Shown one piece after another: positions 1 through 64,000 of a stretch of DNA of 64,000 nt. A model generated the notes under the pieces. It was not told the origin of the DNA, ran no database searches, and saw nothing but the letters and a program-made list of their open reading frames with translations. Numbering within the stretch: position 1 is the stretch's first letter; each line of letters begins with the position of its first letter. The position numbers and the translations under genes were made by a program. Source of the DNA: Histomonas meleagridis (Eukaryota > Parabasalia > Tritrichomonadida > Dientamoebidae); assembly GCA_020186115.1 (NCBI GenBank), contig WSYJ01000060.1, positions 2,294,001 through 2,358,000 of the forward strand, read 5' to 3'.

Positions 1-2450
1 AATTATGAAATACTTAACTTTTTACTTAAACAAGAAGTAATTGATATTAATGCTAGATATATTTGTTTATATATAAGATTTTTTTTAAGATTTTGATATA
101 TTAAGATAATATTTGAAATTCATTTAAATTAATTCAAAAACTACTTTTCTTTGTAGTTTCAAATGGTCATCTGGAATTAACTAAATTACTTCTTGAACAA
201 AAAGGATTTGATATAAATGAAAGAGATATTCATTTATTTTATTTATAATTCATTACAATAATTTTCAATTTTAAAATAACATTTGGAAATTATTAAAAGT
301 ATTTAATACTATATTTATCCTAGCATCTGGAAATGGTTATACAGAAATAGTCAAATTACTTCTTGAACAAGAAGGAATTAATATTTATATATACAATATT
401 ATTTTACTTTGTTTTTTATTTATTACAATAATTTGAAATTTCAAAATAATATTTAGAAATTATTTAAATTATTTAAAACAGCACTTATATGTGCAGCTGA
501 AAATGGTTCCATAGAAATAGTCAAATTACTTCTTGAACAAAAAGGATTTAATATTAATTCCAAAGATTCTTATTTGTTTTATTTAATATTTATTTTAATA
601 ATTTGGAAATTCAAAATATTATTTGGAAATTGTTTAAATTATTTTATACAGCACTTATGTATGCATCCGCAAATGGTCATACAGATATAGTTAAATTACT
701 TCTTGAAGAAAAAGGATTTGATATTAATTCTCAAGACATATATTTATTTTAAATAAAACTCATATTTTTAATTTCATGTTTCAAAATGTTATTTGGAAAT
801 TATTTAAATTATTTAAAACAGCACTTATTATAGCAGCTAAACATAATCATAGAGAAATCATTAGATTACTTCTTGAACAAAAAGGAATTGATATCAACGC
901 TAAAGATGTTTATTTATGTTATTTAATATTTATTTTTTGAATTGTATATGCCAAAATAATCTTTGGAATTTGTCTAAATTATTTAGAACAGTCTTTATGG
1001 AAGCAGCTAAATGTTGTATCATAGAAACATTTAAATTACTTCTTGAACAAAAAGGAATTGATGTAAATGCAAAAGATATTTATTTGTTATCTTCAAAGTT
1101 CAATTTTATAATTTGATATCCCAAAATAATATTTGGAAATTATTTAAATTATTTAATAATGCACTTATATTGGCATCTGCTGATGGGAACTTAGAAGTAG
1201 TTAAATTACTTCTCGAACATGAAAAATTTAATACAAAAACTGAAAATTTTTGTTTATTTTATTTAATGCTTATTTTAATATTTTGAAATTTCAAAATATT
1301 ATTTATAATTCATTTAAATTATTTAATAAAGCATTTATTTCGGCATGCGGTTTTGGGTGTATAGAAGTAGTTAAATTAATTCTTAAACAAGAAGGAATTA
1401 ATATTAATGCTAAAGATATAAATATTCTTTATTTGATATTTCAAAATATAATTTGGAAAGTGTTCAAATTATTTAAAACAGCACTAATTAAAGCATCCTC
1501 AAAAGGTTATACAGAAATAGTTAAACTACTTCTTGAACAAAAAGGAATTGATGTCAATGCTAAGGATATTTATTCATTTAATTTAATGTTTAATTTAATC
1601 ATTTTATATTCCAAAATTATATTTGGGAAATATTTAATGTATTTCGAACAGCACTAATGTTAGCATCTTGGGATAATCATGGAAAAATAGTTGAGTTATT
1701 ACTTAAACAAGAAGGAATTGATATAAACGGTAAAGATATTTATTTGTTATATTTAATATATATTTTAATATTTTAAAATATTATAATAATTTTTGGAAAT
1801 TATTTGAAATATTTTTGACAGCGCTTATGTATGCATTTTCGGGATATAATACAAATGTAATTAAATTACTTCTTAAACAAGACGGAATTGATATTAATTC
1901 CAAAAATATTAAATTATTCTATTTTATATTTATTTTAATTATTTAATATTGCAAAATAATGTTCGGAAATTATTTGAATTATTTAGAACAGCACTTATAT
2001 ATGCATGTGAAAGTGGTTATACAGAAATAGTTAAATTACTTCTTGAACAAGAAGGAATTGATATTAATAATATTGATATTTTTTTGGAGTATTTAAGATT
2101 TATTTTATTCGTTTGATATTTAAAAATATCATTTGGAAATTGTTTAAATTATTTTATACAGCACTTATGTATGCATCTAGTAAAGGTTACAAAAATATCG
2201 TGAAATCATTACTCGAACAAGAAGGAATTGATGTTAATGTAAGAAATATTTATTTGTTTTATTTAAAATTTATAGTATTAATTTAGAATTTTAAAGCAAT
2301 ACATAGAAACTAATTAATACATTTGAAACAGCTCTAATGATTGCATCCAAAAACGGTTATAAAGACATTGTAAATTTGATTCAAGAAAAGATTGAAGCAA
2401 AAAGAGGATAAACTCTGGTAGACCCGCTATACACTCTTCCATTTCATAAA
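1..2450 (+). repeat. Ankyrin unit array A (15 units, 5' end outside window)
   Basis: Fifteen ankyrin units are visible. Their conserved VKLLLEQ segment begins at 13, 183, 353, 523, 693, 863, 1033, 1203, 1373, 1523, 1693, 1863, 2033, 2203 and 2373, so 13 of 14 steps are exactly 170 bp and one is 150. Each core reads TALxxAxxxGxxEIVKLLLEQxGIDINAKD and is open. Cores are joined by an AT-rich linker of about 77 nt that shifts the reading frame. The last unit continues in the ankyrin frame to a stop at 2448-2450. Linkers d to i and k to m (nine of fourteen) are open in the frame of the following core; a, b, c, j and n each carry one or more stops. The matching first ORF must lie upstream of the window. 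Ankyrin repeats are protein-binding scaffolds; the partner is unknown. Confidence 0.85.
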
Positions 2451-2555
2451 GAATTTTATACAAACCATTATGATGTTTTATTTAAAAATTTTTTTGTGCA
2501 CAAAAATTTAAAATATTTATGTAAAAGTGGGAATGATCATTTTTAATTTCTCATG

Positions 2556-2632
2556 CCAAGTTGGAAACTTCTTCTTTTCAATAGCCAACACAAGACTGTT
2601 TTTCTTGTGGGCTAAAAGCACACAAAACTTGG
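2556..2632. ncRNA. Candidate structured RNA (two-stage hairpin)
   Basis: CCAAGTT at 2556-2562 pairs with AACTTGG at 2626-2632. Inside this, TAGCC (2582-2586) plus CACAAG (2589-2594) pairs with CTTGTG (2604-2609) plus GGCTA (2610-2614), with a two-base AA bulge and a nine-base loop. The two stems are separated by asymmetric internal loops of about 19 and 11 nt. This resembles a single H/ACA guide hairpin, but I see no clear H or ACA box. It lies in an otherwise empty interval and is richer in GC than its surroundings. Strand is unknown, and it could be a chance fold. Confidence 0.3.
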
Positions 2633-2916
2633 TGGAGGCTATTAGTAAAATACGAAAGGTTATGCTTATTCGTTAAATTTACAATCAAACATGATCAATG
2701 GAAAACAAATGCATCACAGTTTTTGTTTCAATGTTTTTCCGAATTAACACATTATTTAGATTCTTGTTTAGCTTTTCATCTGCTGTGTTTTCGATGATGT
2801 TTTTGTTCACAAAAAAAACGTTATTTGAGACGTTCCACCGGAGTAGACGTTTATTACGTTTAAAAACAGTTTATTTTCAAAGGATTAGCGCGCTTTTGAT
2901 AAGTTTATCTCACTCA

Positions 2917-3150
2917 ATGAGCGATACCAGTTCCAGCACTTCAGAAGAAGAGAAAGAAGGCGAAGAAATCAATACCGAACAATCTGAATATGAAGACGAT
3001 GAAAAAACAACACCGCTTCCCTCTCTTCTTGTTGATGTTGTACCAGATCCACGTGATGTCGAAGAAGATATTCTTCTTCCATATTTTACCAAAAAGATAA
3101 ATGGCCTTAAACCCAAGAAGTCACAAAAGCCGCCAGAACCCAAAAAATAA
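2917..3150 (+). CDS. Small acidic hypothetical protein
   Basis: A 77-residue protein starting MSDTSSSTSEEE. The open frame extends upstream to an ATG at 2698, but that extension is hydrophobic and compositionally unlike the rest. I chose the ATG at 2917 because it follows TCACTCA, similar to trichomonad initiator sequences. The N-terminal 35 residues are rich in Ser, Glu and Asp, followed by a PSLLVDVVPDPRDVEEDILLPY stretch and a basic, proline-containing tail (KKSQKPPEPKK). No family is recognised. It is convergent with the adaptin gene, with about 80 bp between the stops. Confidence 0.5.
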   Translation: MSDTSSSTSEEEKEGEEINTEQSEYEDDEKTTPLPSLLVDVVPDPRDVEEDILLPYFTKKINGLKPKKSQKPPEPKK

Positions 3151-3233
3151 TTTAATTAATTAATAAAACATTATTTAATTTTTGTGTTTGAAGAACCTTA
3201 TTGACCAATCGCAACAACTTATCTTATTAACAT

Positions 3234-5450
3234 TTAATTAAATATTGGGTTTATGTCGCCTGATTCTGTAATTGGTTGAGATCTGTACATGTAACTTATT
3301 TGTACCTTCATCATTAAAGGCATATCACTTTGTGTTACAGCCATCATTTGTTGGAAAATTGGTTTTCCGCCGATTGGTTCTAATGTTTCGCTTGAAGGCT
3401 GTTGAACTTGAAGCATCCAACTTTTAGGTGCCCCAAACTTAACCGTAAACCGCTCCAGTGGCACTTTTCCTAGATTGAAGATTGATGCTCTAATTGCAAT
3501 TTGCTTAAAATTATTTGGATTCTTCACCACTTCGAAGTATATTACATAATCAGGCATTCTTAGTGCTTCCACAGCACCTTTTGGTGGTGTTATATTAGTT
3601 TCTGTTAATGATTCTAACAATGAATTATCTTTTTGTGGAGGTTGTTGTTCTGTAGATTTATTATAATCGTCTATTAAATTCAGTAAATCATCTTCATGAT
3701 TCTGTTGAAGAGTTTGTTCACCATTTTCATTCTGTACTAAAGGAGCAAGTACATCATCAACGATTTCTGGTTCATTTAATAAGTTGACCATTTCACCAGC
3801 GCGTTGTTGCACGTCAAGGTTTGGTGATTTATATAATTTCGCAATGAATTCTTTTGCTTCATCTTTCTTATTAATTCTAACGGCCAACTTTGTAATTGCC
3901 GTAATGATATAACCTTTAGTTTGATCAGAAGTCTGAGGCATTAACATAATTCTTTTCATATTCTCGAAGCTTCCGTCGTCCACTTGCAAATATTCACCGA
4001 TAGCCCAACACGCCACTTGGACCAATATTTGGTTATCTGAATGCCTTAACAATGATTCACTTAACACCTTAATTCCATTATTTTGTAATTCCAACGAATG
4101 TGAAATCATCTTACAAAACGAAGATATTATTTCTGTACCGACATAATTCCCATTCTCTAACAACATCCGATACACAATGTCGAAGTTCCATTTCTCATTC
4201 GGCGCAAACCTTTGTATTGCTGTAAATAACTTCGAAACAAGTTCAACTCGAAATTCAGAATCGGCCAATTTGACGTAATCTAAAACTTCCGGAATTACTG
4301 TCGTCGCATTCGTTTCGTCAACAAGTGCTGAGACTACATTAAGTGCACGACGACGTATAGAAGAATCCCTATTATTCAAACAGTGGACAATCTGCGACTT
4401 GTACCGTTGGAGTGCAATCGAGTCATTACTCGTACGTCCAATGATTTCGTTACCAATATACAAAACTCGTGAGAACACCGATAGAGAGGAATACAATACG
4501 TTCTGATCGTTCATCTGTAAAAGTCGGCCGACTTGTGTAAACGCTAAACCGCGCAACGATGGATTATTGGCGGTGGATACGACGGTTTCGACGGCTTGGA
4601 ACAAAAGTGACCGACAAGGGTTACGATGGATGTCGACACCGGTGACGATGGACTGTAAGACGTCATCAAGCTCTTGCGATGGCTTCTTAAGGAGAGATAG
4701 GATTTTCATGATTTTGATTTGAAGAAATGGATCATTGAATGTTGAAACATAGAACTCTTTGGATTGACGCGACTCATGTAATTGCTTTAGTATTTTGGTG
4801 AGAGGTTTGGTATACTTTTGAAATGTTGAGATTAACGACGGATCAATTTTGATTAGTTGTTCCATCAGATTTAAGCACGCGGTTGTGATTGAGTGGATCC
4901 CAATTTTCATGAGAGGTTGAACACATTGCGTAAAGTTCTCCATGAGATCGGGTAATTTTTGAATAATTCGAAACGAGGCAAGCGCAGCTTTCTTGACAAC
5001 GCTGTGGTCAACTGATTTGATGTGCTTCAAAACTTCGGTGAAAACTGTTTGGCACATTTCGGGTGATCCGTTATTTGCGATGAAAGCTAACGCTAAAGAT
5101 TGAATCTGTGGGTCATTTGACTGTAGGTCTTTGAGAACTGTCTGTGTAATGAGCACTGAGATTTCGGATGTTTCGTCAAGCATAACTGAGGCAGCAATGT
5201 ATCCGATCCGTTTATATGAAAATAACTCATGGCTCATTAATGTGAGAACTTCCATGTAACCATATGATACATTCTCCCCAAGCGTTCCAAGAAAAATTAA
5301 CTTGGAGACAATTCTTGGTCGCATACTTGGTTCACATTTTCGAATATATGATCGCATGTCGGCTTGTTCGGATGATATTATGAATTTTTCTTGTTCAGCA
5401 TTTTCTGCAAAACGAACAGCTGTGATAAAATCGCGGAGGGAACGCGTCAT
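3234..5450 (-). CDS. AP1G: AP-1 complex subunit gamma (gamma-adaptin)
   Basis: A 738-residue large adaptin subunit of the AP-1 clathrin adaptor, which sorts cargo between the trans-Golgi and endosomes. The N-terminal block (LRDFITAVRFAENAEQEKFI, then KRIGYIAASVMLDE) matches the gamma-adaptin trunk. HEAT-like helices fill roughly residues 1-560, followed by an acidic/Gln-rich hinge at about 570-620. A C-terminal ear of about 110 residues (YVIYFEVVKNPNNFKQIAIRA to the end) is the gamma-ear fold that binds accessory proteins. Length is close to the family norm of about 800. A CGTTAA hexamer lies at 5497-5502, 47 bp upstream of the ATG. Alternative identities are alpha or delta large subunits, which the ear and N-terminus make less likely. 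Confidence 0.88.
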   Translation of the reverse strand: MTRSLRDFITAVRFAENAEQEKFIISSEQADMRSYIRKCEPSMRPRIVSKLIFLGTLGENVSYGYMEVLTLMSHELFSYKRIGYIAASVMLDETSEISVLITQTVLKDLQSNDPQIQSLALAFIANNGSPEMCQTVFTEVLKHIKSVDHSVVKKAALASFRIIQKLPDLMENFTQCVQPLMKIGIHSITTACLNLMEQLIKIDPSLISTFQKYTKPLTKILKQLHESRQSKEFYVSTFNDPFLQIKIMKILSLLKKPSQELDDVLQSIVTGVDIHRNPCRSLLFQAVETVVSTANNPSLRGLAFTQVGRLLQMNDQNVLYSSLSVFSRVLYIGNEIIGRTSNDSIALQRYKSQIVHCLNNRDSSIRRRALNVVSALVDETNATTVIPEVLDYVKLADSEFRVELVSKLFTAIQRFAPNEKWNFDIVYRMLLENGNYVGTEIISSFCKMISHSLELQNNGIKVLSESLLRHSDNQILVQVACWAIGEYLQVDDGSFENMKRIMLMPQTSDQTKGYIITAITKLAVRINKKDEAKEFIAKLYKSPNLDVQQRAGEMVNLLNEPEIVDDVLAPLVQNENGEQTLQQNHEDDLLNLIDDYNKSTEQQPPQKDNSLLESLTETNITPPKGAVEALRMPDYVIYFEVVKNPNNFKQIAIRASIFNLGKVPLERFTVKFGAPKSWMLQVQQPSSETLEPIGGKPIFQQMMAVTQSDMPLMMKVQISYMYRSQPITESGDINPIFN

Positions 5451-6760
5451 TTGGGGTTTGATTATTGGGGTGCCTTGTTTTTCAATTGATTTTGATCGTT
5501 AATAAAAATTGCTTTGTTTTGATGAATAAGAAATCGATTCTTGTATGGAATAGTAATCTTAAATATTTTGTATTCAAAAAATAGCAAATCTTCCATTTTA
5601 TTATTTCAGAATTTTTAAGGTTGTACTCCAAACGGTCGCCACCGAAAAAATATTGTTTTGTTAATAAATTGATACATATTTATAATTTTAATATGTAAAC
5701 CAAAAAAATATTTATAATTATTAATGCTCTTTGTTAAATACTAAATTATTTTAATTGAAATTTTTTTATGATAGATAATCAATTTCATTTTGAATCAAAA
5801 AGTTGAAAAATCTCTCTATTACATTTTTTAGAATTATATGGTATATTTAAATTTTTTATTAATTTTGATTTATATTCAGTTAATATTGAGTTCTATTCAT
5901 TTTAAAATCAAAAAATCATGAAAATTGATTTTGAAATATAATAAACAACATAATAATACCAATTGATGCTACAATATTATTTTGATAAATTATTATTTGA
6001 TTTGGAGATAAAAATGTTTATAACAAGAAAATACGATCAAAAAGCATAGAAAATACCTAAAAAGTTGGACATGAAAAACCTGTTTTCAAATATATTTTTC
6101 TTATTATTATTTATATACAAATATAATTCTCTTGTATTAAATAAACAACATAATTATTATATATATCTTAAATTTAAAAAATAATATGATAATATTATGA
6201 TGTTATCTTGTAATTTGCAATTGAAATTTTTTTTCAAAATTTCTCCAATATCTCTCAATAACTTTATTTTAAATATTTTTTACAATATTCTGATGTTATT
6301 TATTTTTTTATCTCTTATATCCATTCCTCTCTATTCATTTTAAGTTTCATTTTTTAATGATTGCATTGTTTTTAATCGTTTTATATTCAATATTTTTTGT
6401 TTATTATACCAATTTTCTGATTATATTTCCGATTTTTTTTTTTGATGGTTTTCATGAAAATAATCATCACAATAATCTAACATAATTGTGTTATGAGAAA
6501 AAATGATGAAATTCATTATGAGTTTGTTAAATACAATATAATTATTTATTTTTCAAATTATAATCTAACATGGAAATCTTTATACATGTAATAATCTAAT
6601 AACTCAATATGGTAAATATTTACATTATGTAATATGACAAGATCTTTCTTATTCTGTGTACGATTATTTTCCGTTCTGAAATATTCATTGGTTTTTCTTG
6701 AAGTGAGATACTCTCGTGGAGGAAGTACTGAGTACTATTTCATTATTTTATTTGATATTT
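5451..6760. other. AT-rich intergenic region
   Basis: About 1.3 kb between the adaptin promoter and ankyrin array B. The only item seen is the CGTTAA at 5497-5502 serving the adaptin gene. Short open frames around 6634-6900 look fortuitous; the second half of that stretch is the reverse complement of the terminal ankyrin unit of array B. Confidence 0.6.
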
Positions 6761-7930
6761 TCAAAAACATTTATAATATATATTACCATTTGATAAGTAA
6801 AATCTGTTTTTTTGTAGATTACTTATTGCTCCTTTTTCCTGAAGAAACTTTACTACTTTATCACAACAAAAAAAATTTGCAAGTGAAAGTGCTGTATTAA
6901 ATAATTTGATAAATTTCCAAATCTAATTTTGGAACTGCAAATTAACGAAATGATATTTATCCGAAGCATTGATTTCAATTCCTTCTTGTTCACATAGTAA
7001 TTTAACACCTTCTAACCCTCCGTATTTTGATGCAAACATAAGTGCTGTTCTAAATAATTTGAATAATTTTCATATTTTAGCTTGAAACTTCAAATCAATT
7101 GAATAAATAAAAAACAAAACATTTATACATTTTCTTTGGCATTAATATTAATTCCATTTTGTTCAAGTAATAATTTAACTATTTCAACGTTACCATATTC
7201 AGATGCTATCATAAGTGGTGTTTTAAATAATTTAAATAATTTCCAAATGTTGATAATAAATAAAAAATTAAAAGAATAAACACAATCTGTTTCGTTAATA
7301 TTAATTCCTCCATGTTCGAGAAGTAATTTGACTATTGTTGTGTTATTAATATCAGATGCATTCATAAGTACTGTTTTAAATAATATGAAAAAATTCCAAA
7401 TAACATTTTGAGATTTTATTTGGAATTTACAATAAACATTAAACAATCTCAAATAACATTCTTAGCGTTAATATCAACTCCTTTATTCTCAAGAAGTATT
7501 TTAAATATTTCTATGGGATCATCTTATTCAGATTTACTTTCAGATCCTGCAGGAATTAATGAATACATTAGTGCTGTATTAAATATTTTAAATAATTTCC
7601 AAATATTATTTTTAAATATAAAATGATTAAAATAAATTCTATCTTTAGCATTAATATCAATTTCTTCTTGTTCAAGAAGTAATTTAACGATATCTATATA
7701 ATCATTTTTAGTTACTATAATAAGTGCTGTTTGAAATAAATTAAATATTTTTTTTTACATATTATTTTAGAATATCAAATTATTTTTTACAAATATCGTT
7801 TTTAGCATTAATATCAATTCCTTCTTGTATAAGAAGTAATTTGACTAATTCTATATTACCATTTTTAGATGCAATTTCCAAATTTTATTATGAAATATCA
7901 AATTATCAAAATAAATTTTAAATAAAAATA
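6761..7930 (-). repeat. Ankyrin unit array B (7 units, irregular spacing)
   Basis: On the minus strand, ankyrin cores are anchored at 7834, 7677, 7494, 7321, 7169, 6995 and 6842. The first ORF's half-repeat is at 7974. Steps are 140, 157, 183, 173, 152, 174 and 153 bp, unlike the strict 170 of the other arrays. The terminal unit (TALSLANFFCCDKVVKFLQEKG) runs in frame to a TGA at 6761-6763. One linker has lost the segment that normally precedes the ankyrin core, so that core starts abruptly near 7875. The drift fits the nonsense codon in the first ORF: this locus is probably decaying. Confidence 0.75.
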
Positions 7931-9166
7931 TTAATTATCTTTTGTATTGATATCAATTTTTCCTTGTTCGAGAATATATTTAACAAGTCCAATGTTCTTT
8001 GATTGAGAAGAATAAACCAAAATATCATCAGGCATTTGATTATATTGTAGAAAATGTTTAACAAGAATTAAGTTGCCTATTTCTGCTGCTTTATTAATAA
8101 TATGAGTATCAATTTGATCAACTTCTTTATTTAAAAATGATAATAGTTCGTAATTGCTATTACATACACAAATCATAAGTAAATAATTATTTAGAATTCT
8201 TCTTCTGTTAATTTCATCATCACTAGACAATGCGTGATCTTTTTGATTTCCTTCAAATTTATTTTTATAAATATATTTAAATATATCATTTTTATGGTAT
8301 TTGATTGCTGTTTCATATGCATCTTCAAATGATGAATGATTTTGTTCACATAAATGAATAATTTCTTCATTTCCACCTGCAATTGCATATTTACCTGTAT
8401 TTTCTACTTTTGCACCATTTATAAGTAAATATTTAAAACATTTAATAGATCCAAAAAATGCTGCATAATCAATTAATTTAACATTATAAAGATTAATAAA
8501 ATCACATCTTTCATAAAGTGATGGTTCAACATATTGATTAAAATCAAAATCATTTTGTGATGATATTTCTTGAAGTTTTTCGATTTCATCATTTCGAATT
8601 ACGTTTGCTAATTCATTTGGATTATGTCCTTCTGCAATTAATTGTTTATGAAGTTCCCAATCATTCTTTGAAAGTTCTTCATAATTTCTAAAAAAATATA
8701 TTATTGGATCGATTTAAAAACCTTCAAATAATCCAAAGACAGAAACATGTTTTTTATTATTTTGTTTGGTATTTGATTTATTTTCTGCTTCAGTTTTGTA
8801 ATGTGCAAAATATTTTGATAAAATATTTTTGGTTATATTTGAATCAACTAAATTTTGTTCAATCATTTTCTCTATTAAATAATATGATTCTTGTGAATTA
8901 ATTTGAACGATACAATTCGAAAAAATTTCATTTATTTTTGGATTTATTTCTTCTTCTTTTATTTGAATTGATTTTAAGTAATTTATGTATATATTACTTG
9001 AGTTTTTTTGTGAGCAAAATGCAGAATAAACTAAATTGCTAATAACAAAATTGGATGAATATGGAAAATTAAGATCAAAAAATTTCATGGTTTGATCAAT
9101 TGATATCTCCATATTTTCTTCAGTTAAATTAAATATAACATGCTCTAATATAGTAAGTAATTCCAT
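7931..9166 (-). pseudogene. DUF3447-ankyrin first ORF, one nonsense codon
   Basis: One frame runs from the ATG at 9164-9166 (MELLTILEHVIFNL) to 7931, interrupted only by TAA at 8714-8716. Downstream of that stop it continues with ELSKNDWELHKQLIAEGHNP and the DUF3447-type block (DYAAFFGSIKCFKYLL, HLCEQNHSSFEDAYETAIKY). It ends in a half ankyrin repeat, NIGLVKYILEQGKIDINTKD. The order matches loci C to G: N-terminal family domain of about 160 residues, DUF3447-like region, then array. The single stop could be a recent mutation or could separate two products. No function is known beyond ankyrin-type protein binding. Confidence 0.7.
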
Positions 9167-9656
9167 GTAAACTGATTTAAATTTTCCTTTTTCTTTTTCC
9201 GGAAATTTTTTCTTGTCTTGGCTGTTGAAATTTCAGTGATTTTTTCTCTATATAAAGTTATAATAATTTACCTAGATAGCTATCATGAACAAAACATTTT
9301 AAATTATGTCCTGATTTAACAGGGAAAGTATAATCTTGAAATATCATGCTAATCTTGAGTTAAAAAAAAGATGATATAAAAAACACATTAATCGGCCTAT
9401 ACGTACAAAAATGGGTATCACCCATCGAACTTGAGATAGAATTAAAAATAGCAATTTATACAAAAAAATTTCATAAAAACGAAATATTTATTAAAAATTT
9501 TTCCGAAATGGAAATTGATAAATTTTTCTATAGATTTATGCCCCATTTTCTATACTCACATATTCTCATAACAAATCATGAAAGTTAAGAAAATAAATCA
9601 TAAACAAAGCAAATAATAAATATATTTTTTTTATTATTTATATTTATACCAATTTC
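9167..9656. other. Intergenic, no feature seen
   Basis: About 490 bp of AT-rich DNA between the start of locus B and the terminal unit of array C. I see no open frame, RNA fold or repeat worth naming. Both flanking loci are on the minus strand, so it should hold the locus B promoter and the locus C 3' end. Confidence 0.5.
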
Positions 9657-10209
9657 TTAATGTGCGAGAAATAATTTTTCAATTTCTTTGTTCCCACATC
9701 TTTTGGCATGCATAAGTGCTGTATAAAATAATTTAAATAATTTCCAAATATTTTTTTGAGATATTAAATAATTAAAATAAAAATTATCTGTAGCATTAAT
9801 GTCAATTCCTTTTTGTTCAAGAAGTAATTTAACTATTTCTGTATAACCATTTTTAGCTGCTAAAATTAATGCTGTTTCAAATATTTAGAAAAATTTCCAA
9901 ATATTAATTTCAAATACGAAAGTATTGAGACAAATAAGAAATAAATCAAATAAATACTTTTAACATTAATATCAATTCCTTTTTGTTCAAGAAGTAATTT
10001 AACTATTTCTGTATAACCATATTTAGTTACTATAATAAGTGCTGTTTCAAATAATTTAAATAATTTCCAAATATTATTTCGAAATACAAAATTAATATAA
10101 CAAATAAAATTTTTATAATTAGCATCGATTCCATCTTGATCAAGAAGTAATTTAGTTATTTCTATATAACCGTATCTAGAAGCTGTTAAAAGTGATTCAC
10201 AAGCAAAAA
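9657..10209 (-). repeat. Ankyrin unit array C (4 units)
   Basis: Cores on the minus strand are anchored at 10145, 9992, 9823 and 9669, with steps of 153, 169 and 154 bp. The first unit follows the half-repeat of the first ORF after only 113 bp. The 153-bp linker between the first two units is open in one frame from the Asp-Ala-Asn-Tyr-Lys codons through FRNNIWKLFKLFE into the next core. The terminal unit reads TALMHAKRCGNKEIEKLFLAH and stops at TAA 9657-9659. Confidence 0.75.
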
Positions 10210-11386
10210 TTATTTATAAATATATTTAAAGTTTAGATTGATTTTTTTTAGACTTAAAACATATTTCACAAGTTCGATATTTCCTGATTGTGAAGAATAC
10301 ACCAAAATATCATTCGGAAATTTAATGGTTTTAAGGAAATAATTAGCAAGATATAAATTACCTATTCTTGCAGATTCATTTATAATAACTTTTTTAATTT
10401 TCATGCCTTTTTCTAGTAAAAATAAAAAAATTTCATAATTATGTAATTGTATACATATTATTGCTAATTCAGTTAAATCTTTAATTTCAATAATTTTATT
10501 TTCATAAATATATTTAAAGATATCATTTCGGTGAAATTTAATTGCTGTTTCATATGCATCTTCAAATGATGAATGATTTTGTTCACATAAATGAATAATT
10601 TCTTCATTTCCACTTGCAATTGCATATTGACCTGTGTTATTTAATTTTCCACCATTTATAAGTAAATATTTGAAACATTTAATAGATCCAAAAAATGCTG
10701 CATAATCAATTAATTTAACATTATAAAGATTAATAAAATCACATTTTTCATAAAGTGATTCTTCAATATATTGATTAAAATCAAAATCATTTTGTGATGA
10801 CATTTCTTGAAGTTTTTCGATTTCATCATTTCGAATTATCTTTGCTATTTCATTTGGATTATGTCCTTCTGCAATTAATTGTTTATGAAGTTCCCAATCA
10901 TTCTTTGAAAGTTCTCCATAATTATCAAGGATTTGTCTACGAAAAACAGGGAATTTTATGTTATTTATTTCTTCTTTTGTCATGTAATTGGCAAAATATG
11001 GACTCTTTTTTGTTTTAATAATTTTTGGATTAATAAGGTTGTATTCTACCATTTTTTCAAGAATATAATTAGAAACATTTGTGTATGAATTCAGAAGAAA
11101 ACTAGAAAGTACATCAAAAATATAGGATTTGGAATTATTATTTCTTTCAAATATTTCAATTTCTTTAATGAAATTCAAATACACTTCTAAATTATTCATT
11201 TTAATAGGAAACAATGTGTGTATCATCTGGCTAACAATTAAGTTAAAAGAGTATGGTTGATCCTTATCAAATTTGTTAATGATCAAATTTGTTAATGATC
11301 AAATTTGTTGAATTGAGAACATTTTCACTGTTCATATTATAAATGATATCAGTAATAGTTTTTAGGCTTTCCCATTCATTCATCAT
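10210..11386 (-). pseudogene. DUF3447-ankyrin first ORF, broken by a 16-bp duplication
   Basis: The open frame from 11286 encodes 358 residues with the family order: N-terminal domain, KNDWELHKQLIAEGHNPNEI block, DUF3447-like block (HLCEQNHSSFEDAYETAIKF), half ankyrin repeat. The true start appears to be the ATG at 11384-11386 (MMNEWESLKTITDIIYNMN), as in locus D. Between the two parts, TTTGATCATTAACAAA (minus strand, about 11275-11306) is present twice in tandem, a 16-bp duplication that shifts the frame. With one copy, the N-terminus would join in frame and match the other loci. Translation from 11286 would give an N-terminally shortened protein. Confidence 0.7.
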
Positions 11387-11801
11387 TTTGTAATCGGTTT
11401 TTGTATTGAATACTTTCCTAAAAAGCGCTCAAATTTTGTGATGAAATATTGATATCGATACCACATGTGGTTTTATTACTACAAATATTTAATATGATAT
11501 GTTTAAATGATAAAAATCACAACAGTAACTTACGATCAGAACCTGTTATTTCAAAAATTTCGAAAGCTAGATATAGCAAATAAACATTTATATTAAAATA
11601 ATCTATATTAATTTAAACAAAACATTTGAGTGGAATTAAAGCACATTTTCTATCTGTCTACTTTGTAGAGAAAACTCAAATCAATTTCACTGTTCGAATT
11701 TTTTAAAATAAGAAACTTAAAGAAATGCATACATTCACTACGATATAGTGAATATGGAATTATTTTTTATTTTTTTTAAATTCAATGATTATGAAACAAA
11801 T
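11387..11801. other. Intergenic, no feature seen
   Basis: About 415 bp between the head of locus C and the 3' end of the centrin gene. I see no supported open frame. A dispersed AT-rich sequence with one short poly-T run near 11760 precedes the centrin stop. Confidence 0.45.
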
Positions 11802-12287
11802 TTAGAAAAGAGTTGCCCTACGAACAACACGCTTAAAGTCTTCAAGAGTAACTTTACCATCGTGGTCTCTGTCAGCTTCTTTTATCATTTCATAGAGTTC
11901 TTCTTGACTCATTGATTCTCCTATTAGATCTGCAACATATTTCAAATCATCAATATCCAAATAACCATCTTTATTGTTGTCAAACAGCCGAAATGACTTT
12001 TCAATTTCTTCATCGCGGTCTGGCTCACTGATCTTTTTTACAATTGCTTCCATAAATTGTGGGAAATCCAAAAGGCCGTCACCTTTTTTATCAACATCTG
12101 TGATCATACGTCGGAGCTCTTCTTTGGTTGGCTCAAAGCCAAGTGCACGAAGAGCTACTCTGAGTTCATTAGCTTGAATCTTACCAGTTCCATCAGTGTC
12201 AAACATATTAAAAGCTTCTTGTAATTCAAGTTTTTGTTCTTCAGTAAGGTCAGCACGTTGAGATTTTCGATTCTGTCCGGAAATCAT
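11802..12287 (-). CDS. Centrin (EF-hand protein)
   Basis: A 161-residue calcium-binding protein of basal bodies and centrosomes, starting [18 protein letters not shown]. Four EF-hand loops begin at about residues 30 ([12 protein letters not shown]), 66 ([12 protein letters not shown]), 103 ([12 protein letters not shown]) and 139 ([12 protein letters not shown]). Loop 2 ends in Gln instead of Glu, so it may bind calcium weakly. The end, VVRRATLF, is centrin-like rather than calmodulin-like. The frame extends upstream to 12380, but I prefer the internal ATG because the extra 31 residues match nothing in centrins. Trichomonads have several flagella and many centrins. Confidence 0.9.
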
Positions 12288-12530
12288 TGTTGTTACACAA
12301 ACGTATTTTCTTTCAACTTGCTGATAATGACTTTTTGAATAATTTACATTGCATTGAAATTTTTTTGAATGGTGAAGCATTCAATTTTTATGAAGACGTA
12401 TTTTCAATACTATTCTTGATATTGTGTAAGTGGAGTATTATTACAAGCTTGTAATTGACATTTTCTAGTTTCATTCAAATAATTCATGACGAGGAAATTT
12501 TCTCTGAATTTTTTCAATATTATACAAAAA

Positions 12531-12542
12531 GTCGTTAACGAC
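12531..12542. promoter_or_regulatory. Palindromic TTAACG element
   Basis: GTCGTTAACGAC is a perfect 12-bp palindrome containing the TTAACG hexamer in both orientations. It lies about 20 bp before the open frame of ankyrin locus D and about 245 bp upstream of the centrin start on the other strand, so it could serve either gene. The Myb-site interpretation rests on analogy with Trichomonas vaginalis. Confidence 0.4.
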
Positions 12543-12561
12543 ACAATGCATCTTAAACAAG

Positions 12562-13690
12562 TTGGAAAAGTTTGAAAAGTCAAATAAAAAATATCAAAAT
12601 GAATGGGAAACAATAAAATCAATAAAAGATATTATTTTTAATTTAGATAAAGAAAATATCTTTCAATCAGTAAATACAATATTCAACAAATTTTACGAAA
12701 AACATCCATTATCATTTGACATTATTATTAGTAAAATAATATATTCATTATTCACCATACAATTAACTGGTTCTGATATGTATTTAAACTTTTTAAAAGA
12801 AGTTGATAAAATAGAACAAAATAAAAAAAGTGATTTAAGAATATTTAATATATTTACAAATTTTCTTATTGGCAAATCTACACATGAAGCATATTATCTT
12901 CTTATAAAAATGATTGATAATAATTTTCTTGAAATAAATATTGTTGGCATAATAGAATCATTGTATTTCATTCATTTATCTGGAAAAAACATCGAAGATA
13001 TAATATATATAAATTTTTTAGATGAAGACAAATATAATATTAATAAACTTAAAAAGAACAATTGGGAACTTCACAAATTAATTGAAGAAGGAAATAATCC
13101 AAATGAAATAGCAAAGATAATTCGAAATGATGAAATCGAAAAACTTCAAGAAATATCATCACAAAATGATTTTGATTTTAATCAATATATTGAAGAATCA
13201 CTTTATGAAAGATGTGATTTTATTAATCATTGGAATGTTACATTAATTGATTATGCAGCATTTTTTGGATCAGTTAAATGTTTTAAATATTTACTTATAA
13301 ATGGTGCAAAAGTAAAAAATACAGGCCAATATGCAATTGCAAGTGGAAATGAAGAAATTATTCATTTATGTGAACAAAATCATTCATCATTTGAAGATGC
13401 GTATGAAACAGCAATTGAATACCATAAAAATGATATATTTAAATCTCTTTATGAAAATAAAATTTATAAAATAGATAATTTAGAAAAATTAGGTGAGAAA
13501 TGTCTTTTACATCATAATTATGAATTATTTACATATCTAATTGGAGAAGGAATGAAAATTAGCAATTCAATTATTAATGAAGCAGCTAAAATTGGAAATA
13601 TATTTCTTGTTAAATATTTTCTTAAAGAAAATCAACTTCCTAAAGATATTTTAGTTTTCTCATCTAGAAAATATTGAACTTGTTAAATAT
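12562..13690 (+). pseudogene. DUF3447-ankyrin first ORF, no ATG and a small deletion
   Basis: An open frame of about 370 codons with the family layout: N-terminal domain (IKDIIFNLDKENIFQSVNTIF), KNNWELHKLIEEGNNP block, DUF3447-like block (DYAAFFGSVKCFKYLL, HLCEQNHSSFEDAYETAIEY). It has no ATG near its beginning: an in-frame TAA at 12553 is followed by TTG at 12562. The nearest upstream ATG (12546) is in another frame. Near 13662 the expected SSESGNIELVKYIL becomes SSRKY followed by TGA, consistent with a deletion of about 5 nt. The rest of the half-repeat (IELVKYILDQEGIDVNSKD) continues in the shifted frame. Probably not expressed as a full protein. Confidence 0.65.
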
Positions 13691-14587
13691 ATTTTAGATC
13701 AAGAAGGAATCGATGTAAATTCTAAAGATTTTTATTTGTTTAATTTAAAATTTATTTCAATTATTTTGGAATTCAAAATAATATATATGGTAATTGTATA
13801 AAATATTTAAAACAGCACTTATACAAGCAACTAAAAATGGTCATACAGAAATAGTTAAATTGCTTCTTGTACAGGAAGGAATTGATATTAATACTAAAGG
13901 GATTTATTTGTTTTATTTAAAATTTCTTTTAATAATTTTATATTTCAAAATAATATTTGAAAATTATTCAAAATAAATGAAACAGCACTTATTATTGCAT
14001 CTGATAGAGATTATACAGAAATCGTTAAATTACTTCTTGATCAAAAAGGAATTGATATTAATGCTAAAAATATTTATTTGTTTTATTTGATATATATATT
14101 AAAAATTTGATATTTTATGTTTTTATTTGAAAAGTATTTAAAATATTTAATTCAGCACTTATGCTTGCATCTTGGAAAGGTAATATAGAAATTGTTAAAT
14201 TACTTCTTGAACAAGAAGGAATTGATATTAATGCTAAAAATATTTATTTGTTTTATTTTTAAAATGCTTTAATAATTTGAAGTTTCAAAATAATATTTGG
14301 AAATTATTCCAAATATTTTATACAGCACTTATGGTTGCATCTTGGAAAGGTCATACAGAAACTGTTAAATTACTTCTTGAACAAGAAAGAATTGGTGTTA
14401 TTGTCAAAAATATTTATTCTTTTTATTTGAAATTTATTTTAATACTTTTTTATTTGAAAATATTATTTGGAAATCATTAAATTTATTTGAAACAGCATTA
14501 ATTTTAGCATCTCAACATGGTCACACAGAAATAGTTAAATTACTTTATGAACAAAAAGGAATGCATGGTATTGATATTGATGATTAA
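13691..14587 (+). repeat. Ankyrin unit array D (5 units, 170-bp period)
   Basis: Core anchors lie at 13857, 14027, 14197, 14367 and 14537, four exact 170-bp steps, with 172 bp from the first ORF's half-repeat at 13685. The last unit (TALILASQHGHTEIVKLLYEQKG) ends at TAA 14585-14587. The same frame continues after that stop as DKMKEIVSHYLRYGHD and a Thr/Ser/Lys tail to TAA 14675-14677, so the original C-terminus may have been longer. Confidence 0.8.
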
Positions 14588-15041
14588 GATAAAATGAAAG
14601 AAATTGTATCTCACTATCTAAGATATGGACACGATGTAACGCCCTCAACATCCAAATCTACAAAAACAAGTAAATAAATATACCTTCTCAAAGTTTTGAT
14701 ATTTCTTCACAATGTTTTATCAAATTCGATTATAAATTAAGACATTATTTGCAATAGAACGCACCATTGATTGTGGCTATTATCAGATTATATACATTGT
14801 TATATTTGGTGATATATTCATTTTTAACTGATGTATTTAAACTTGACCACAAAATAGATCGATTGTGAAGATTTTTCAATTGCCTTTCAAATTTCATATT
14901 TTTTTTCATTTATATAAACATAAACTATTCAATACCAGTGTCAGATGTTGCGTAGTCAAAAAGACTTCAGCATGCTGACAAATTTTGAACCATCGTTGAA
15001 TTAAAAACGAAATACACTTTAACGTTCTCATCAAAAAAATA
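14588..15041 (+). promoter_or_regulatory. TOR upstream region with TTAACGTT
   Basis: The first 90 bp hold the residual C-terminal tail of ankyrin locus D. The rest is non-coding. TTAACG at 15019-15024 sits 17 bp before the TOR ATG and is followed by TCTCATCA, a plausible initiator by analogy with Trichomonas vaginalis. No other feature is seen. Confidence 0.4.
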
Positions 15042-18000
15042 ATGGATTTTCAAACTTTCGAAAACATCAAAGCTAAAATATCTTCTGCTACAACTTTTAA
15101 AGAAGCTTATACACAATCACACATCTTGTTTACAAAAGCTTTCAAAAATGCGAAAGAAGAAAATCAAAAAATTTTTCTAAATGAGCTATTCCGGTGGTCA
15201 CAAGAGAAACTACACTCGCGAAATACTGAAGATCGCCTTGGCACATTAGTAGGATTTTCTTTTTATATTGATATTGAAGAAGATCAAAACCAACTTATTT
15301 TAATCAATCAGAATATCGAAAGAATCCTACCTTTGGAATCCATTATTTTAATAGAAGGAATAGCTCATATTATAAAACGTATTTTAAATGTTATCACATA
15401 TCCAATAATCCCCAAGCTTTTTGAACGATGTATTTCCTGGCTCACAACAAGGGCCACACGTTCCGCAGTAATGTCTTCTGTTTTTCTTGTTCATCATCTT
15501 TTTTCAATTGATTCCAATTTTTTTATCAAGTCATCAAATGAACTTAACACAATAATTTCCACTGCAATAAATATTGGCACTGAAGAAATTCAACAAATAG
15601 CAGTAAATCTCTTTCAGCGTTTAATCCAATTTAGTCCACAAGGTAACCATATCGTTTCCGCACAAATCACAACAATCCTTTATAGCGCCCCGGCAAATTT
15701 ACCTCGATATCTCTTACTTCTTGAGTCTTTTCTAGAGAACAACAGTGATGTATGCATTGAAAAAGCAAAAGATATCTTTACAAATATTCTTTTGTTTTTA
15801 AAGTCAAATGCCACTCCAGATTATCTATGGATTCTCATTAAACTTTGCAAAGTACTCCGCGAAACAGCACTTGAATTTTCCGATTCAATTCTCTCACTTT
15901 TTCAGAGTAACGATAACATCAATTTCAACGATACCAATGTTTGTGAGGTTTATTCTAAAATTATGAAGTTTATGCCAAAAACATTTTGTATTTATGGAAA
16001 TTTATTACTTTTAACGCTTAAAAACAATGCTAATTGTTTCTTTATTATTGGTACTAGTATAATCAAATATTCACCTGAAATAGTTGATCGAAATCTTTTT
16101 TTGAATACAATGAAAACATTAAATTTTAATGAATATTCGATTAACCTTTGTTCCATTTATTTTAAGACATTTCCAGAAGATTCCACAAATATTATTAATA
16201 TATTTAAACCAAAACTTGAAGAAGAAATTAAAACAATGAATTTATATATTATTAAATTTATATCGATATTATCAAATATTAAAGAATTTGAAATCGAAGA
16301 ATTTTGGGATTTTGTTTATAATTGTTTCATTAATTCAACTGATGAGGAAATTAAAAACATATCAATACAAACATTAATAATTATCCTTCAACGCTTTGAC
16401 AAAGAAAAACAGAAAGAATTATTAATATTATTATATACGAAACAAAATAATTTTTCAACAAAATGTAAAATAACATTTTTTTATTCTATTAATGATTTTT
16501 TAATAATAAATTTTTCAGATCATTTGTTATTTTTTATTATTGAAACTCTTTATTCAGATGAAGAATATTCGGTTAAAATTTCGGCATTAAATTTAATATC
16601 AAAAATTCAAAAAATTATTCCGAACATAAAAATAGATTTCTTCCAAACAAAACTTGAACAATTTCCTTCATTTTATTTCCAGAATTATTTAAATGAAGAT
16701 CGATTAAAAGAAATATCAATGTTACCATTATTAATTCGAAACAGTGGAGAAATTATAACTAATTATCAAACGAATTTATTAAAATTCTTATTAAAAATCC
16801 TTAATTCGAGAATAGAAGTATCATTGACAATGCCAAAAAGAGTTTATGATAAATTAGAACAAAAAGTTGATCAAAAAATTCGTATTTATACATTAAAAAG
16901 TATAACTGAATTAGCTAATAAAAAAGCGCTTGATAATGATATGTTATTTTTAACAATATCTTCAGTTGTTAATCAATTTTTTATATATAAAAAGACCGGA
17001 ATTTATTTAGCTACAATTAAAACATTAAAAACAATTTCCCGAAATTTTCCTATAATTCAACAAATTAGTAGTAAGAATATTGTAAAATTCCATCAACAAT
17101 TATATCAATTCTTAAAGACTTCAACGAATTCTAAAGTTAATAAATCAATGTTACAATTATTAGGTACTATTGGTGCATTAGATCCACATCAATTTCATAG
17201 TCCTAAAACTCATATTCCAACAAATGATTCATATCCATTATATGATAAAGAAAACCGAGAAAAAAGCACATTAAATTATGTAATGAAATATATTTTAGGA
17301 CAATTAAAAGATGGTAAACAACATGAATTACCTGTTTTAATTAATGCTTTGACTTATATATTTCAAAGTGATTCACAAAAATGTTTAATATATTTAGAAG
17401 ATGTAATAAAAATAATTAATTCATTTCATATGAAACCTGAATTAATTGCATCTGATGATTTATTACATTTTTTAACGACTATAATATTAGTTGTAGATGT
17501 AGCAATTTTACCTTATAAAGATGATATATATAAATTAATATTACCTTATTTAAAAGAAAACACAAGTATTGATGCAATTAAACTTTTATGTGCATTAATT
17601 TTTGCAATTAAATATAATTTTAAAGAATATGGACCAAAAACATTTAAAATTATTTATAATTTAATACAAAAAGAAGAAGATTCAAATATTATAATTAATT
17701 ATTTATTAGCGTTAACATTAATAGTAATTTATGCTGATGGTACAATTCGATTATATTTTGATTTAATTCAAAAATATATTTTAAAATGTGATTTTGTATC
17801 AGAATTCGCTATAACATTTTTATGTCAAATATTACGAAATTGTTCATTTCCTCAAATAGTTTTACCTTCATTTCATTTAGTATATAATTTTATAAACACA
17901 AATAATCATTTACAATATATATCAATCCGATTAATTGAATTATTAATCATTCGATTTCATTCGATAATGTTTTCATTACCAATTAATTTAAATGAAATAC

Positions 18001-21000
18001 ATCCCGAAATCACAAAGTTTTTAAAAGAAATTAATACAAATTCAACGTTTGAATTCTTACGTAATTTCGATGCTGTACCTGATCCTTATCCAATTCGATC
18101 GAAACCTTCAATACAACCTTCATCATTATCACAAGTATTTAGTCGTGGAAGACTTCAAAGTTCAGTAAATGAAAATGATTGGTCTTCATGGTTATTACAA
18201 ATCACACAAGAACTTGTATTATGTTCTAATTCACCAGCTATTCGTGCATCACATCCATTATTACGAGTTTCATCTGATTTTGAACGTGGATTATTTCCTT
18301 TTGTCATAGTATCTGTATGGGATTATTCTGAAGATAAAGGGAAAGAAATGTTAAGTAATTATTTACTAGAAATAGTTCATAATTCTCATACACCTACTGA
18401 TATTTTAGAGGTTATAATATCTGCTTGTGAAGCTATGGATAGAGCACAATTTAACTTGTTTAAAGATCCTTTAATTATAGCGCAAATAGCAGAAAGATGT
18501 AATTCTTGGTTTATAGCTATTCGATTTTATGAGAAGATATCGAATTTAAATAATGATATTATACCACATTTATTACGAATACAATCATTATTAAAACGGA
18601 AAGAATCAGCTTTAGGATTATTATCTATAGCTAAATCACCAAATAGTAATTGTGAATTACTTGAAACTTTATCTATGTGGAAACAAGCTCGTGATATATA
18701 TTCACAAAAATTAAATGAAAACAAACGTAATGAAAATTATTTAATTAAATATTTATCTTGTTCAATGTTAATTGAAGATTGGGAAAGTATTAATGAAATT
18801 AGTAAAGATTTTAATTCATTTCCTAAAAATATTCAATCACAAACAGCAATAATATTTGCAGCGGCTGCAAGGTATTCGAAAAAAAACGCAAAAAAATTTT
18901 TACCATATATTAGAATCGATGATCCTAATACTTGTATAATGAAATCATTAATCGCTTTAGATTTAAATCAAACTGATACTGCTAAACAATGGTTTAAACG
19001 AGGGTTTTCTTTATTATCAATGAATATGTCTTCTTTTTTATCAGGTACTTATGAGCCATCACTTTCTATTATATATAAATCAATGATATTTATGGAATTA
19101 AAAGATATAATATATCAACGTGAAAACAAAATTACATCAAAAGAAATTTTATTAATATGGAAATCTAAAGCAGATTATATTAAACGTGATTCAACTCAAT
19201 TAGGTCATATTTATAAAGTTCAACAATTACTTCAATGTAATAAAGAAGAAATGTTTGAAATCAATTTCGATTATATAAATTCATTACGTAAATTACATGA
19301 ATATAACTTATTAGAGAATTGTTTTAATGATATAATAAAAGAAGATATTAATAACGATAAAATTAAAATATTAAAAGCAAAATATCGTTTTGATAATCAA
19401 TTAACTAATAATTGTAATGAATTCATTGATATTATTAATAATTTAAGTTATAATGAAACATTTTGTGATGCTGTTTGTGCTTATGTTAGTCGTTGTCCTA
19501 TTAATCCTAATCCAATACCTTTGTTAAAAATTGTAACTGAAATACAACCAAATAGAATTAAAGGTTGGAAACATTGGGCATTTTTTAACTTAGGTTGTGC
19601 ACAAAATGATTCTTATAATGAAGTTGATCGTAATAATTATGCGAGTAATGCTATACATGGATTTGCTACATTAATATCATTAACTCGGCCTTCATTACAT
19701 TTATTATGTCATTTATGTAATTTGTTTTTTACTTTTGGTCCACATTTAACAAATTTTGAATGTGCTGCAAAGAATTTATTGTCTTTATCTCCTTCTTCTA
19801 TCATACAAATAATACCACAATTAATGATACATTTCGATAATGAAAATAAAGATGTACGAAATGTTGTCTATAAAATTGTACGGAATTTTTCGATAAATCA
19901 TTTTCAAGCATTAGCTATCCCTTTATGTTTAGTTGAAAGAATTCCAACATCATCGAAAACATTATTAAATTTTATTAAGAAAATGAGTGAGAAACATTTT
20001 ACATTAATGAATGATACAGAAACATTTACTTCAGCAATGTTACATATCGCTGTTACATCTGTTGAAGAAACTATAATATTATTAGAGAAAGCAATTTCTT
20101 ATTATGAAAATGAGAAATATGATGAAATTATAAATATCTTTCAACAAATTATCACTATAATGAAATCTAAAAAATCACAATTTGAAAGTAATCTATTAAA
20201 TGATTCGAAAATTATAGGATTTAATGTACAATTAGGTCGAATATGTGGTGGTGCGGATAAGGGTAAAAATGGTATACAATATAAAAGTTTAGTAATAATA
20301 TGTAATACAATGACATTAATAAAGAATGCATTACAAACTAAAATGGAAAGACTTCCAACAATTGATATAAATGATTTAGAACTTAATTCGATTGATCATC
20401 CTTATTCATTAGTCGTTCCCGGATATTATTCCGTGGATAAAACTCCAATCACAATACACAAGATTGGACATGTAATGAAGATGATACCATCTGCGAAACT
20501 CCCACGAAAGTTACGTATAATAGGTAGTGATGGTCGAAATTATAAATATTTATTAAAAGGTAGAGAAGACTTAAGATTAGATCAACGAATAGTACAATTG
20601 TTCTCATTAGCTAATTCCATTTTACATGATGATAAAAACGGATTAGAGAAACATTTGAACATTAAACAAGTACCAATTGTACCAATATCACCAAACGCTG
20701 GTTTAATAGTTTGGGCTGAAGGAGGAGAAACTTTATATTCAATGATTTCTTGGCATCGGAAAGTTTTAGGTATTATCGAAAATGAGGAACAACAAATTAT
20801 CCGTGATTACATTGGGAACAATCAAATATACGGCGAAAAAGAAGCAACTTTAAGATTAAGTATCATCCAAAAACTTGAGTTACATCGTGAAGTTTGTTCT
20901 TGTCATTCTGATGATGATATTCGTGAAACAATTTGGTTACAATCTCAAAACGCCGAAATTTGGCTGAACAAAGTTACAAACTTTTCGAAGTCAAATGGAT

Positions 21001-21515
21001 TAATGTCGATCATTGGTTACATTATGGGTATTGGTGATAGACATCCATCGAATATATTAGTGATGAAAGGCACTGGTAATGTTATCCATATTGATTTTAG
21101 CGATTGTTTCGAAAAGGCGAATTTAAGAGCTTATGTACATGAAACTGTTCCTTTTAGATTGACGAGAATGATCGTAAGAGCATTTGGAGCAAGTGGAGTT
21201 AATGGAGTTTTCTCTATGACTGCGGAATATGTAATGAAGTTAATGAGGAAAAACAAGGACGTGTTGTTGGCTTTTTTGGATATTTTCGTCAAAGATCCAA
21301 TTACGGATACAATTTGGTATCGAAATAGTGAGAAAAGAAATGAGGAAAAAGGAACAATGATGAAAAAGGCAATCAGTAGAGTCAGTGACAAATTATGCGG
21401 AGTGGAATTCGGAATGAAATTGAACGAAAAAGAACAGGTGAAGAAGTTAATAGAAATGGCAACAGATGAAATGAATTTGGCGCAAATGTATTATGGGTGG
21501 GCCCCCTTCTGGTGA
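15042..21515 (+). CDS. TOR: TOR-family phosphatidylinositol-kinase-related protein kinase
   Basis: A 2157-residue PIKK, slightly shorter than fungal or animal TOR (about 2450-2550). The N-terminal 1200 residues or so are helical HEAT-type sequence, followed by a FAT region. A weakly conserved stretch at about 1665-1765 sits where the FRB domain should be. The kinase domain begins near 1800 (IIGSDGRNYKYLLKGREDLR), with the catalytic loop GIGDRHPSN near 1995 and the metal-binding HIDFSD that follows. The FATC end NLAQMYYGWAPFW closely resembles the TOR signature ending in GWxPFW. TOR controls growth in response to nutrients. ATM/ATR-type kinases end differently, so TOR is favoured. Single exon. 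Confidence 0.9.
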   Translation: MDFQTFENIKAKISSATTFKEAYTQSHILFTKAFKNAKEENQKIFLNELFRWSQEKLHSRNTEDRLGTLVGFSFYIDIEEDQNQLILINQNIERILPLESIILIEGIAHIIKRILNVITYPIIPKLFERCISWLTTRATRSAVMSSVFLVHHLFSIDSNFFIKSSNELNTIISTAINIGTEEIQQIAVNLFQRLIQFSPQGNHIVSAQITTILYSAPANLPRYLLLLESFLENNSDVCIEKAKDIFTNILLFLKSNATPDYLWILIKLCKVLRETALEFSDSILSLFQSNDNINFNDTNVCEVYSKIMKFMPKTFCIYGNLLLLTLKNNANCFFIIGTSIIKYSPEIVDRNLFLNTMKTLNFNEYSINLCSIYFKTFPEDSTNIINIFKPKLEEEIKTMNLYIIKFISILSNIKEFEIEEFWDFVYNCFINSTDEEIKNISIQTLIIILQRFDKEKQKELLILLYTKQNNFSTKCKITFFYSINDFLIINFSDHLLFFIIETLYSDEEYSVKISALNLISKIQKIIPNIKIDFFQTKLEQFPSFYFQNYLNEDRLKEISMLPLLIRNSGEIITNYQTNLLKFLLKILNSRIEVSLTMPKRVYDKLEQKVDQKIRIYTLKSITELANKKALDNDMLFLTISSVVNQFFIYKKTGIYLATIKTLKTISRNFPIIQQISSKNIVKFHQQLYQFLKTSTNSKVNKSMLQLLGTIGALDPHQFHSPKTHIPTNDSYPLYDKENREKSTLNYVMKYILGQLKDGKQHELPVLINALTYIFQSDSQKCLIYLEDVIKIINSFHMKPELIASDDLLHFLTTIILVVDVAILPYKDDIYKLILPYLKENTSIDAIKLLCALIFAIKYNFKEYGPKTFKIIYNLIQKEEDSNIIINYLLALTLIVIYADGTIRLYFDLIQKYILKCDFVSEFAITFLCQILRNCSFPQIVLPSFHLVYNFINTNNHLQYISIRLIELLIIRFHSIMFSLPINLNEIHPEITKFLKEINTNSTFEFLRNFDAVPDPYPIRSKPSIQPSSLSQVFSRGRLQSSVNENDWSSWLLQITQELVLCSNSPAIRASHPLLRVSSDFERGLFPFVIVSVWDYSEDKGKEMLSNYLLEIVHNSHTPTDILEVIISACEAMDRAQFNLFKDPLIIAQIAERCNSWFIAIRFYEKISNLNNDIIPHLLRIQSLLKRKESALGLLSIAKSPNSNCELLETLSMWKQARDIYSQKLNENKRNENYLIKYLSCSMLIEDWESINEISKDFNSFPKNIQSQTAIIFAAAARYSKKNAKKFLPYIRIDDPNTCIMKSLIALDLNQTDTAKQWFKRGFSLLSMNMSSFLSGTYEPSLSIIYKSMIFMELKDIIYQRENKITSKEILLIWKSKADYIKRDSTQLGHIYKVQQLLQCNKEEMFEINFDYINSLRKLHEYNLLENCFNDIIKEDINNDKIKILKAKYRFDNQLTNNCNEFIDIINNLSYNETFCDAVCAYVSRCPINPNPIPLLKIVTEIQPNRIKGWKHWAFFNLGCAQNDSYNEVDRNNYASNAIHGFATLISLTRPSLHLLCHLCNLFFTFGPHLTNFECAAKNLLSLSPSSIIQIIPQLMIHFDNENKDVRNVVYKIVRNFSINHFQALAIPLCLVERIPTSSKTLLNFIKKMSEKHFTLMNDTETFTSAMLHIAVTSVEETIILLEKAISYYENEKYDEIINIFQQIITIMKSKKSQFESNLLNDSKIIGFNVQLGRICGGADKGKNGIQYKSLVIICNTMTLIKNALQTKMERLPTIDINDLELNSIDHPYSLVVPGYYSVDKTPITIHKIGHVMKMIPSAKLPRKLRIIGSDGRNYKYLLKGREDLRLDQRIVQLFSLANSILHDDKNGLEKHLNIKQVPIVPISPNAGLIVWAEGGETLYSMISWHRKVLGIIENEEQQIIRDYIGNNQIYGEKEATLRLSIIQKLELHREVCSCHSDDDIRETIWLQSQNAEIWLNKVTNFSKSNGLMSIIGYIMGIGDRHPSNILVMKGTGNVIHIDFSDCFEKANLRAYVHETVPFRLTRMIVRAFGASGVNGVFSMTAEYVMKLMRKNKDVLLAFLDIFVKDPITDTIWYRNSEKRNEEKGTMMKKAISRVSDKLCGVEFGMKLNEKEQVKKLIEMATDEMNLAQMYYGWAPFW

Positions 21516-21748
21516 ACTCAATTACACTTAAATTTGTTTGTATAAAAAATATGTTCGTGAAATTATATATTTTTATTTTTTGATGAAACATCATAATGAT
21601 TTTCAGAAAAAAAAAAAATGGAAAAATTGCAAAAATATATTAATTGATAGCTTGTTCTTATGATAAATTTGGATTAAATTGATAAATTATATGTAAAAAG
21701 AAATAGTCAAGAAATAGTTGTCTTTTCATATAACATTTCCTCGAGAAT

Positions 21749-23545
21749 ATGCTGTGGGTTGTTTTCATTGGAACAACAATTCTTTTTGGAAGCACACTAA
21801 TTCAGCTTATTAGAAATAAAAACTTTCAGACTTTGTTGCATTTTACACTTTCTTGGCTTTTGGGATCAATGATTACTTCTTTATTAATGTTCATAATCAA
21901 TTTCATTGTTCCTTTAATAGGGTGTATTTTAATTACTATTGCCATCCAATTGTTTGTGATATATGAAGGTAAAAAATTACTCAAACATAATTTCCCAGAA
22001 TCACAATTTAAGTTTGAATTTGAAAATTCTTATCCATTATATATTATAATTTTTTTCACAGGTATTCTTTCTTCCTATCATCTTTATCAGACATATTCTC
22101 AATATCCATTTCAAGTTCCTTCATACGCAAATTTAATCTTTGATTCAGAACAATCATTTATTTCATCACTTAAATATGGAATTAATCGTAGGCGCAGAAA
22201 CATTTTTTATTATAAAGATCCACAAGTTAATAACCAATATTTTCATTCATATGTTTTTCCATTACTTTACACAGCGGCATTAACGTCTTCCGGGGCTACC
22301 CTAGAAACCGCTTCCGTTTCAATTTGTTTTTTGAATACGGTTTCGACGGTTATCCTTGTTTATTATTTCTCACACCAATTCTCAAGAAATCCATTTTTAT
22401 CAACATTATGCTTTATACTTAATAGCTCTTGGGCATTTTTGCGATCATTTTTCGGTTCTCTTTCATGTCAAAGTGATCTTATTCATGATATTTGTAAAAG
22501 GGCACCAGTTCCTTGGTACCAAACATTAGCTGTTGTTTTAAGCTATTCCAAGACATCATCTTTTACAGTTCCATTGATTATTGCAATCATACTTTTATTA
22601 CAAAGATCTCATGACAAAGGTTCATTTCGAGAGAGTTATATTTTTGCTGGTGTTTTATCCATATTCATACCCAGTACTATTGGTTCCATTATTATTTTTG
22701 CTATTGGATCCTGTTATTCACATTCTTTTTCATCATTTATGCCTTTTTCAATCTCATTATTATTTAAACTTACTCATTCCCACCTTAAAAACTTTCCAAT
22801 TTGGCGTGAGTACCAAATGGCTGGTGTATTCTTTTCTCCTTTTGTTGTGATCTTCGAAATGTTTGGTCCCATGTTTATAACGTCACTTTTCCCGTTTATT
22901 CCTCTCAAAAGCATGAGTGAACTTCACTCGTCATTTGTCTTTTTAACGGCCTTTGCAATTCTATTGTTTATTCGCGATGGCAATGAATCGTATGAAAACA
23001 TTGTTATTATAACAAGTTCTGTTTTACCATATTTCTGTACTATGTTTATTAACACTTTAATTTATGTATATCATAAAATTAAAAATTCCTTGTTAAAAGG
23101 TATAATGTTATCTTTAGCTGTTGTAATGTTTATAATGATATTCATTGGAGGATTAACATCCATTAAAGCAACAGAAAATAAAACTATGAAAGGAATTGAC
23201 GAATATGATTTAAGTTGTGGGAATTGGATAATGAAAAATTTGCGTAAAAAAGAAATCGTTTTAACAGATCCAATTTCTTATAACCCGATTGCGTTTGTTG
23301 CTGGAAGACAAATGATTTCTGGCAACATGAATGAGATGTGGAAACGTAATGTGAATGTTTGGGATTCGTTCCATGTGTTTAATGAGTTGAAAAACAATAA
23401 AAATATCGTCGAAATAATGAAAAGAATCGGAACGAATTGGGTAACGTGTTTGAAGAAGAATGAGCTGTGCGAAATCGCAAATGAGAAATTGGGAAAAAAT
23501 ACAATTGTGTACGAAAATGAAAAATGGAAAATTTATAAAATTTAA
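21749..23545 (+). CDS. Polytopic membrane protein, possibly GT-C glycosyltransferase-like
   Basis: A 598-residue protein with roughly ten or more hydrophobic segments from residue 1 to about 480 and a soluble C-terminus. An extramembrane segment after the third or fourth helix (about residues 130-175) carries FHSYVFPLLYTAALTSSGA, which resembles the luminal region of GT-C-type membrane glycosyltransferases. The C-terminal domain (ILTDPISYNPIAFVAGRQ, then a final YENEKWKIYKI) has the look of extracytoplasmic tails of large uncharacterised membrane enzymes in that superfamily. No catalytic Asp/Glu motif is clear enough to assign an activity. It follows TOR by about 230 bp on the same strand. 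Confidence 0.6.
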   Translation: MLWVVFIGTTILFGSTLIQLIRNKNFQTLLHFTLSWLLGSMITSLLMFIINFIVPLIGCILITIAIQLFVIYEGKKLLKHNFPESQFKFEFENSYPLYIIIFFTGILSSYHLYQTYSQYPFQVPSYANLIFDSEQSFISSLKYGINRRRRNIFYYKDPQVNNQYFHSYVFPLLYTAALTSSGATLETASVSICFLNTVSTVILVYYFSHQFSRNPFLSTLCFILNSSWAFLRSFFGSLSCQSDLIHDICKRAPVPWYQTLAVVLSYSKTSSFTVPLIIAIILLLQRSHDKGSFRESYIFAGVLSIFIPSTIGSIIIFAIGSCYSHSFSSFMPFSISLLFKLTHSHLKNFPIWREYQMAGVFFSPFVVIFEMFGPMFITSLFPFIPLKSMSELHSSFVFLTAFAILLFIRDGNESYENIVIITSSVLPYFCTMFINTLIYVYHKIKNSLLKGIMLSLAVVMFIMIFIGGLTSIKATENKTMKGIDEYDLSCGNWIMKNLRKKEIVLTDPISYNPIAFVAGRQMISGNMNEMWKRNVNVWDSFHVFNELKNNKNIVEIMKRIGTNWVTCLKKNELCEIANEKLGKNTIVYENEKWKIYKI

Positions 23546-24437
23546 TGATAAAAAATAGAAAAAATAATTTTATAAACATTTTATCTTTAGAAATTTTATT
23601 TAATCTTTTGTTGAAACATCACTTTGAGTTGATAATCATTATCCTTTTATATTTTTGTATTAATTCAAAAGCCAGTGATGTTTTTTGCCATTAAACATAT
23701 TTAACAACAAATAATATTAAAAATTGATTTCGCCTCAAGACCTTTCGTCGTTCAAAAACCGATAGATAAATTCAATAATCAAGAAAACGTTTTCTACAGA
23801 AAATTCCAATCGTCACATTGAAAGTTCTATTGTTATAAATCGAGGTAATTATAATTGAGTTTTAAAACAATAAAAATGTATTTCCAACAGACGCAAAACA
23901 GAATCGTGGGAACATTGTTTCGAATTTTGCAGACCAGTTTCAGAAGATTTGTTTAAAAAATGTTGAATCTCCATATAATTGACTTTTTTGTAGCAACTTT
24001 AGGTCTTTTTGCTTTTTCGACAGTATAAACATATAGTTAGAATGTCTCAAAAAAGGAATTTCATTTATTTTTCGAGATTTCACAAATTGGGGCGCCCCGC
24101 TGTACGGATTATAAAAAAACGGAATACTCAAATATGCGTTATATTTTACATGCAGCTGGCGGCGCATTCCGCTTTGGAGATGCCTTGAAACGGATTTAAT
24201 CCAACTAATTTTTAAAAACATTTAATTTCAAATTGTAAATCGCAACAAAATTCGTAAATTGCCAAACACTGCCGTTAGTAGAGAGTTGACACTAAACATC
24301 AAACAGTTGTATCTCAAACAGTTCCAATTGGAACTCTTTAATTGGTTTTTTTACTCAGTACAAAGCCGATCCAAAAGTGTCTGTCGTTTTTGAAACGTTT
24401 CCATTGAAAATTGAAAGTATCGGTTTGACATCTCACA
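23546..24437. other. Long intergenic region with a GC-rich island
   Basis: About 890 bp with no convincing coding frame. At 24080-24180 the DNA is clearly richer in G and C. GGGGCGCCCC is a 10-bp palindrome at 24089-24098. CGGAAT at 24120-24125 can pair with ATTCCG at 24166-24171, and ATGCG (24134-24138) with CGCAT (24163-24167). This could be a structured RNA gene or a regulatory element of the protease. No tRNA, snRNA or SRP signature is recognised. Confidence 0.35.
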
Positions 24438-26141
24438 ATGATATCCAACGATCCATTGTTTGGAGAAAAGCAACCAAAGAAGTCACCACTTCTTATTGCC
24501 ATCCTCATCTTCATTATTTGCACACTTATCATCAGTGTTGTAGCAATGATCTTTGCTATCAAAGCCTCGAATGTGCAAATCATCCAACAAGTAATCAACA
24601 ACACCGCACTCCCAGTCAGGTTCAGTGTTGACAAGAACTATATCTTACCACCCACAGATCAAATGAACATTGGTACATGCTGGAGCTTTGCAATGATATA
24701 TCTTCTCGAATCCCAATACCATGCACAAGGTGTTGAACAAGGACTTCTCGAAGAGAACGAATACGTCCAATTCAGTAAACAGGCCTTCTTCACATGGCTT
24801 CATGATCAATGCATGAAACATCCAGATGTTAAGGCATGTCATTACGGTGGATTAATGCACAACACTTCCGCCGACCAACAAATCGAATCAATATACTACT
24901 TCGCTAAGGCTTGGGAAGAAACTAAGACATCAGTACTTCCAGAAAGCGTTTGCCCATATCGATCTATTCCAGAAGGAGAAGAAGAGACATTCGATTACTT
25001 CTATTGTCCAAACCTTTATAAGGCACTTGAGAAGAATCCAATCAAATGGGAATATGTATCATCAGAAACAGCTTATACACTTAACGATGTTAAGCGCCTT
25101 CTTATTAAGGCTAACAGAGCACTCGGAATTGGCGTTCCACTTCCAAATCTCGTCTATTATCTTCCATGCAATGGATCAATCTTTGCCGAAACAGATATGT
25201 GCGTTAACAAGTCAATCCTTTGCCCAGATGCAGTTGGTCAATATTGCTATAAACTTGAACTCGATGCACGTCAACAAGATGGTATCTTCTTATCAAATGT
25301 CGATCCTAAATACATGGGCGAACTTGGCGGCCATGCAATGAATGTTGTTGCTTATAACGATGAATGGTTATATCGCAATAGATATCAAACAGAGAATAAC
25401 GCTATCATGACAAAGGGAGGATTGATTCTTCATAACTCATGGCGTCAAACAGGTCATTCTGTTGAGTATTTAATGGGTCAAAGAAGTGAAGAAAACGAAG
25501 CTATTGTTTGTCCAAATCATGTTTGCCCACTTAATTGGATCCCAGCCACACTTGAATGCATTAAGAACAATACTGTTAATGGAGTTTTCGATTATACTAA
25601 ATGTTCAAGTGATACAAAGCGTGTCCGTGGTAAAGGTCATACTAAAGGCGCTGATATCCTTACATGTAAGAGCTCTGCTATTGCTAAAGGTATTTGCACA
25701 AACACAAGTAAGTACGTATTACTTAAGAAGACTGAATCTGATTCTAATCCAGACGTTGAAGCTCTTCCTGGTGGCGTTAACAACATCAAAATTGCCGAAA
25801 TTACAAATACTAATGAGGTTAAAGAAATGGCTATTAATGATATGCCTTTCTGGGCTCTTAGCCAAATCTTCCAACCAAATCCAGAAACATTAGTTCAAAA
25901 TGATGACTTTGATTGCGGCTATTGGATGTTACCTTATCAAACACTCGAAAATATGCAAAAGATTAACTGGGACTTCTTTGATAACTTTAGAGTGTTCGAT
26001 TATCATGTTACATTTGCTCCACAAAGTTATATGAAACATGCGGACTCCAAACCATTCGATCATACTTACATGGAAAATTCAACAAAGAAGATCACAAAGG
26101 TTGAATTCGATGGACCACTTCCATACCAATACGTCTTTTAA
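24438..26141 (+). CDS. Membrane-anchored papain-family (C1) cysteine peptidase
   Basis: A 567-residue clan CA cysteine protease. A short basic cytoplasmic N-terminus is followed by one transmembrane segment (about residues 18-41), giving a type II topology with the enzyme outside or in a vesicle lumen. There is little or no propeptide before the catalytic region. Catalytic elements are Gln75, Cys81 in GTCWSFA, His299 in LGGHAMNVV, and Asn333 in LHNSW. The distance from Cys to His is longer than in papain because of inserted Cys-rich loops. A further 230 residues follow the Asn, rich in Cys, with no known domain. Codon usage is noticeably more C-ending than in the neighbouring ankyrin loci, suggesting strong expression. 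Confidence 0.85.
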   Translation: MISNDPLFGEKQPKKSPLLIAILIFIICTLIISVVAMIFAIKASNVQIIQQVINNTALPVRFSVDKNYILPPTDQMNIGTCWSFAMIYLLESQYHAQGVEQGLLEENEYVQFSKQAFFTWLHDQCMKHPDVKACHYGGLMHNTSADQQIESIYYFAKAWEETKTSVLPESVCPYRSIPEGEEETFDYFYCPNLYKALEKNPIKWEYVSSETAYTLNDVKRLLIKANRALGIGVPLPNLVYYLPCNGSIFAETDMCVNKSILCPDAVGQYCYKLELDARQQDGIFLSNVDPKYMGELGGHAMNVVAYNDEWLYRNRYQTENNAIMTKGGLILHNSWRQTGHSVEYLMGQRSEENEAIVCPNHVCPLNWIPATLECIKNNTVNGVFDYTKCSSDTKRVRGKGHTKGADILTCKSSAIAKGICTNTSKYVLLKKTESDSNPDVEALPGGVNNIKIAEITNTNEVKEMAINDMPFWALSQIFQPNPETLVQNDDFDCGYWMLPYQTLENMQKINWDFFDNFRVFDYHVTFAPQSYMKHADSKPFDHTYMENSTKKITKVEFDGPLPYQYVF

Positions 26142-26501
26142 AAGATAACATTTATTTATTTAATTTGTCTTTCAAACTTTTGATGTTTTTGGGGTGTCCC
26201 AAATTTGAATTCTATCGTTTTCCCTGATGAAGAAATTTGTAATTTCAGATGTTAATGTGCTTATAAATTTTAGAAGTTGTTTTTGCTTGATCGAATTGGC
26301 TGTGTATACCTTAGTTTTGATTTTTTTTGTTAGAATATTGGAAATGGCATTTGACGAATGTATTTGAAAACGGATCAAAAAGTCATCAAACCAAAGAAGA
26401 CCATCCATGTAAACAGTATTTTGGTTTCTTCTTTTGATCTTTAGATGATAAAAAAAGTAATACATTAAAAAAAATGATTGTGATAAAGTGCTAGGTTTGG
26501 T
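26142..26501. other. Convergent 3' region, no gene seen
   Basis: About 360 bp between the convergent protease and C2 genes. A short minus-strand open frame covers part of it but has no recognisable protein and no domain. I see no hairpin terminator. Confidence 0.45.
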
Positions 26502-27278
26502 TTAATATGGTCGTGGTGGGCCTGGTGGTGGAACATAACCTGGTGGAGGTGGAGCGCCATAGCCTGGTGGTGGAGGTGCACCATATCCTGGTGGTGGCAT
26601 TGGTTGACCTGGTAATGGTCTTGGAGGAACTGGTTGTCCTGGAAGTGGTGCTCCGTATCCTGGAGGTGGTGCACCATATCCTGGTGGTGGCATTGGTTGT
26701 CCTGGCATTGGCCTTGGTGGAGGTGGCATTGGATGGCCTGGTGGTGGAACACCATATCCTGGAGGTGGAGGAGGAGGTGCACCGTAGCCGGGTGGTGGCA
26801 TTGGATGTCCTGGAGGTACACCATAGCCGGGTGGTGGAACTGGGTGAACTTGTGGATATACTCCTGGAGGTGGTTGTACTGGTCCAGAGAATGGTTTAAC
26901 GCTTTTATCAGCAACTTGTAATAATACATGAAGTTTTCCTGGGTTCTTAACACCCTTAGCTGGTCTTGGGTCAAGCCATCTGTCAAGAACTACGTTTGGT
27001 GGAATTGAGGAGATTGGAATCTCAATCATTCCAATTGTGTCGTCGTTTCCAACAGCATCCTGGTCTTTTAGTGTGAGGACAGCTTTTTGTGTAGCTGGGT
27101 TTCTAAGTAAGAAAGAGAATTCTTGGTTCCATTTCGGGTTATATTCTTTTTGGATAACCCTTGTTCGACGTTGCATACTGTCTCCGAAAAGCTGAACAAC
27201 AACGTATGGATCGACCTTTCCAAATTTGTCCATCTTTGGAAGGCCTTGCGCTTCAATAATCCTGACGTTGAATTGCAT
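26502..27278 (-). CDS. C2-domain protein with Pro/Gly/Tyr-rich tail
   Basis: A 258-residue protein. Residues 1 to about 125 are a C2 domain (MQFNVRIIEAQGLPKMDKFGKVDPYVVV), with Asp residues of calcium-binding loop 1 in DKFGKVD and further acidic residues in DQDAVGNDD. Calcium-dependent membrane binding is the expected role. The remaining 120 residues are repeats of PPPGYGAPP/PPPGHPMP type, a low-complexity segment of the kind that supports protein interaction or self-association. A CGTTAA is at 27349-27354, about 70 bp before the start codon. The GC-rich tail produces long false open frames on the other strand. Confidence 0.85.
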   Translation of the reverse strand: MQFNVRIIEAQGLPKMDKFGKVDPYVVVQLFGDSMQRRTRVIQKEYNPKWNQEFSFLLRNPATQKAVLTLKDQDAVGNDDTIGMIEIPISSIPPNVVLDRWLDPRPAKGVKNPGKLHVLLQVADKSVKPFSGPVQPPPGVYPQVHPVPPPGYGVPPGHPMPPPGYGAPPPPPPGYGVPPPGHPMPPPPRPMPGQPMPPPGYGAPPPGYGAPLPGQPVPPRPLPGQPMPPPGYGAPPPPGYGAPPPPGYVPPPGPPRPY

Positions 27279-28836
27279 TCCTTACAAGTGGCAAGAACGG
27301 TTGTGCTCATTTTTGAGAGAACTCAAATTTATGGGCATTGAAATATCTCGTTAAACTCAAAAGAAAAATGAAAAAAACTTTATTTTTAATAGATATTTTT
27401 ATATTTTTTATCATTTTTTATTTCGATATATAATTGGTAATTATATATTATTTGATAATAAATCATATTCGAAGAAATTGGAGAAAAAAATGTAATTTAT
27501 TGTTTGAATTTCGACTAATCATACGGTTATGCAGAAATTGTTCTAAACTTTACACAAAAATTTTGTTGGTTTGTGAGATTAACTTAACGAAAACATGATT
27601 CAAAAGGTTGGTTTATGAGGACGGTTGGACCAATTTTTGATATAAATTTCACAAATTTGTGAAGTAAAAACGTTGTTTATAAACAGTAGTGTAAACGTTC
27701 CTTATATTGGTTAGCACAAGTCAAAATTTTGTGTGTACAAATAATAGAACCAACGGTTAAATAAGCATTATGACTTTTTTAGATATAATTTTTTGTAATC
27801 TATTGAATAAATGGTTAATTTGGAGTCCGGTTTTATTTTTTTTGATTCTTTTCCCCATTTTAATGAAATAGGCTCAAATTCGAAGAAATCTTCAATTTTT
27901 TTTACCATAATCAATTATGTTGTTCAAATTTAAGATATTATGATTCTAGTTTTTTAGTTAAATGCATTTTTACTTCTGATGCCAAATTACAATTTCATCA
28001 AAATTTTACACGAATTTTCACAGATTCTTCATTGCTATCAGTTTTAATTTATATAAATTGTTTTCTTTATAAATTTCATTAGTTTTAAAATTTGATTATT
28101 TTGTTTTAAACCAAAGTTGTCCATCACATCATTTTCATATTCACTATTACCAATGGAATTATATCATTATATTTTTCTTTTAATTCTTATTTTTCGGGGT
28201 CAAAATTTATTAATTTAAAAATGATGGATTTTGTACGAAAACCATTCAATCATCAAAAATTAAATTTCTTCATATATTTCTGATAATTCAGCTTTTTTCA
28301 CATATTCTAATAAATAAACATTTTTATTAATTAATCTTTTATTTCGTTTATAATTTTTTGACTTCGAATAAAAAAAATATGTGCAGCCAATTTAGAGCAT
28401 AAAAAAAATTGTTTGATAATTATTGCTCAAATTTTAAGACAAAAGGGAGGGATACTAAACTTGATAATAGGTATCAAACAAGAAAAATAAAGTCACATGT
28501 TTTAAATTTAAACAAATTTGTTTTCTTGATCTTAATATTTATGTGTATGTGGTTAGACCCATTTAAAATACTCTATCTTTAACATTAAAGAATAAGAAAA
28601 AGTTAATATAGATCAAATCTAGGACCAAATTTCATAGCTAAATCTCGAATTTCATTATTGCATTTGATCTTTGAAATACAGGTGTTTCATTTGATGTTAA
28701 CAATAATGATATCAAACTAAGATATAATACAAGAAGAAATGAAAGTTTACGAAAAATGTGCTGCTTTGGAAGCCGTTAATTTATAGTTCTTGACATTTGA
28801 CAAGTGATGCTATGAACAAAAAGTGACAGTGTATCA
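27279..28836. other. 1.5-kb AT-rich intergenic region
   Basis: This lies between the divergent C2 and Rab genes. It holds CGTTAA at 27349-27354 (C2 side) and at 28774-28779 (Rab side, 57 bp before its ATG). The rest is AT-rich with scattered stops in all frames. No RNA gene, repeat or relic is recognised. Confidence 0.55.
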
Positions 28837-29442
28837 ATGGAATCAAATAAAGAAGGAACACATACAAAAGTAGTACTTTGTGGATCATCATCAGTCGGGA
28901 AAACAACTATTCTTCAAAGGATACTTAATAAAGATGTTCATTCGATTCCAAGTGAAACCATGGGTGTTGGATTTGCAACTGTTATTTATCGAGTCGAGAA
29001 TACCGATGTTGCTCTAAACATCTGGGACACTGCAGGGCAGGAGCAGTTCAGGTCATTAGTAAGTATTTATTTCAAAAATGCTGAAATAGTTATCTTGACT
29101 TTTGACATTACTTCGTTAAAATCATTCGAAGACATCAGAGATTGGATGGATGAAGTCAACGCTAACTGTGGTGATGAAGATCCCTATTTTGTTTTATGCG
29201 GCAATAAGTCTGATCTTGAAGACGATAGAGAGATTTCGCAGCCAGAAATAATAGAGTTTGCGCGTAGTTTTGATATGGAATACTTTGAAGTCAGTGCTTA
29301 TGCAAACACAGGTATTGATAGTATAATGTATCATATTGCGAAAAAAGCTTTGGATCAGAAGGTTGCACTTCGTAACATTGGCGATGATATTCACCTTACT
29401 CCAAATATTAAGGATCAGGAAGAAAAGAGTGGTTGTTGTTAA
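28837..29442 (+). CDS. Rab-family small GTPase
   Basis: A 201-residue vesicle-traffic GTPase. All five nucleotide motifs are present: P-loop GSSSVGKTT (from residue 16), switch I region ETMGVGF, WDTAGQEQFRSL (G3), GNKSDL (G4) and ESAY-type G5 (VSAYANTG). The C-terminus KSGCC is a double-cysteine geranylgeranylation signal, typical of Rab proteins. The effector loop lacks the more common threonine-rich form, so the subfamily cannot be named. Trichomonads have very large Rab families. Confidence 0.9.
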   Translation: MESNKEGTHTKVVLCGSSSVGKTTILQRILNKDVHSIPSETMGVGFATVIYRVENTDVALNIWDTAGQEQFRSLVSIYFKNAEIVILTFDITSLKSFEDIRDWMDEVNANCGDEDPYFVLCGNKSDLEDDREISQPEIIEFARSFDMEYFEVSAYANTGIDSIMYHIAKKALDQKVALRNIGDDIHLTPNIKDQEEKSGCC

Positions 29443-29523
29443 TTCAGATGCTTTTGTCATTACTATGTTTATTTTCATAAATTATTTGTTTGATAAGATA
29501 TAAAAAATATAAGTAAAATATAA

Positions 29524-29529
29524 TTAACG
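29524..29529 (+). promoter_or_regulatory. TTAACG hexamer upstream of RPB10
   Basis: TTAACG lies 100 bp upstream of the RPB10 start and 80 bp after the Rab stop. It is one of about a dozen such sites near gene starts in this window. Confidence 0.35.
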
Positions 29530-29629
29530 GATTAAAAATCATCACTCAAGATAAAAAAGCAAAAACAAAATTTGGGGTGCCTCGCTAAAAGGGTAAAAAT
29601 TCTGAACAAAGGGCAAATTATCTCCAAAA

Positions 29630-29863
29630 ATGATAATTCCAGTCAGATGCTTCACGTGCGGTAATATTATAGGTAATAAATGGGATGAATATCTTCGCCT
29701 TGTTCAGGAAAATCCAAATAATAAGGGAGCAGCACTTGATAAACTTGGGCTGAAACGTTATTGTTGTCGTAGAATGCTTCTTGCGCATGTTGACTTAATT
29801 GATCGCATGCTCCACTATACAAGAACTGATGCAAGTGTCGGAAATGATGTTGATTCTGAATAA
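29630..29863 (+). CDS. RPB10: RNA polymerase subunit RPABC5 (RPB10)
   Basis: A 77-residue zinc protein shared by RNA polymerases I, II and III. The N-terminus [18 protein letters not shown] carries the first Cys pair. The second pair is the adjacent cysteines in [12 protein letters not shown], which is diagnostic for this family. After LVQ the family continues with a variable loop and the LDKLGL motif, all seen here. The C-terminal 12 residues extend past the usual 65-70-residue length. Confidence 0.95.
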
Positions 29864-30043
29864 AATCGATTTTTAATTTTGCTTTTGTTTGTTAAATAAA
29901 GATTTTGACTTTTTTCTTTTCGTTTAAGAAAGGTGTAAAGCTTTATCTGCTAGTATTAGGATATTTAAACTTTTTACTAAATTTTATAATTAACAAATTA
30001 ATTTTAATTTTTATATCTTTCCTTTTCTTATAAGACTCACAGC

Positions 30044-30184
30044 ATGGACATTCAGAAAAAGATTCCAAAACTTACTCATATAGACATGAAACAAAGATTT
30101 CGAAATTTCATGCATCAAAGGGTAAATTTTACCCTACTTCACTTGATGAGTGAAGAAGATTTTCACATCACACAAAAATTTTAG
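30044..30184 (+). other. 46-codon upstream ORF abutting SUB1
   Basis: MDIQKKIPKLTHIDMKQRFRNF begins at 30044 and ends with TAG at 30182-30184, the three bases just before the SUB1 ATG. It may be a regulatory upstream ORF or a small independent protein. A second reading is possible: GTAAAT at 30122 and TTTTAG ending at 30184 would bound a 63-nt intron that joins codon 26 in frame to the SUB1 ATG. Those signals are weaker than the kinase intron, so I prefer an upstream ORF or chance. Confidence 0.3.
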
Positions 30185-30481
30185 ATGTCTGATAACCAAA
30201 AGGAAACTGAAGGAGTAAAGTCTATTCGTGATTTCTCAACTAAGGTAAAAAAAGAAACCAATTTTGTCATCCCAATATCAGAAACATCAAACAATAAAAA
30301 ACAAGTTACAATTTCCCAATTTCATGGGAAAACACGAATCGATATACGAGAATTTTATCTTAAGGATGGTGAGTGGTTACCAGGAAAAAAGGGAATTAAT
30401 CTTGATCTTAATCAATGGCAAAAATTGCGTGAAATAATGCCACTAATTGACGAAGGAATTGAAGAATTTGAGAATAAATAA
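30185..30481 (+). CDS. SUB1: PC4/SUB1-type transcriptional coactivator
   Basis: A 98-residue single-strand DNA-binding coactivator. The C-terminal half (VTISQFHGKTRIDIREFY, then GEWLPGKKGINLDLNQW) is the PC4 domain with its beta-sheet and the conserved KDGEWLPGKKGI turn. The N-terminal 35 residues are polar and lysine-rich. It acts in the nucleus on RNA polymerase II initiation. It lies 320 bp after RPB10 on the same strand. Confidence 0.92.
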   Translation: MSDNQKETEGVKSIRDFSTKVKKETNFVIPISETSNNKKQVTISQFHGKTRIDIREFYLKDGEWLPGKKGINLDLNQWQKLREIMPLIDEGIEEFENK

Positions 30482-30999
30482 TGCATTTTAAGTTTTTGTC
30501 TTTTTCATTTTTAATGCTTTTTAATCAAATCTTAATTTTTCTATCTGCTTTTTTCATATAAAATTTTGTTTCAATAACTAATCCAACTTGAGATAATTGA
30601 GTAAAGGTATATAATAATATTAATTTGTTTGTATCAAATTAATAATAAATTATTGGATATATGATATTGTGATTAACCTACAATGGGGTGTAATTAAGCA
30701 ATAAAATAGTTTTGTTTTTAGCACTTTCTTTTATTCACACTTCTAGATGCATGTGCTCTTTGCATTCATCAAGCAAATAATAAAAGTCTTTCAGCTAAAA
30801 AAAAGCCGAAAACAATATTTATATGCGTCATTAAGTAAATTCTTAAAAGATTATAGAAATTGATTCAAAATATAGAATTAATTATAAATTCACAACATAT
30901 TTTTTACTTCTTTCCTATCTTAATTTATTGTTTCAACAAAGCTAACATATACATTCATTATGTTATTTGCTATTTTTGTGTATTCTAACAATTTGACTG
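30482..30999. other. Intergenic, no feature seen
   Basis: About 520 bp of AT-rich DNA between the convergent SUB1 gene and the terminal unit of ankyrin array E. I see no coding frame or fold. Confidence 0.5.
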
Positions 31000-32559
31000 T
31001 TAGATTTTACCAGAAAACATTTCAATAACATCTATTATTTCATTTTCACATGCTATTTGAAGTGCTGTTTTAAGGAAGATAAATAATTTCCAAATAATTT
31101 TGTGTAACATTAAACCATTAAAAATAATATTAAAAAGATTTAATAAACATTTTTAATATTAATATCAATTTTTTCATGTTCAAGAAGTAATTTTACTATT
31201 TCTGTATAACCATTTTGAGATGCATATATAAGTGCAGTATTAAATAATATAAATAAACTCCAAATATTATTTTGAAACATCAAATTATTAAAATAAATAT
31301 TAAATAAAACAATTTTATGTCTTGAGCATTAACATCAATACTTTCTTGTTCAAGAAGTAATTTAACAATATCAATATGATTATCTAATGTAACAACCATA
31401 AGAGGTGTATAAAATATTGAGAACAAATTCCAAATAATATTTTCCAACAAAAAATAACCAAAAGTAATATCAAATTAAACAAATAAATATCTTGAACATT
31501 AATATCAATTCCTTTTTGCATAAGAAGAAATTTAACTATCTCTGTATAACCACTTAAACATGTCAACATTAAAGCTGTATTAAATAATACAAATAATTTC
31601 CAAATATTATTTTGATTTTTCAAATCATTGATATGAACCTGATGTAAAATGGATAAACATCTTTTGTATTTACATCAATTCCTTTTTGTTCTATGAGTAA
31701 TTTAACTATTTCTAAGTAACCATTTTTAGATGCAAGTAAAAGTGCAGCCCATAATATTTTATATAATTTCCAAATAATTTTATGTAATATCAAAACACTT
31801 AAAAGAATTTCAATAAATAAATATCATCTTTAACATCAATTCCTTCTTGCTCAAGAAGCAATTTTACTGTATCTATATGGCCATTTAAACATGCCCAAAG
31901 AAATGCCTTATTAAATATTTTTAATAATTTCCAAATATTGTAATAAAGCATCAAGAAATTAAAAGAAAGTTTAAACAAAATAAACAAATATTTTTAGCAT
32001 TAATATCAATTCCTTTTTGTTCAAGAAGGAATTTTACTGTTTCTGTGTGACCATTTAAACATGCCCAAAGAAATGCTGTATTAAATATTTTTAATAATTT
32101 CCAAATATTGTAGTAAAGCATCAAGATATTAAAAGAAAGTTTAAATAAAATAAACAAATATTTTTAGCATTAATATCAATTCCTTTTTGTTCAAGAAGTA
32201 ATTTAACGATTTCTGTATTGCCACTTAAAGATGCGAAAATAAGTGGAGTATCAAATATTATAAATGATCCATAAAACTTAGTATTACACATTAAAACATA
32301 TTAATATATATTAAAAAAAGTAAATAAAAATTTTTAGCATCTATTTCAATTTGTTTATTTTCAAGAAGTAATTTAACAATATCTATATAACCAAATAGAG
32401 ATGCACGCATAAGTGCTGTATTAAATAAAATGAATAATTTCCAATTATTATTTTGAAATATAAAATAATTAAAATTAAAAAGATTTTTAACATTAACATC
32501 AATACCTTCTTGTTCAAGAAGTAATTTTGTTATTTCAGTATAACCTCTTTCAGATGCAG
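31000..32559 (-). repeat. Ankyrin unit array E (10 units, mostly 170-bp period)
   Basis: Core anchors on the minus strand are 32519, 32366, 32196, 32026, 31856, 31695, 31525, 31355, 31185 and about 31018. Seven steps, counting that from the first ORF at 32689, are exactly 170 bp; the others are 153, 161 and 167. The 153-bp linker between the first two cores is open in frame throughout (FIFQNNNWKLFILFNTALM). The terminal unit (TALQIACENEIIDVIEMFSGKI) ends at TAA 31000-31002. This is the longest array attached to an uninterrupted first ORF with an ATG. Confidence 0.82.
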
Positions 32560-33822
32560 CTATAAGTGCTGTATAAAATAAAATAAATAATTTCCAAATA
32601 TTGTATTAAAATTCCATAAAAATAAAACAAATTTTAAACAAAGCAAATAAACGCATAGAGTATTAATATTAATACTTTTTAGAGATAAAACATATTTAAC
32701 AAGTTCAATGTTTCCTGATTCTGATGAAAAAACCAAAATATCCTTTGGAATTTGATGATTTTGAAGACAATATTTTATGAGAAATATATTCCCAATTTTT
32801 GCTGCTTCATTGATAAAAGAATCATAGATTTTCATTCCTTCATCAAGTAAAAACATAAAAATTTCATAGTTATGATACATAATGCATTTTATTCCTAATA
32901 TTTCTAAATTTTTATATTTCTTTTCATAAAGATAATGAAAGATATCATTTCGATGGAACATAATTGCTGTTTCATATGCATCATCAAATGATGAATGATT
33001 TTGTTCACATAAATGAATTATTTCTAAATTTCCACCTGCAACAGCATATTTACCTGTATTTTTTACATTTGCTCCATTCATAAGTAAATACTTAAAACAT
33101 TTAATTGATCCGAAAAATGCTGCATAATCAATTAATGAAACATATTTCTGATTAATAAAATCACTTCTTTCATAAAGTGATGGTTTAATATATTTATTAA
33201 AATCGAAATCATTTTGTGATGATATTTCTTGAAGTTTATCAACTTCATCATTTTGAATTATTTTTGGTATTTCATTTGGATTAACTCCTTCTTTAATTAA
33301 CTTCTTATGTAATTTCCAATTGTCTTTTTTAAGTTCTTCAATATTTTTGATGACTTGTTTCATAAACTTAATATAAAAAAATTTTTTAATATCACTTTCT
33401 TCCATATATTGAGCAAAATGAGCATTCTTTTTATTTTGTGCAATACTTGAATCAAGAAAATTACATCCAATCATATTCTCAAGAAGATAATATGATTCTT
33501 GTGAATCTTTATTTAGAAGAAAACTTGAAAATGTTTCAAAAATTTTTGATTTAATTTTATTGTTATCTTCTAATGTTTCAATCTCTTTTATAAAATTTAA
33601 ATAAATATTTATGTCATAATCATGTATTCTCCCAACAAGGAATCCATATATCATTTGCGTAATAATTATGTTAAAAGATGTTGGGAAATTTTTATCAAAA
33701 ACATTAATGATTGTTTCTGCTGATAGACTAATGTTTTCTTTATCTAAATTGAATACAATTTGTTTTATTGATAAAAGCATTTTCATTTCATTTAGATCTT
33801 TTTTCATGTTTTCCTTTTTCAT
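32560..33822 (-). CDS. DUF3447-ankyrin protein, first ORF (intact)
   Basis: A 420-residue ORF from a clear ATG (MKKENMKKDLNEMK). Residues 1 to about 190 form the family N-terminal domain (IKQIVFNLDKENISLSAETI; YLNFIKEIETLE; QESYYLLENMI). Residues 195-340 hold KDNWKLHKKLIKEGVNPNEI and the DUF3447-like region (DYAAFFGSIKCFKYLL, HLCEQNHSSFDDAYETAIMF). Residues 340-390 are ankyrin-like, ending SGNIELVKYVLSLKSINI. The last 35 residues are encoded by the first linker and are very hydrophobic (YLLCLKFVLFLWNFNTIFG). If translation stops at 32560 the product has a tail-anchor-like end; if the linker is bypassed, ten ankyrin units follow. Confidence 0.8.
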   Translation of the reverse strand: MKKENMKKDLNEMKMLLSIKQIVFNLDKENISLSAETIINVFDKNFPTSFNIIITQMIYGFLVGRIHDYDINIYLNFIKEIETLEDNNKIKSKIFETFSSFLLNKDSQESYYLLENMIGCNFLDSSIAQNKKNAHFAQYMEESDIKKFFYIKFMKQVIKNIEELKKDNWKLHKKLIKEGVNPNEIPKIIQNDEVDKLQEISSQNDFDFNKYIKPSLYERSDFINQKYVSLIDYAAFFGSIKCFKYLLMNGANVKNTGKYAVAGGNLEIIHLCEQNHSSFDDAYETAIMFHRNDIFHYLYEKKYKNLEILGIKCIMYHNYEIFMFLLDEGMKIYDSFINEAAKIGNIFLIKYCLQNHQIPKDILVFSSESGNIELVKYVLSLKSININTLCVYLLCLKFVLFLWNFNTIFGNYLFYFIQHL

Positions 33823-34029
33823 TTGTAAAATACGATTAAATTTCTCACAATATGCAGGAGTTATTTGATAAGTTTACATATAAATTGCCAATACATGTTT
33901 AACTAAGTTTGCTTGGTTTTTTCTGAATCAAAATATGTTGCGAGATCATAGAAACCGTTTATATCGAGAATGATGCAAATGTCTCAATACTCATGAATGT
34001 ATATCTATGTTACTTATAATAACATTAAT
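33823..34029. promoter_or_regulatory. Upstream region of ankyrin locus E
   Basis: About 200 bp between the start of locus E (minus) and the two-unit relic on the plus strand. It is AT-rich and no defined element is recognised. Confidence 0.3.
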
Positions 34030-34330
34030 TCAAATTATATTGCACAGCACTTATGTATGCATTAAAAAAGAATTACATAGAAATTTTCATTTTGCTATTT
34101 AAAAAAGAAGGAATTGATCTCAAAGCTGAAAGTATTTGTTTATTTCATTTAAAATTAACTTAAATTATTTTATATGTCAAAATGACACTTGTAATTCAAA
34201 TGAATTATTTGAAATAGCAGTTTTTATTGCATTAAACAATGGATTCATTGAAGAAGCCAAACTACTTTTCAAATACGAAATTATTGAGTTAAATGATAAA
34301 AATATAAATTTTTTTTTTATTTATATTTAA
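34030..34330 (+). pseudogene. Two-unit ankyrin array relic
   Basis: Two degenerate units of the array type stand alone, with equivalent codons (that of the Lys in VKLLL) at 34089 and 34259, exactly 170 bp apart. The first begins TALMYALKKNYIEIFILLFKKEGIDLKAE. The second (FEIAVFIALNNGFIEEAKLLFKYEIIELNDKN) runs in frame to TAA at 34328-34330. No first ORF is present upstream, and the neighbour in the opposite orientation is the intact locus E. Probably a fragment left by rearrangement. Confidence 0.65.
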
Positions 34331-34864
34331 TTTTTATATTAATATTATTTGTTTTAGGTTGAATCAAGCGGTGCAATATTATTATACAATATTAGTTATA
34401 TTAATTTTGAAGAACCTATTTTAACATCATGGGAACACTATTTTTAATTCCTATTGATGCTTTCTAAGTGTGAATTGTAGCTTTATTCAAAAAGTGTCAG
34501 TTATAAACAGAGGAAAGTTGATGTGAATATGCATTTTTATAAAAAAATCTAAATCATGAAAAACTCATTTGGTTGTTATGCTTTTTAATTAATCTTTTTG
34601 TAAAAATTCTTTAATTTAAAATCTTTTAGATCCAACAAAATTTTCATAAAACATTCATTATAACACCTAATGTCAAGAAAACTATAAAACAATGTTATTT
34701 TCAATTAATAGGATCCAATGAATTATATAAAGTACTTTTTAGAAGTCATTAATTTGGTTCCAGTTTAATAAATGCCGCATTATGTGTTGTATGGAGTCAA
34801 AAGTGAATTTTTGACAAGGAAAAACGTTAATTTCGAATGACCAACTGAGATTTAAAATATCAAA
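34331..34864. promoter_or_regulatory. Upstream region of nucleoside transporter
   Basis: About 530 bp without a gene. CGTTAA at 34825-34830 lies 34 bp before the transporter ATG. The remainder is AT-rich with no recognisable element. Confidence 0.4.
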
Positions 34865-36079
34865 ATGTCAACTGAATCATCAAGCAGTACCAGCACTGAT
34901 GACACTCCAAGTAGCATTATAGATAATCACGAAGAAAATGAAGATGAAAATGAAGAAGAAACAGATACAAAAACATCAATCAAAGTCGAACTTTTATTTT
35001 TCTTATTTGGAACAAATGTCCTATTTGCATACAACACATTTATAAACGGAATTGATTATTTCCAGAAAATATTTCCAAATGAATCTTCAGTATCACAGAA
35101 CATTGCACGTGTTTACAATATTGCAGCATCATGTTCATACTTTATTTCCACTCCCTTTATTGAAAATTTTAGTGTCAAACTTCGGTATTATGTTTCAACC
35201 ACTATAGTTGCAATCTGCATGCTTTTTTTCACTATCTATGCAAATTTACCCAATCCTAACTACACCGCTGTTCTTGTAGTTGAAGGTGTTACTTCTGTTT
35301 TTGCCGGATTTCTTTTTGGTACTACGATGGGTTATGCAGGATTATTTGGAGGAAATTGCGCAACGCTTGCATCAACTGGTTTAGCTATGTCTGGTGTTTT
35401 AACGTCCATATTTCGATTAATTTCCAAAGCCATGGGCCGCGGGGAAGGCTGGTTTTATTTTGGCATTTCATTTGTCATCATTGTTTGTTCGCTTATTTGT
35501 TTTGCGTTTTTCCAAAACACGACCATTGCCAAAGCGAAGTATAGTAACACTGTTATTTCTACCAATTTTTGTCAACGTATGAGTCGTATCACGCATATCT
35601 TTAAGAAAATGTGGATTTTTGCATTCGAAGCATTTTTGTGCATGACAATTACGCTGACTCTTTTCCCTGGATATGCGACACAGACTAAAAGTAAGCACGG
35701 GCTTACAAGCGATTGGGTATCGACGATAGTTACATCGTTGTATATGGTTGGCGACTTCATCGGAAGACTTCTCCCGCGTTGGATATGTTTCCCATCGCCA
35801 AAGTTCTTGTTCATACCGCATTTGGTGAGATTGATTTTCTTTCCCGCATATATAATATCAATCGAAGGAGCGGCACTGGAAGATGACATTTGGATTTACG
35901 TGGTGACGTTTTTGTTGGCTTTGACAAATGGATATTTCTTGACGCTTTGTATCTCGTATACTGCAAAATTGGAGACACTTCAAGAAAACGAAGTCGAACT
36001 GGCGTCGTTTTGTGTATCTCTTGGATTGAACATAGGTATATTCGTAGGAAGTTGGTTAACTTATACATTGCCTCAATGA
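34865..36079 (+). CDS. Equilibrative nucleoside transporter (SLC29/ENT family)
   Basis: A 404-residue membrane protein with about eleven predicted helices after a 40-residue acidic Ser/Thr/Glu-rich cytoplasmic N-terminus. The first helix contains LLFFLFGTNVLFAYNTFINGIDYF, the ENT-type motif in which Asn, Phe and Tyr precede a soluble loop. The central long loop around residues 225-245 and the helix beginning GDFIGRLLPRW (the ENT family GDxxGR signature) support the call. Parasites that cannot make purines take up host nucleosides through such carriers. Known from family, not tested here: substrate range. Confidence 0.85.
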   Translation: MSTESSSSTSTDDTPSSIIDNHEENEDENEEETDTKTSIKVELLFFLFGTNVLFAYNTFINGIDYFQKIFPNESSVSQNIARVYNIAASCSYFISTPFIENFSVKLRYYVSTTIVAICMLFFTIYANLPNPNYTAVLVVEGVTSVFAGFLFGTTMGYAGLFGGNCATLASTGLAMSGVLTSIFRLISKAMGRGEGWFYFGISFVIIVCSLICFAFFQNTTIAKAKYSNTVISTNFCQRMSRITHIFKKMWIFAFEAFLCMTITLTLFPGYATQTKSKHGLTSDWVSTIVTSLYMVGDFIGRLLPRWICFPSPKFLFIPHLVRLIFFPAYIISIEGAALEDDIWIYVVTFLLALTNGYFLTLCISYTAKLETLQENEVELASFCVSLGLNIGIFVGSWLTYTLPQ

Positions 36080-36249
36080 AAATATTTTTAATTTTTTTTT
36101 ACAGAAATTATATTAGTAAAATATAAACAGTTTAGAAATATGAATTTACTTTTTCAAATGAATAGAAGAATGTTTAAGAAATGATTTATTAATTTCATAA
36201 TTTAATTTAAAAAATAATAAAAAAAAATTTAATTTACATGTTTATTTTA

Positions 36250-36880
36250 ATATTTTTATTGTTGTTCTTTTGTTTCTTTAGGTTCTTCCTTAGTTTCTTC
36301 TTTAGTTTCTTCCTTTGTCTCTGTATTTTCTGATTTAATTGCAGGTTTTTCTTCATTTTTACTACCAATAGCTTCAATACCACGTCTTAAAGACCTTTAA
36401 TTTTAAAATGCATCAATTTTCATTTTTATCTACATTATGCCATGTTTCTTTAGTTGTTTTCTTACCTTCTTTATCTACAACTTCATCAACTTGAACTCAA
36501 CGATTACCAATTCTTTAATTTTAGAAATATATGTTTTATCACCATCTTTAGTTTGCTCACGAATTTCTTCGAATTTTTCATTACCATTAAAATAACTTTG
36601 TGATGAATAAGTTCTATAATATTTTTGTGGAATATAATTTTCATTCTTTTTAACAGGTTTTTCTTCTTTTTCTTCTTTAGGTTTATCTTGTTCAATCATA
36701 TTATTAAATTCATCATCAAATGCATCAGCAAATAAAGAATTTAAACGAAGTTCAAGATTATTAAAGTATCTATTCATCGCAGTAAATGGATGATAAATTC
36801 TTATTGGTCTATATTCGATTGGATCAGTAAAATAAGGAGATCTAAATACTAATTCTCTTTTTTTAAAAATAATTTATTTA
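36250..36880 (-). pseudogene. Frameshifted gene for a Lys/Glu-rich protein
   Basis: Reading on the minus strand, one frame gives KKRELVFRSPYFTDPIEYRPIR and continues through the ATG at 36777 into NRYFNNLELRLNSLFADAFDDE, a Lys/Glu linker and YYRTYSSQSYFNGNEKFEEI. It stops near 36475. A second frame continues with VDEVVDKEGKKTTKETWHNV, and a third gives RSLRRGIEAIGSKNEEKP and a Glu/Thr/Lys-rich tail ending at 36255 or so. No ATG precedes the first block. At least two frameshifts are needed to read it as one protein, so it looks like a pseudogene. The YSSQSYF...KDGDKTY segment faintly recalls MLF (myeloid leukaemia factor) proteins, but I cannot support a name. Confidence 0.55.
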
Positions 36881-36926
36881 TTTTTTTTTTTCAAAAAGCA
36901 AAACAACTTCAATATTTTGTGAATGT

Positions 36927-37355
36927 TTACTTAGTAATTGTAAGATGGCAATTGCCGCAATAAAGACGTCCATCTTTATGTTTGGCCATGAAACAACCCT
37001 TGCAGTTTTCACATTCTTTGCGTTGTGGTTCAACAGATCCATCCTTTCCAATCTTGAATAACTTAAGGAGCTTCATCTTTTCCTTCTTGCGTGTATGTGG
37101 AACCCTCTTCTTTGTTGTGAAGCTCTTCTTCTTCCTCTTCTTCTTTTTACCACCATCGCATTCTGGGATGTCATAAAGAACGGAATCTTCTTCTATTTCG
37201 TAATCTTGAAGAGTGAATCCATCTTCTAATTCTTTGCCAGCAAAAATGAGGAAGCCATCTGCTTGAATCATTGACTTGATTTCTTCAACTGTGCTTGAAG
37301 AGTCAACATTCAAAGAGATTTGCTTTCCTTCGTTTGTCTTGACGAACAACCTCAT
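36927..37355 (-). CDS. RPS27A: Ubiquitin-like domain fused to ribosomal protein S27a
   Basis: A 142-residue fusion. Residues 1-68 have the ubiquitin fold pattern (MRLFVKTNEGKQISLNV, then FAGKELEDGFTLQDYEIEEDSVL), but surface residues are changed and the usual LRLRGG end is reduced to CDGG. This is followed by a basic Lys run and ribosomal protein S27a (VPHTRKKEKMKLLKLFKI), with a zinc ribbon at CENC and CGNC. The GG is kept, so cleavage after it is still plausible. Divergent UBL-S27a fusions are known from Giardia and trichomonads. The cleaved S27a joins the 40S subunit. The gene is divergent from the 37481 gene, sharing 125 bp. Confidence 0.93.
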   Translation of the reverse strand: MRLFVKTNEGKQISLNVDSSSTVEEIKSMIQADGFLIFAGKELEDGFTLQDYEIEEDSVLYDIPECDGGKKKKRKKKSFTTKKRVPHTRKKEKMKLLKLFKIGKDGSVEPQRKECENCKGCFMAKHKDGRLYCGNCHLTITK

Positions 37356-37461
37356 CGAAAAGGTCGAATTGACAGACTTTGTTTGGTCTAATTAATATGA
37401 CTTGTGATGTTAAATGGAATGTCAAATCGATCATTTTTCGCTCAAAAAATGGTATATGCTC

Positions 37462-37467
37462 TTAACG
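37462..37467 (+). promoter_or_regulatory. TTAACG in a shared divergent promoter
   Basis: TTAACG lies 13 bp before the ATG at 37481 and about 106 bp upstream of the UBL-S27a start on the other strand. Confidence 0.4.
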
Positions 37468-37480
37468 TACAGTAAACATA

Positions 37481-37822
37481 ATGAATTCAACAAAGAAATC
37501 TCAAATAGAACATATCCATAAAAATAAGTTTATAAGGGACCTTGAAGCACAGTGTAATCAAAGGAAAGAACAATTTAAAATATATGTAAATAAGAAACTT
37601 GAAAATTCAACTCGTGCAAAAATCTTCGTATTTCCAAAAGGAATGTATATTATTCAGACAGAAGATATGAAAGCTAAAGACACAAGTAGCCAATGCATTT
37701 CAGAAAAGGATCTTAAATTGCAAAAAATCAAAGAAATGGCTGAAATAATGAAACATGAGCAAAACAACCTTCAAAAAAGATTGAGAAAAACAAACAAGTC
37801 AAACAAGCCTTTGGTGGGCTAA
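37481..37822 (+). CDS. Small basic hypothetical protein
   Basis: A 113-residue, lysine-rich protein with an ATG immediately after a TTAACGTAC element. The first 50 residues and residues 80-105 look helical and possibly coiled (FIRDLEAQCNQRKEQFKIYV; IKEMAEIMKHEQNNLQKRL). Between them, AKIFVFPKGMYIIQTEDM has a beta-strand look. No family is recognised. Nuclear or ribonucleoprotein association would be a guess from charge alone. Confidence 0.6.
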   Translation: MNSTKKSQIEHIHKNKFIRDLEAQCNQRKEQFKIYVNKKLENSTRAKIFVFPKGMYIIQTEDMKAKDTSSQCISEKDLKLQKIKEMAEIMKHEQNNLQKRLRKTNKSNKPLVG

Positions 37823-38301
37823 CCTAAAAATATGGATAACAGTTCAATGATGTTAAAATGTTTAAATCAGTTTCATGATTTCAATCTTTAAGAATATTAA
37901 CCTACCAACTACAAGCGCCAAGTTTAGAAATACAATATAAATTCTTAGCAAATGATGATATTATCATTTTTTGTATTAAAAATATTTTTTGTTTTCTATT
38001 TTCTTACTTTTCATAACGCCATTCAAGCATTTGTAAGATAAAAATTTTTTTATGATAATGAATAAAATTGTGTGTTTTAATTCTTTTTGTGATTCACAAT
38101 CAAAATTAAAATAGTTTGAAATAATTTTCTTTCTATTACATAAATTTATTAACACAAAGGGGCAACATCAGCTTTGGACATTGTTATTTTCTTTGCATTG
38201 TTCAGAGTTGTATCAGATCATGAATCAAATGAAACGATAAAATCCTATTGAAACCACTTTTCAATGCGTATCGTTCTATCGTTATTCTTTTTGGTTTCAA
38301 T
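37823..38301. other. Convergent intergenic region, no feature seen
   Basis: About 480 bp between the 3' ends of the small basic protein and the SUN protein. No supported frame or structure. Confidence 0.5.
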
Positions 38302-39513
38302 TTAATCATTGTTTGCTGAAAGAAATCCAACTCTTTGGTATACTTTAAAATCTGGTAAACATATGTACGACTGGTTTCCATAATTATCCACAGCAACAAT
38401 ATCGAAATCATCGAATTGCACTGGAAATGCTAATGTAAAATTCTGTCTTACAGCGCTCATTGTTTTCAGCGTGAATATATTCGATGCAATTTCTTCCTCT
38501 TTCAGTCTCATTTTAACATAAAATTTCCTCATTACGCATGTTTCATCACTTACGTAACCAAATGATATTTTGCTGAAAACAGATTTCCTCAAAACTTTAA
38601 ACTTAAACTCCGCACTCGTTCCAGCAGCTTCCCAAAGATTGTTATCTCCTTTTGGAAGAGAAACGCCTTCGAACTGATCAAAGAATTTGCTCGGAAGCAA
38701 AGAAAGTGTTGGCTTATGTGTATGTGAACCTTCTTCATCATCAATTTGTGATAAATAAAATTCGACTTCCGACTCATGAAGTGTGAACAAATTGTCAACA
38801 TTATTACGTATGTTCGAAATGATTTCGAAGGTCTCAGTAACATGGGATGAAAGTTTAGATGAAATAGACGAGAGATGCATTTCAACATCTTTGCGAATAA
38901 TAGGTTCAGCATCATCTGTAACAGTTGGCTGAGCAACAATTGTTGGTTCCGGCTGTGGTGTGTAACTATTTGGCTCTGGTGTATGAGATACAGAAATTGT
39001 ACTGGATGAAAAATGTGAAGTGATATGATTTTGTTGAGTTTTGGAATGTGTGATAATGTGTGAAGGTGTATTTGTATGTGTAAGCGAAGGGGACGAGGTG
39101 CTTGTGATTTTGGGGACTTCTAGTGTGGGCGTTGGTGATAATGTTGGATCATTTGGAGGAGGTGTTGGTGTTTGCATTGTATGTATTTTAGAATCAGGAG
39201 TAGGGGCCTTGGATTGACTAGAGTGATTAGTTTCCGATAAGTTATGTTGCTTATTTTGTAAATTAATTTCGTTATTATTAATTATAATGACATTTTTATT
39301 CTGAAATAGTAGTGTCCGCTTTAACTTGATGAGGTATATTATTAGTTTTCTGTTAAATTGATAGATTTTTCCAAAAATTGTTGATCTTTGAATTGATGCT
39401 TCAAAATGTTCGTCAGAATTATACTTGTGATAAGATTGAAAAAAAGATAGATACAATAATACGAAACTAAATGCAAGGAAATATTCGAAAACATGGCACC
39501 TGATCTTTTCCAT
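38302..39513 (-). CDS. SUN-domain protein (inner nuclear membrane, LINC complex)
   Basis: A 403-residue protein starting MEKIRCHVFEYFLAFSFVLL. The open frame upstream of 39513 begins with TTG, so I use the ATG. One transmembrane segment lies within residues 8-28, followed by a long Thr/Ser/Pro-rich linker (about 95-205) and a short coiled region. The C-terminal 140 residues have the SUN pattern: LWEAAGTSAEFKFKVLRKSV, then the diagnostic VAVDNYGNQSYICLPDFKVYQR near the end. SUN proteins bind KASH partners across the nuclear envelope. Here the C-terminus extends a little past the usual end. A CGTTAA is at 39541-39546, 28 bp upstream of the start. Confidence 0.72.
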   Translation of the reverse strand: MEKIRCHVFEYFLAFSFVLLYLSFFQSYHKYNSDEHFEASIQRSTIFGKIYQFNRKLIIYLIKLKRTLLFQNKNVIIINNNEINLQNKQHNLSETNHSSQSKAPTPDSKIHTMQTPTPPPNDPTLSPTPTLEVPKITSTSSPSLTHTNTPSHIITHSKTQQNHITSHFSSSTISVSHTPEPNSYTPQPEPTIVAQPTVTDDAEPIIRKDVEMHLSSISSKLSSHVTETFEIISNIRNNVDNLFTLHESEVEFYLSQIDDEEGSHTHKPTLSLLPSKFFDQFEGVSLPKGDNNLWEAAGTSAEFKFKVLRKSVFSKISFGYVSDETCVMRKFYVKMRLKEEEIASNIFTLKTMSAVRQNFTLAFPVQFDDFDIVAVDNYGNQSYICLPDFKVYQRVGFLSANND

Positions 39514-39649
39514 TTTTGTGGGTATACCCCAAATGATGACCGTTAATCCAAATGAATGCAAAAAAGTTAATCGAGTGAGAAGTGTCTAAAAAGATAAAAA
39601 TTCGGAGATAAACGGTAACTCATTTCACTTTTTCAATCTTCATTAATTG

Positions 39650-39820
39650 ATGGGAGGAAGTCAAAATCATACAAGAAAAAATAAATATCAAGAATACCTT
39701 CAAATGTTGCGAGACCTTGAATAATTTATTTCTGATTTAAATGAAGAAAATTTCAATCAAGCTATTGAAACTTTACTAAATTACTTATCTGTAGAATATT
39801 CATATTCATTTTTGAATTTC
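39650..39820 (+). pseudogene. Truncated head of another DUF3447-ankyrin gene
   Basis: From an ATG at 39650 the plus strand reads MGGSQNHTRKNKYQEYLQML, RDLE, a TAA, then FISDLNEENFNQAIETLLNYLS and EYSYSF. This is the same beginning as other loci (for example LKFIQQAIYNLNDKNISQTVQSLINFL in locus G). It breaks off where array F starts on the opposite strand. The upstream sequence TCATTTCACTTTTTCAATC looks like a trichomonad initiator region. A head fragment has been joined tail-in to array F, and its reverse complement now supplies the C-terminal codons of that array. Confidence 0.65.
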
Positions 39821-42077
39821 TTTTTCATAATTCTTTCTTGTTCACGAAGTAATTTAACTATTTCTTTATGACCATATCTAGATGCCCACATAAGTGCTGT
39901 CCAAAATAATTTAAATAATTTCCAAATATTATATTGAAATAATAAATTATTAAAATAAATATTTAATAAAACAAATAAATATCTTTAGCATTAATATCAA
40001 TTCCTTCTTGTTCAAGAAGTAATTTAACTATTTCTGTATTACCATTTTTAGATGCATAAATAAGTGCTGTTCCAAATAATTTAAATAATTTCCAAATATT
40101 ATTTTGAAATCAAGAATTATTAAAACATTCATAAAGCAAAACAAATAAATATCTTTAGCATTAATATCAATTCCTTCTTGTTCAAGAAGTAATTTAACTA
40201 TTTCTATATGACCATCTCTAGATGCTTTAATAAGTGCTGTTCGAAATATTCTAAATAATTTCCAATTATTATTTTGAAATAATAAATTATTAAAATAAAT
40301 TTCAAATAAAACAAATAAATATCTTTAGCATTAACATCAATTCCTTTATGTTTAAGAAGTAACCTAACTATTTCTGTATAATTGTTTTTAGATGCCCAGA
40401 TAAGCAATTTTATAAATCAAATAAACAAATATCTTTAGCATTAATATCAATTGATTCTTGTTCAAGAAGTAATTTAACTATTTCTGAATGACCATTTTTA
40501 GATGCATAAATAAGTGCTGTTCCAAATAATTAAAATAATTTCCAAATATTGTTTTAAAATATTCCAAAATCACAAAAATAAATTTTAAGCAAAACAAATA
40601 AATACACTTCGCATTAATATCAATTGATTCTTGTTCAAGAAGTAATTGAACTATTTCTGTATGACCTTTTTCAGATGCAAACATAAGTGCTGTTTTAAAT
40701 ATTTAAAATAATTTCCATATATTTTTTTGAAATACGAAATTATTTAAAATAAATTTCAAATAAAATAAACAAATATCTTTATCATTAATATCAATTCCTT
40801 CTTGTTCAAGAAGTAATTTAACTATTTGTATATAGCCATTTTGAGATGCATACATAAGTGCTGTTTCAAATAATTTAAATAATTTCCAAATATTATATTG
40901 AAATATAAAATTATTAAAATAAATATTAAATAAAACAAATAAATATCTTTAGCATTAATATCAATTCCTTCTTTTTCAAGAAGTAATTTAACTATTTCTA
41001 AATTTCCATTTTTGGTTGCATAAATAAGTGATGTTCCAAATATTGTTTTAAAATATTCCAAAATTTTTAAAATAAATTTTAAATAAAACATATAAAATTC
41101 TTTAACATTGATATCAACTCCTTTTTGTGCAAGAAGTAATTTAAATACTTCTGCATGACCATTTTGAGATGCAAACATAAGCGCCGTTTGAATATATATA
41201 AATAATTTCCAAATAATCTTATGAAATTTTAAACTATATAAATTGATATTAAATTTAACAAATAAACAGATTTCTCATTAATATCAATTCCATCCTGTGC
41301 AAGAAGTACTTTAACTACTTCTGCATGACCATTTTGAGATGCAAACATCAGCGCCGTTTGAATATATATAAATAATTTCCAAATATTATTTTAAAATATC
41401 AAATCATTAAAATAAATACAAAATATAACAAACAAATATCTTTATCATTAACACTAATTCCTTCTTGTTCAAGAAACAATTTAACTATTTCTGTATGACC
41501 ATTTTCAGATGCTTTCATAAGAAGTGTTTGAATTAATTTGAATAATTTTTAAATATTATTTTGATATAGCAAATTATTAAAATAAATAATGTATAAAACA
41601 TATAAATATTTTTCATGTTAACATCGATATCTTTTAGAGCAAGGAGTAATTTAACTAATTCTAAATGACCATTTGAAGTTGCATAAAAAAATGATGTTTG
41701 AAATATTTTCAACAGATAGCAAATATATATTTAAAACATTAACATATTAAAGCATACATAAAACAATCAAAAATAACTTTTTTAGTAAGATTATTTTCTT
41801 CTTTATTAAAAAGTAATTTAAATATTTCAACATAACCATAATGTGCTGCATATAAGAGTGCTGAATCAAATATATCTAAAAAAAATTCCAAATATTCCAA
41901 AAAATTACATTATTATCACAACAAATTTTAAGAATTGTAAAGAAATATCCCTGACTTTAAAGTTAATTTCTTTTTGTTCTAGAAGAAATTTAGTAATGTT
42001 TACATAACCTCTTGAAGATGCTATCATTAAAGGTGTTCTAAATATCATAAATAAATTCCAAATGTTATTATCAAATA
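39781..42077 (-). repeat. Ankyrin unit array F (14 units)
   Basis: Core anchors on the minus strand: 41983, 41811, 41644, 41474, 41304, 41134, 40981, 40811, 40640, 40467, 40357, 40187, 40017 and 39847; the first ORF's half-repeat is at 42153. Seven of these 14 steps are exactly 170 bp; the rest are 172, 167, 153, 171, 173 and two others shortened (153-class and 110). Between 41134 and 40981 the 153-bp unit reads straight through (EYFKTIFGTSLIYATKNG). The last unit is in frame to TAA 39781-39783, but its final 20 residues come from the antisense of the head fragment at 39650. Confidence 0.82.
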
Positions 42078-43433
42078 TCATAATAAGAAAACAAGTTTTA
42101 TAACAAAAAAACAAATATCTTTAATATTAATGTCGACTCCTTCTTGTTCAAGAATATATTGAACAAGTTCAATATTTCCTGCTTCTGTAGCAAACAATAA
42201 AATATATTTTGGAACATGATATTTTTGAAGAAAATGTTTAACAAGATATAAATTTCCAGTTTTTGCTGTTACATTTATTATGTTTTCATCAAATTTAATT
42301 TTTTCTTCTAAAATAGAAAAAATTTCATAATTTCCATTGTTAATACAATAATATATTAATTCTTGTAACTTTACATCAGATAAGCTTTGTGCATTATTTA
42401 TATAATATTCAAGATTTTTATATGGAATTTGTTTTTTATTTAAATAAGTTGTTGTTTGATGAATTCCGCTTTTGTTTTCATAAATATATTTGAAGATCTC
42501 ATTCCGATGAAATTTAACTGTTGTTTCATATACATCTTCAAATGATGAATGATTCTGTTCACATAAATGAATTATCTCTAAATTTCCACTTGCAATTGCA
42601 TATTTACCTGTATTTGTTAAATTTGCATTATTAATAAGTAAATATTTAAAACATTTAACTGAACCAAAAAATGCTGCATAATCAATTAATGTAACATTTC
42701 TTTGATTAATAAATGAACATCTTTCATAAAGTGATGGTTCAATTGTTTGATTAAAATCAAAATCATTTTGTGATGATATTTCTTGAAAATTTTCTATTTC
42801 ATCATTTCGAATCATTTTCGCAATTTCATTTGGATTAGCTCCTTCTTTAACATATTTCTTATGAAGTTCCCAATCATTCTTTGAAAGTTTTAAATAATTT
42901 TTATCAAATTTTTCATCCATTAAACTTTTTGATTTAATTTTTTTGTTTTCTTTTTCTGTTTTATAATGAACAAAGAATTTAGAATTAATTCCTCGAGTGA
43001 TGTTTGAATTAACAAAGTCTTTTTCAATCATTTTTTCAATAATGTAATATGATTCTTGTGTATTAAATTCTTTTACATAATTAATAAAAATTTCAATAAT
43101 TTTTGAATTGTTTTTAATAATTTTATCTTCTTTTGCTTGGATTGTTTGTAAATAATTTAAATACATTTCAAATGACTCTCTGTGTGATACGAATGCAGAA
43201 TAAACTAAAATAACTAATATACAATTAAATGTATAAGGATAACTTTCATCAAATAAATTCATCGTTTCTGCAACAATAAAATCAAAGTTATTTTCGATTG
43301 AGTTAAATACAACATGTTCTAGAGAAATCAATTTTTGGAGATAAGCAGTTTGATTTTTTCCTTCCAATGAATTTAGATCAGTTAAAATGCAATTGTTCAA
43401 TAACTTTTTAAGTGATTTATCTGAAAATTGCAA
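42078..43433 (-). CDS. DUF3447-ankyrin protein, first ORF (no ATG seen)
   Basis: About 451 codons with the family layout: N-terminal domain (LEHVVFNSIENNFDFIVAETM; QESYYIIEKMI), KNDWELHKKYVKEGANPNEI, DUF3447-like block (DYAAFFGSVKCFKYLL, HLCEQNHSSFEDVYETTVKF), and a half ankyrin repeat (GNIELVQYILEQEGVDINIKD). It ends in a short hydrophobic tail, ICFFVIKLVFLL, encoded by the first linker. The open frame starts at TTG 43433 after an in-frame TAA. The first internal ATG is about 65 codons in. Only 78 bp separate it from the SGT gene, so the start may have been lost. An extra 25-residue insertion after the DUF3447 block distinguishes it. Confidence 0.7.
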   Translation of the reverse strand: MQFSDKSLKKLLNNCILTDLNSLEGKNQTAYLQKLISLEHVVFNSIENNFDFIVAETMNLFDESYPYTFNCILVILVYSAFVSHRESFEMYLNYLQTIQAKEDKIIKNNSKIIEIFINYVKEFNTQESYYIIEKMIEKDFVNSNITRGINSKFFVHYKTEKENKKIKSKSLMDEKFDKNYLKLSKNDWELHKKYVKEGANPNEIAKMIRNDEIENFQEISSQNDFDFNQTIEPSLYERCSFINQRNVTLIDYAAFFGSVKCFKYLLINNANLTNTGKYAIASGNLEIIHLCEQNHSSFEDVYETTVKFHRNEIFKYIYENKSGIHQTTTYLNKKQIPYKNLEYYINNAQSLSDVKLQELIYYCINNGNYEIFSILEEKIKFDENIINVTAKTGNLYLVKHFLQKYHVPKYILLFATEAGNIELVQYILEQEGVDINIKDICFFVIKLVFLL

Positions 43434-43511
43434 AAGGCTTTTTTATAAACTATTTAAAAAGGCATTACGATCGCAACAGACGATACAAAAATTGGCCGGC
43501 TATTTAAGAAA

Positions 43512-44297
43512 ATGAGCGGAAAGCACAAAACAGCGCGTTGCTTGATTCTTCAATATCTTGAATCATGTAGTCAAGAAGATAAAGATCATCGTGATGAATT
43601 AGAAGTTGCAATTGATTGCTTGAAGAACATTTGGGGAATAGAAAATTCATCAATTTCAATTCCAGGAGTTTCTTCAATTCTTGATCTCGTACCTGATAGC
43701 GGGTATGATACTGAGAAGGCTAATGCTCTCAAACTTGAAGGTAATGATTTACTTAGAGCAGGAAAATTCCAAGAAGCCATATCTAAATATACAGAAGCCA
43801 TAGATGTTGACCCAACGCAATCTGCCTATTACTGTAATCGTGCCGCTGTTTATTCAAAGATAAACCAGCATGAAAAAGCAATAACTGATTGTGAGAAAGC
43901 AATACAATTAACACCAGACTATGCAACAGCTTATTCTCGACTTGGCTATGCATATTATTCAATGGGCCAAACTGAGAAAGCACGTGAAGCATACAAAAGA
44001 GGACTTCGCGCATGTCCGAATAATCAGAATCTAAAAGACAACCTTGAATCGCTTGGCCCAGAAATACCAAATCCACAGCCACAAGGTGGTCAGGACTTCC
44101 TTTCGGGTCTTATGAATAATCCAATGTTTGCACAATTAGGACAAAAGCTTCAATCACCAGAGGTTCAAGCACTTCTCCAAGAGCCTGAAATGCAGGATTT
44201 ATATGAGAAGATACAAGCAAATCCAGCTGCAATTATGTCATATTTGGGTGATCCAAGAATGCAAAGGCTTATGGGCCTTATCATGGGCGGTAACTAA
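43512..44297 (+). CDS. SGT2: SGT-type TPR co-chaperone
   Basis: A 261-residue protein. The N-terminal 60 residues (LILQYLESCSQEDKDHRDEL, then VAIDCLKNIWGI) match the SGTA/Sgt2 dimerisation domain. Three TPRs follow at about 78-180 (ANALKLEGNDLLRAGKFQEA; YYCNRAAVYSKINQHEKAI; YSRLGYAYYSMGQTEKA). The C-terminus (LSGLMNNPMFAQLGQKLQSP, then MQDLYEKIQANPAAIMSYLGDPRM) contains methionine-rich, STI1-like segments that bind hydrophobic clients. Sgt2 hands tail-anchored proteins to the GET pathway and binds Hsp70/Hsp90 through its TPRs. Length is close to the family norm. Confidence 0.88.
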   Translation: MSGKHKTARCLILQYLESCSQEDKDHRDELEVAIDCLKNIWGIENSSISIPGVSSILDLVPDSGYDTEKANALKLEGNDLLRAGKFQEAISKYTEAIDVDPTQSAYYCNRAAVYSKINQHEKAITDCEKAIQLTPDYATAYSRLGYAYYSMGQTEKAREAYKRGLRACPNNQNLKDNLESLGPEIPNPQPQGGQDFLSGLMNNPMFAQLGQKLQSPEVQALLQEPEMQDLYEKIQANPAAIMSYLGDPRMQRLMGLIMGGN

Positions 44298-44621
44298 ACT
44301 CTTAATTATTGCCATTGTTTTCTTTATATTATTTGAAACAGCAACATTTGCTGTTTTGCCACTCAATAAAAAGTGCTCTTTCGCAAAATTCTTATCGGTT
44401 TTGACAAATACATTTACAGCAAATATGTTGATATCGAATCCTATACATATATCAATCTTTTGATATTGAATACATAAATAAGATAGTTATTTCTAACAGA
44501 ATTATGCACATCTTATGATTAAAAAATTTATATCTTAAATAATAATGGACCATTTTCCTCATGTCTTTTTCCTAGTATTTTATTGAAATTTTATGAAATT
44601 TCTTTATATTATTTAAAGCTT
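44298..44621. other. Convergent intergenic region, no feature seen
   Basis: About 320 bp between SGT2 and the terminal unit of array G. AT-rich; nothing recognised. Confidence 0.5.
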
Positions 44622-44952
44622 TTAAATATCTTTAGTATTGATATCAATTCCTTCTTGTTCAAGAAGTAATTTAGTTATTTCTGTATGACCATTTCGAGTA
44701 GCCAATATAAGTGCTGTTTCAAATAATTTAAATAATTTTCGATTATTATTTTAAAATATAAAATCAGGAAAATATGCTTTAAATAAAACAAACAAATATT
44801 TTTAGTATTGATATCAATCTCTTCTTGTTTAAGAAGTAATTTAACAATATCTGTATAACCAAAAGAAGATGCAGAAATAAGTGCTGTATCAAATAATATA
44901 AATAATTACCAAATGTTATTTTAAAATTATTTTATATTTCAAAAAACATCAA
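44622..44952 (-). repeat. Ankyrin unit array G (2 units)
   Basis: This is the shortest array. Cores are anchored at 44834 and 44664, and the half-repeat of the first ORF at 45004, so both steps are exactly 170 bp. The terminal unit (TALILATRNGHTEITKLLLEQ) ends INTKDI then TAA at 44622-44624, just where a linker would begin. This is the simplest case for testing how the cores are joined: one first ORF, one complete linker-core-linker, one terminal core. Confidence 0.82.
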
Positions 44953-46140
44953 CTAATGGAAACAAATATTTTTATTATTAATATTAATTTCATTTCTGTC
45001 TAAGATATATTTAACAAGTTCAATGTTTCCTGATTCGGAAGCAGTAACTAAAATATCATTTGGAATTGGATGATTTTGCAGTAAATATTTAAGTAGAAAT
45101 ATATTTCCTATTTTTGCTGATTCATTTATAATATCTTTATTTATTTTCATTCCTTCTTTTTCTAACAAAGCAAAGATATCATAGTTATGATAAAGAACAC
45201 ATTTCTTCCCTAAATTACTCAGATTTTTAATCTTACAAATTTTATTTTCATAAAGATATTTAAAGATATCATTTCGATGAAATTCAATAGCTGTTTGATA
45301 TAAATATAATTTTGATGAATTATTTTGTACACATAAATGAATGATTTCAAGGTTTCCACTTGCCACTGCATATTCAAGTGTATTTTTTATATTAGCATTA
45401 TTTAACATTAAATATTTAAAACATTTGATTGATCCAAAAAATGCTGCATAATCAATAAGTGAACAATCAAAATTCACAAATGAATTTCTTTCATAGAGTG
45501 ATGACTTAATTGTTTGATTAAAATTAAAATCATTTTGAGATGATATTTCTTGAAGTTTTTCTATTTCATCATTTCGAATTATTTTTGCTATTTCATTTGT
45601 ATTATGTCCTTCTTTAATTAATTTCTTATGAAGTTCCCAATCATTCTTAGAAAGTTCTTCATAATTGTTAATAATTTGGTACATGAATGGGTCGTTCGTT
45701 AAACTTTTAATTTCATTTTTTGACATGTAATGTACAAAATATGAACTCTTTGTATTTAACACAACTTTTGGATTAATGAAATTATTTTCAGCCATATATT
45801 CAAGAAGATAATTTGATTCTTGCTTATGTTCATTGATCAGAAAATTTGTAAAAACATCGATGATTTTGTATTTGCTTTGATAGTTTTCTTCGAATTTTTC
45901 AATCTCTTTTATGAAATTTAAATATGTTTCCATATGTTCCATTTTTGCTTGCATATGTTTAAATAAACAAAAAATGATCTGACTAATCAGAAGATTAAAA
46001 GAGTATATTTCATCATTGTCTAAAAAATTGATTAATGATTGAACTGTTTGAGAAATATTTTTATCATTTAAATTATAGATTGCTTGTTGAATAAATTTTA
46101 GTATTTTCAATGAGTCATTTTTTGGTGCGCCAGATTCCAT
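44953..46140 (-). CDS. DUF3447-ankyrin protein, first ORF (intact)
   Basis: A 395-residue ORF starting MESGAPKNDSLKILKFIQQ at a clear ATG. Order: N-terminal family domain (AIYNLNDKNISQTVQSLI; METYLNFIKEIEKFEENY; QESNYLLEYMAEN), KNDWELHKKLIKEGHNTNEI, DUF3447-like block (DYAAFFGSIKCFKYLMLNNA, HLCVQNNSSKLYLYQTAIEF), half ankyrin repeat ending GNIELVKYILDRNEININNK. The HLCEQNHSSFEDAYE motif of the other loci is changed here. TTAACG at 46147-46152 lies only 7 bp upstream of the start. With locus E it is one of two copies with an uninterrupted first ORF and an ATG. Confidence 0.8.
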   Translation of the reverse strand: MESGAPKNDSLKILKFIQQAIYNLNDKNISQTVQSLINFLDNDEIYSFNLLISQIIFCLFKHMQAKMEHMETYLNFIKEIEKFEENYQSKYKIIDVFTNFLINEHKQESNYLLEYMAENNFINPKVVLNTKSSYFVHYMSKNEIKSLTNDPFMYQIINNYEELSKNDWELHKKLIKEGHNTNEIAKIIRNDEIEKLQEISSQNDFNFNQTIKSSLYERNSFVNFDCSLIDYAAFFGSIKCFKYLMLNNANIKNTLEYAVASGNLEIIHLCVQNNSSKLYLYQTAIEFHRNDIFKYLYENKICKIKNLSNLGKKCVLYHNYDIFALLEKEGMKINKDIINESAKIGNIFLLKYLLQNHPIPNDILVTASESGNIELVKYILDRNEININNKNICFH

Positions 46141-46362
46141 ATTTAATTAACGGCCAACCGTCATATTAAATCGAAAAAAATCCAAAAGTGACAACATTGA
46201 TTCAATGCAGTTACTTTTGCACGATGCAAATTGTTTGTAAAAGCTGAAGATTTTAAATGTTAAGAATGAAAATAGTGTGAACTTAGCATCAAGCTACAAA
46301 TAATGTAAACAAAAATCCCACATTACAAAATAATTTAGTCTAAACAAATGTTTTGTAACTCG

Positions 46363-48773
46363 TTACTGTGGTCTCTTTCTAGACTTAGGCCGTCCTGTTT
46401 GCACAGTTGCAGCTGAAAAACTGTGAGATTCCATGAGAAGATAACTTTCATGTAATGGCGCTGGCTCGGGAAGCTTATCATCAAGTATCATACTTGACGA
46501 TCTCTTTTTCTTCGCTGCTCTCCTTGTAACTCTCGATAATGCTTCTGGAGATGCAGATGGAAATCCTAATAAATCATCTTCTTCGTCAACACTTCCTTTC
46601 ATCGAGTACTGGTCACTTAAGTCCTCGAAAAATGAAAGTGCTCTTTTTTGTGCTTTGGAATTTGATGCATATTTTATGTCTTCTTCTATATCAGTACTAA
46701 AATCTTGTTCAGGGGGCTCTTTTTCTTCGAAGAACGATGTATCTAACTCGGATTCTAAACTTGGGACAAAAGGTGGTTCTTGTTCTTGCAGATTATCCCA
46801 ATCAATACTTGCGAACCAAGGATGATTCTTAATCTCCCTAATTGACGATGCCCCCAATCTTTCTGCAGGGTCTTTATTTAACAGCTTAGCTATTAAATCC
46901 TTTGCTTCATCTGAGTTATCGTTTAATTCAGAAACGTCATATTCGCCTTTTAGAATTTGCGTAAACGTATCCGCAACGGTTTCTCTGTGAAACGGGGGTG
47001 CCCCAGTTAACATCTCAAAAAGTATACAACCGAGCGACCAGTAATCGGCAGTAAACGTGTGCGACTGCTGGAGGATAATTTCTGGCGCAATGTAATCAGG
47101 CGTGCCCATAATCCGTTCAGGTGATTCTTCGAAGGCACATTGCCTATCAACTAACCCCCAAACACTTAAACCGAAATCGGCCAATTTCAAATGTCCAATT
47201 TCACTTACCAAAATATTGTTTGGTTTTAAATCCCTATGAATTACATTGCTCTCCCTAAGGAATTCTAAGGCTTCTACAACTTCAGCTGTATAAAACTTAG
47301 CAACATTTTCATCTTGGCAACAACCAATATTTTGTAGCAATGAATATAAGTCGCCTCCAGGACAATATTCCATAACAATGTAATAGTTATTTTTCCCGAT
47401 ATATGAAAAATCTATGTGTTAGTTATTTCTATCTAAAAGCGCTTTTTTTATTTCTTTTTTGACATTATCTAAACGATACAAAAATTCTATGCAACGATAC
47501 TATTTTCTGGTGAAAACGATCGTATATCATTGAATTTCCTATCGTCCGCATCAAGCTTTATGAAAATATCAACAAAAGAAATAAAAAAATGCGCATATTA
47601 AAACATACAGAATTGTGTCATATATGGACAAGTTACTTGCTCAAGAATATTCTTCTCGAGAAGGATTCGTTGTCTATCATTTTTTCGTTGGATACTACTC
47701 TTAGATATAACTTTCACTGCGATTAAGTCATTAGTTGCACTTCGTTTTGCCAAGAAAACTTGTGCATATGCGCCGCTTGAAATTCGCTTAAGAAATTGGA
47801 AGTCAGCTATTGTAGTTTCGCGAATGCATAGTTTTTCTGATGTTGTTTTCTCTACAAAGTCCATTGCTTCGGATAGTTTGTTTGATGCTTTAATTTTCTC
47901 ATCGAGTAAAACTAAGGCTTCGCTATATATAATGCTAAGCTCTGGACTTGACACAGGGACATTGACAAGGTTAAAGGAGTCTTTGATAGACTCTAATTCT
48001 TCAAAGGAGCCACTTGAATTGTTATCAATTTTGATCGCATTATCAAGAAGAGCTATAATATGAAGAATAGGAATGACCGTATCAATAACATTTTGCTCGT
48101 TACCAGGCCAATGGATTTTGAGAAGATGTTCTTGGGTTCGAATTTGTAACTTTTTCATTTTCTCATCAGTGGTCATCATGGTCTGACTTGATAAATATGC
48201 AACTTCACACATCTTAGAATGTTCTTCAATCATGCTAAGTGGTATTTTTTTCTCACATATTCGACATATGACAGTATCAGAATCTGACGATTGGGAATTG
48301 GCTGTTGGAACACTTGGATCTGAAAAAGAAGGAGGTGAGATAGGTGAGCCTGAAGCTGAAAAATTGAATTGATGATCATCATCTGAAAATGAACCTGAAA
48401 AATTCGAGCGAGAGAGCAAAGGAATAAGTCGATTTATAGATAAGCAAGCAGAGAGGATTTGGTATCCAACTTTTTCGATGCTTGGCGTTAGTTTTTCTGT
48501 AAGAAGAGTATTGACTGATGCTGCAAAATTATATGATAACTGAAATAAAAGACCATAAGAAGAGTCTAATATTTGAGAAAGTGAAGATTTAAACATTTCT
48601 ATTGCCTTTTTGTCATCGGTTGTTTCTGGAGTAAGTCGATTTACAACTTGATTTAATGTTTCAAAAGTTGTTCTCTGGGATTTCAGACAATAATAAATCC
48701 TATGGTATACTTGTTGTGTTGATGACTGTGATTTCGAACCGCCAACACTGTCCGGTGGCTGGGGTTCAATCAT
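46363..48773 (-). CDS. Rim15/IRE/MAST-type AGC protein kinase, one intron
   Basis: Two exons: 48773-47609 and 47411-46363, together about 737 codons. Exon 1 starts MIEPQPPDSVGGSK and has a C2HC zinc motif (CRICEKKIPLSMIEEHSKMC), as in yeast Rim15 and plant IRE kinases. The glycine loop GAYAQVF and catalytic Lys in AVKVISK follow. Splicing joins MTQF to YFSYIGKNNYYIVMEYCPGG, restoring a normal AGC hinge. Exon 2 has HRDLKPNN, ADFGLS and GTPDYIAPEII, then LGASSIREIKNHPWF and an AGC-type tail. The activation segment is short. Such kinases act in nutrient or cell-cycle signalling. The open frame before the ATG begins with TTG, so I use 48773. Confidence 0.88.
47412..47608 (-). other. Spliceosomal intron in the kinase gene
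   Basis: A 197-nt intron. On the minus strand the 5' end is GTATGT and the 3' end is ACTAACACATAG, in which ACTAAC is the fused branch-point motif described for Trichomonas vaginalis introns. Removing it restores an uninterrupted kinase domain (TTC T / AT TTT). It contains in-frame stops, so it must be removed. Confidence 0.93.
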
Positions 48774-49199
48774 TTCTATAAAATTTGTTGCAAAAAATTT
48801 TTGAAGCAAAACCGATCATTAGTACTTTCAAATCAATTTTCGAAAGAAAAAGTGATGTCACTTTTTATCTTCGGCCAAAAAAAAGTCTTGTGAGGGTTTT
48901 TACTCTTAGTGCATTCGATATTATACATTCATTTATAACATGTATTTACCTTTGCATATTGTTTACTTAACAAAGAGAAATATTTATGTGAAGACAAATG
49001 TTCAAAATTATTTAAATTCATGCTACAATATTTCTAAAATTCTAAAAAATATTTTTTAAGTATATCTTTAGTATATATTGTTATTTGAGTTTTTAATAAA
49101 ATTTTTGAATTTTATACACATAATCCAATTTTATGGATTTAATCTTCATGAAAAATATTGTTTAACGGTCGTTTTTGTTTTGGTTTTCTGAAATTTCAG
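48774..49199. promoter_or_regulatory. Divergent promoter region, kinase and LRR genes
   Basis: About 425 bp between divergent genes. TTAACG at 49162-49167 lies 33 bp before the LRR start. The DNA is otherwise AT-rich and contains no gene. Confidence 0.4.
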
Positions 49200-49895
49200 A
49201 TGCTTTCTGCTGCTTTAGTAAAAATTCACTCAGGTAATTATGATACAACAACAGTATATAATTTGGATATATCAGATTTAGACTTGACTGATATTAGTCA
49301 GCTAAGTAAATTATGTCCAGATTTAATATCACTTGATGTTTCAGGTAATAAACTTAAAAGTTTAGCTGGAGTTAGTGGGCTCACTAAGTTAGAAAAATTA
49401 ATACTCGATGGAACTTCAGTTCCATTAACAGGAATAGGAAAACTTTCAAATCTTCAGTCTCTGTCACTAAAAAACTGTGGAATATCTCAACTTTCTTCGC
49501 TAATACCAGAGGAATTCAAGAAATTAACAAATTTAAAATATTTAGATTTGAGTGATAATCCAATTGCTCAACTGCCAACACTCCCTCAATATGTTCGCGA
49601 AGCAATGCCAACTGTTAGGCAATTGAATGGGGAGTTTTTGCTTTTTCCAAAATTTGATAATTCTTCAATTCAAAAGCCACCAACTGTAAGTTTTGCTGGT
49701 CCGGATGTCAACATAAACTTTGATGATGTTGAACAGAAGTTAAAAAAACAAATGGATGAAGTCTCATCATCAATAAAAGAATGTCAACAAAGGATATCAG
49801 AAGCGGAAACACTGATCCAACAACGATTAAAAGACGTAAGGGAGTATGCAGAGTCCATTATTTTGGATGATGATGATACTAAAGATAATGTTTAA
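49200..49895 (+). CDS. Leucine-rich-repeat protein with C-terminal coiled coil
   Basis: A 231-residue protein starting MLSAALVKIHSGNYDTTT. The frame is open from a TTG at 49158, but ATG at 49200 is the first methionine. LRRs occupy about residues 20-130 (LISLDVSGNKLKSL, LEKLILDGTSV, LQSLSLKNCGI, LKYLDLSDNPI), capped by YVREAMPTVRQLNG. This is the arrangement of SDS22/LRRC-type ciliary and cytoskeletal proteins. The last 50 residues (KLKKQMDEVSSSIKECQQRI) form a coiled coil ending in an acidic tail. A flagellar or cytoskeletal scaffold role is inference. Confidence 0.75.
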   Translation: MLSAALVKIHSGNYDTTTVYNLDISDLDLTDISQLSKLCPDLISLDVSGNKLKSLAGVSGLTKLEKLILDGTSVPLTGIGKLSNLQSLSLKNCGISQLSSLIPEEFKKLTNLKYLDLSDNPIAQLPTLPQYVREAMPTVRQLNGEFLLFPKFDNSSIQKPPTVSFAGPDVNINFDDVEQKLKKQMDEVSSSIKECQQRISEAETLIQQRLKDVREYAESIILDDDDTKDNV

Positions 49896-50222
49896 TATTG
49901 ATATTTGCATAAAAATGTTTATTTTATTTCAACCAACTCTTTTGTTTTGTCTCATTTATATATATTTAATTCTTCCATATCTTCAAATTCGGGTATTTCA
50001 ATTGTTTAGCTTCATGTATGTGCAGGTACAAAGCAAATTGAGCAACACTCCAATTCTATAATCTTTCGAAACATTAAATTTAGGATGTCAAGGCATAGCA
50101 TTAGTGAAGAATAAAACTTTCATTGTAATTGGTCATCATTGAGAAATCAATTAATGAATTTAACACAATCCTTTATCTACTTTATAATGGTTGAAAGAAA
50201 AAACTAAAATATTATCAAATGT
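49896..50222. other. Convergent 3' region, no feature seen
   Basis: About 325 bp between the LRR gene and the small acidic protein. No gene or repeat recognised. Confidence 0.5.
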
Positions 50223-50558
50223 TTATGGTGAATTTTGATGTATTTCAAGTGCATCACATATGGACTTGTTAATCTTACCAGTAGCTTCAACAACACTCTC
50301 GAAAAAGTTAGATAAAATAGGTCCAACAGTTCTTGTCACTGGCTCCAAAACTCTTGCTGTTTCGGAGACAATAGTTTGTGTGACGTTATCTGCCTTTTCT
50401 GCAACTATGTCTAATTTTGATTTTTGTTCTTCGGTGTTTGGTTGAGGTTCGATTGGTGCTTCGATGCTCCCATCTATTGGAGGTTGGGGGATATCACCTT
50501 GTGGTCCAATTATATCGGATTGGGGATCGGAAAGTAGCGGCTGGCTTGATAAATCCAT
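50223..50558 (-). CDS. Small hypothetical protein with amphipathic C-terminus
   Basis: A 111-residue protein starting MDLSSQPLLSDPQSDI. The N-terminal 55 residues are Pro/Asp/Gln-rich and disordered (IPQPPIDGSIEAPIEPQPNT). Residues 56-105 form a long amphipathic helix with repeating hydrophobic positions (KLDIVAEKADNVTQTIVSET, then VGPILSNFFESVVEATGKI), resembling apolipoprotein-like or synucleinlike lipid-binding helices. No family is recognised. The open frame runs further upstream from a TTG, but the first ATG is used. Confidence 0.6.
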   Translation of the reverse strand: MDLSSQPLLSDPQSDIIGPQGDIPQPPIDGSIEAPIEPQPNTEEQKSKLDIVAEKADNVTQTIVSETARVLEPVTRTVGPILSNFFESVVEATGKINKSICDALEIHQNSP

Positions 50559-51087
50559 GATAAAAATGACTAGAAAATTGCCACCGATGGCATTCAAAAA
50601 TTGTGTGATCGTTTACGCAGAAAAAACGTTAGCCGGCTAGTTCAACTGAAAATGACCTCCGTTTAACGTTAAACGGAAGGAGGAAAGCTTTAATTAGCTG
50701 TATCACCTCAAACTATCGAACAACTCTTTTTGCCTCAGTGTTAAACAAAAATAAATTTTATAATTTTATAAGAAAATTAGCTTTTAATTAAATACTATAA
50801 AATGCAGGAATACACTATGCTATAAACTATAGACATTATTTTGTTGTAATTTCAATGTATTAAATTATTTGGATAAATTTTTGTGATCATGATTCTTTGA
50901 ATCAAAAAATTCATATGATCATATGTTTAAACAAATCTTTATTTAACATGAATCTTTGGAATGCATGTGACTTAGCAGTATTTGAATAAATATGTTTAAG
51001 CTTAAGCATTATCAATAAGATTTTCTTATTTTATTTGTGAATTTTTAGGAAAAAAAATATTTAAACGTATTACAGAAGTTTTAATTA
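50559..51087. promoter_or_regulatory. Divergent intergenic region with palindromes
   Basis: About 530 bp. It contains TAGCCGGCTA (10-bp palindrome) at 50630-50639 and the 20-bp palindrome at 50658-50677. The rest, up to the ATG at 51088, is AT-rich with a TAAACGTA near 51062. Confidence 0.45.
50658..50677. promoter_or_regulatory. 20-bp perfect palindrome with doubled AACGTT
   Basis: TCCGTTTAACGTTAAACGGA reads the same on both strands. The centre TTAACGTTAA contains the recurring TTAACG hexamer in both orientations, so it could bind a dimer. It is 100 bp upstream of the 50558 minus-strand start. A hairpin RNA is the alternative. Confidence 0.5.
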
Positions 51088-51972
51088 ATGTTAAAGCCAA
51101 CACAAATACGCAAACTCTCAAAAGGCGGAGAAGGAGTTTATGACTTTGATTTTTCTTTAATTCCATCAGAATATTATGAAATTTTATTTCGTTCATTACA
51201 AACATTTTGTATCAAAAATGTAGATTCAATTGGATTTAATTGCAATGAACTTGCAAAATATAATAACAAACCGAATGTTCGACTTCCACACAATGTTATT
51301 AATTCTGTTGCGAAGAAAAGGAAACATTATATTCGCAATATGATTGAACTTCTTTGTTACTTTATACCACGAAGCCAACGTATCAAAGAGGTAACCTTTT
51401 CTCACCTAAGTATTCGCAACGAACTAATCGAAAGATTAATCACTGTAATTAATAAATCAAATAACATTAAGTCAATTAAATTTACATATGTTGCTATTGG
51501 CGACACTGGTGTAGGTTCAGTTCTTCGCATCCTAAATCCCAACAAAATTGAACGTATCTCATTTCTTAAATGCGGATTAACTGGCGCGATCACCCAAACA
51601 GTTCTCCAATTTATAAATCGAAAGACATCGCCAGAGATAGGTCTACAGTCTTTTGAAGTTAGTCCTACAGAAATTCCTGATGCTGATCGGAGATTGATTC
51701 AGCAAGCATTAAATGGAAATTCACGAGTTCAATCTATAGATCTGAGCATTGACACCAAAGAAGATGTAGTTGACTCACTTCGGAAGCAACGAATTGCAGA
51801 ATTAAGGTCCAAAAATGAAGAACTCAAAAATAACATCAAAGCGCTGAACGAAATGTTAAATGCGATCAAATTTAATGACTCAATGTTTGTTGTTGGAGAA
51901 GGGTCTGCTGATTTCGTGATGTATTTGAATACACTTGAGCAAAAACTTACAGACATAGATAAGAATATGTAA
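51088..51972 (+). CDS. LRR (RI-like) protein with C-terminal coiled coil
   Basis: A 294-residue protein starting MLKPTQIRKLSKGGEGVYDFD. Irregular leucine-rich repeats of the ribonuclease-inhibitor type run from about residue 45 to 225 (IKEVTFSHLSIRNELIERLI; IKSIKFTYVAIGDTGVGSVL; IERISFLKCGLTGAITQTVL; VQSIDLSIDTKEDV). The last 60 residues are a coiled coil (LRSKNEELKNNIKALNEML). The arrangement, LRR followed by coiled coil, is reminiscent of the centrosomal protein CEP78, but the similarity is too weak for a name. Confidence 0.65.
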   Translation: MLKPTQIRKLSKGGEGVYDFDFSLIPSEYYEILFRSLQTFCIKNVDSIGFNCNELAKYNNKPNVRLPHNVINSVAKKRKHYIRNMIELLCYFIPRSQRIKEVTFSHLSIRNELIERLITVINKSNNIKSIKFTYVAIGDTGVGSVLRILNPNKIERISFLKCGLTGAITQTVLQFINRKTSPEIGLQSFEVSPTEIPDADRRLIQQALNGNSRVQSIDLSIDTKEDVVDSLRKQRIAELRSKNEELKNNIKALNEMLNAIKFNDSMFVVGEGSADFVMYLNTLEQKLTDIDKNM

Positions 51973-52326
51973 ATAAACATTTGTATATATACATTCATTT
52001 GTTAAAAAGAATTTATAATTTAAAATCTTTTAAACCTTTATTCCATCTTTCAAACTATTTGACTGCATTTTGCATAATAAATATTCTTAATGGAATCAAA
52101 ATGGATGTCCATATGCATATTTATATAATCACCCAATATAAATATTTATTAATTTGTTTCATTAATTTCGTAGTTTAATCATTGTACTTTGATTTCTCCC
52201 TCAAATGATTTAAAAACATTTGAATTTCTTAAGAAAAATTAATTTTTTATTTTAAATCAGCTTATGATTCATATTTCAAATAATAGTTTCGAAAAATCAA
52301 AAAAAAAAAATATAATAAAAAATATG
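51973..52326. other. Convergent intergenic region, no feature seen
   Basis: About 350 bp, AT-rich, between the LRR gene and the broken surface-protein gene. Nothing recognised. Confidence 0.5.
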
Positions 52327-53885
52327 TTATTTATATATTTCTAATAATATTATTTTTGCAAAATCTTCAGCAAATGGATCTTCTTCGCATTTAATTAATT
52401 TATTATTGTATAATGATTCTATTTCATTAGACCTTTCATCAATTTCTTCTTCGTTATTTTGTTTTTTGTTACGAATATGAACAAGAAAAATAATGAGTAA
52501 AGAAATCAATAAATCTAAAACAATTCCAACACAAATACCAATGATAAATGTTGTTGAAATATCAGATTTTATTTGTTGTTCATTTTGATTTATAATAGTA
52601 TAAAAATCAGAATAAAATGAGAAATAAGATGTATAAAAAACAACAGAATAATCAAAATAAATAATCATAGTATTGATGAATGTAACTGATCATTATTAGT
52701 ATTTATGGATTGCGTTTTAATAATAACTGTTTTTGTTATAGAATATGTGTAATATAATGAGATAGAATGAGTCAATGAATATAATGCATTTGATATAGTG
52801 AATGTGTTTGACTTAGAAAATGTATTTGTTTGGGCAAATGTATCTGATTTAGAAAATGTGCTTGATTTAGAATATGTATTTGACTTAGAATATGTATTTG
52901 ATTGTGAATATGTATTCGATTCGGTGAATGTTAATGTTGATGGTTCTTTCGTTATAAAGATATGTGATGTACCACTTAATATTCCATAGTTATCAATTGA
53001 TGCAACATGAACATAAAGATCTCCATCTTTAATATTTGTTATTGTTCCATTTGTTATTTGATCTTCATTTAAGTTTTCTTTTGTAATATTTGTAATTTCA
53101 ACATCATCAATAATGTAATAATATTCTTTGACAAATGTTGTAAGATTAAATTGTGTTAGTGCTGATTCATATGTAATTTCATTTGTTGTGTAACCTACAA
53201 CTTTATAATAAATTGTTGCGGTTTCATAATTATTACTCGTGTTGATTTCAATTGTTCTTCCTCCTTCAATTCTGGTAATATTTGGTGGATTTAGTTTTGG
53301 TGTTCAATTGAATTATCATATGCATATTGAAGTGATGTTCTTTGATATAAATAATAAATCGTATTCACAAGAAGTTGTCTTTCATATAATGTTGTGCTAC
53401 CGAACATATGTCCTGTTTGAATCATAGCTGTGTTTTTATATGTTGTTAAGTAATAATGCGGATTACTATATCTTGTTTCAGAATATCCATCAAGTGCCCA
53501 TTCGAAGTTTTCTGCTTCTGTAAAATTTCCGGAATTTTGGGAATTAGATTCACTTAATTCAACCCAAACATCACCAAATACAGCATTTGAACTTGTATGC
53601 GTTAAATTTATTGGTAAGGAAACATCAGATGGAATGTAGTATGTATAAGTAGTAACTAAACCACGATTAGTAACTTTCAAAATCATAAATTTCTCCATTA
53701 TATGTATAACTACCTCCTTCAACCCATGCTTTAAGAATAGCTGAAAGATGAAGTGTTTTGTTCTCTGTTGGTTGCGTTTTATATAAAATTAACCTCAGCT
53801 TCTGTGCTTGGATATACATTAAGTACCTTGATGTTTTTTGTGGTAGCAAAATCGAATAAACTGATTGGATGCTAATATAATTCAT
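52327..53885 (-). pseudogene. Broken surface-protein gene (type I membrane protein)
   Basis: Successive minus-strand frames give consecutive pieces of one protein. They are a start fragment at 53885-53667, a block at 53722-53291 (NFEWALDGYSETRY; GHMFGSTTLYERQLLVNTIY), a middle with TIYYKVVGYTTNEITY, Ser/Thr/Asn-rich repeats of the SNTYSKSNTF type, and finally a transmembrane helix (about 52480-52560) with a cytoplasmic tail containing CEEDPFAEDF. At least two frameshifts separate the pieces. The repeat region and tail closely match the intact gene at 56656-58563, so both belong to one surface family. The GHMFGSTTxxERQLLVN piece resembles extracellular domains of bacterial-type surface proteins. 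Confidence 0.7.
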
Positions 53886-54835
53886 TTCTTTGTGAATAAA
53901 CTTTATAATTTAAATTCTGATCTTTGGGATCCTGTCCAATCGAGTAAAACATGATTATCTTCGTATTTTACTTTAAGATTAATTTCGTTTGCTTTAATAA
54001 AAGATGTAAAAAAATAAAAATATTAAAAAACAATAGATTCGCTTATTCCCAAATGTATGAAAAGTTCTTTTAAGTGATATTGAACTACAATATTTGCTTA
54101 ACCCTCGCGAATGGAGGGCCATCTTTTTTGTTATGAAATTTTGAATGTGTAAAAACAGCAACGATTATTTTGAAGCCAAATTTAAAATTTTCTGAGTGAC
54201 GTTTGTTTGAAAAATTGGTGAAGTGAAATGAAAATGTTCTGTTAAAATAGCATTTTTTGAACTCAATCTTAATGGTAAAAGAAACTTATTTTGAATTGCA
54301 GAATTCTATAGAATTAATTAAAACAAATTTTGGTTGTCAACACATCTGGTTTTTATTTCATATTCTGTTTGTAATTGATGAATTTAATTAAATATATGAA
54401 AATATCATTTGATTTGATGGCCAGATTTTTTCCCTTTGTAAACACAAAGTATACAGATTTAAACATGTTGGTGACTTATTATGAATTATTAATGATTAAG
54501 AAAAACAATAAATGGGATTCTTCAGTCAGAATGTTGATTAATGAACACACACTCCTATTTTTTTTTACAAACCTACAAATAATTAAATGAAGAATACTAA
54601 ATAATTAAACGTCTTGTAAATAAAAATGTAAAGCTTATCAAATTAGAAGAGAGCAAAAGTCGAATTCATGATGGTTGTGAGTTTTGGAACTTCGTGTTCT
54701 GACATTTTTTTATTTCTTACAAATATTAATGACAATAAAAAGTTGATCAGGATTTGAAACAAATGTTTTCGCCAGAAAAAAATTGAATAAAAATAAATGG
54801 CAATTTTTTTCCTAGATACTCTTGATCAACTCCAG
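53886..54835. other. Intergenic region, no gene seen
   Basis: About 950 bp. CCCTC/GAGGG near 54103-54120 can form a small hairpin. Otherwise it is AT-rich, with short open frames (such as 54375-54590) that show no protein-like composition. Confidence 0.45.
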
Positions 54836-56026
54836 CACAACTCTTGAACACAATTTTGCAATAGAAATTGTACGATTGGTTGAAAACAATGCTGTCAATG
54901 ATTTAAAGAAATATGGAAAATTAGACCAAAGTTCCATATTCAAAATATCGTATTTTAAATTTTTAATATCAGAAATACCTCATTAAAAAAAGGAAAGCCT
55001 TTCACCCTCCCACCGGACAACCTAACTCTACTTCACATAGCTTCTTATACGGATTCACTTGAAGTTTTTGTATATCTTGAGTCTCAAAACTTTTCACTCA
55101 CCATTCTTTCAGCCGGTGGTTACCTTCCTCTCCACTATGCATGTGCCAACAGCTCTATTGAAGTTGTTGCCTATATTCTTCAAAAAGATCCACATCAAGC
55201 CGAATTTCTCCATCCCAACTTTAATTTCATATATCTCACCACACTTTCTGGGAATACCGACATACTTCAACTTTTATTTTCTTGTGGAGCAGATCTTACC
55301 GCAAATGCCAATAAACGAAATCATTCCATTATTGGCGCAATCAAAACCAAAAACTTTGAATGTCTCAAAATCCTTCTTGAAAAAGGCGTCAACATAGAAA
55401 GCGACACGACTCAATACACTCCATTAATGCAATCAATAATTAATTATAATAATTCATCAACTGTTCGACTCCTTTTAGATTATGGAGAAGATCCATCAGT
55501 CATTTTACCGAACGGTGATTGTGCTCTTAAACTTGCATGTTTTCATTCACGCGTATCGGATGTCGAAGCATTGTGCGAAAAACTCGACGAAGTCGACATC
55601 CCCGTCGAGATGCGGTATCCCTCAGCAGTCCATTGGATCTGCTCGTCGAAAAGCTCCCAGATTGCCGAGATCGTACTGAAGAAAGGAATTGATGTGAATC
55701 GGCTCGACGGTTATGGTCGTCAAGGGCCATTTTACCTTTTGGACACCGGCGATGAGGCGGAAGCTCTTTTGATTTTGGACCTATTGTTGGATAATGGGTA
55801 CGAAATCGATTTGAAATCATCCGGCGAAGTACAGACGACAATGCTTGGAGAGTTTGTGTGCGCCATACAAAAGGAAATGAGAGTTATTGAGTGGTTCTTG
55901 TTGCACGGAGCAAATATACATGAGGATGTGTATGGGAAGGAAATTGTGGACGTTGTGAAGGAAATGGGCGATAATGAAATGATCGAAATGTTCGGGAGAT
56001 ATCATCCTGATGAGTTTTGTGAATAA
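54836..56026 (+). pseudogene. Contiguous ankyrin-repeat gene, 5' end broken
   Basis: A plus-strand frame is open from about 54980 to TGA... TAA at 56026 with ankyrin repeats that run on without linkers: NLTLLHIASYTDSLEVFVYL, YLPLHYACANSSIEVVAYIL, TPLMQSIINYNNSSTVRLLL, then EIVLKKGIDVNRLDGYGR and IEWFLLHGANIHEDVYG. The first in-frame ATG is at 55427, in the middle of a repeat. An N-terminal piece (TTLEHNFAIEIVRLVENNAV) lies one base out of frame, ending at a run of seven A residues near 54985. GC content in the 3' half is clearly higher than in the linker-type arrays. Either a one-base indel has broken it or the start is undetected. Confidence 0.6.
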
Positions 56027-56655
56027 TGTAAAATAAAATAAATGTTTTTGCATGTTTTTAAATTTAAATAATTTTACTATTAATATGTTTAAAATTATTT
56101 GGACGCATTGAAAGTAATATACACGAAGAAGACCACTTTTACGGTGAAAAAAAATTAAAATTTGAATTTTGAGATATATATTTTTCATTTTTCATTAATT
56201 TTTAGTAGTAATTCACTAGTGTATAGTTATCATATATAGAATATAGATAAAAAAAGGATTTTTTAAAAATATGACCATTTAATGCCGATATTTGAACAAA
56301 TGTTTCGAGAATTTCTAGGTAGAAATATGTATTATAAGGTGTGTTATTATGGTTTATAAAGAAGTTTTTTTGCAAAATTTTGGATTCAATATTTATATTA
56401 ATGTACATTAATATTAAATAACCTAGTAATCAATAAACGCTTCATGAAGGTTAACTCAATTTTCAATAAAAAATATATTTTGACTATTATCTACAAGGGG
56501 ATATTGTTAGTGATTTTTTTTAAAGTTTTACAAAAACAAAAAGCACAATACTAAACATCAATGCTGGTAGAAAATAACGAGGTGACGTTTAATCAACCAT
56601 ACGAAAAATGAAACACATTTAGAACTTAGGATATTTTATTATATATTTGTCTTAT
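56027..56655. other. Convergent intergenic region, no feature seen
   Basis: About 630 bp, very AT-rich, between the 3' ends of the ankyrin gene and the surface-protein gene. I see no gene, repeat or RNA fold. Confidence 0.5.
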
Positions 56656-58563
56656 TTACATTTGCTCAATGAATTTCTCTTCTTTGAAATCATCTGCAAA
56701 AGGATCTTCCTCAATATTTGAGATTGATATTCCTGTTGTGCATGTGTTTGTGGTTTGGTTATCATCATTTTGTTGTTCTGAAATTTCGTTTTCAGCAAAT
56801 TCTTCTTTTTTATTTTTAATTCGTATTAATAATATTATAAGTAATGAAATTATAATAATAATAACAATAACACAAACGATTATTATGATAATTGTTATTT
56901 TGTTATCATTTGTTTGAAATTCATTGTTATAAATAAATGTAAAGAAGTTCGAATAATAAATATAATAAGTTGAATAAATAACAACAGTGTAATCGTAATA
57001 TATAAATTCTGTTTCAATAAAAATATTCGATGAATTAATTACAATTAGTGAAAGTGATTTTGTTTGTATTTCATAACAAGTAAATGAATATGTAAATGAT
57101 AATGTGACTGTTAATAGATATGAAAAAGATTTCGTTATATCATTTTGAAATGATTCAGTAAATGTATTAGATTTTGAAAATGTATTAATATTGAATGCAT
57201 GCGATTGAGAAAATGTATTTGACTGAGAATATGTGTGACTACATCTGAATGTATTTGAGTTGGAATATGTGTTGCTTCGACTGAATGTATGTGATGCTGA
57301 AAATGAAAGTGTTGGAATTGGTTTGCAATTTCCTTCTGCATATGATTTGAATACATTTAATACTCCAAAGTTACTATTGATATATGTTGGATATGTTATA
57401 ACTGTTGTTGTAACATTATAAAATGCATTTACTCCAATATTTGGTTCGTTAGTTCCATAATAATAAATGCATTCAAGTGCATTACAATTACCGAATGCTG
57501 AATCTCCAATTTCTTTTATTTCATACCCAAGAGTTAATATCATTAAGTTAGAACATAATGCAAATGCTGAACTACCAATCAGTATGACTGAATTTGGAAT
57601 TGTAATGTTTTTGATTGATGAACACAATGAAAATACTGAGCTACCAATAGTTGTAACATTTTCTCCAAAAATAATCGTTTCTAAATTAGAACATGATGAA
57701 AACGCATAATTCCCAATATCTGATATAGAATTACCAAAATTAACTGAAACAACTGAAGGCCATTCTGAAAATGCGCCACTTGGAATGAAATAAATTCCTT
57801 CACTGATATTTATAAATTTCGTGATAATTTTATATTGGTCAATTTCACTAAAATCATTTGTGTTTGTTATTGTTAATGTTAAGGTATCATCATAAAATAA
57901 TTGAAAAGAATTTATGAAAAATATAACAAAAATTATAACATTTTTATGTTTTTTCTTTTCGTTTGTTTTCAATTTGTAGTTGGTCAATAAAAATTTCTGT
58001 AGAAACAGTGGTTTTTTCTGAAAAAAATTGATATAAACCACCACAATCATCATTGAAAAAATAGCGGTTAAACGAACAAATGCATTGAATTTAAATGGTC
58101 GGTCTTTTTTATTGTTTTGCATCAACGAATAACAAAGAAATTCGTACTGGTTTAAAGATATATTCACATAATGCGTATTCAAAGGTTGTGTTGACGTGTT
58201 GTTTTCAATAAGCATACTCGTTATAAAGAATTCATTCTGTGCAATTGTAAAATTTGATTCTAGGAATTTTATTTTGTCATAAAAGAATTGAAGTACTTCT
58301 GGTGTACAGCTACTGTCAGTCAAGAAATTTAAAAATATACTTGTTTTAAAGAAAGTAGAAATAATGTGAAATATATCAAAATTAGCGCACTTAATTCCAA
58401 AGACTGGAACTTCTGCATTGTGTGTGTGAGTGAGACTTTCTTTGCTTAGGTTCTTTTTCATATTTGATATTTTTGTAGTTGTAAAAAATGGAATTCCTGG
58501 TATTATATCGGTTGTAAATTGCTTTGTTATGCCCGAAATGAACAGCAAACGAAGAATTTTCAT
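56656..58563 (-). CDS. BspA-like LRR surface protein with Ser/Thr repeats
   Basis: A 635-residue protein. Residues 1 to about 205 are a poorly recognised region with a hydrophobic helix near 175-195. A signal-like segment follows (NVIIFVIFFINSFQLFY). BspA-type LRRs (IPSGAFSEWPSVVSVNFG, then IGSSVFSLCSSIKNITIPNS and IGDSAFGNCNALECIYYYG) span about 255-395. Next come eight or more SxTFSxSxTY repeats (about 415-475), a transmembrane helix (near 555-580) and a tail with EEDPFADDF. BspA-like proteins are a large trichomonad surface family implicated in adhesion. The unusual N-terminal 205 residues may be a separate gene fused in frame, since the LRR part has its own signal-like sequence. Confidence 0.75.
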   Translation of the reverse strand: MKILRLLFISGITKQFTTDIIPGIPFFTTTKISNMKKNLSKESLTHTHNAEVPVFGIKCANFDIFHIISTFFKTSIFLNFLTDSSCTPEVLQFFYDKIKFLESNFTIAQNEFFITSMLIENNTSTQPLNTHYVNISLNQYEFLCYSLMQNNKKDRPFKFNAFVRLTAIFSMMIVVVYINFFQKKPLFLQKFLLTNYKLKTNEKKKHKNVIIFVIFFINSFQLFYDDTLTLTITNTNDFSEIDQYKIITKFINISEGIYFIPSGAFSEWPSVVSVNFGNSISDIGNYAFSSCSNLETIIFGENVTTIGSSVFSLCSSIKNITIPNSVILIGSSAFALCSNLMILTLGYEIKEIGDSAFGNCNALECIYYYGTNEPNIGVNAFYNVTTTVITYPTYINSNFGVLNVFKSYAEGNCKPIPTLSFSASHTFSRSNTYSNSNTFRCSHTYSQSNTFSQSHAFNINTFSKSNTFTESFQNDITKSFSYLLTVTLSFTYSFTCYEIQTKSLSLIVINSSNIFIETEFIYYDYTVVIYSTYYIYYSNFFTFIYNNEFQTNDNKITIIIIIVCVIVIIIIISLLIILLIRIKNKKEEFAENEISEQQNDDNQTTNTCTTGISISNIEEDPFADDFKEEKFIEQM

Positions 58564-60031
58564 GCTTCAAGATCTAATATAGTTGAAGGCCTTTACCAAA
58601 TACACATCGGCCAATACAAAAGTTAAAAATCACACGGTTATTATGGAAAAAATTTGTTTCTTTTTTGAAGTTTTTCAATATAACCTAAAATTTGTTTGTT
58701 TCAATATTTAAAGACACCAGAAAAGGATAATACATTTAATGCTTGCAAGGCCACTTTTAATTAATATATTGAATGAATGTGTTAGAGTTGAGTTTGCTGA
58801 TTAAAATGATATATTTTTGTTGTTGCTAAGCACTTTTTATAGTATTGAATTTCATGATTTTGAAGAGATATGCGTTCAATTCTTTTTATTTGATTTATTT
58901 TGTGTGCTGTTAGGGATCACAGTTAATATAGAAGTAATAAGATATGAAGTTTGTGATAAAACTTTATATCACAAAAAGATATTGATAACATTATAAATAA
59001 CGAAAAACATTCTTAACAATAATAATAATCAGCAACTTATTAATTTTATGAAAGAATACAAATCCAATGAACTTAATAATATTATAACTATTATCATTTG
59101 TAACATAACAATAATGTGTAGGGAGATATTCATGAAAGAAATCAAAGTTGGAGATAAAGTTAGAGTTAGAGAAGAAAGTATATGGCTAAAACATGAATTG
59201 GGATAACTGGGTATACAATGCTGTTTTCGAAGCAGGATAAATTTCTGGTGAAAGAGTGGGCATTTATCATAATGGCTGAAGAGGTCCAATTTCCAAAAAT
59301 GATCTTTTTTAACCTTAAAAAATTAACTAAAAGATCCTTTGATATCAAAATATATATATTTGATTTATTATTTTGTAAAACAAACTTATCCAAATTTGAA
59401 ACAAGTTTAAAAATATGAGAAATTTTGGGCTTTGCTTGTTAACCATTTCGAAAAGTTTATTTCAAATATTTGAAACAAAATATTTTGCATTGAGAAATCA
59501 CATAGAAAACATTAAATAGATGACGTTTAAATTATCGCTGTTGTAAAAAAAGAGAAAGCTGAAAAAGGTAACACGATATTTGATCCAAAAACATATCGAT
59601 TTGAATTCGTGCAATCGATTCCTACAAATATATGCAAATAATTGCTCCGGTAAGAACTAATGATATTTTACATTCTACAAACCAATAACAATCATATGAT
59701 TAATTTAATTCTATAAGAAAAATGAATTAATAAAATAAAAACTAAGTTTCAAATATTTCTGTATTAACTTCAATATAATAATTTTTTGAGATTGAAAATT
59801 TGATTATATTTCCATTGTATTTCCTCACCCAGATCCCAATAAAATATATTGCTTCATATGTAGTAATTTTATTACTTAAGGAAAATTGTGATTTCTTGAA
59901 CGAACTCGTGATTAGTTGTCTTCTTTGTGATCCAGTGGTTTGAACGTTTTTTGACCCCCCCTGAAATAGGTTTACAATTTCCCGCCACTTTTTCAAAAAT
60001 CAAAGGCTTTAATTTGCCAAACGCTTCCTAC
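58564..60031. other. 1.4-kb intergenic region with a degenerate coding trace
   Basis: The DNA is AT-rich. At about 59130-59290 the plus strand reads MKEIKVGDKVRVREESIWLKHELG followed by fragments with stops (GIYHNG, RGPISKNDLF). That looks like a decayed small domain of unknown origin. The open frame of the PHD gene extends from GTG 59927, but its ATG is at 60032; 59950-60030 contains TTTCCCGCCA, which recalls an E2F-like site. Confidence 0.35.
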
Positions 60032-61750
60032 ATGAATGAAATAATAGAAAAACATACCGACCCAGTTGCCATAGAATCAGATATTACAATACAAACTGTA
60101 CAAAATATAGAAAAAGCAAACGAAAATGACACAAATAATTTATCAAACCAGTCAAAAGAGGAAAATATTACTGAACAAAACACAACAAAAGAATCCAATA
60201 AGTCAATGGGATCAATTCAGTTTGGTGAAATTTCGCATTTATCGTTTACTCAAAAATATGAAGAAAAAACAGAAGAACCAAATCAAAATAACCAAACTAA
60301 TTATCAGTCACCACTAAAGCCACCGGAACCAATATTTTATGATGATGGTGTCAATGAAAGATATGGAATCAGGTGTATTTGTAATGGTTCGACCAACGAA
60401 GGCCTTTTAATTCAATGCGATAAATGTGGATATTGGATTCATGGAATTTGTGTGTGCATTGGCAAACCAAAGAATGAACCATATTATTGTCCATTTTGTC
60501 AAGATCAAGTTATTCGATGTCGTTGTCGCAAAAACATGAAATACAACATTCCACTTATACAGTGTACCAAATGTAAATTTTGGGTTCATAAGTACTGCGA
60601 AAATCTTGGCTTTGGTCGTCAAGTTCATGATTTTGTTTGTACTAAATGTGGAGGCACTACATATAATTTTCCTGAAATCGAGCTCAAAAATCACACAATC
60701 CCGAATCAAATTGTCACTATTGATGTCGATCGTACATCTATTCTCTCACAGATTCCAGAAGGTCCATTTAAGAACATGATAATCAGCGACCTTGATAAAT
60801 CCGAGCTTGATTTCATCAAAACCATTGGCAAATACTTCAGCAACTTCATTGAAGTCCTTTTCAATCGCAATCACGAATTTTGGAAATGTTTCATTGACAC
60901 TTTTTATTCAATTTTCAAAATTGACAAGTCTACAATCCTATCGCTCATGGATTCATATGCCATTTCCTTTTTATATTCCAATTACACTCCCACATATTCC
61001 ACCTCACCAACCACATTTAATAACAGTGATTCTATTGAAGATTATTTAAGTACTGTTAATGCCCCAAATTATGATTTTGCACCACAATCAATTGAACTAT
61101 ATGTCAATGAAGAAAATAAAGTTTGTACTCCAATAGATTTAGATGATGGCCAATTTATAAGTGATTTGCCAGGTTTTCTTATGCATACGGATGAAGTCGA
61201 TGCAAATGATGGAATTCCATTATCATGTATTGCAATCATTAACTCCGATTTAATTATCGATCTAGACGAAAGCTCGTTTAACCTTGCTCATTTAATCTCC
61301 AGAAGTTTCCACTTTAATACAATTGCGAAATTATATAAAGTCAATAATCAAATCCGAGTTGGGCTATTTGCCACACATTTGAAAGGGCCATATGTTGAAG
61401 AAAAGAGCAAAAGCACGCATGCAATCATTTCTAAGTCACAGATCATTTTGCCTTTAGATGGCGAAATTCCATTTTTCTTGCCGAAAGTCGAATGGCGAGA
61501 ACGGAAAGTCAAGCAAAGGCATCGAAACACACAGCCACGAAAGCCAGTGAAACGAAAAGTCGAGAAGCAGCCGAAAAAACCTGAGGAGCCTCCGGTGGTG
61601 TTAAATCTTTTAAGCGCTTTCGTAAATGATATAATACCACCATTGCCTTATTCGTTGCTGACAGAACAGGAAATAGAACAAGAAAGACAAAAGTTGGGAA
61701 AAATTAGAACACGAGCACATAATAGAAAATTTTCCGCCGATGAAACATAA
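60032..61750 (+). CDS. Tandem PHD-finger chromatin protein
   Basis: A 572-residue protein starting MNEIIEKHTDPVAIES. After a polar N-terminus it has two adjacent zinc fingers, at about residues 113-160 and 163-210. The first is CICNGSTNEGLLIQCDKCGYWIHGICV, ending CPFC. The second begins CRCRKNMKYNIPLIQC and reads on to CTKCKFWVHKYC and CTKCG. Both have the Cys4-His-Cys3 spacing. Such pairs read histone H3 tails. Residues 380-500 include IRVGLFATHLKGPYVEE and ILPLDGEIPFF, faintly like the beginning of a SET domain in SET3/MLL5-type proteins, but the catalytic core is not visible. The end is basic (KVKQRHRNTQPRKPVKRK). Confidence 0.8.
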   Translation: MNEIIEKHTDPVAIESDITIQTVQNIEKANENDTNNLSNQSKEENITEQNTTKESNKSMGSIQFGEISHLSFTQKYEEKTEEPNQNNQTNYQSPLKPPEPIFYDDGVNERYGIRCICNGSTNEGLLIQCDKCGYWIHGICVCIGKPKNEPYYCPFCQDQVIRCRCRKNMKYNIPLIQCTKCKFWVHKYCENLGFGRQVHDFVCTKCGGTTYNFPEIELKNHTIPNQIVTIDVDRTSILSQIPEGPFKNMIISDLDKSELDFIKTIGKYFSNFIEVLFNRNHEFWKCFIDTFYSIFKIDKSTILSLMDSYAISFLYSNYTPTYSTSPTTFNNSDSIEDYLSTVNAPNYDFAPQSIELYVNEENKVCTPIDLDDGQFISDLPGFLMHTDEVDANDGIPLSCIAIINSDLIIDLDESSFNLAHLISRSFHFNTIAKLYKVNNQIRVGLFATHLKGPYVEEKSKSTHAIISKSQIILPLDGEIPFFLPKVEWRERKVKQRHRNTQPRKPVKRKVEKQPKKPEEPPVVLNLLSAFVNDIIPPLPYSLLTEQEIEQERQKLGKIRTRAHNRKFSADET

Positions 61751-62371
61751 AATGTTTTTGATGATTTCTTATTATTAAACATTATTTGAATTGAATAAAT
61801 GTATTTTAAAAAAACAATTTTTTGATTTTAATGAGTTTTTTATTGAATTCAAAACACAATGTTTATTAATGATTTATTCTCAAAAATATAAATTTACATC
61901 CAAGTCTCTTGTTTAAAAAAAGAAAAATATCTTCTCCATTGTTATCGTTTCCTTCGATATCAGATGCATATAAGAGAGGAGCTTCAAACGATTTAAATGT
62001 TTTCTAAATATTATTATGAATTCATAAATTTTGTAAATAATTTAATGTTATTTTCATAAACCATTAGTTCCGTGTTTTATTCTAAAAACCCCAGAAGAAA
62101 AATTATGTTCATTAGAGGAAAAGAATTAATATATTTTATCCAATTTTGTCCATCTCAAATTCAAAGAAGTAAACAAGAATATGAAAATTTAAGGCACTGC
62201 CACATCAAAACTTAGAAAATTTACATAAAGATTGCAATAGTTTTACAGTAATGCCGTTATATGATATTTAATTCAAAAATTAAAATAAATGAAAAAATGC
62301 ATTTAAACATAAAAAATCAGTCATTAAAATATTTTATTTCTTAATTACAAATATTTACTTGTTAAACATTT
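61751..62371. other. Convergent region with an ankyrin relic
   Basis: About 620 bp between the PHD gene and the Rho-like gene. Apart from the degenerate ankyrin unit at about 61930-62015 it is AT-rich and empty. Confidence 0.5.
61930..62015 (-). pseudogene. Solitary degenerate ankyrin unit
   Basis: On the minus strand, FEAPLLYASDIEGNDNNGED matches the beginning of an array-type core (TALLYASxxGN). It is preceded by linker-like sequence AATATTATTTAGAAAACATT. The rest of the core is lost. A single-unit footprint of the array family outside any array. Confidence 0.45.
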
Positions 62372-62968
62372 TTACGAGAACATACAAACTTCTTTATTTT
62401 TTCTGGTTTTTTTTTTAACCTTATCAGATTTGTCCAAAAAAACTTTAGCTGCTAGTTCGAAAACTGCATCCAAGTTGTATAGGATTTTAGAAGAACATTC
62501 AACATAACCAGAAACCCCAATATTTTTCGATTCTTCTTCTCCCCTTTCTGTTCGAATTGGTTCTTCAATTCCACGATATTTATAGGGGTCATTTAAGTAT
62601 TCATCTCTTAAGTCAGATTTTAATCCAACCAAAATGAAATTGATTGTAGAACAATAAACAGAAATGTCTGGAATGTATTTGCTTTTAATTGATTTCAAAG
62701 AAGTTGGATCAACTAGAGAGAAACAAAGTAAAAAAATATCGGTTTTTGGATAATCCAGGCAACGAAAATGCATCCATTGATAATCACTACCCCGACTGGT
62801 AATAGTCATATTGATATTGTAATTATTTATTGAAAAACTCTTATTATATTCTTCTTCAAATATCATTGGAACATATTCTCTTGGAAAAGTACCTTGCATG
62901 TAAGTTGTGAACAGGCTTGATTTACCAACTCCCCCATCTCCCAAAAGAAGTGCTCTGCAATCCAACAT
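62372..62968 (-). CDS. Divergent Rho/Rac-family GTPase with degenerate G3
   Basis: A 198-residue protein. The P-loop GDGGVGKSS (residues 10-18), the effector region REYVPMIFEEEY, G4 GLKSDLRDEY in place of TKxDLR, G5 ECSSK, a Rho-type insert (EYLNDPYKYRGIEEPIRTER) and a basic tail ending CMFS (CAAX box) all support a Rho-type protein. The G3 motif, normally DTAGQE, is replaced by TSRGSDYQ, so the catalytic Gln and magnesium-coordinating Asp are missing. It may bind nucleotide weakly or act as a constitutive scaffold at the membrane. It is head to head with AMMECR1, with about 120 bp between the starts. Confidence 0.82.
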   Translation of the reverse strand: MLDCRALLLGDGGVGKSSLFTTYMQGTFPREYVPMIFEEEYNKSFSINNYNINMTITSRGSDYQWMHFRCLDYPKTDIFLLCFSLVDPTSLKSIKSKYIPDISVYCSTINFILVGLKSDLRDEYLNDPYKYRGIEEPIRTERGEEESKNIGVSGYVECSSKILYNLDAVFELAAKVFLDKSDKVKKKTRKNKEVCMFS

Positions 62969-63065
62969 TCCTTATGAGGGAAACCGTGGAATTTGAAAAT
63001 TTTATCGTAAAATGACATTTATTGAATGCTTTTTTCAATTTTTGTGGGCTTGAACCACCCCAACT

Positions 63066-63087
63066 TTAACGTATTGTGTCATTTTGG
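63066..63087 (+). promoter_or_regulatory. TTAACG plus initiator-like TCATTTT before AMMECR1
   Basis: TTAACG at 63066-63071 is followed by TCATTTTGG at 63079-63087, directly before the ATG. TCA followed by pyrimidine-rich sequence within about 20 bp of the ATG fits the trichomonad initiator element. The pair is shared with the divergent Rho-like gene. Confidence 0.45.
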
Positions 63088-63666
63088 ATGGAAGCAACAA
63101 AAGAACTTTGTTATCTTTGCTGTGAAGCACTCGAAAATAAAGTTAAAAATGTGAATAACAATAAAATCTTAAATCTTATGGACCCAAATGAATCAAGGCA
63201 TTGTCCAATGTTCGTAACATGGAAAAAAGCAAATGGAGATCTCCGTGGATGCATAGGATGTTTTGGTGATTTGCCATTGGTTAAAGGATTATGCGATTAT
63301 GCTGTTATTGCAGGTACAAAAGATCATCGTTTTAAGCCAATAACCGAGGAAGAATTACCTAACTTGAAGTGCGCAATCTCCCTCTTACATAGCTTCGAAA
63401 AAGGAAAGGATGTTTTGGATTGGGAAGTCGGAGTTCATGGAATTCGTTTATTTATTGATGGTGGATATTCAGCAACATATCTTCCTGAGGTTGCTCAAGA
63501 GCAAAACTGGACAAAGGAAGAAACACTTTCTCACCTCGCTCGTAAAGCTGGTTTCTATGGAAATTTTGATCAATCCGTAATGAAGAAAGCCAAAATTGAA
63601 AGATACCAATCATCAAAGTGTTCTGTGAGCTGGTCAGAATATGAAAACTTCGTCCAAAGCCACTAA
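63088..63666 (+). CDS. AMMECR1-domain protein
   Basis: A 192-residue protein starting MEATKELCYLCCEALENK; the frame runs on upstream to a GTG, but the ATG is used. The AMMECR1 signature is seen in FVTWKKANGDLRGCIGCFGD (the family's LRGCIG motif), then DHRFKPITEEELPNLKCAIS and SLLHSFEKG. WEVGVHGIRLFIDGGYSATY and LPEVAQEQNW complete the fold. Length is as in the family (about 190-200). AMMECR1 proteins occur from archaea to humans; their biochemical role is not settled. Promoter shared with the Rho-like gene. Confidence 0.92.
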   Translation: MEATKELCYLCCEALENKVKNVNNNKILNLMDPNESRHCPMFVTWKKANGDLRGCIGCFGDLPLVKGLCDYAVIAGTKDHRFKPITEEELPNLKCAISLLHSFEKGKDVLDWEVGVHGIRLFIDGGYSATYLPEVAQEQNWTKEETLSHLARKAGFYGNFDQSVMKKAKIERYQSSKCSVSWSEYENFVQSH

Positions 63667-63867
63667 TTCAGAATGTAAACGCTTTGCCTTCTCTTTTTAC
63701 TTTTAATTTTATGTATTGTAAATTAATTTACAGAATTCATATGAAAAGAAATTGAAATCTTAAAATGTTAAAAACGATTTTCAATCATTACATAGAATAA
63801 AATATATTTTCTATTAAGACTTAATTAAAATGTTAAATAACAAAAATTATTTAGAACTGTTTATTGG

Positions 63868-64000
63868 TTACAGCTCGTCGACTATTTCCTTGTTTAAGTA
63901 TTGCTTCATTTCTTCTCTGAACTGTTTAAGTATTGTTAATTCATTTCCTTTATATTTCAGCACATTTCCATTGAACGTGAATCTGATGTAATCCACTTCT
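63868..64000 (-). CDS. C-terminal end of a gene continuing past the window
   Basis: On the minus strand, EVDYIRFTFNGNVLKYKGNE and then LTILKQFREEMKQYLNKEIV, DEL end at TAA 63868-63870. Only the last 43 residues are in the window. The segment looks like a small alpha/beta C-terminal domain with a helical end. Family unknown. Its 3' end converges with AMMECR1. Confidence 0.5.
   Translation of the reverse strand, partial: EVDYIRFTFNGNVLKYKGNELTILKQFREEMKQYLNKEIVDEL

Follow-up and report, generated by a model that had tools for sequence, protein, structure and literature searches.

Frame-breaking linkers between ankyrin repeats of DUF3447 genes as candidate introns in Histomonas meleagridis

Results

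Ankyrin arrays in the window

The window, that is, the whole 64,000-nucleotide stretch of contig WSYJ01000060.1 of the poultry parasite H. meleagridis that was analysed, carries arrays of ankyrin cores at seven loci on both strands (Table 1), the same number as in the first-pass annotation. As that annotation also held, the cores are open and ankyrin-like, and neighboring cores are mutually out of frame. All 10 single cores that were tested alone pass the Pfam Ank model (PF00023), with 28.0–36.5 bits against a cut-off of 21.1. Exact 170-bp steps make up 34 of the 54 steps in the seven arrays, with the last cores of A and E and the first core of G placed one period out by hand, where the sequence proved ankyrin-like. 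An HMM scan with no forced placement gave 36 window steps of 170 bp, and Tandem Repeats Finder likewise detects the 170-bp period in arrays A, C, D, E, F and G. The spacing described earlier is recovered in D (4 of 5 steps, namely the four after the first), G (2 of 2), E (mostly, 7 of 9) and F (about half, 8 of 14), and had been overstated for A, in which 12 rather than 13 of the 14 steps are 170 bp and the others are 167 and 150 bp. Arrays B (0 of 7) and C (1 of 3) lie mostly outside the 170-bp lock because of their other steps; the non-170 steps in the window are 110, 139, 150, 153, 157, 161, 167, 171–173 and 183 bp.

The N-terminal ORFs of C, D, E and G pass the DUF3447 (PF11929) cut-off of 26.9 and that of F, scoring 25.0, falls below it; these results cover C, D, E, F and G, the upstream part of A lying beyond the window. 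The ORF of D is out of frame with the first core of its array and is therefore probably broken there. A lone diverged ankyrin core relic is found at 34041–34133 (+), on the strand opposite to E and F and upstream of a nucleoside transporter ORF.

Table 1. Ankyrin arrays, their N-terminal ORFs and reference features in the window
Feature	Position	Strand	Description
Array A	1..2411	+	15 ankyrin cores, the first cut by the window edge; last ends ...NLIQEKIEAKRG-stop
Example core (array A)	475..567	+	31 codons; alone matches PF00023 with E = 8.8e-8
Example linker (array A)	568..644	+	77 nt, between the D codon of one core and the x-T-A-L codons of the next
Array B	6761..9166	-	Irregular steps, 2 interior stops; decayed member
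Array B, upstream open piece	8714..9166	-	150 aa; upstream region broken
Array C	9657..11286	-	4 array cores, steps 153, 170, 153; stop in last core
Array C, N-terminal ORF	10210..11286	-	DUF3447/ankyrin
Array D	12562..14587	+	6 cores; stop in last core
Array D, DUF3447 ORF	12562..13677	+	Out of frame with first core
Array E	31000..33822	-	Array cores; last ends ...VIEMFSGKI-stop
Array E, N-terminal ORF	32560..33822	-	DUF3447/ankyrin
Array F	39781..43433	-	15 cores; stop in last core
Array F, N-terminal ankyrin ORF	42078..43433	-	DUF3447 match below cut-off
Array G	44622..46140	-	3 cores
Array G, N-terminal ORF	44953..46140	-	DUF3447/ankyrin
Trichomonad-type canonical intron in kinase gene	47412..47608	-	GTATGTTTT...ACTAACACATAG; boundaries by eye; kinase AGC/MAST-like by eye

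Abundance in the genome and gene-like anatomy of the arrays

We searched the 43.3-Mb genome with a 20-base linker motif and found 4,756 matches with at most 2 mismatches, compared with 26 for the reversed control. Twenty further stretches (L011–L030) were picked by this motif and four (L034–L037) by having a linker-less junction, so that only the window is unbiased. In the window and the 20 motif-chosen stretches, a detected core follows immediately after 134 of 139 motif matches, which ties the linker to ankyrin cores; four of the remaining matches precede core-like sequence and one lies within a longer linker. With respect to introners, i.e., the same element in unrelated genes, 138 of the 139 matches thus stand before cores or core-like sequence in this motif-chosen sample and the window. 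There are 235 linkers per 139 motif matches over all loci and 55 per 25 in the window, and multiplying the genomic motif count by this ratio would extrapolate to roughly 8,000–10,000 linkers. The viral contigs hold 2 motif matches without cores, which we took as chance.

Across the same sample, 153 of 207 steps are 170 bp, and the other 54 comprise 19 of length 3n+2, 22 of 3n and 13 of 3n+1. A single reading frame across consecutive repeats is not found in the genomic DNA, the step being 3n+2 in 172 of 207 cases; consecutive PF00023 repeats come into one frame only if the linkers are removed. Membership of the same array adds little to the similarity of two units (linker identity 0.784 within vs 0.767 between arrays; core identity 0.750 vs 0.729), and the arrays therefore did not arise by recent local amplification.

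Many arrays have the look of complete genes that begin with an N-terminal ORF and finish on a closing core. Of the 35 arrays with 3 or more cores, 21 have at least 180 open codons upstream that share the frame of the first core detected, and 13 of these have at least 339; the other 14 arrays lack a long in-frame upstream ORF, some being cut by the end of the stretch or broken. The first core behind the long N-terminal ORF is DILVxASESGNIELVKYILEQ-like in about 17 of the 21 by eye, and none is of the T-A-L type. At the other end, which is visible in 33 arrays, 22 show nothing linker-like within 140 nt downstream of the last core (identity cut-off 0.65, our own choice; L018 and L024, counted among the 22, begin linker-like by eye), and the remaining 11 have linker-like sequence at an identity of at least 0.68. 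In 14 of the 22, the last core is shortened by its stop, and a shortened last repeat is the look of a C-terminal cap. In the genome search for DUF3447, 150 of 1,695 first-look candidates were scored; among the matches listed all are above the cut-off, with two or so bearing internal stops, and 0 of 14 control genomes were positive.

Coding selection on the cores

The cores are under coding selection. No stop occurs in the core frame of the 153 cores of 170-bp units, where 69.5 would be expected from column shuffles among units (sd 5.5; lowest 42 in 500 shuffles) and 88 from the mutation spectrum of the linkers themselves; when decayed arrays are admitted to a looser set, 10 of its 204 interior cores have a stop, spread over 8 of the 35 arrays. 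Lengths divisible by three account for 16 of 27 core indels and 17 of 55 linker indels (P = 0.013, Fisher's exact test; counts here treat related units as separate cells), and a single locus, L018, contributes 5 of the 11 core indels of other lengths. The ratio of non-synonymous to synonymous changes is 0.56 of neutral at structural codons and 3.98 of neutral at surface codons, the latter being ten variable codons picked from the data and presumably corresponding to the surface positions of ankyrin repeats. Fold codons such as N, I, L and K change below neutral, down to 0.17, and the codons preceding T-A-L, A-S and N-G are non-synonymous in 123, 139 and 114 units vs 45, 42 and 51 expected. The structural codons are thus constrained and the surface codons diversified, and the whole-core ratio of 1.10 of neutral hides both. 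The rule proposed earlier, by which a dN/dS near 1 in cores would refute the first-pass interpretation, is therefore misleading, since the overall value of about 1.1 is a mixture of 0.56 and 3.98.

The earlier null hypothesis of recent amplification with neutral decay is rejected by the absent stops, the bias of core indels toward multiples of three and the codon constraint. A related possibility is that the arrays are dying parts of genes, once coding, which lost frame or splice signals and now decay. This describes the plainly broken arrays B, L018, L020, L023, L024 and L028 and the interior stops in 8 of 35 arrays, but at the divergence of the linkers some 70–88 stops should have accumulated in the 153 cores that have none, and the core indels have a 3n bias; as an account of the family it appears unlikely.

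Linkers carry upstream-frame stops and lose their length slowly

Read from the upstream core, the linkers show no selection against stops: 162 stops are found in the 153 linkers of 170-bp units vs 161.6 expected by shuffling, and 109 of these linkers hold at least one. In the downstream frame there are 78 stops vs 112 in shuffles, with 51 of the 153 linkers having one, and the third frame has similar local deficits at single columns; the downstream-frame deficit of the 170-type linkers is not fully explained. The 170-type length is kept by 29 of 35 linkers at 95% or higher identity to the consensus, 105 of 144 at 80–95% and 41 of 65 below 80%, which suggests that the length is lost slowly. In 54 divergent linkers, conservation is best at the T-rich 5' start, at the G of column 150 and at the closing TTT, and these positions may constitute the signal.

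RNA structure was considered as a linker signal and rejected. RNAalifold returned an empty consensus structure for the linkers, the folding z-scores average -0.10 with 3 of 51 linkers below -2, and no complementarity was found by eye in the top covarying columns; a single consensus linker string folds at -9.1 kcal/mol. The ends of a linker pair at -3.16 kcal/mol, compared with -3.22 for swapped partners and -3.62 for shuffled sequences, i.e., no better than shuffles. The linkers at L034–L037 are much diverged, with steps that include 154, 167 and 170 bp and, by eye, a TTTGGAA-like block 20 nt before the core.

Splice signals in linkers and in an ordinary intron

An ordinary intron is available for comparison in the kinase gene of the window (Table 1), where GTATGT..ACTAACACATAG splits the gene into two entries of the ORF list. 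The 3' motif ACTAACACAYAG, with at most 1 mismatch, has one match in the window, in this gene, and neither GTATGT-like 5' motifs nor ACTAACACAYAG-like 3' motifs occur in the window linkers. At their commonest places, GT is present in 104 of 153 linkers and AG in 127 of 153, and together they are in the wrong phase; within the span scanned, a phase-correct GT..AG exists in 28 of 153 linkers. Canonical splicing from the GT at linker base 9 to the AG in ACAG was accordingly rejected for its wrong phase, and this AG is also lost in 26 of 153 units, often with the protein sense kept (TPL, TSL). Ends of the types GT..AC and AT..AC, read by hand, are in the wrong phase or delete the hypervariable codon before T-A-L. 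In the genome, ACTAACACACAG has 3 matches (2 in the reversed control) and CTAACACATAG has 76 (21 in the reversed control); CTAACACATAG clusters at about 825-bp intervals on contigs C9, C53, C55 and C84, which suggests a tandem repeat family with a splice-like motif.

Linker-less junctions

Ankyrin repeats are read straight through at four linker-less junctions in the genome (C63, C92, C114 and C120) and in P0009, a protein from an ENA contig of another species, a 79-residue piece of which matches C63 ungapped at 68%. The joins at C63 (KNVLFESPLMKAC) and C92 (KDESNLTPLMHAC) have three residues between the D/N and the variable residue, and those at C114 and C120 are longer. The junctions illustrate the form that a joined product would take, and ankyrin geometry and the two former ones favor an excision of 68 nt. 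Of the 252 core pairs, 216 (step 139–195, both cores above 25 bits) entered the junction tests. A 68-nt excision, with nine linker bases kept, leaves 9–13 stops in the 216 junctions at cuts (3,6), (4,5), (6,3), (7,2) and (8,1), 13 at cut (2,7) and more at the remaining cuts; a 71-nt excision with six bases kept as 3+3 or 4+2 leaves 1 stop, which argues for it only weakly because the kept codons cannot easily become stops. In the example linker of Table 1, the putative excised part would thus be about 68–71 of the 77 nt. A protein search for joined arrays, limited to 3 candidates and thus weakly negative, gave 2 matches, P0009 itself and one other ankyrin protein.

Linkers in proteins of related species

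In the linkers of 153-bp units, the frame is kept, and 3 of 10 hold stops, a proportion close to the 51 of 153 for 170-bp units read in that frame, so there is no sign of selection for read-through in this sample. Against this, P0013, from another species, reads through a 153-type linker to the last core and its stop. Its listed full-length matches in the H. meleagridis genome are 44–57% identical, and among the 50 listed that extend to residue 449 or beyond, 18 are stop-free through the in-frame linker and 32 have one or more stops along the match. Some members of the family may therefore translate a shorter in-frame linker, which 170-bp units cannot do. If the linkers were translated throughout, with 153-bp units read straight through, every 170-bp unit would need a -1 frameshift or bypass at its linker. 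Such a shift would connect all 170-bp units, a TTTAAAT heptamer, which we take to be of the slippery type, lies right-framed near the linker end, and the downstream-frame stops fall below shuffled numbers. However, 29 of 153 linkers of 170-bp units have no frame overlap for a shift, in 73 of 153 a single codon upstream of the heptamer is already a stop, no core among the 153 has a stop, 3 of the 10 in-frame linkers of 153-bp units themselves hold stops, and step lengths of all three classes (3n, 3n+1 and 3n+2) occur. Rejoining at the level of translation, one of the routes suggested earlier, is disfavored for the 170-bp units, and we consider this alternative very unlikely.

P0002, encoded on an ENA contig presumably from a species whose adaptin is 77% identical, enters the linker in the same shifted frame by eye; with named Histomonas proteins the adaptin gave 50% identity, and these hits were taken for paralogues. 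Moreover, P0003, P0004, P0008, P0012 and P0015 end right after ...DI or ...NI codons, as does P0014, Histomonas' own annotated protein. The linker and its phase are thus not peculiar to this assembly. An assembly artefact, in which a true unit of 171 bp has lost one base in nanopore homopolymers, might be expected from the use of nanopore reads and from the T and A runs in which the linkers are rich. Nevertheless, the upstream-frame stops would generally not be cured by one base, P0002 ends in the same frame-shifted reading in another species, and PMC8529796 gives a base accuracy of 99.82% against an Illumina assembly, which together make this explanation barely credible.

If the ENA contigs of P0001–P0017 are cDNA, the large number of ORFs that stop within the first linker would argue against splicing. 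In a model of silent cassettes, translation would terminate in the first linker, and the cores beyond it would be a gene-conversion or recombination store that diversifies expressed ankyrin genes. In its favor, most N-terminal ORFs are intact and most of those in relatives run only as far as the first linker, the surface codons of the cores are diversified, and the motif is present thousands of times. On the other hand, the core read by the N-terminal ORF is, by eye, of another type and is not replaced by the array type, the array ends kept in 22 of 33 cases would be needless in a silent store, and a store would tolerate stops, of which the 153 cores of 170-bp units have none and the looser set only 10 in 204. 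The earlier suggestion of recombination donors leaves the kept gene ends unexplained, and we regard it as rather unlikely.

Discussion

Removal from RNA as the favored reading

Removal from RNA is the simplest process that would fit selected modules, frame-breaking and stop-bearing linkers and gene-like arrays. What the sequence shows is the anatomy of the arrays, coding selection on the cores, no selection against linker stops in the frame of the upstream core and no canonical signals; from these we infer transcription, loss of the linkers from RNA, the precise points of joining and the role of the protein. We give slightly better than an even chance to the reading in which the repeats are exons and the linkers between them leave the RNA without recourse to the usual signals. 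Points against it are the scarcity of usable splice signals and of end pairing, the stops left by a 68-nt excision, the possible translation of in-frame linkers, the downstream-frame stop deficit, the arrays with no long upstream ORF or with interior stops, and the weakly negative search for joined arrays. The first-pass annotation had raised rejoining of cores at the RNA level, and this stands as the best reading, now in the form of one-exon-per-repeat introns, which it did not name.

In such a gene, each array would be the 3' part, a large first exon would encode the DUF3447/ankyrin domain, each ankyrin repeat would be one exon of about 99–102 nt, and the last exon would encode the closing repeat and the stop. 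The linkers of 170-bp units would be introns of about 68–71 nt, all in one phase, and the 170-bp period then need not be a multiple of three because the linkers would be introns. The removal route would bypass the ordinary GTATGT..ACTAACACAYAG signals, by a tolerant spliceosome or some other activity, and the minority of shorter in-frame linkers in 153-bp units may be kept and translated. Such genes would encode a long solenoid of ankyrin repeats with diversified surface residues, and the repeats could be duplicated or swapped without breaking the frame because the intron phase would be uniform. Somewhat short of an even chance, in our judgment, is the fuller proposal that H. meleagridis carries some 8,000–10,000 short introns without GT-AG, branch motif or pairing between the repeats of hundreds of DUF3447-ankyrin genes, which would yield a large, diversified and largely unannotated protein set; the gene number extrapolates from the 150 scored of 1,695 DUF3447 candidates.

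Comparison with known systems

In vertebrate ankyrin genes, an exon likewise corresponds to a repeat with symmetrical phase, but the splice sites are ordinary and the genes are few. The Tritrichomonas foetus DUF3447 protein P0022 shares the N-terminal domain family and the presence of an ankyrin repeat after it, but in P0022 no AT-rich linker precedes the T-P-L repeat, which continues the frame (KDEKGKTPLQIAC, by eye). Among parabasalids, PMC12316389 describes 63 active introns in T. vaginalis and two spliceosomal types in Trichomonas, A and B, which are short like the linkers, type A (56–196 nt) spanning the linker length, and which likewise have ankyrin genes among their hosts. These introns differ from the linkers in having extended 5' and 3' motifs and a fused branch site, and the linkers occur many per gene. 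The noncanonical introns of diplonemids and euglenids (PMC12621601) similarly lack GT-AG ends and coexist with canonical introns in the host; their ends, however, are joined by base-pairing, which is not better than in shuffles for the linker ends.

H. meleagridis itself is described in PMC8529796 as intron-poor, with 573 introns and never more than one in a gene, and the main text of that paper does not use the word "ankyrin". A proteomic study (PMC10063853) lists one KANK1-like ankyrin unigene, which could not be matched to the DUF3447-ankyrin arrays. We found no published work on these linkers in the open-access literature searched. If the linkers are introns, the numbers of introns, the gene models and the set of ankyrin proteins now assumed for this parasite and its relatives would be wrong by a large factor, and parabasalids would own a second route of intron removal. 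The arrays would then offer a clean system for intron recognition without the usual signals and for the diversification of repeat proteins via reused frame-neutral modules. If the linkers are not removed, thousands of selected coding modules lie where no known process reads them, which would be stranger still.

Other features of the window

Apart from the arrays, the window contains an 18-bp tandem repeat of 7.7 copies at 52783–52921 (AATGTATTTGATTTAGAA) and, at 56656–58563 (-), a BspA-type leucine-rich repeat protein (LRR_5, PF13306), with a TMEM154 match below the cut-off.
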